Positions 1 to 19,826 of a stretch of 19,826 nt of DNA are shown here, piece after piece. This stretch comes from Anaerolineales bacterium (lineage in GTDB: Bacteria > Chloroflexota > Anaerolineae > Anaerolineales > UBA4823): NCBI GenBank assembly GCA_016932955.1, contig JAFGBV010000288.1, positions 1 through 19,826 on the forward strand. The letters run 5' to 3'. Every line of letters begins with the position of its first letter. Position 1 is the stretch's first letter. The notes beneath the pieces were generated by a model that was not told the origin of the DNA, did no database searches, and worked only from the letters and a program-made list of their open reading frames with translations. The position numbers were made by a program, and so were the translations under genes.

Positions 1-1
1 C

Positions 2-1225
2 GAGCCGATCGTCGGCCAGGCTTACTACCGCTTTGATTACATTCGCCTCTGGTGGCCCAACCAGGACTACTTTAACCTGACCTTTGAACGAATCAAGGAT
101 GCCATCATTGACCCTCAAATGCGAACCGCGTTAATCAAAATTTGGCTTTACCGTGATTACACGCTTTATGCCCAGCTAACTGAGCAGAATATTACTCTGG
201 ACAATTGGTATCCATCTGACCGCATGCGGCTTTATATCCGTAAAGATGTTGTCGCTCAATTATGGGACTATGGCACCACCATTGCCCCCGACATGGTTGT
301 GGCAGATCCCTATGAAGGAAAACAAATGGATCTCACAGCCAGCAAAGTGATTGGCGCGATCGGTACAGAACCCGGGCAGTTACAAAATCCCCGCGATGTC
401 GCAATCGCCCCTGATGGCAGCCTCTACATTGCAGATACGAATAACCACCGCATCCAACATGTTACGCAAGATGGCGCAGTACTCCATGTCTGGGGTAGTT
501 TTGCAGATGTGTCAAAAGGTGCAGCACAAGCACCTGGTGGCACCTTTTACGAGCCTTGGGCTGTTGCAGTTGGAATAGATGGAAGCGTTTATGTAGCAGA
601 TACCTGGAACCACCGCATCCAGCATTTCACTGCCGAAGGTGAATTCATCAATACCTGGGGATACTTTGGCACTGCCGATACCCCATTCGCAATCTGGGGA
701 CCTCGCGATATCGCGATTGATCCAAAAGGTCATGTTTATGTAACTGACACCGGAAATAAGCGCGTGGTGATCTACGATGCCATGGGAAATTTTATTAACC
801 AATTTGGCTCCGCTGGATATGGACCCGGACAATTGGATGAGCCTGTTGGAATTGCTGTTGATAATGATAGCGTGGTATATATCGCAGACACTTGGAATCA
901 ACGGATACAGGTAATGTCTCCAGACGGTGTTGGTGGTTATTCGCCTCTATATAGCCTGGATCTTGTTGCCTGGTATGGACAATCACTAGAAAATAAACCT
1001 TATATTGCTGTCGATAGCGCGGGGAATGTGTTCATTACAGATCCCGAAGGATATCGTGTGCTCCGTTTCAACAACAGGCAAGAATTTGCTTATTATTGGG
1101 GAGACTTCGGTTTTGATCTGAGCTCATTTAATATTCCCAATGGCCTCTTTGCTGATGCTGAAGGAAATCTGTGGGTCGCAGATTCCGGTAATCATCGCAT
1201 CCTGCGCTTCAGCTACACTCGGTAG
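2..1225 (+). CDS. NHL-repeat protein, C-terminal part (5' end cut by window)
   Basis: The reading frame is open from base 2, so this gene starts before the window; the ATG at 119 is internal. The first ~100 visible residues are rich in W, Y and F (for example YYRFDYIRLWW) and resemble the soluble part of large Chloroflexota membrane proteins of the Agl23/glycosyltransferase-like type. That assignment is from memory and weak. From about base 330 on there are six NHL-type blades, each with a core like P-x-D/G-[IV]-A-[IV]-x-x-D-G-x-[VI]-Y-[VI]-A-D-T-x-N-x-R-I-Q, which should form a six-bladed beta-propeller used for binding ligands or proteins. The protein ends FSYTR, right after the last blade. 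The FKBP gene follows after 55 bp on the same strand and may share its transcript. Confidence 0.8.
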   Translation, partial: EPIVGQAYYRFDYIRLWWPNQDYFNLTFERIKDAIIDPQMRTALIKIWLYRDYTLYAQLTEQNITLDNWYPSDRMRLYIRKDVVAQLWDYGTTIAPDMVVADPYEGKQMDLTASKVIGAIGTEPGQLQNPRDVAIAPDGSLYIADTNNHRIQHVTQDGAVLHVWGSFADVSKGAAQAPGGTFYEPWAVAVGIDGSVYVADTWNHRIQHFTAEGEFINTWGYFGTADTPFAIWGPRDIAIDPKGHVYVTDTGNKRVVIYDAMGNFINQFGSAGYGPGQLDEPVGIAVDNDSVVYIADTWNQRIQVMSPDGVGGYSPLYSLDLVAWYGQSLENKPYIAVDSAGNVFITDPEGYRVLRFNNRQEFAYYWGDFGFDLSSFNIPNGLFADAEGNLWVADSGNHRILRFSYTR

Positions 1226-1280
1226 GATTACCCTGGCGTCAAAGATGCCAGAATACTAATACAGTTATCTTGGAGGAGAA

Positions 1281-1835
1281 ATGACCACGAAAAAACCCAC
1301 CCTGCGTGAACAACGCCGCGCTGAAAGAGCCAGCAAGCAGCTACGACAGCGATTGATTGTCGGCGGAATCTTGCTGTTCATCATTGCCGCAATCGTAGTT
1401 GCCATCGTCTACAATATTCAAAAAGAGTCACCACCAGCTGATGAAACGCCTGTCAGCGAAAATCCCACGCAACCCGCTCTCGCATCTACCACAACCAGCA
1501 ACAACCTGATCATTGAAGACTTGGTTGTGGGCACCGGCTTAGATATCTTGCCTGGTGATTTCATAGCAGTTCATTACGTGGGCACGCTGGAAGATGGCAC
1601 CGTCTTCGACTCATCCCGTGAGCGTGGAGAACCATTTGAATTCACGCTGGGAACTGGAATGGTCATCCCCGGCTGGGATCAGGGCTTGGTTGGCATGAAG
1701 ATGGGTGGGATCCGCAGGCTCACAATTCCACCGGAGTTAGCCTATGGTGAGGCTGGGGCTGGAGGTGTTATCCCCCCGAACGCAACACTCATCTTTGAAG
1801 TTGAGTTGGTCGAGATCATCTTCGGACAAGACTAA
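1281..1835 (+). CDS. membrane-anchored FKBP-type peptidyl-prolyl cis-trans isomerase
   Basis: This 184-aa protein should catalyse cis-trans isomerisation of X-Pro bonds in proteins folding outside the cytoplasmic membrane. Residues 1-24 are strongly basic, residues about 25-45 are one hydrophobic segment, and residues 47-75 are a Pro/Thr-rich linker. This predicts an N-in, C-out anchor. The FKBP domain covers about 76-181. The usual pocket residues are visible: Y99 in VHYVG, F109-D110 in VFDSS, V128-I129 and W132 in VIPGWD, Y155 in LAYGE, and F172 in LIFEVEL. Start: ATG preceded by a strong TTGGAGGAGAA ribosome site. It converges on the aminotransferase gene with a shared terminator between them. 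Pro-rich stalks on exported proteins of this genome are possible clients, which is speculation. Confidence 0.93.
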
Positions 1836-1848
1836 ATATCGCGGCATT

Positions 1849-1884
1849 AAAAAAATAACACCGGGCTGCCAAACCCGGTGTTTT
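1849..1884. terminator. bidirectional Rho-independent terminator
   Basis: A perfect 9-bp stem, AACACCGGG (1857-1865) with CCCGGTGTT (1874-1882), encloses the 8-nt loop CTGCCAAA. On the plus strand a short T run follows. On the minus strand the stem is followed, after ATT, by the complement of seven A residues (1849-1855), a good U tract. It lies between the convergent FKBP and aminotransferase genes and should end both transcripts, the minus-strand one more efficiently. Confidence 0.9.
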
Positions 1885-1901
1885 GCTATCTCACCAAGCC
1901 G

Positions 1902-3134
1902 CTAGTCTTTTTTCGTGCCAATCATCTCATGCAGCACACGGCCAAGACGCTGAATGCCCGCACGGATATTTTCTGGAGAAGGATAAGAAAAATTCAGCCG
2001 CATCGTTGTATCACCGCCGCCCGAGGGATAGAATGGGCCCCCAGGCACAAAAGCCACTTGCTGTTCTACCGCTCGTTGCAGTGCATCGCTGGATTTGATC
2101 CCTTCTGGAAGCGTACCCCACAAGAATAACCCCCCCTTGGGGTGTGTCCATCGCACAGTCGTTGGGAAGAATTCATCCATTGCTTCCAGCATCATGTTTC
2201 TTCGCTCGCCATACACACGCCGGATTAGCCAGATATGTCGGTCAAGGAATCCGCCATGGGCTACTTCATAGGCGACCATCTGGGTGAAAATAGCAGTGTG
2301 TAGATCTGCCCCTTGCTTGGCTTGCACCAACTTGCGGATAACCTCTGGTGGGGCAATCACCCATGCCAGGCGCAAACCCGGAGCTAAAGTCTTCGAAAAA
2401 GTACTCAAGTAGATCACATTACCCCGGTAGCAAGCATCACCATTCTCGCGGAACTGCCCATCTAGTGCCACGATCGACGGCAGGTGCTCACCCTCATAAC
2501 GCAGTTGGCCGTATGGATCATCTTCAATAATCGGTACGCCATATCGGTCTGCCAGCGCAATTAACTTTTCGCGCCGCTCTAGTGACATGGTTACACCTGT
2601 AGGATTTTGGAAATTCGGGAGTGCATAGATAAACTTTGGGCCAGATCGGAGTGCCTCCTCAAGTTTGTCGGTGATCATCCCATCATCATCCATAGGCACG
2701 GTCACATACTCCGCAGCATAAGCATTCCAGGCCTGCAGCGCGCCCAGGTACGTTGGCGCTTCTACCAGAATCCGGTCGCCAGGATTGATTAATACTTTTC
2801 CAATCAGATCCAGCGCCTGCTGTGACCCCGAAGTGATTAATATATTCTCCGGTGTCACATTGATCCCGTAACGTGCCGTATGTCGAGCAATCATTTCTCG
2901 TAACGGCAAATATCCTTCAGTCGTGCTGTATTGCAATGCCTGCGCCCCGTAGTCGATAAGCACTCGATCACAAGCAGCTCTGAATTCATCCACTGGGAAT
3001 ACGTCCGGCGCAGGCAATCCTCCAGCAAAAGAGATGATATCCGGCTTTTCTGTTAGTTTAAGTAGCTCGCGAATCGCTGAGCTGGCCATCCGTTGGGTTC
3101 GCTGTGCAAAGCGGTAATCCCATGGTGTATCCAT
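1902..3134 (-). CDS. PLP-dependent aminotransferase, LysN/2-aminoadipate type (fold type I)
   Basis: This 410-aa protein has the full signature of class I/II aminotransferases of the MocR/LysN branch without a DNA-binding domain. It has ISFAGGLPAPDVFP (34-47), LQYSTTEGYLPLRE near 68-80, and SGSQQALDL (102-110). It also has the PLP-phenol contact N177 in FQNPTG, the PLP-N1 contact in IIEDDPYG (202-209), and the Schiff-base lysine K248 in STFSKTLAPGLRLAW. A C-terminal TMRLNFSY holds the substrate-carboxylate arginine. Family members transaminate 2-aminoadipate, leucine, kynurenine or aromatic amino acids, and the substrate cannot be told from sequence alone. Start: ATG with TAAGGAG 7 nt upstream. 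It follows the GlyA-GcvT fusion by 20 bp and is surely co-transcribed with it, which hints at a role in amino-acid and one-carbon balance. Confidence 0.9.
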   Translation of the reverse strand: MDTPWDYRFAQRTQRMASSAIRELLKLTEKPDIISFAGGLPAPDVFPVDEFRAACDRVLIDYGAQALQYSTTEGYLPLREMIARHTARYGINVTPENILITSGSQQALDLIGKVLINPGDRILVEAPTYLGALQAWNAYAAEYVTVPMDDDGMITDKLEEALRSGPKFIYALPNFQNPTGVTMSLERREKLIALADRYGVPIIEDDPYGQLRYEGEHLPSIVALDGQFRENGDACYRGNVIYLSTFSKTLAPGLRLAWVIAPPEVIRKLVQAKQGADLHTAIFTQMVAYEVAHGGFLDRHIWLIRRVYGERRNMMLEAMDEFFPTTVRWTHPKGGLFLWGTLPEGIKSSDALQRAVEQQVAFVPGGPFYPSGGGDTTMRLNFSYPSPENIRAGIQRLGRVLHEMIGTKKD

Positions 3135-3154
3135 TCTATTCTCCTTATCTCGGT

Positions 3155-6100
3155 TTATTTGTTAAGTTTTGGGAACCGCCGAACAATACGTGCCGGGGAA
3201 GGCAAGATGAGCCGTTCGCCAATCTCCATCATACCCAAGATTTTTCCCGCATCCTTAGGAGCCCCCTGATAGATATAAAGCGTAGTGCCCTTATCCGTAC
3301 TCTTGGAGTCCAAAACAGCTTGGCCTGTCAGATACCCATCCGCATCAACAGCACAACTGGTTACCTTGCCAATCACCCGCCCTCGACGGTCAACAACTGG
3401 GTCGCCCAAGTGCGCCATTCGTACTCCTTTCTCATTGAAAGTGAAGCGTACCAATTCTAGCTTTCGCACTTTTTCTCTTTGCAGATAGGCCTCGCGCCCA
3501 ACGAACCACGGCTTGTATGTTTTCACAAAGGAGCCGAAACCTGCCTCCGCCACTCCCAGATTTAACTCGCCTCCCATCTCATGCCCATAGAGCGGCAAGC
3601 CAGCCTCTGTTCGCAGAGAGTCGCGCGCGCCTAATCCACAGGGCTTTACTCCATACGATGCACCTACTTCCAGCAAGCGATTGAAAAAAGCATCAGCCTG
3701 ATCCGGATGAATAAATAACTCATATGAAAATTTTTCCCCTGTATAGCCCGTGCGTGAGATTACCAGGTCAAATCCGCCCAGAACTGCCTCGCACAATTTA
3801 GTGCGCTTAAGTTGACGAACGCGGATGTAAGTTTTCTCGTCGCATCCTAATGCCAACAAGATCTGCCGCGCTTTAGGCCCTTGCAAAGCAATGTCAACTC
3901 TCCTGTCCGCTCCTGCTGACGGGTCCTTAAGATTACGTAGGGTCGCATTACGGCCAAACACGCGCGCCGATGGTTGGTTCCGATCAACTAATACCATCCC
4001 CTCTTTCACCGCATTTAACCATGCCCAGTCCTTATCATGGTTAGCTGCATTGACCACCACCAAGTATTTCTCCTTCTCGCGGCGATAGATGATCAAATCA
4101 TCGATCACATTGGCGTCTGGGTCTAGTAAATGTGTATAACAGGATTCCCCATATGTTAGGTAGCTGGCGTCATTAGCAACCACACTGTCCAGGAATGCTG
4201 CCGCATCAGGGCCTTCCACTTGATACACACCCATATGCGCCACATCAAATAAACCAGCTCTCTGACGCACCGCCAGGTGCTCATCCATAACCGAGGTATA
4301 CCATACTGGCATCTCCCAGCCGGCAAATTCGATCATCTTAGCGCCAAGACGGCGGTGAGTTTCATACATTGGAGTATGCAAAACAACTCCACTATTCTCC
4401 GGCTGCCAAGTAAATTCCGGCAACGGTTCGCCACAAGGTTCTCCGCTCATTCCCACATAGTATGGCTTGCAGATTGCTACTGGATCACCATCCATTGGCA
4501 GTACCGGCTTCGCTTCGCTCCTTTCCACCTCTGTCAAGCCTGGGAGCTTCTTGAGCACATCTACGTCAAATGCCACATAACCATCTGACAAGTCTCGCAG
4601 CCACGCTGCGACCAAGCACGTCTTCTCCGCTGGGATAGTCAAGCGGAAGTGATAAGCATCCACACAGGTTAGAGTACCATCCACTGCCTCATTCAAGATA
4701 TGAACGCGCGTAGGCTGACTTTCCCCGGCTTGGAGGGCCTCCACCCGACTGGTTACAGCCATGCTCAAGAATAACCGCACCCGATCCCCACTAATATCTA
4801 GCACTTGCCACGCACTGCTGGACGGTTTTTGATCTAAATAATAAAAGTGGGGATAACCATGAGTTACCGGGTCATAATCAATTCCTGCCTTCTGAGCCAA
4901 ATCTCGCGCACGAAGCTTCGCTTCTTCAAAAACTCGGAAGTCCACTTTTGCCCGGCGGATCCGTCCCGATATTCCATCCCTACCGTGAGGCTTGGTTGCC
5001 AGAAGAATGTCGGCAATAATATCGGCGAGTAATGTAACCTCTGCCTCCTTAAACCCACGTTGTGTGATCCACGGGGTTCCCATGCGTATGCCCGAAGGAT
5101 CCGCGGCCGACTCATCGCCGGGAATGGTATTCCGGTTAACCACAATCCCGGCGATATCCAAGATGCGCGAAGCCATATCCCCTGATAGACCCGTGCCATC
5201 CTCCCCGATGATCGTATTGCAGGCAAGGTTCAGCAGATGGGTATTGGTGCCGCCATAAGCGATGTGCAAACCCCGTTCTTGCAATCGATCGGTTAGTACT
5301 GCGCAATTCTTAACCACCTGTTCTTGCAACCTGCAGAATTGCTCGCTTTTTGCTAACTTGAATGCAACAGCCATTCCTACATAGGAATTGACATGTGGCC
5401 CCCCTTGCTCGCCAGGAAATACCGCCCGGTCGATATCTCGTGCCAGCTTTTGGTCAGTTGTCAGGATACATGCCCCACGAGGACCGCACAATGATTTGTG
5501 CGTAGTAAATGTGATCACGTCAGCATAGCCCACCGGAGATGGGTAGACACCCGCCGCCACTAAACCCGCAACATGCGCAATATCAGCAAACAAGATCGCC
5601 CCAACAGCATCAGAGATCTCACGGAAACGTGCCCAATCAACCGCCCATGGATACGAAGAATATCCTGCAATGATGAACCGTGGTCGGTGTGCTCTTGCCA
5701 GCGCCTCAACAGCATCGTAATCAATCTGCTCTGTTTGAGAATCCACTGTATAGTGCACAGCCTGGTAAAACTTGCCAGAACGGTTGACCGGAGATCCATG
5801 GGTCAGATGCCCGCCGTGAAGCAGGTCCATGCCCATAATCGTTGCTCCTGGTTCAACCAGAGCATGGTAAACCGCATTGTTTGCCGGCGCTCCTGATAAT
5901 GCCTGTACATTCACATAGATATCATCTGGAGTAACATCACCAGTCGCGAAAAGCTCCGCACAGCGGCGGCGAGCCAACTCTTCAGCTGTATCTGCATATT
6001 CCACACCTTTGTAATACCGCCGATCCGCGTAGCGCCGAAAATGAGCTAGCCGCGCCGGATAATCGACAATTTCGTCCTCGCTCATCCACCGTGTTTCATC

Positions 6101-6289
6101 GCGCGGGTATCCTTCTGCATAAATGTTTTGGAATACAGACCCCAGTGCTTCACGAACCGCCAGAGGCGCGGTACTCTCGCTGGGAATAAGGATCAGTTTT
6201 CGATACTGGCGCTCCGCCTCCAGCGCAACCAGTTCATGAACTGCTGGATCAAGATCTGCTAAAGGGCCTCGAAATAAAAAGTCATCCAT
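3155..6289 (-). CDS. glyA/gcvT: serine hydroxymethyltransferase - glycine cleavage T protein fusion
   Basis: One 1044-aa frame carries two normally separate folate enzymes. Residues 1 to about 430 are serine hydroxymethyltransferase (serine + THF to glycine + 5,10-methylene-THF). Visible motifs are LIPSEST (34-40), QALSGAPANNAVYHAL (129-144) and FADIAHVAGLVAAG, with the PLP lysine K265 in TFTTHKSLCGPRG; FPGEQGGPH and RMGTPWITQRGF follow. Residues about 637-1030 are aminomethyltransferase (GcvT): LHTPMYETHRRLGAKMIEFAGWEMPVWY near the start, then GLFDVAHMG, ALQGPKA, ISRTGYTGEKFSYELF and LGARDSLRTEAGLPLYGHE. About 200 residues (435-635) between them match neither family clearly. The pair would either make or use 5,10-methylene-THF on one polypeptide. 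Start: ATG with CGGAG 6 nt upstream. No in-frame stop separates the halves. No other glycine-cleavage gene (P, H or L) lies nearby. Confidence 0.9.
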   Translation of the reverse strand: MDDFLFRGPLADLDPAVHELVALEAERQYRKLILIPSESTAPLAVREALGSVFQNIYAEGYPRDETRWMSEDEIVDYPARLAHFRRYADRRYYKGVEYADTAEELARRRCAELFATGDVTPDDIYVNVQALSGAPANNAVYHALVEPGATIMGMDLLHGGHLTHGSPVNRSGKFYQAVHYTVDSQTEQIDYDAVEALARAHRPRFIIAGYSSYPWAVDWARFREISDAVGAILFADIAHVAGLVAAGVYPSPVGYADVITFTTHKSLCGPRGACILTTDQKLARDIDRAVFPGEQGGPHVNSYVGMAVAFKLAKSEQFCRLQEQVVKNCAVLTDRLQERGLHIAYGGTNTHLLNLACNTIIGEDGTGLSGDMASRILDIAGIVVNRNTIPGDESAADPSGIRMGTPWITQRGFKEAEVTLLADIIADILLATKPHGRDGISGRIRRAKVDFRVFEEAKLRARDLAQKAGIDYDPVTHGYPHFYYLDQKPSSSAWQVLDISGDRVRLFLSMAVTSRVEALQAGESQPTRVHILNEAVDGTLTCVDAYHFRLTIPAEKTCLVAAWLRDLSDGYVAFDVDVLKKLPGLTEVERSEAKPVLPMDGDPVAICKPYYVGMSGEPCGEPLPEFTWQPENSGVVLHTPMYETHRRLGAKMIEFAGWEMPVWYTSVMDEHLAVRQRAGLFDVAHMGVYQVEGPDAAAFLDSVVANDASYLTYGESCYTHLLDPDANVIDDLIIYRREKEKYLVVVNAANHDKDWAWLNAVKEGMVLVDRNQPSARVFGRNATLRNLKDPSAGADRRVDIALQGPKARQILLALGCDEKTYIRVRQLKRTKLCEAVLGGFDLVISRTGYTGEKFSYELFIHPDQADAFFNRLLEVGASYGVKPCGLGARDSLRTEAGLPLYGHEMGGELNLGVAEAGFGSFVKTYKPWFVGREAYLQREKVRKLELVRFTFNEKGVRMAHLGDPVVDRRGRVIGKVTSCAVDADGYLTGQAVLDSKSTDKGTTLYIYQGAPKDAGKILGMMEIGERLILPSPARIVRRFPKLNK

Positions 6290-6340
6290 AGATATCTCCG
6301 TGAAGGGGTTTCATATACGCTATTGATTATGAAAACAGGT

Positions 6341-6354
6341 AGTCAGGTCTGACT
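6341..6354. promoter_or_regulatory. palindrome AGTCAG-GT-CTGACT (candidate operator)
   Basis: Perfect 6-bp arms flank a 2-bp centre. It lies just downstream of the predicted start point of the minus-strand promoter, where a repressor would block the fusion operon. No regulator gene is adjacent, so the binding protein is unknown. Confidence 0.35.
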
Positions 6355-6365
6355 TTCCTGCCTGC

Positions 6366-6394
6366 ATTGTAGCCCTTTGACACAGACGGGTCAA
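6366..6394 (-). promoter_or_regulatory. sigma70-type promoter for the glyA-gcvT fusion operon
   Basis: Read on the minus strand, TTGACC (6394-6389) and TACAAT (6371-6366) are separated by exactly 17 bp. This is one of the best promoter matches in the window. The start point would be near 6359, giving a leader of about 70 nt before the ATG at 6289, too short for a standard tandem glycine riboswitch. Confidence 0.65.
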
Positions 6395-6405
6395 GTGATT
6401 AAACT
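6377..6405 (+). promoter_or_regulatory. possible promoter of the radical SAM operon
   Basis: TTGACA (6377-6382) is followed after 17 bp by TAAACT (6400-6405), a 4/6 match to the -10 box. It overlaps the minus-strand promoter back to back. A second -10 candidate, a perfect TATAAT at 6427-6432, lacks a good -35 box. It sits inside the inverted repeat GTTAAT-N5-ATTAAC (6420-6436), which may be an operator. Either could drive the gene starting at 6483. Confidence 0.4.
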
Positions 6406-6419
6406 CCTCTGTCGCTCGT

Positions 6420-6436
6420 GTTAATGTATAATTAAC
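6420..6436. repeat. inverted repeat GTTAAT-N5-ATTAAC upstream of the radical SAM operon
   Basis: Perfect 6-bp arms surround GTATA, and the repeat contains a consensus TATAAT (6427-6432). Its position 47 bp before the first radical SAM start suggests an operator or promoter element. AT-rich palindromes of this size can also occur by chance. Confidence 0.35.
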
Positions 6437-6482
6437 GTACCAATCAGGACCCCTTCCCTGAGGCAGGAAAGCTTAAGCCAAC

Positions 6483-7868
6483 ATGGTTGCGTCGCAATAC
6501 CCAGGTCATTCAGATATTTTTGCTCTGCCTGTTCGCGACCGGTTTCTGCTTTATGCACCGCTGCATGCACTCAGTGCTCTTCTCAACCCCCCGGCGTTGA
6601 CTCAGTTAAGCCGCGCACTCAAAACTTCATTAAGATTGCCGCCAGGTGAGGCAGTGTCAGCCATCCTGCAGCGTCTCCGCCAGCCAGGTATCCCGACTCC
6701 CCAGCCGCCCACCGGTGCCCTCGCGCCTATTTTCCTCGGCCTCATTCTCACCCGCGGCTGCCGTATGGCTTGTCGTTATTGCGATTTCGTCCCCGCCCAT
6801 GTCACCCCCCGCATGCCCCTCGAACTGGCTCGCCAGGCTATTGATTCCTATTTTGACCTCCTCGTCAGTCAAGGCCAGCGCCATGCAGAAGTGCACTTCT
6901 TTGGCGGCGAGCCTTTCGACGCCGCAGATATCGTACACTTCAGTGTGGCATATGCCCGCCTGCGAGCCGCTGAGCGCGGCATGCATCTGAGCCTGGAGGC
7001 GGCAACAAATGGTTTTTATAGTGAGCGCCTTTGTCGCTGGATCGCATCCCAATTTGATACCATCATTCTCTCGCTGGATGGCCCAGCAGAGATCCAGGAT
7101 TCCCTGCGCCCCGACGCAGCCAGCCGCGGCACATCCAAAATCGTCGAGCGTAGCGCTCATATCTTCTCCGATAGCGACCTCACCTTCCATATCCGCGCCT
7201 GCGTCACTCAAGATACCGTCGCCCGCCTCCCTGAGATCGCCGCCTGGATTGCTGATGAATTTACACCCGACCTGGTATGCTTTGAAAGCCTTACCCCCTC
7301 ACCACGTTCGCGCCAAGCAGAGCTGAGACCGCCTGATCCCTGGCTCTTCGCCCAGGCTATCTACACTGCCAGCCGCATTCTGGATCCTTTGGGTATCCAA
7401 ACAGTGCTCTCCACAGCCAATATTCACAATTGCCAGGCAAGCTTTTGCCCCGTTGGCAAAGATGTCATCATCGTTTCCCCGGATGGCATGCTCTCTTCCT
7501 GTTACCTGCTAGAGCAAGACTGGAAATCACGCGGCCTGGATATGCGCCTGGGTCGCATCGATGGTAATGGCTTTGAGATAGATGAGTCCTCTTGTCAGCA
7601 TCTCCGCCAATTTAGCATCCATGCCAAATCGCGCTGTGTAGATTGCTTCTGCCGCTACCATTGCGCTGGTGGCTGCCATGTCAACCATCCCAGCAATGTT
7701 CCCCCGGCAACATATGATGACCTCTGTGTTCAAACTCGTCTTGTAAGTGCCGTAAACCTTCTCAAGGATATGAACCAGGCAGATCTGGTGTCTCAATTCC
7801 TGGCCGATCGATCAGCCATGGAGCGCCTCGCCCGTCAACCGACTGACAGACTGGAGGCACTGCAATGA
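6483..7868 (+). CDS. radical SAM/SPASM peptide-modifying enzyme 1
   Basis: This 461-aa protein is the first gene of the operon. Residues 1 to about 85 form an N-terminal domain without cysteines, perhaps a winged-helix leader-binding (RRE) domain. The radical SAM cluster motif follows in LTRGCRMACRYCDF (C93, C97, C100), with the SAM-contact motif FFGGEPFD further on. The C-terminal SPASM region binds auxiliary Fe-S clusters: FCPVG, then SPDGMLSSCYLLE, then CVDCFCRYHCAGGC at about 384-397, and a last Cys in LCVQTR. This architecture is that of maturases that make thioether, C-C or C-H oxidised products on ribosomal peptides (AlbA, PqqE, anaerobic sulfatase-maturase type). Start: ATG with AGGAAAG 11 nt upstream. 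It overlaps the next gene by 4 bp (ATGA). The likely substrate is the Cys-rich tail of the two exported proteins encoded downstream; this is inference from context. Confidence 0.85.
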   Translation: MVASQYPGHSDIFALPVRDRFLLYAPLHALSALLNPPALTQLSRALKTSLRLPPGEAVSAILQRLRQPGIPTPQPPTGALAPIFLGLILTRGCRMACRYCDFVPAHVTPRMPLELARQAIDSYFDLLVSQGQRHAEVHFFGGEPFDAADIVHFSVAYARLRAAERGMHLSLEAATNGFYSERLCRWIASQFDTIILSLDGPAEIQDSLRPDAASRGTSKIVERSAHIFSDSDLTFHIRACVTQDTVARLPEIAAWIADEFTPDLVCFESLTPSPRSRQAELRPPDPWLFAQAIYTASRILDPLGIQTVLSTANIHNCQASFCPVGKDVIIVSPDGMLSSCYLLEQDWKSRGLDMRLGRIDGNGFEIDESSCQHLRQFSIHAKSRCVDCFCRYHCAGGCHVNHPSNVPPATYDDLCVQTRLVSAVNLLKDMNQADLVSQFLADRSAMERLARQPTDRLEALQ

Positions 7869-8146
7869 GAGCCCAGGGCATCCGTATTCTACCTGGGATT
7901 GTCTGGGTCGAGGATCGTTCTCAGACGATCATTGTAAATGAGAATGCAGTTTCATCCCGGGTACTCACAGGCTATGAAGGCGCGCTTTGGACCTGGCTGA
8001 CACAGAGATATCCATACACCCGCCTGCTTCGGTTCAGCAGGTTGGCATTGCACTGCACCGCAACCAAAGCGCAGGAACAGCTTCTATGTACACTCCAAGA
8101 GTGGCAGCGTCTGGGGTTAGTGGAGCTGGAAGTGTCAAATGGCTAA
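7865..8146 (+). CDS. small PqqD/RRE-like recognition protein (93 aa)
   Basis: The sequence has the pattern of PqqD-like RiPP recognition elements: a beta-hairpin (IVWVEDRSQTIIVNENA), then helices (YEGALWTWLTQRYPYTRLLRF, KAQEQLLCTLQEWQRLGLVEL) ending in the typical GLVE turn. No catalytic residues are seen. RRE proteins bind the leader of a precursor and present it to the partner enzyme. The gene overlaps radical SAM 1 by 4 bp and radical SAM 2 by 8 bp (ATGGCTAA). GGAGG lies 7 nt before its ATG. Radical SAM 2 lacks the ~90-residue N-terminal domain of the other three SPASM-type enzymes, so this protein probably supplies that domain in trans. Similarity is by eye and weak at residue level; gene order makes it more likely. 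Confidence 0.6.
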   Translation: MRAQGIRILPGIVWVEDRSQTIIVNENAVSSRVLTGYEGALWTWLTQRYPYTRLLRFSRLALHCTATKAQEQLLCTLQEWQRLGLVELEVSNG

Positions 8147-9113
8147 CCTGGTCATCGCCACCCCTTGCGATATGGGCTGCGCCTACTGCTTTGCCGCAGA
8201 GTTGCGGCGCAATGGAGACCCTCCCTTCATCTCACTTGCAGATTTCGACTCCCGGCTAAACTTCTTGCAGCGCTCGGGCATCCCCCAGGCGCGCTTCATC
8301 GGAGGTGAGCCTTCGCTCCACCCACATTTCCCCGAACTGGTGCAGCGTGCTCGTCAGGCTGGGCTATCTGTGATCGTCTTCTCGCATGGGCTGATGCCGC
8401 CCACTGCATTGGAATGCCTCATGGCGCTACCGCCCGAAGCCTGCACAGTGCTGGTGAACATGAACGCATCCAATTTGCCTACCGGCCCCACACATCAGGA
8501 GCACGCCGCCCGAATCGAGACACTCCGCCTCTTGGGGTCACGCGCCTTGCCCGGCTACACCGTCACCTCCCCCGCTTTCGATCTCACCTTCCTCCTCTCA
8601 GCCATCCAGCAGAGCGCCTGTCAGCAGAAGATCCGTCTGGGGCTTGCCAATCCCATCCTAAAAGGCAGCAACCATTTCCTCCACCCCCGCCAGTACCGTT
8701 TCGTTGGCCAGAAGATTGCATCATTTGCCCCCATCGCTGCGGAAGCCGGCGTGCGTCTGGAATTCGACTGCGGTTTTGTCCGCTGCATGTTCGACAATCG
8801 TGAGATGGATACGCTCATCCGGGCTCATGTTGATATAGGTTTTCATTGTAGCCCCATTGTAGAGATCACCACATCCGGGAATGCCTTGCATTGCTTTGCC
8901 CTTGGCAGTCAGTTCGCTCTCCAACTTGAGCCGAGGGAGATGTGCGCATGCTTGGCAGCTGATCTACGCACTGAGATAGTACAGCGTAGCGCGCCCTACC
9001 GCCTCGCAGGTATTTACCGCGAATGCTCAAACTGTATTTTCAAGGAGCGCGACGAATGCTCCGGTGGCTGTTTATCGCATACCTTGCGCCGCTTTCAACG
9101 CGTAGAACAGTGA
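8139..9113 (+). CDS. radical SAM enzyme 2, short form with SPASM-like C-terminus
   Basis: This 324-aa protein begins almost at its Fe-S motif: IATPCDMGCAYCFA gives C10, C14 and C17. FIGGEPSLHP matches the GGEP SAM-binding motif. The C-terminal part has further cysteines suited to auxiliary clusters: CSPI, LHCFALG, MCACL, and CSNCIFKERDECSGGC at about 296-311. It is shorter than the 451-461 aa of the other radical SAM proteins here, mainly because the N-terminal domain is absent. The ATG overlaps the end of the 93-aa gene in another frame, so the two are probably translated together and act as one unit. It presumably modifies the same substrates as the other enzymes. The reaction type cannot be read from sequence. 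Confidence 0.82.
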   Translation: MANLVIATPCDMGCAYCFAAELRRNGDPPFISLADFDSRLNFLQRSGIPQARFIGGEPSLHPHFPELVQRARQAGLSVIVFSHGLMPPTALECLMALPPEACTVLVNMNASNLPTGPTHQEHAARIETLRLLGSRALPGYTVTSPAFDLTFLLSAIQQSACQQKIRLGLANPILKGSNHFLHPRQYRFVGQKIASFAPIAAEAGVRLEFDCGFVRCMFDNREMDTLIRAHVDIGFHCSPIVEITTSGNALHCFALGSQFALQLEPREMCACLAADLRTEIVQRSAPYRLAGIYRECSNCIFKERDECSGGCLSHTLRRFQRVEQ

Positions 9114-9135
9114 ACAATGTCGAACGGAGAATCTG

Positions 9136-10719
9136 ATGAATCAAGGCGATGAAGAAGAACCCAACATTCCCACAGGTGATGCCAGCGAAGCGCCTGAAGT
9201 GTATTCCGTGGGCAAAGATGGCGCCACGAAACCCAAACTTACCCGCCGCAACTTCGTCGAGCTCGCCGCTGCCTCCGCCGCTGCCCTGGCAGTAGGCGGT
9301 ACAGTCGCAGCAGGGCAAGCCCAGAAGGAACAGTCATTGCTGGGGGCCCTTCCTGCAACAGGTGTTTACCTCTACGCTGCGCCCGGTCTTGGGCAAAAAA
9401 TACTAGAGGCCTTCCAAGAAGGTAACTTGGTGCTCTTTCTTGGGCGTAACCAAGACAACACCTGGAGCCAGGTCAAGAGTGCTTCAGGTAACATCGGTTG
9501 GGTGCAGAACCAGTTCCTGGATTTTACTCATCCAGTGTACCAGGAGGATACTGATGGCAAACTGGCAGCCACCGCACCAACGTTAATCAACCTCTACTTC
9601 GTGGATGCACAAAATGGCTGGGCGGTGGGAGAAGGCGGCGCAGTGGTGCGCGTAATGGGCGAAGGCCAATATTATGACGCGCAGGTTTCGAACACCTCCG
9701 AGAGTCTCTATGCGGTCTTTTTCACCGATGTGGAAAACGGTTGGGCAGTGGGCAATAATGGCGCGGTGGTTCATACCCTGGATGGCGGTAGCCATTGGGA
9801 GGTGCAGACATCGAACACAACATGGAGATTGGAATGTGTCTTCTTCACAGATAACAAACATGGCTGGGCAGCCGGTGGTAGAAGCGTTGTGCGCACCATC
9901 GATGGCGGTCATAATTGGGTCGAGATAAGTAGTGTGGTGCCTTATGGGTTGATTATTCGGAATATCCAATTCTTCGACGCCCTCAACGGCGTGCTCGTGG
10001 CCAAGGGAGATTATATTACCGAGGGCGATGCACAGGTTATGTTCACGCTAGATGGCGGTGATACCTGGGCACTTGCAACTAGTGATAACGATTTGAGTTT
10101 TGTTTTTGCCTATGCGCTGCACTTCTACAGCCCAACGCTGGGCATTGTAGTGGGTCAACTCGGCAGCACGCTTGTCTTCAAATCCACCGACCGCGGCCAT
10201 TCCTGGCGTTCCATCCCTTGCGGCTCTGGTTTTCAATACTATCGATTCTTCAATGTACAGATGTTGGACAATGAATACGGTTTTGCAGCGGGTGATGATG
10301 GACTGATGCACACTAAGGATGGCGGCGAGACATGGCAATTCATATTTTCTAGCATTTCTTGCCGAAACGTGTTCTTTGCCTCGCGCCAGGTTGGCTACCT
10401 GGTGAAGTGGAATAACACGGGGGTGTTCAAGAGCACAGATGGTGGCTTAACTTTTTTGTCGATCCCGGACGTCCCGCCGCCCACAGCTACGCCCACACCG
10501 CACCTGATTTATCTGCCGATCGTGCTCCGGCAGTCGACCCCTACGCCTACCTCTACATCCACCCCCTCGCCGACTTATGGTCATTCTCCCACGCCCACCA
10601 CCACCCCTTGCAGTTGCGACGGGTATTGCGGTTGCGATGGTGACTGCGGCTGCGACGGCGACTGCATTTGTGATGATATCTGCACCTGCGATACGATTCA
10701 CTACTGGCATCCAAACTAA
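9136..10719 (+). CDS. exported substrate A: Tat signal, SH3-like, YCF48 propeller, stalk, Cys-hexad tail
   Basis: In this 527-aa protein, residues 1-31 are acidic and include APEVYSVGKDG, which is nearly identical in its paralogue. A Tat signal follows (TRRNF at 36-40, a hydrophobic Ala-rich core at 42-57, possible cleavage near GQA-Q). A bacterial SH3-like domain covers about 67-130 (LVLFLGR, WSQVKS, GNIGWVQNQFL). About 150-450 form seven YCF48/BNR-type blades (NGWAVG...DGGxxW). A Pro/Thr stalk follows with YLPIVLRQ inside. The last 36 residues (492-527) are five C-x-C-D-x-x hexads plus HYWHPN. Ten of those 36 residues are Cys. The folded propeller should bind a protein or glycan outside the cell. 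The tail, beside five radical SAM genes, is the likely modified part. Start: ATG with GGAG 5 nt upstream. Confidence 0.85.
   Translation: MNQGDEEEPNIPTGDASEAPEVYSVGKDGATKPKLTRRNFVELAAASAAALAVGGTVAAGQAQKEQSLLGALPATGVYLYAAPGLGQKILEAFQEGNLVLFLGRNQDNTWSQVKSASGNIGWVQNQFLDFTHPVYQEDTDGKLAATAPTLINLYFVDAQNGWAVGEGGAVVRVMGEGQYYDAQVSNTSESLYAVFFTDVENGWAVGNNGAVVHTLDGGSHWEVQTSNTTWRLECVFFTDNKHGWAAGGRSVVRTIDGGHNWVEISSVVPYGLIIRNIQFFDALNGVLVAKGDYITEGDAQVMFTLDGGDTWALATSDNDLSFVFAYALHFYSPTLGIVVGQLGSTLVFKSTDRGHSWRSIPCGSGFQYYRFFNVQMLDNEYGFAAGDDGLMHTKDGGETWQFIFSSISCRNVFFASRQVGYLVKWNNTGVFKSTDGGLTFLSIPDVPPPTATPTPHLIYLPIVLRQSTPTPTSTSTPSPTYGHSPTPTTTPCSCDGYCGCDGDCGCDGDCICDDICTCDTIHYWHPN
10609..10716 (+). repeat. 18-bp tandem repeats coding the Cys-hexad tail of substrate A
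   Basis: The DNA codes for five hexads in register: CSCDGY, CGCDGD, CGCDGD, CICDDI, CTCDTI, then HYWHPN. Cys is at positions 1 and 3 and Asp at position 4 of every hexad. Third codon positions vary, so the pattern is held by selection on protein rather than by a fresh DNA duplication. Confidence 0.95.
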
Positions 10720-10732
10720 CATTACTGGAAAC

Positions 10733-10760
10733 GATCGATGATTACCTTCTCCCATCGATC
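10733..10760 (+). other. hairpin between the two substrate genes
   Basis: GATCGATG (10733-10740) pairs perfectly with CATCGATC (10753-10760) across a 12-nt loop. No T run follows, so it is not a standard terminator. It lies in the only spacer longer than 25 bp inside the operon (80 bp) and may stabilise the upstream mRNA or mark a processing site that sets substrate levels apart from enzyme levels. Confidence 0.5.
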
Positions 10761-10799
10761 CTTCTCGGTTCACGATTTGCAACTCTTAGGAGATTACCC

Positions 10800-12353
10800 A
10801 TGACAATCGAAGATAATGAATCACAGCAACTACCCGCAGAAGACTCTGGCGATGCGCCGGAGGTATATTCAGTGAGCAAAGAAGGGGTCAAAAAGCCAAA
10901 ACTCACCCGCCGTAACTTCGTCGAGATCGCTGCCGCCTCCGCTGCTGCCCTGGCGGTAGGCGGTGCCGCCGCTGCGGGGAGAGCCCAGAAGGATCAGTCC
11001 CTCCTGGGTGCCATCCCCGCTACCGGCGTATACCTCTTCGCCTCGCCTGGTCTGGGTCAGAAAATACTCGAAGCCTTCCACGAAGGCGACCTGGTCCTCT
11101 TCCTCGGCCGCAATCACCAGAACACCTGGAGCCAGGTCAAGAGTGCCTCCGGTAATATCGGCTGGGTTCAAAACCAGTTCCTCGATTTTACCCACCCCGT
11201 ATATCAAAAGGATGCAGAGGTCGATACGAAAGCGACTGCCCTGACACTGAATGCCCTTTACTTTGTCGATGCCCAAAATGGTTGGGGGGTTGGCGAGAGC
11301 GGTGCTATCGCTCGTGTGATGAATGATGGAGAATATTATGATGCTCAGGTATCTAACACCGCCGAGAACCTCAATGCAGTATTTTTCACCGATGCCAACA
11401 ATGGTTGGGCGGTCGGGAATAACGGGACCATCGTCCACACCAACGACGGCGGCAGCACCTGGACTCCCCAAACATCCAATACGCTCCAGCACCTCATCTG
11501 TGTCTTCTTCTTGGATAACAACAACGGTTGGGCAGCCGGAGGAACCAAGGTAGTACAAACATCTGACGGTGGTCAAAACTGGACTGAATTGCCAGATGCC
11601 GTTTCCTCCTCAACCATCATTCAAGATATCCATTTCTTTGATGCCAATAACGGTGTTCTGGTTGCTTACCAGTATGGCGTCGGCGAATTGGTATTTACTA
11701 CCGATGGCGGCAGCACCTGGACGCCAGCAACCTGTGATATTGAGGATGAATTTGAATTTGGTTACATGCAGGCGCTGCACTTTATCACTCCCTTATTGGG
11801 CATTGCTGCAGGTGGATTCGTCGCCCCTTCCTTCTTCAAATCCACTGACAGTGGTCACACCTGGACCTTTATCCCTTGCGATGTTGCCTACAATCCTATC
11901 TTCGATGTGCAGATGGTGGACACGGAATACGGCTTTGCGCTGGGTACAACAGGGCTGATGCAAACCACAAATGGCGCAGGAACTTGGGAAGAGTTATTCG
12001 ACGCCTGGGACTTTAAGGATATGTGTTTTATCTCACGTCAGGTGGGCTACGTCATCACAAGCTCTGACTTGGGTATGTTCAAGAGCACAGATGGCGGTCA
12101 CACCTGGTTACCGGTTCCAGATGCTCCTCCACCCACAGCTACACCTACGCCTCACCTGTATTACTTACCAATAATCGTCAGGCAGCCCACCCCCACGCCT
12201 ACAAACACAAACACCCCCACACCCACTGCCACAGCTACTATCTGCACCTGTGATGCCGTCTGTGGCTGCGACGGGCATTGTGGTTGTGATGGCGACTGCC
12301 TCTGCGACAAGATCTGCACATGTGATACCATCCATTATTGGTATCCAAATTAG
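10800..12353 (+). CDS. exported substrate B: paralogue of A with the same Cys-hexad tail
   Basis: This 517-aa protein shares its domain order with substrate A. It has an acidic start with APEVYSVSKEG (19-29), Tat motif TRRNF (36-40), an Ala-rich core, a SH3-like domain (about 67-130), and seven propeller blades with NGWAVG and DGGSTW signatures. A Pro/Thr stalk with YLPIIVRQ follows, and residues 482-517 are five C-x-C-D-x-x hexads plus HYWYPN. Identity to A is very high from about residue 19 to 135 and again in the stalk and tail, and clearly lower in the propeller. This suggests conserved processing and export signals around a diversifying binding head. Start: ATG with TAGGAGA 7 nt upstream. 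The stop is only 2 bp before the ATG of radical SAM 3. Alternative roles for the tail are metal binding or disulfide crosslinking without enzymatic change. Confidence 0.85.
   Translation: MTIEDNESQQLPAEDSGDAPEVYSVSKEGVKKPKLTRRNFVEIAAASAAALAVGGAAAAGRAQKDQSLLGAIPATGVYLFASPGLGQKILEAFHEGDLVLFLGRNHQNTWSQVKSASGNIGWVQNQFLDFTHPVYQKDAEVDTKATALTLNALYFVDAQNGWGVGESGAIARVMNDGEYYDAQVSNTAENLNAVFFTDANNGWAVGNNGTIVHTNDGGSTWTPQTSNTLQHLICVFFLDNNNGWAAGGTKVVQTSDGGQNWTELPDAVSSSTIIQDIHFFDANNGVLVAYQYGVGELVFTTDGGSTWTPATCDIEDEFEFGYMQALHFITPLLGIAAGGFVAPSFFKSTDSGHTWTFIPCDVAYNPIFDVQMVDTEYGFALGTTGLMQTTNGAGTWEELFDAWDFKDMCFISRQVGYVITSSDLGMFKSTDGGHTWLPVPDAPPPTATPTPHLYYLPIIVRQPTPTPTNTNTPTPTATATICTCDAVCGCDGHCGCDGDCLCDKICTCDTIHYWYPN
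12243..12350 (+). repeat. 18-bp tandem repeats coding the Cys-hexad tail of substrate B
   Basis: The five hexads are CTCDAV, CGCDGH, CGCDGD, CLCDKI and CTCDTI, followed by HYWYPN. The number of hexads, all ten Cys and all five Asp are the same as in substrate A. Only x positions change. Confidence 0.95.
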
Positions 12354-12355
12354 CC

Positions 12356-13735
12356 ATGATTGATCTTCGCACCATCACGATCACAGGTGAGCCAGGGAAG
12401 TTTATCATCTTTCGCCCTCTGCTTGGGCTTGCCTTTGTCGGCAACCGAGCAATGGCAGACCTGGCTTCAAGACTAGCCACTGGCGGAGCCCCTGCCTGGG
12501 AAAGCCAGCCCCCTGGTGACGCGCTGGACTTCCTTCGCCAGATCGGCTTTGACCAACCTGATCCACCCACGCCGCAGCCACCACTGGTAACCGCGACAAA
12601 TGGCTTCAATCCTACAACTGCTGTGCTGCTGATGACAAACCAGTGCCACTTACGCTGTATCTACTGCTATGCCGATGCCGGGACACGTCCTCCACTGACC
12701 ATCTCCCCACAGGTTGGGTTCGCAGCCATCGAAACTGTCTGTCAGAACGCGATCCAGGGTGGACAAGAATCCTTCAGCCTTTCCTTCCACGGTGGCGGTG
12801 AGCCAACCTTCGCCTGGCATGTGTTGCGTGAATGTGTGGAATACGCCCGTTCTAGACCGCTTCCTGTACGCATCAGCCTCACCTCGAATGGCGTATGGTC
12901 GCCGGCAATGACAGCCTGGATCATACAGAATATCGACAGCATCAGCTTTTCCTTCGACGGCACACCCGCAACGCAGGATCGTCAACGCATCTTCCCCTCT
13001 GGGCAGGGCTCCTCCCTAGTGGTGCTGCGGAGCTTGCGCGTCCTCGATGAGCACGATTTCCCATATAGCATCCGTATGACTGTTCTGCCACCCTGGGAGA
13101 GCTTTGTTGATGATGTGCGTTACCTTTGCCAGCAAACTGGTTGCCGGGCAATCCAAGTTGAGCCAGCCTTTAATACCATCCGCGGCATGCACGCCCCCCC
13201 CAGTGATGAGCAATGGCAGGGCTTTGCCGAGACTTTCCTCGAAGCGCATGAAACCGCGCGTCAATGCGGTAAACGCCTACGCTATTCAGGCGCACGTATC
13301 GAGACAGTCACCGCAGCTTTCTGCTCTGCTCCCACCAACGCCCTGATTGTCAATCCCCTGGGCGACCTGGTGACTTGTTACCAGGTTGACAACCGCGAAC
13401 ATCCCCTCGCAAGCATCTCGGTGATTGGGTGCTTTTCAGAAAGCAATCTAAATGTAGATAATACCGCCCGTCAGCACCTGGTTGGGTTAATTGCCGAACG
13501 GCGCGCAGCCTGTCAGGATTGTTTTTGTTACTGGTCCTGTGCTGGCGATTGCTACTCGCGTAATTTTCACCCCGGACCCGATGGTCACCTGATTTTCAGC
13601 CAGCGTTGCGCAATCAACCGTGCCATTACCGAACGCCTGCTGTTAGAAGCTATTGCCGAGAGCAGAGGCGCCTGGCGGCGCGGCTACTCTCTGCCGCCAA
13701 GCGCCGATGTACTTTCTTTGGAGATGGGTGCATAA
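12356..13735 (+). CDS. radical SAM/SPASM peptide-modifying enzyme 3
   Basis: I start this 459-aa protein at the ATG 2 bp after the substrate B stop. A TTG at 12338 would add six residues but lies inside substrate B and has no better ribosome site. Residues 1 to about 85 are an N-terminal winged-helix-like domain (FIIFRPLLGLAFVGNRAMADL, ALDFLRQIGF). The Fe-S motif is LLMTNQCHLRCIYCYAD (C97, C101, C104), and FHGGGEPTF is the SAM motif. The SPASM C-terminus has FCSAP, NPLGDLVTCYQV and CQDCFCYWSCAGDC at about 385-398, then QRCAINR. Its closest resemblance in the window is to radical SAM 4, and both have HGGGEP where number 1 has GGEP. It overlaps the next gene by 1 bp. No clear Shine-Dalgarno is seen, so it probably depends on translational coupling to substrate B. 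Confidence 0.85.
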   Translation: MIDLRTITITGEPGKFIIFRPLLGLAFVGNRAMADLASRLATGGAPAWESQPPGDALDFLRQIGFDQPDPPTPQPPLVTATNGFNPTTAVLLMTNQCHLRCIYCYADAGTRPPLTISPQVGFAAIETVCQNAIQGGQESFSLSFHGGGEPTFAWHVLRECVEYARSRPLPVRISLTSNGVWSPAMTAWIIQNIDSISFSFDGTPATQDRQRIFPSGQGSSLVVLRSLRVLDEHDFPYSIRMTVLPPWESFVDDVRYLCQQTGCRAIQVEPAFNTIRGMHAPPSDEQWQGFAETFLEAHETARQCGKRLRYSGARIETVTAAFCSAPTNALIVNPLGDLVTCYQVDNREHPLASISVIGCFSESNLNVDNTARQHLVGLIAERRAACQDCFCYWSCAGDCYSRNFHPGPDGHLIFSQRCAINRAITERLLLEAIAESRGAWRRGYSLPPSADVLSLEMGA

Positions 13736-14256
13736 TGGATTTGACGGAGTTTTTCATCACCTTTCCTCGTAAAAAAGTCGCTCCCCAGGTGACCCGCCGT
13801 GAGCTTGTCTCTGCAGCTCTGTCTGAATTGGAAGGAGCATCTGCTGCCAGGGAGGGCCGGCGCGCCTTACGCCTCTCGGATTTGGGAGAGCTTCCCGATG
13901 AGATACTGAGCACTCTGATTCCCCAGCATTCACCCGATCGGCCCGCCTGGGAGCAGGATGGGCAACTATATATCCAGCCGCCTCAACGCCAGAAACCTCA
14001 AGCCCTGTTACCCCTCGAGCCAGCAATTCTCTTCTGTTTTCGCCAGATAGATGGGTTACAGACCCTGGGGCAGATCGCCGAGAGTTTGGCTAATTTGATG
14101 GACTGGGAACCAGCAAAAGCTTTCGCCTATCTGCGCGGCTTTTTCCTCACTCTGGTCTTTTACCAGGCATGCATTCCACGTAATCCAACCACCACTCGCC
14201 AAACAACCGGCGACTCTCTCGCAAACCACCAGGAGCAAGAGAGAGCAGATGTTTAG
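13735..14256 (+). CDS. PqqD-like recognition protein with N-terminal extension (173 aa)
   Basis: I chose the ATG at 13735, which overlaps the radical SAM 3 stop by 1 bp and has GGAG 11 nt upstream; the longer open frame from 13606 lies wholly inside radical SAM 3. Residues about 94-147 match the PqqD-like pattern well: FCFRQIDGLQTLGQIAESLA, an aromatic helix start, then KAFAYLRGFFLTLVFYQACI. PqqD-like proteins bind precursor leaders for their radical SAM partner. Residues 1-90 are of unknown type (VTRRELVSAALSELEG, many Arg and Glu), and the C-terminal ~25 residues are polar and probably disordered. It is sandwiched between radical SAM 3 and 4, mirroring the position of the 93-aa protein between 1 and 2. 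Confidence 0.65.
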   Translation: MDLTEFFITFPRKKVAPQVTRRELVSAALSELEGASAAREGRRALRLSDLGELPDEILSTLIPQHSPDRPAWEQDGQLYIQPPQRQKPQALLPLEPAILFCFRQIDGLQTLGQIAESLANLMDWEPAKAFAYLRGFFLTLVFYQACIPRNPTTTRQTTGDSLANHQEQERADV

Positions 14257-15634
14257 CCCTCTCACCTCCATATCGCTCCCCATATATCGTTGGGATATTG
14301 CGAGTAGCAATAGCAATGCTCTGAATAGTAGCAGCCTTTTTTACGCACCGGGATATCTCGTGGTTGCCAGGAAGCAGGATGCCAACCGTTTCTCTGATCT
14401 CTTGAGCAATCCTGATAGCCAGCCAGCTCCCCGTCTAGCAATTGACCTGCTGACTCATGCCCGCGCTGCCTTGCAAGAATGGCAAGCATTGTTACACCAA
14501 CCCTATAACCCCGTTTGCCTGACTCTCTATCTGAGTAATGCCTGTAATTTATCCTGCCCATACTGCTATTCTGAGCCGGTGCAGCAACCAGCCAAGCGTA
14601 TCAGCTTGCCTGCTGTCGCTTCCGCAGCACGCCTAGTTGCCGAGAATTGCAGGGAAACCGGAACACCATTCAATGTAGTCTTTCACGGGGGCGGTGAGCC
14701 ATCTATGGAAATGGATTTACTGGAACAATGTCTCGATGTGGCTGAAGAAACCGCGATTGAACACGGAGTAGGTATCTTCCGCTACATTGCCACCAATGGC
14801 GTGATGCCCGCCATACATGCCACATGGTTAAGCCAGCGGTTTGATATGATCGGCCTATCCTGTGATGGGCCTCCGGATATCCAGAATTCCCAGCGTCCCC
14901 TGCGCTCTGCAGACGGTTCCCAACCCGCAGAAAGCAGTTCAACTCAAGTAGAGAGTACAGCGCAGATTATCCACCAGCATAAAAAACCGCTACATGTTCG
15001 CACAACAATCACACCAGATAGCGTGAAACGCCAACAGGAGATTGTGGACTATATCTGCAACAATCTCTGCCCACAGGAAATCCATGTAGAAGCTCAATAC
15101 GCCACCTCGCCAGGGGCCTCTGCTTTCCAAGCCACACAGGTTGATGAGTTCTTGACTTATTTTATGGAAGGACGCCACCAAGCCCGCCTCGCTGGCATTC
15201 CCTACCGCATGTCGGTCAGCCGCGTGGGGTTAATCCACGGCCCCTATTGCAATCCATTACGCCAGGTATTGCAGTTGGTTCCCGGCGATTTGGCCTCAGC
15301 TTGTTTTCGTGCTGCCATGCCGCATCAACTCCTGGCAGACCTCCAAAATATCGGCGCCTACGATCTCCCGTCAGAGAGATTCTTCATTGAACCCACCAAT
15401 GCCGCTTTATTCTGCTCAGCCTTATCCAGCTTGCCAATCAAATGCAGTGATTGCTTCAACCGCTTTCATTGCACGTATGGCTGCCCAGATTATTGTCTAC
15501 TTCAGAACAAGGGCGACGCCGACTTCCGTTGCCTGCTTGCCCAGAAACTAACCATAACATTGCTGTTGGAGCGCGCATGTGATCTGCTAAGACGTGGAGG
15601 GGCAATCAGTGGCGGGAAGGTGGATCTTTGGTAA
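14249..15634 (+). CDS. radical SAM/SPASM peptide-modifying enzyme 4
   Basis: In this 461-aa protein, residues 1 to about 88 form an N-terminal domain (FYAPGYLVVARKQDANRF, LLTHARAALQEWQALL) that may bind the substrate leader. The Fe-S motif is LYLSNACNLSCPYCYSE (C99, C103, C106), with FHGGGEPSM as SAM motif and MIGLSCDGPPDIQNSQRP downstream, as in SPASM peptide maturases. The C-terminal cysteines are CNPL, LASACFRA, FCSALS, and CSDCFNRFHCTYGC at about 399-412, then FRCLLAQ. It starts with an 8-bp overlap (ATGTTTAG) on the PqqD-like gene and ends 7 bp into the next gene. It probably acts on the exported substrates A and B; the reaction is unknown. Confidence 0.85.
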   Translation: MFSPLTSISLPIYRWDIASSNSNALNSSSLFYAPGYLVVARKQDANRFSDLLSNPDSQPAPRLAIDLLTHARAALQEWQALLHQPYNPVCLTLYLSNACNLSCPYCYSEPVQQPAKRISLPAVASAARLVAENCRETGTPFNVVFHGGGEPSMEMDLLEQCLDVAEETAIEHGVGIFRYIATNGVMPAIHATWLSQRFDMIGLSCDGPPDIQNSQRPLRSADGSQPAESSSTQVESTAQIIHQHKKPLHVRTTITPDSVKRQQEIVDYICNNLCPQEIHVEAQYATSPGASAFQATQVDEFLTYFMEGRHQARLAGIPYRMSVSRVGLIHGPYCNPLRQVLQLVPGDLASACFRAAMPHQLLADLQNIGAYDLPSERFFIEPTNAALFCSALSSLPIKCSDCFNRFHCTYGCPDYCLLQNKGDADFRCLLAQKLTITLLLERACDLLRRGGAISGGKVDLW

Positions 15635-16983
15635 CAACCACCCAACTCGAGGCCTTTAATTCCTTTTTCCATCCGTTAACCAGCAGGCTGGAGGTTGAAG
15701 CAATCCGCGCCCAGTGGCAGGCGCTCGGGGAGCATTATGATGTCGAGCGATGGAGTCTACCGCTGCCGGTTTGGAAGCAGCGCTCTTTCGACGACTCGCC
15801 CACACAGGCATGGAACAATTTATGCCACGAGCTAGCCACTGCTGACCTCGACCATCCCCTTTGCATTTACTTACATGTGCCTTTTTGCTCCAGTAAGTGT
15901 GGCTTCTGCGATAGCTACTCTTTCCGCCTCGCGTCGCATAGTGACGAGCACTGCGAGAAATACACCAACCGTTTATCTGCTGAGATGGCATTATGGTCAG
16001 AGCAGGGATGTTTGAGCCAGCGACCGGTTTCTTCGGTACATTTCGGTGGCGGTACACCAGCCTTTCTAGGTGCAGAACGCCTGTCACGGCTCATTGATTC
16101 TTGCCATGCGCGATTTGCCGTCGACGCAGAAACAGAATGGGCCTTGGAAACCACAGTCAAGTCATTACGTGACGGAATGCTTGTGGCTTTGCACCAAATG
16201 GGCTTCCGTCGCCTCCACTTAGGAGTTCAAAGTCTTGAACCCAGTGTAAGAAAGATCATTGGTCGTCGTTGCCCTCCTCACGAAGCTCTAGAGATCATTA
16301 CCGCTGCTCGTTCGTTGGGTTGGGTAGTGAGCGTCGATTTGATCTGCGGGCTACCCGGACAAACGCCAGAAGGCTTTATTAAAGGTATACGGGCTCTCCT
16401 CGATGCCGGCGTAGATGGCATATCTATGTACGAGTTGCTCATCTTTCCCCAAAACCGTCGTTGGGCACAGAGATATGGCTTGTTGGATCGTAGCCACATC
16501 CCAAACTACTGGATGTTTCTGGCAGGTGCACAGCTACTAGAGCATGCTGGGATGGGAAAAAACCTGTTTAACCATTGGGCAGGGAAACGCGACGAGAATA
16601 TCTATTTCACATTTCCCTTGCGTGGCGAAGCCTGCCTCGCGCTGGGATCAATCGGCGATGGTGTGTTCGGAGATTATCATTACCGCCATTATGGCTATGC
16701 GGAATACCTGCAAGCCACCGATCGCGGCCTGCCTGGCCTGGAAGGAGGCCTGCGACGCTCAGCTTTCGAGAACTTACTCCATCCCATCATCACATTACTA
16801 CTCTCCGGCAAGATGCCTGCAGCGGTGGTAATCCCGCTGAATAACAAATGCAAAGCACTCTTTTCCCGTTGGATAGAGTGTGCTCTAATGCAGCAGGATG
16901 GGAACGGTGGGTTAACGATGACCGCCAGCGGCGCCTGGTTTGCCGGGGACATGGTGAGGGAATTAATGGATTGGCTTAGTTAA
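15628..16983 (+). CDS. HemN/HemW-like radical SAM protein (candidate class C methyltransferase)
   Basis: This 451-aa protein starts with TTG, supported by AAGGTGGA 4 nt upstream and by overlap with radical SAM 4. Motifs are those of the HemN/HemW/NosN superfamily: LHVPFCSSKCGFCDSY (C87, C91, C94), VHFGGGTPAFL, ETTVKSL, RRLHLGVQSLEPSVRKIIGR, and DLICGLPGQTPEGF. Family members do radical chemistry on porphyrin precursors (HemN), carry heme (HemW), or methylate sp2 carbons in natural products (class C, such as NosN and TbtI). Setting, at the end of a peptide-modification operon, favours a tailoring or methyl-transfer step over heme synthesis. A heme-related role cannot be excluded, as no porphyrin genes lie here to settle it. 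The gene ends 8 bp before the integrated element and has no terminator. Confidence 0.8.
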   Translation: MVTTTQLEAFNSFFHPLTSRLEVEAIRAQWQALGEHYDVERWSLPLPVWKQRSFDDSPTQAWNNLCHELATADLDHPLCIYLHVPFCSSKCGFCDSYSFRLASHSDEHCEKYTNRLSAEMALWSEQGCLSQRPVSSVHFGGGTPAFLGAERLSRLIDSCHARFAVDAETEWALETTVKSLRDGMLVALHQMGFRRLHLGVQSLEPSVRKIIGRRCPPHEALEIITAARSLGWVVSVDLICGLPGQTPEGFIKGIRALLDAGVDGISMYELLIFPQNRRWAQRYGLLDRSHIPNYWMFLAGAQLLEHAGMGKNLFNHWAGKRDENIYFTFPLRGEACLALGSIGDGVFGDYHYRHYGYAEYLQATDRGLPGLEGGLRRSAFENLLHPIITLLLSGKMPAAVVIPLNNKCKALFSRWIECALMQQDGNGGLTMTASGAWFAGDMVRELMDWLS

Positions 16984-16991
16984 AACAAAAA

Positions 16992-17026
16992 TGGGCGGAA
17001 CAGGGCTCGAACCTGCGACCTCCTCT
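16992..17026. repeat. att site, left copy (orphan 3' end of tRNA-Val)
   Basis: All 35 bases are identical to 19741-19775. It covers the discriminator base, acceptor 3' strand, T arm, variable loop and the 3' side of the anticodon stem. Identity stops at the anticodon loop. It lacks the 5' half, so it is no functional tRNA. Confidence 0.95.
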
Positions 17027-17140
17027 TCTGGAAACAATATCTAGAAAAGTACACAATTTTCAGAATATGGGTGCATGGGGGTGAGAAACTAAAAACCGCG
17101 TACCAAGTAGGGGCAACGCAGCTGTTTATTACAATATTTA

Positions 17141-17154
17141 TTGTATTGACTAGT
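17141..17154. repeat. 14-bp inverted-repeat arm near the left end
   Basis: TTGTATTGACTAGT is the perfect mate of 17693-17706, 538 bp away. It may be a second operator, or the pair may help DNA looping or excision. Confidence 0.6.
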
Positions 17155-17169
17155 GATAATATTGTTATG

Positions 17170-17195
17170 CTTTCGATAAGAGTGATTATCGAAAG
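17170..17195. repeat. perfect 10-bp inverted repeat CTTTCGATAA-N6-TTATCGAAAG
   Basis: The arms match at all 10 positions around GAGTGA. No T run follows on either strand, so a protein-binding site or a replication/excision element is more likely than a terminator. It lies about 60 bp downstream of the regulator stop. Confidence 0.6.
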
Positions 17196-17255
17196 TACTT
17201 ATTGCCTAAAAATGCAACGTTTATTGTAAGATCCCCTCAGGGTTTTATGAGAATG

Positions 17256-17579
17256 CTATAGCTTGTCGTCTGGGTGTTGCTCGATTGTATCAGCAAGCAT
17301 GGCTTTCACCCATGGATCATTTTTATCCCAGATCAGCAAATCACCTGGTTGGCATTCAAAATACATGCAGAATGCTTCAAGCGTTGGCACGTCAAAACGT
17401 GTTACCTTTTGGGTTACATACTGGGTAATGGTGCTAGTAGAAACACCGATCTCTTGCGCGATCACTCGGTATGGTAGTTTTCGATTTTCGCGCAGCTCCT
17501 TCTCAGCAATCAAGATTTTTAGACGGTTATAAATTGCCATGTTCTTATCCTGCGTTGTGGGGGATGTGACACCTATCAT
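17256..17579 (-). CDS. Cro/CI (XRE) family transcriptional regulator
   Basis: This 107-aa protein contains a helix-turn-helix of the small YozG/Cro type: LPYRVIAQEIGVSTSTITQYV at about 40-60, followed by FDVPTLEAFCMYFECQPGDLLIW, the hallmark C-terminal half of this family. It probably represses the divergent genes of the element and itself. A strong ribosome site (AGAGGTG, 5 nt spacing) supports the ATG at 17579. An internal ATG at 17540, with AGGAT upstream, would give a 94-aa form starting MAIYNRLKIL, which is how many family members begin. It is transcribed away from the other element genes. Confidence 0.88.
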   Translation of the reverse strand: MIGVTSPTTQDKNMAIYNRLKILIAEKELRENRKLPYRVIAQEIGVSTSTITQYVTQKVTRFDVPTLEAFCMYFECQPGDLLIWDKNDPWVKAMLADTIEQHPDDKL

Positions 17580-17607
17580 TATACACCTCTTTTCATAGCT
17601 TGTTTCA

Positions 17608-17637
17608 AGTATAGCATACAGGGTTTCAGTAAGTCAA
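17608..17637 (-). promoter_or_regulatory. promoter of the XRE regulator
   Basis: On the minus strand, TTGACT (17637-17632) and TATACT (17613-17608) are 18 bp apart, about 30 bp ahead of the regulator ATG. Confidence 0.6.
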
Positions 17638-17656
17638 TATCAGGTATCGACTACAC

Positions 17657-17686
17657 TTGACAAGATAATATATATCCTGGTACAAT
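17657..17686 (+). promoter_or_regulatory. rightward promoter of the element
   Basis: A perfect TTGACA (17657-17662) and TACAAT (17681-17686) are separated by 18 bp. Transcription should begin near 17693 and read the 119-aa gene and perhaps the integrase genes. Confidence 0.7.
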
Positions 17687-17692
17687 GTGCTT

Positions 17693-17706
17693 ACTAGTCA
17701 ATACAA
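17693..17706. repeat. 14-bp inverted-repeat arm at the rightward start point (candidate operator)
   Basis: ACTAGTCAATACAA is the exact reverse complement of 17141-17154. This copy covers the predicted start of the rightward promoter, where a repressor would be effective. The other copy lies past the 3' end of the regulator, so the two bracket the regulator gene. Confidence 0.6.
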
Positions 17707-17727
17707 CGTTACAGAATAGAGGATATA

Positions 17728-18087
17728 ATGACAACCCCCGACTCTTCCCCCATACTGAGTAAAGCCCCAATCTATCCCGTTACCTTCATTCAGTGTCTTG
17801 AATGCCGGCTGTCAAAAACCCTACAGAAGATCATGGTGTTGTATCACTTACCCCCAGCAGCTACCGAGGCTTTAAACGACTTGGTGAACCTGGTATCGAT
17901 GCGCGGGTGGAATACCACCACCGATCAAAGCGGAATCGAAAATGCGGTGAGAGTCGTAACCTGGAAGATTGATCTTCTAGACACCCTCTGCAGGGAGTAC
18001 ATTCGGGATAATTGGGATGATCTTGTGAATATGCGCAAAGATCTACCCGAAGTGGCTTTTCATGACTCGGGCTGGATTAGCGAATAA
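17728..18087 (+). CDS. uncharacterised 119-aa protein of the element
   Basis: I do not recognise it. It is soluble, with a CLECR (CxxC-like) motif near residue 23, and several helical stretches (LPPAATEALNDLVNLVSMRGW, VRVVTWKIDLLDTLCREYIRDNW). No membrane segment or signal peptide is seen. It starts with ATG after AGAGGATATA, about 35 nt from the predicted start point of a strong promoter that the XRE regulator probably controls. By position it could be an excision factor, an anti-repressor or a cargo gene; nothing in the sequence decides this. Confidence 0.7.
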   Translation: MTTPDSSPILSKAPIYPVTFIQCLECRLSKTLQKIMVLYHLPPAATEALNDLVNLVSMRGWNTTTDQSGIENAVRVVTWKIDLLDTLCREYIRDNWDDLVNMRKDLPEVAFHDSGWISE

Positions 18088-18157
18088 TGCCCACAGGAAA
18101 CTCCACAGGGCGCAAATCATCCCATAACCATATCAGATAACCTAGAATGAGCTCAGA

Positions 18158-18604
18158 ATGCGAAAACCCCGAATACCCCGTGAAGTACTGATAAAGCTAT
18201 CCAGGCTATTGAATATGCGATACAAGCCCAGTGAAATTGCAGAGGAAATCGGGGTTGATGTGTCCACCATATACCGAGCATACATCCCAGCTGGATGTCC
18301 CATCGAGCGCGATAGCAAAGGGCGGATCTGGATTATAGGAACTGCTTTTCGTGAATGGTCAGTGCAATACCATACCGAGCGTAAAGAGAACAGCAAACCG
18401 ACTCCTCTTGAACCTGGCTTTGCATGGTGCTTGAAGTGTCGAGGTCCAGCCAAGATGCTGAACATCAAACCCAGAAAACAAACCAGATACCATGTGATGT
18501 ATTCCGGTTTATGCTCAGTATGTGGGGGTAAAGTGAACCGAGCTGCTAGACCTGGAGAGGGAATAGATTGCGAGATGCCGAATAGGAAATCGAGAAAACC
18601 ATGA
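18158..18604 (+). CDS. HTH - zinc-ribbon DNA-binding protein next to integrase
   Basis: This 148-aa protein has a resolvase/Hin-like helix-turn-helix at about 22-41 (YKPSEIAEEIGVDVSTIYRAY), followed by a basic linker. A four-cysteine zinc ribbon comprises C91 and C94 (WCLKCRG) and C119 and C122 (LCSVCGG). Basic tails lie at both ends. Its ATG is 70 bp after the 119-aa gene, with a poor ribosome site. Its stop overlaps the integrase start (ATGA), so the two are translated together. A role as recombination directionality factor or integrase accessory protein is plausible from this coupling but unproven. Confidence 0.72.
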   Translation: MRKPRIPREVLIKLSRLLNMRYKPSEIAEEIGVDVSTIYRAYIPAGCPIERDSKGRIWIIGTAFREWSVQYHTERKENSKPTPLEPGFAWCLKCRGPAKMLNIKPRKQTRYHVMYSGLCSVCGGKVNRAARPGEGIDCEMPNRKSRKP

Positions 18605-19707
18605 TAAACCGTGAAAATTGGTTAGATAGTAAAAAGTATCTATTGTACCTGGAGAACGTCAAACAGAATGATGACAAGACGCTTGCGCGGCGTCGATCCC
18701 AGATGCGCCACCTCCTTGAATGGGCAGACGAACAGCCATTCCCAAAAGCGCGAACCATTGATCCAACCTATCAGCAAAATCTTGCAAGCATTCGGCGTGA
18801 ATGGCGTGGTGAGCACGTACCACTTTCCCCCGAAAGCATCGAGGCTGCTCTGGATGTGGCAAGGTCATTTTTCTCATGGGCGCGGCTCGAATACCCCCGA
18901 AGATATTACCACCTATCAGAAAGTTGGATTGATGCCCTCAGACCATCTCGATCACAGGGCAAGCAAAGCGAATACCGAGAACGAGAATATTATTCCCTTG
19001 AAAGTGTATTGAAGATCACTTCTCTAAAACCTGAAACCACGATAGAGAGACGAAATATAGCGGCTGTAGCATTTCTGTTTGCGTCTGGTATGCGGGCAGG
19101 CGCATTCCTGACTCTACCGCTTGAATGCGTTGATCTTGAAAACCTGCGAATAAGACAATTCCCCTCGAAGGGAGTGAAAACCAAAAACAGCAAAGCGGCT
19201 ATTACCACTTTACTGAGTATCCCTGAATTGCTAGATGTTATCCGAGAATGGGACGAATACTTGCGGGGGAACCTGCCAGAATCGTCTCTTTGGTATGCTC
19301 AGCTCAAATCAGATGCTATGACTCTCGCGCCAGCTGGAACATATACTGGGAGTAAGCGACACAAAGCACTATTACTAGGAGTCCAGCGACTATGTGAGCG
19401 CGCTGGGATTGAATACCTTTCACCTCACAAATTACGTCACGGTCACGCGGTATATGGGACAAAACACGCGCAAACATACCAGGATTTTAAAGCTGTAAGT
19501 CAAAACTTAATGCATGGGAGTGTCACAATTACAGATAGCATTTATGGGGTACTGGCTGAAAGTGATGTACACGATACAATCTTGAAACTCAGCCATGCAG
19601 GGAACTTGCCCACGAAACCAGGTGTTGATACAATTACTCAGTTATCCGATCTTCTAAAAATCTTGCAGGAGAATCCGACTCTCCGAGCATTACTGAGTAA
19701 GGGATAA
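18601..19707 (+). CDS. tyrosine recombinase (integrase)
   Basis: This 368-aa protein has an N-terminal SAM-like core-binding domain at about 5-115. Its catalytic domain carries the full set: R165 (SGMRAGAFL), a lysine in the hairpin QFPSKGVKTK (K190/K193), H276 and R279 (SPHKLRHGHA), H305 (NLMHGS), and the nucleophile Y315 (TDSIYG). It should catalyse integration into, and with a helper excision from, tRNA-Val. It ends 33 bp before the tRNA 3' end, as expected for an integrase beside its attachment site. No frameshift or lost residue is seen, so it may be active. Confidence 0.92.
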   Translation: MINRENWLDSKKYLLYLENVKQNDDKTLARRRSQMRHLLEWADEQPFPKARTIDPTYQQNLASIRREWRGEHVPLSPESIEAALDVARSFFSWARLEYPRRYYHLSESWIDALRPSRSQGKQSEYREREYYSLESVLKITSLKPETTIERRNIAAVAFLFASGMRAGAFLTLPLECVDLENLRIRQFPSKGVKTKNSKAAITTLLSIPELLDVIREWDEYLRGNLPESSLWYAQLKSDAMTLAPAGTYTGSKRHKALLLGVQRLCERAGIEYLSPHKLRHGHAVYGTKHAQTYQDFKAVSQNLMHGSVTITDSIYGVLAESDVHDTILKLSHAGNLPTKPGVDTITQLSDLLKILQENPTLRALLSKG

Positions 19708-19740
19708 ATCTCACGGTGAATGTCTCAATGCAAATAATAG

Positions 19741-19775
19741 TGGGCGGAACAGGGCTCGAACCTGCGACCTCCTCT
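19741..19775. repeat. att site, right copy (inside the intact tRNA-Val)
   Basis: This is identical to 16992-17026. The 3' half of the tRNA here is restored by element sequence, so the tRNA stays functional after integration. Confidence 0.95.
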
Positions 19776-19814
19776 GTGTAAGAGAGGCGCTCTGACCGAC
19801 TGAGCTATCCGCCC
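19741..19814 (-). tRNA. tRNA-Val (anticodon UAC)
   Basis: On the minus strand, 74 nt fold into a standard cloverleaf. The acceptor stem GGGCGGA pairs fully with TCCGCCC and the discriminator base is A. The D arm is AGCTCAGTCGGTCAGAGC. The anticodon arm CCTCT-CTTACAC-AGAGG gives anticodon UAC, and the T arm contains GGTTCGAGCCC. CCA is not encoded. Confidence 0.96.
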
Positions 19815-19826
19815 CCGGGGCGATTA

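What the first reader, a model, noticed from the sequence alone, without database searches (positions are those of the whole stretch)
6483..16983. Nine-gene operon pairing five radical SAM proteins with two Tat-exported propeller proteins that end in Cys-rich repeat tails
Seen: nine consecutive genes, mostly overlapping; four radical SAM proteins with SPASM-like C-termini, one HemN-like protein, two PqqD/RRE-like proteins, and two paralogous Tat proteins with a 36-residue Cys-hexad tail. Known: SPASM enzymes and PqqD-like proteins work on ribosomally made peptides. Inferred: a RiPP-like pathway in which the modified peptide is the tail of a large folded surface protein, not a small free peptide. 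I do not know a described system with this set. No dedicated protease or transporter is present, which fits a product that stays attached and leaves by Tat.
Basis: partly seen in the sequence, partly recalled or inferred. Interest (0 to 1): 0.95.

Follow-up and report, generated by a model that had tools for sequence, protein, structure and literature searches.

The report
Radical-enzyme-modified tails on exported proteins
A bacterial operon, found also in a small set of Chloroflexota, pairs five radical enzymes with exported proteins of different folds that share one start motif and one cysteine-rich C-terminal tail, and the enzymes likely build unusual chemical bonds into that tail before export, which would be a new way to decorate folded surface proteins.

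Summary
Nine co-directional genes (6483-16983) encode four SPASM/twitch-type radical SAM (rSAM) proteins, one HemN-like rSAM, two RRE-fold proteins and two Tat-signal proteins ending in five C-x-C-D-x-x hexads plus HYW(H/Y)PN. No listed rSAM family match reaches its curated cut-off. Twelve other genomes carry the system; 10 hold all seven companion genes. The carrier slot holds different folds (YCF48 propeller, SH3b, NBR1-Ig, WD40), yet every complete carrier keeps a P-x-V-(Y/F)-x-V motif before the Tat arginines and a Cys tail ending in HYW(Y/H)P(N/C). Among 396 genomes of one class, tail and strong g6 matches occur in the same 10. In the 12 genomes, full leader and tail matches lie only beside operon genes. 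So the tail is very probably the substrate. The chemistry is inferred: RRE proteins bind the leader, SPASM enzymes set thioether-like links in the Cys repeats, the HemN-like enzyme tailors HYW, and Tat exports the folded, modified protein. It works like an rSAM RiPP pathway whose core is a transferable tag on folded proteins. No description was found in the papers searched. No modification has been observed.

The parts
6483..7868 (+). g1: radical SAM/SPASM protein, 461 aa
   Evidence: PF04055; nearest NCBIfam PapB 95.7 bits, cut-off 340; orthologues in 11 of the 12 other genomes, none found in G197; nearest solved structure 5wgg E 2e-33
7865..8146 (+). g2: stand-alone RRE (PqqD-like) protein, 93 aa
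   Evidence: PF05402 in 5 of 10 aligned g2 proteins; model pLDDT 91.9, TM 0.85 to TbiB1 with leader peptide
8139..9113 (+). g3: shorter radical SAM protein, 324 aa, SPASM/twitch-like cysteines
   Evidence: PF04055; invariant CX3CX2C and C-terminal Cys in the 8 aligned sequences
9136..10719 (+). g4: carrier protein 1: leader motif, Tat signal, SH3b, YCF48-like propeller, PT-rich linker, Cys tail, 527 aa
   Evidence: PF14870, SH3_3; TIGR01409 TAT signal 16.9 bits against cut-off 16.7
9193..9210 (+). leader motif PEVYSV of g4 (Tat arginines at 9244-9249)
   Evidence: P-x-V-(Y/F)-x-V in all 13 complete carriers read, 10-11 residues before the Tat arginines; full leader matches only in operon carriers
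10609..10716 (+). 36-residue Cys tail of g4: five CxCDxx hexads plus HYWHPN
   Evidence: sequence; 124 of 125 tail proteins examined end YW(Y/H)P(N/D/C)
10800..12353 (+). g5: carrier protein 2, paralogue of g4, 517 aa
   Evidence: PF14870; second carrier also seen in G287 and G651
10857..10874 (+). leader motif PEVYSV of g5 (Tat arginines at 10908-10913)
   Evidence: as for g4
12243..12350 (+). 36-residue Cys tail of g5: five CxCDxx hexads plus HYWYPN
   Evidence: sequence; homology search
12356..13735 (+). g6: radical SAM/SPASM protein, 459 aa (ATG 12356; my calls used 12362 on)
   Evidence: PF04055; nearest PapB 108.3 bits, cut-off 340; 54-57% identical orthologues in four Chloroflexota MAGs
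13735..14256 (+). g7: protein with C-terminal RRE-like winged-helix domain, 173 aa
   Evidence: profile's only three PDB matches up to E 10 are PqqD, E 0.14-0.72; model matches TfuB1, TbiB1, PqqD
14249..15634 (+). g8: radical SAM/SPASM protein, 461 aa
   Evidence: PF04055; nearest PapB 68 bits; in 11 of the 12 other genomes, not found in G216
15628..16983 (+). g9: HemN/HutW-like radical SAM protein, 451 aa (TTG start)
   Evidence: TIGR04107 HutW 208.6 bits, cut-off 400; PDB HemN 1olt E 1e-39 and class C methylase NocN E 1e-24; no orthologue found in G216

Best explanation
The operon most likely encodes a RiPP-like maturation pathway in which two RRE proteins and five radical SAM enzymes would modify the Cys-rich, HYW-ended C-terminal tail of the operon's own Tat-signal carrier proteins before these are exported. 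Shown here: the gene set, its recurrence in 12 other genomes, swapped carrier folds with a constant leader motif and tail, and predicted RRE folds for g2 and g7. Inferred: the RREs bind the P-x-V-(Y/F)-x-V leader that precedes the Tat arginines, as lasso and PQQ RREs bind their leaders. Inferred: g1, g6 and g8, nearest to Cys-to-side-chain thioether synthases (PapB, SCIFF/CteB, QhpD), install thioether links in the C-x-C-(D/V) repeats. Inferred: g9, a HemN-family enzyme, and perhaps g3 act on the aromatic HYW(Y/H)P(N/D/C) end by one-carbon transfer or C-C linkage. The folded, modified protein would then leave by Tat, about half of the family probably as lipoproteins, and display a rigid modified tail on the cell surface.
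For: All seven companion genes (g1, g2, g3, g6-g9) in 10 of 12 genomes: five on one contig (G001, G004, G018, G282, G381), five in two pieces (G002, G003, G186, G287, G651). In G651 the operon is broken by IS21-like genes, yet g8-g9 survive at the other copy. Tail profile: 10 of 396 class genomes, the same 10 whose g6 match exceeds 500 bits. Leader profile in the 12 genomes: 13 full matches (E 3.5e-14 or better), all operon carriers; the other matches (6e-5 or worse) begin at model position 7 or later, behind the motif's Pro. The profile was built from 11 carriers, so 9 of the 13 match by construction and the informative result is that no other gene does; G197's carrier lacks its N-terminus. 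Tail profile in the same genomes: all 14 carriers hit, nothing else below E 1e-3. Carrier folds differ. No precursor-sized + strand ORF lies in the operon gaps. 124 of 125 tail proteins examined end YW(Y/H)P(N/D/C). On metagenome contigs 11 of 124 tail-contig lengths equal one of 119 g6-contig lengths (shift control mean 0.9, maximum 4). PapB accepts Cys-Xn-Asp with n 0-6 (PMC9413430, abstract), which fits CxCD.
Against: No modification has been observed. No listed rSAM match reaches a curated family cut-off, so each reaction is a guess from neighbours. The residue after CxC is Val about as often as Asp (256 against 237), so a Cys-Asp link cannot be general. Two WD40 carriers (G287, G651) have tails with only four Cys and no CxCD, so the repeats are not essential. 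The gene set is not uniform: in G216 the gene after g6 is a different radical SAM protein cut by the contig end, and no g8 or g9 orthologue was found in its assembly; in G197 no g1 was found, its contig beginning in the carrier. Distant g6 relatives occur without a tail: the spirochaete G005 (35% identity; 0 tail matches in 247 Spirochaetota, a search without a positive control), and G187, G012 and G1002.
Confidence: 0.72

Rival explanations
1. The tail is modified as above but is then cut off after export, so the product is a free peptide and the folded domain is only a delivery carrier.
For: PT-rich linkers precede the tail in the window carriers and would be easy to cleave; carriers are interchangeable; RiPP products are usually released (established knowledge).
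Against: No protease or peptide transporter among the nine genes; of the genomes read, only G216 and G018 carry an added gene of the U32-peptidase-like kind, at weak score in G216 and by resemblance in G018. SH3b, NBR1-Ig and propeller domains make sense as retained anchors or binding modules.
Confidence: 0.15
2. The enzymes turn the aromatic HYW end into a redox or metal-binding cofactor, in the manner of cysteine tryptophylquinone or PQQ, and the Cys repeats are its electron or metal relay on the outer face.
For: HYW(Y/H)P is the least variable part of the tail and remains in WD40 carriers that lack the repeats; quinohemoprotein maturase QhpD is among the top five family matches of g1, g6 and g8; Tat is the usual route for folded cofactor proteins (established knowledge).
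Against: No dehydrogenase, cytochrome or electron-transfer gene among the nine; QhpD scores (80.4, 80.8, 60.6 bits) are far below its cut-off of 453.
Confidence: 0.15
3. The tail is an ordinary disulfide- or metal-binding tag, and the radical SAM enzymes make an unrelated small molecule or act on a peptide encoded elsewhere.
For: Dense Cys pairs suit metal binding; no chemistry has been measured; distant g6 relatives exist without a detected tail.
Against: Tail-operon co-occurrence in 396 genomes, carrier genes always beside operon genes, a leader motif found only on the carriers and two RRE proteins are hard to explain without a peptide substrate; no other precursor gene fits in the gaps.
Confidence: 0.06

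Closest known systems
Quinohemoprotein amine dehydrogenase gamma subunit with QhpD
   Same: A radical SAM/SPASM enzyme cross-links Cys to Asp/Glu in a protein (PMC11002830 and PMC8326336, passages) that is later exported (recalled).
   Different: One SPASM enzyme and one fixed protein; the cross-linked chain is the enzyme subunit itself, not a tag moved among unrelated folds; QhpD cut-off not met.
Freyrasin (PapA/PapB) and SCIFF/thermocellin (CteB) ranthipeptides
   Same: Best family match of g1, g6 and g8 is PapB; 5wgg, CteB by recall, is the nearest solved structure for all three, for g8 level with a sulfatase-maturating enzyme; repeated Cys-Xn-Asp in the window tails.
   Different: Small precursors and a single maturase (recalled), no folded carrier; scores 68-108 bits against a cut-off of 340.
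Triceptides (three-residue cyclophanes)
   Same: Ring residue at i and Asn/Asp at i+2 (Tyr-C3 to Asp, His-C2 linkages; PMC11002830, passages) resembles the Y/H-P-N/D end.
   Different: 17 of 125 tails end in Cys; cyclophane maturase models score far below cut-off.
HemN-like class C radical SAM methylases (NosN/NocN, TbtI, ChuW/HutW)
   Same: g9 matches HutW, HemN and NocN and keeps the CX3CX2C motif and a Tyr six residues before it (taken as the HemN Tyr56 of PMC12871812, by recall of the alignment).
   Different: Below the HutW cut-off (208.6 against 400); substrate here would be a protein tail.

Membership tests
rSAM RiPP pathway | Ribosomal substrate with leader and core beside its maturases | tested here: met
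   Leader motif and tail in all 13 complete carriers read, beside operon genes in 12 genomes; leader and core are separated by a Tat signal and folded domains
rSAM RiPP pathway | RRE (PqqD-like) leader-binding protein | tested here: met
rSAM RiPP pathway | Post-translational modification of the core | not testable with these tools
   Needs mass spectrometry
rSAM RiPP pathway | Leader removal or product release by a protease | tested here: inconclusive
   No protease gene in the window operon; a U32-like gene in G216 at weak score
Ranthipeptide (PapB/SCIFF) | Maturase passes the curated PapB or SCIFF model cut-off | tested here: not met
   PapB 95.7, 108.3 and 68 bits against 340; SCIFF 93.1, 84.4 and 46.6 against 425
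Ranthipeptide (PapB/SCIFF) | Cys-Xn-Asp/Glu motifs in the core | tested here: met
   Window tails; but two of 13 complete carriers have no CxCD and Val is as frequent as Asp after CxC in the 125 tails examined
Ranthipeptide (PapB/SCIFF) | Non-alpha-carbon thioether link | not testable with these tools
   Needs MS/NMR
Quinohemoprotein amine dehydrogenase maturation | QhpD model cut-off | tested here: not met
   TIGR03906 80.4, 80.8, 60.6 bits against 453
Triceptide | Maturase passes a cyclophane-maturase model | tested here: not met
   AmcB, YhhB, FxsB and GrrM, where listed, all far below cut-off
HutW/ChuW | TIGR04107 cut-off | tested here: not met
   208.6 bits against 400; the wider HemN family is supported
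Tat substrate | Twin-arginine signal at the N-terminus | tested here: met
   RRxF in all 13 complete carriers; TIGR01409 passed by g4 (16.9 against 16.7), not listed for g5; Pfam TAT_signal below its cut-off for both

The most novel reading that the evidence does not exclude
A new class of protein modification: one multi-enzyme radical SAM assembly recognises a leader placed before a Tat signal and writes a dense array of cross-links, with tailored aromatics, into a C-terminal tag that evolution attaches to unrelated folded proteins, producing covalently armoured tails on the bacterial surface.
Probability: 0.45. Interest if true: 0.93.

Novelty: new variant of a known kind. Interest (0 to 1): 0.83.

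Why it matters
The radical SAM RiPP pathways that I know act on small peptides, and the radical SAM enzymes that act on proteins act on one fixed protein each (established knowledge, from recall). Here five radical enzymes and two recognition proteins go with a leader and tail that sit on at least four unrelated folds. If confirmed, it would show that a RiPP-type core can be a transferable tag on folded, Tat-exported proteins. It would also give a tool to install stable cross-links at a chosen protein's C-terminus, and explain the 322 tail proteins found.

Tried and rejected
Sulfatase- or QHNDH-type maturation as full membership: rejected on model cut-offs. A hidden small precursor peptide in the operon: of + strand ORFs of 20 aa or more, the only one in a gap is 21 aa at 10738-10803, without Cys. 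A tail defined by CxCD hexads: rejected, since WD40 carriers of G287 and G651 lack them. Spread to Spirochaetota: one g6-like gene at a contig end in G005 and no tail in 247 genomes; the tool warns that this empty answer has no positive control. A dedicated promoter: promoter-like sites in the region are not above shuffles (11 against 7.8 +/- 2.5). Literature: ten searches listed no paper on such a system; I looked at the listings and at passages or the abstract of four papers, and only open-licence PMC papers are held, so absence in print is not shown. The g7 structure comparison gave a higher Z (10.5) to a mycobacterial methyltransferase (8hkr) than to any RRE; I take it for a shared winged-helix arrangement, and the RRE reading of g7 rests mainly.
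Full report
OBSERVATION. Nine genes run on the + strand from 6483 to 16983 with overlaps or short gaps. g1, g3, g6 and g8 carry the radical SAM core motif CX3CX2C and C-terminal SPASM or twitch cysteines; g9 is HemN/HutW-like. None of the listed NCBIfam radical SAM matches reaches its curated cut-off; for g1, g6 and g8 the 25 best of 43, 50 and 53 were listed. The nearest for these three is PapB, at 95.7, 108.3 and 68 bits against 340. g4 and g5 are paralogues with a Tat signal, an SH3b domain, a YCF48-like propeller, a PT-rich linker and a 36-residue tail of five C-x-C-D-x-x hexads plus HYW(H/Y)PN. No listed Pfam or NCBIfam match has its best stretch in the tail. Of the 36 tail codons, 10 are identical, 19 differ synonymously and 7 change the residue; dN is 0.11 in the tail, 0.28 in the SH3b-propeller part and 0.23 in the linker. 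The tail is therefore under selection as protein.

CONSERVATION. A scan of genome contigs with g6 gave six loci: four Chloroflexota MAGs at 55-57% identity, one spirochaete at 37% and one uncultured bacterium at 24% (one search gives 54-55% and 35% over the whole alignment). A g6 profile then matched 12 of 396 genomes of the same class at E 1e-30 or better, with at most 4 candidates scored per genome. Ten score above 500 bits; two (G187 290 bits, G012 108 bits) are relatives without the operon on the stretches read. Where the neighbourhood is contiguous the order is g1-g2-g3-carrier-g6-g7-g8-g9, apart from inserted genes and second carriers. Counting G002 and G651, found, 12 genomes carry the system. 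All seven companion genes are present in 10 of 12: five on one contig (G001, G004, G018, G282, G381) and five in two pieces (G002, G003, G186, G287, G651). In G651 the two halves each abut the same pair of IS21-like genes (named by eye). Two genomes are incomplete. G197's contig begins in the carrier and no g1 was found elsewhere. In G216, g1, g2, g3, carrier and g6 are followed by a different radical SAM gene cut by the contig end, and no g8 or g9 orthologue was found. So g8-g9 may be absent or replaced there. The pairwise protein distances of the seven genes correlate across genomes (Spearman 0.48-0.89), as expected if they are inherited together, though shared descent alone also gives such values.

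CARRIER SWAPPING. The carrier slot holds SH3b proteins with PT-rich stretches, NBR1-Ig proteins, WD40 propellers, YCF48 propellers and one protein without a Pfam match. G287 has a second carrier between g8 and g9, and G651 has two between g3 and g6. All 13 complete carriers (two of the window, 11 of other genomes) keep P-x-V-(Y/F)-x-V 10-11 residues before the Tat arginines and end in HYW(Y/H)P(N/C). Ten of the 13 have a C-G-x-x-(I/L)-P-x-G-x-x-C-x-C-(N/D)-C module before the repeats; the window carriers and that of G018 do not. The last 45 residues hold 4 to 12 Cys, and two WD40 carriers have no CxCD at all.

CO-OCCURRENCE. A tail profile (15 tails) matched 10 of the same 396 genomes, exactly the 10 with a strong g6; at most 16 candidates per genome were scored. 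In a phylum-wide draw of 400 it matched 3 (G001, G197, G651); g6 was not run on that draw. In the whole held class of G651 it matched 1 of 158, and a g6 match above 500 bits was found in that one only (G1002 has a 114-bit relative and no tail). In the 12 genomes the tail profile found all 14 carriers and nothing else below E 1e-3; three weak matches lie at E 0.07-0.21. The leader profile found 13 full matches, all carriers (G197's carrier lacks its N-terminus in the assembly), while all others begin at model position 7 or later and cover little more than the Tat region. Both profiles were built partly from these same carriers (9 of the 13 leaders), so what counts is that nothing else matches. 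Genomes in these draws are related, so I give no probability for the overlap.

WIDER FAMILY. A search of 5.8 billion proteins with the window tail found five others up to E 1.2, all Tat-type carriers. A search with the L001 tail found 322, of which 120 were listed. Of the 125 sequences in hand (119 new, five, and the window's g5), 124 end YW(Y/H)P(N/D/C), 116 of them with H before; P0113 does not. Of 105 with RR in the first 90 residues, 103 carry the leader motif in a loosened form. After C-x-C the residue is Val 256, Asp 237, Asn 153, Glu 27 times. Of 108 with a Tat-like RRx(F/L/M/I), 57 have a lipobox-like site; the window carriers do not. A g6 profile search gave 503 relatives, 120 listed. 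Of 124 tail contigs, 11 have exactly the length of one of 119 g6 contigs, against 0.9 on average (maximum 4) when lengths are shifted by 1-60 bases; equal length is a hint, not proof, of one contig.

MECHANISM. Shown: operon, carrier swapping, constant leader and tail, RRE folds by prediction. Inferred: RRE-leader binding, the modifications, and their order before Tat export. PapB makes Cys-Asp/Glu thioethers and accepts Cys-Xn-Asp with n = 0-6 (PMC9413430, abstract read); the window hexads offer n = 0 and n = 2. Val at the same place in relatives means that a Cys-Asp link cannot be the whole story; a link to a side-chain carbon that Asp and Val share is possible. The Y/H-P-N/D end resembles three-residue cyclophane sites, where Tyr C3 or His C2 is joined to a beta carbon two residues on (PMC11002830, passages read), but 17 of 125 tails end in Cys. 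HemN-family class C enzymes act on sp2 carbons (PMC12871812, passages read), so g9 on the aromatic HYW is the natural guess. The G216 tail ends in Cys and that genome is the one without g8 and g9: a lead from one case. Tat export of folded proteins agrees with modification in the cytoplasm, where radical SAM enzymes work (established knowledge).

JUDGEMENT. It works like a radical SAM RiPP pathway with RRE-guided leader recognition. It is not a member of the ranthipeptide, triceptide, QHNDH or HutW families by the tests made. The distinctive feature is that the core is a tag moved among folded proteins, with the leader in front of the Tat signal and the core at the far end. The literature searches named under Tried and rejected listed no description; they cover open-licence papers only.

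Noticed in passing
window 16992-17026 and 19741-19775: A 35-bp exact direct repeat of the tRNA-Val 3' end (tRNA at 19740-19814, minus) flanks a phage-type integrase (18601-19707) and small HTH genes: probably a 2.75-kb integrated element directly behind the operon's last stop codon.
   Followed up: partly
L038:7270-8055 and the C-terminal parts of P0139, P0149, P0168, P0200: A domain of about 260 aa follows g6 in G381 and looks fused to g6 in four metagenome proteins (matched by eye); no Pfam match for the G381 gene or for that part of P0149. It could be a further tailoring enzyme.
   Followed up: partly
L040:1-785 (G216, minus strand): In place of g7 a different radical SAM gene, cut by the contig end, follows g6; no g8 or g9 orthologue was found in this genome, whose tail ends HYWYPC.
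   Followed up: partly
L040:3312-4385, L044:8190-9128 and L044:9068-10540: A U32-peptidase-like gene (weak PF01136 in L040) sits between g3 and the carrier in G216, with a similar gene, by eye, in G018; G018 also has a Ser/Thr-kinase-like gene there, by eye.
   Followed up: partly
L066:13531-15848 and L106:3840-6157: IS21-like gene pairs (named by eye) split the operon of G651; g8-g9 now lie about 70 kb away next to the second copy.
   Followed up: yes
window 3155-6289, minus strand: A 1044-aa fusion of serine hydroxymethyltransferase and an aminomethyltransferase (GCV_T) domain.
   Followed up: no
L005:9782-11152 (G005, spirochaete): A g6-like radical SAM gene 35% identical to g6 stands at a contig end, in a genome without any detected tail; its substrate is unknown.
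   Followed up: partly
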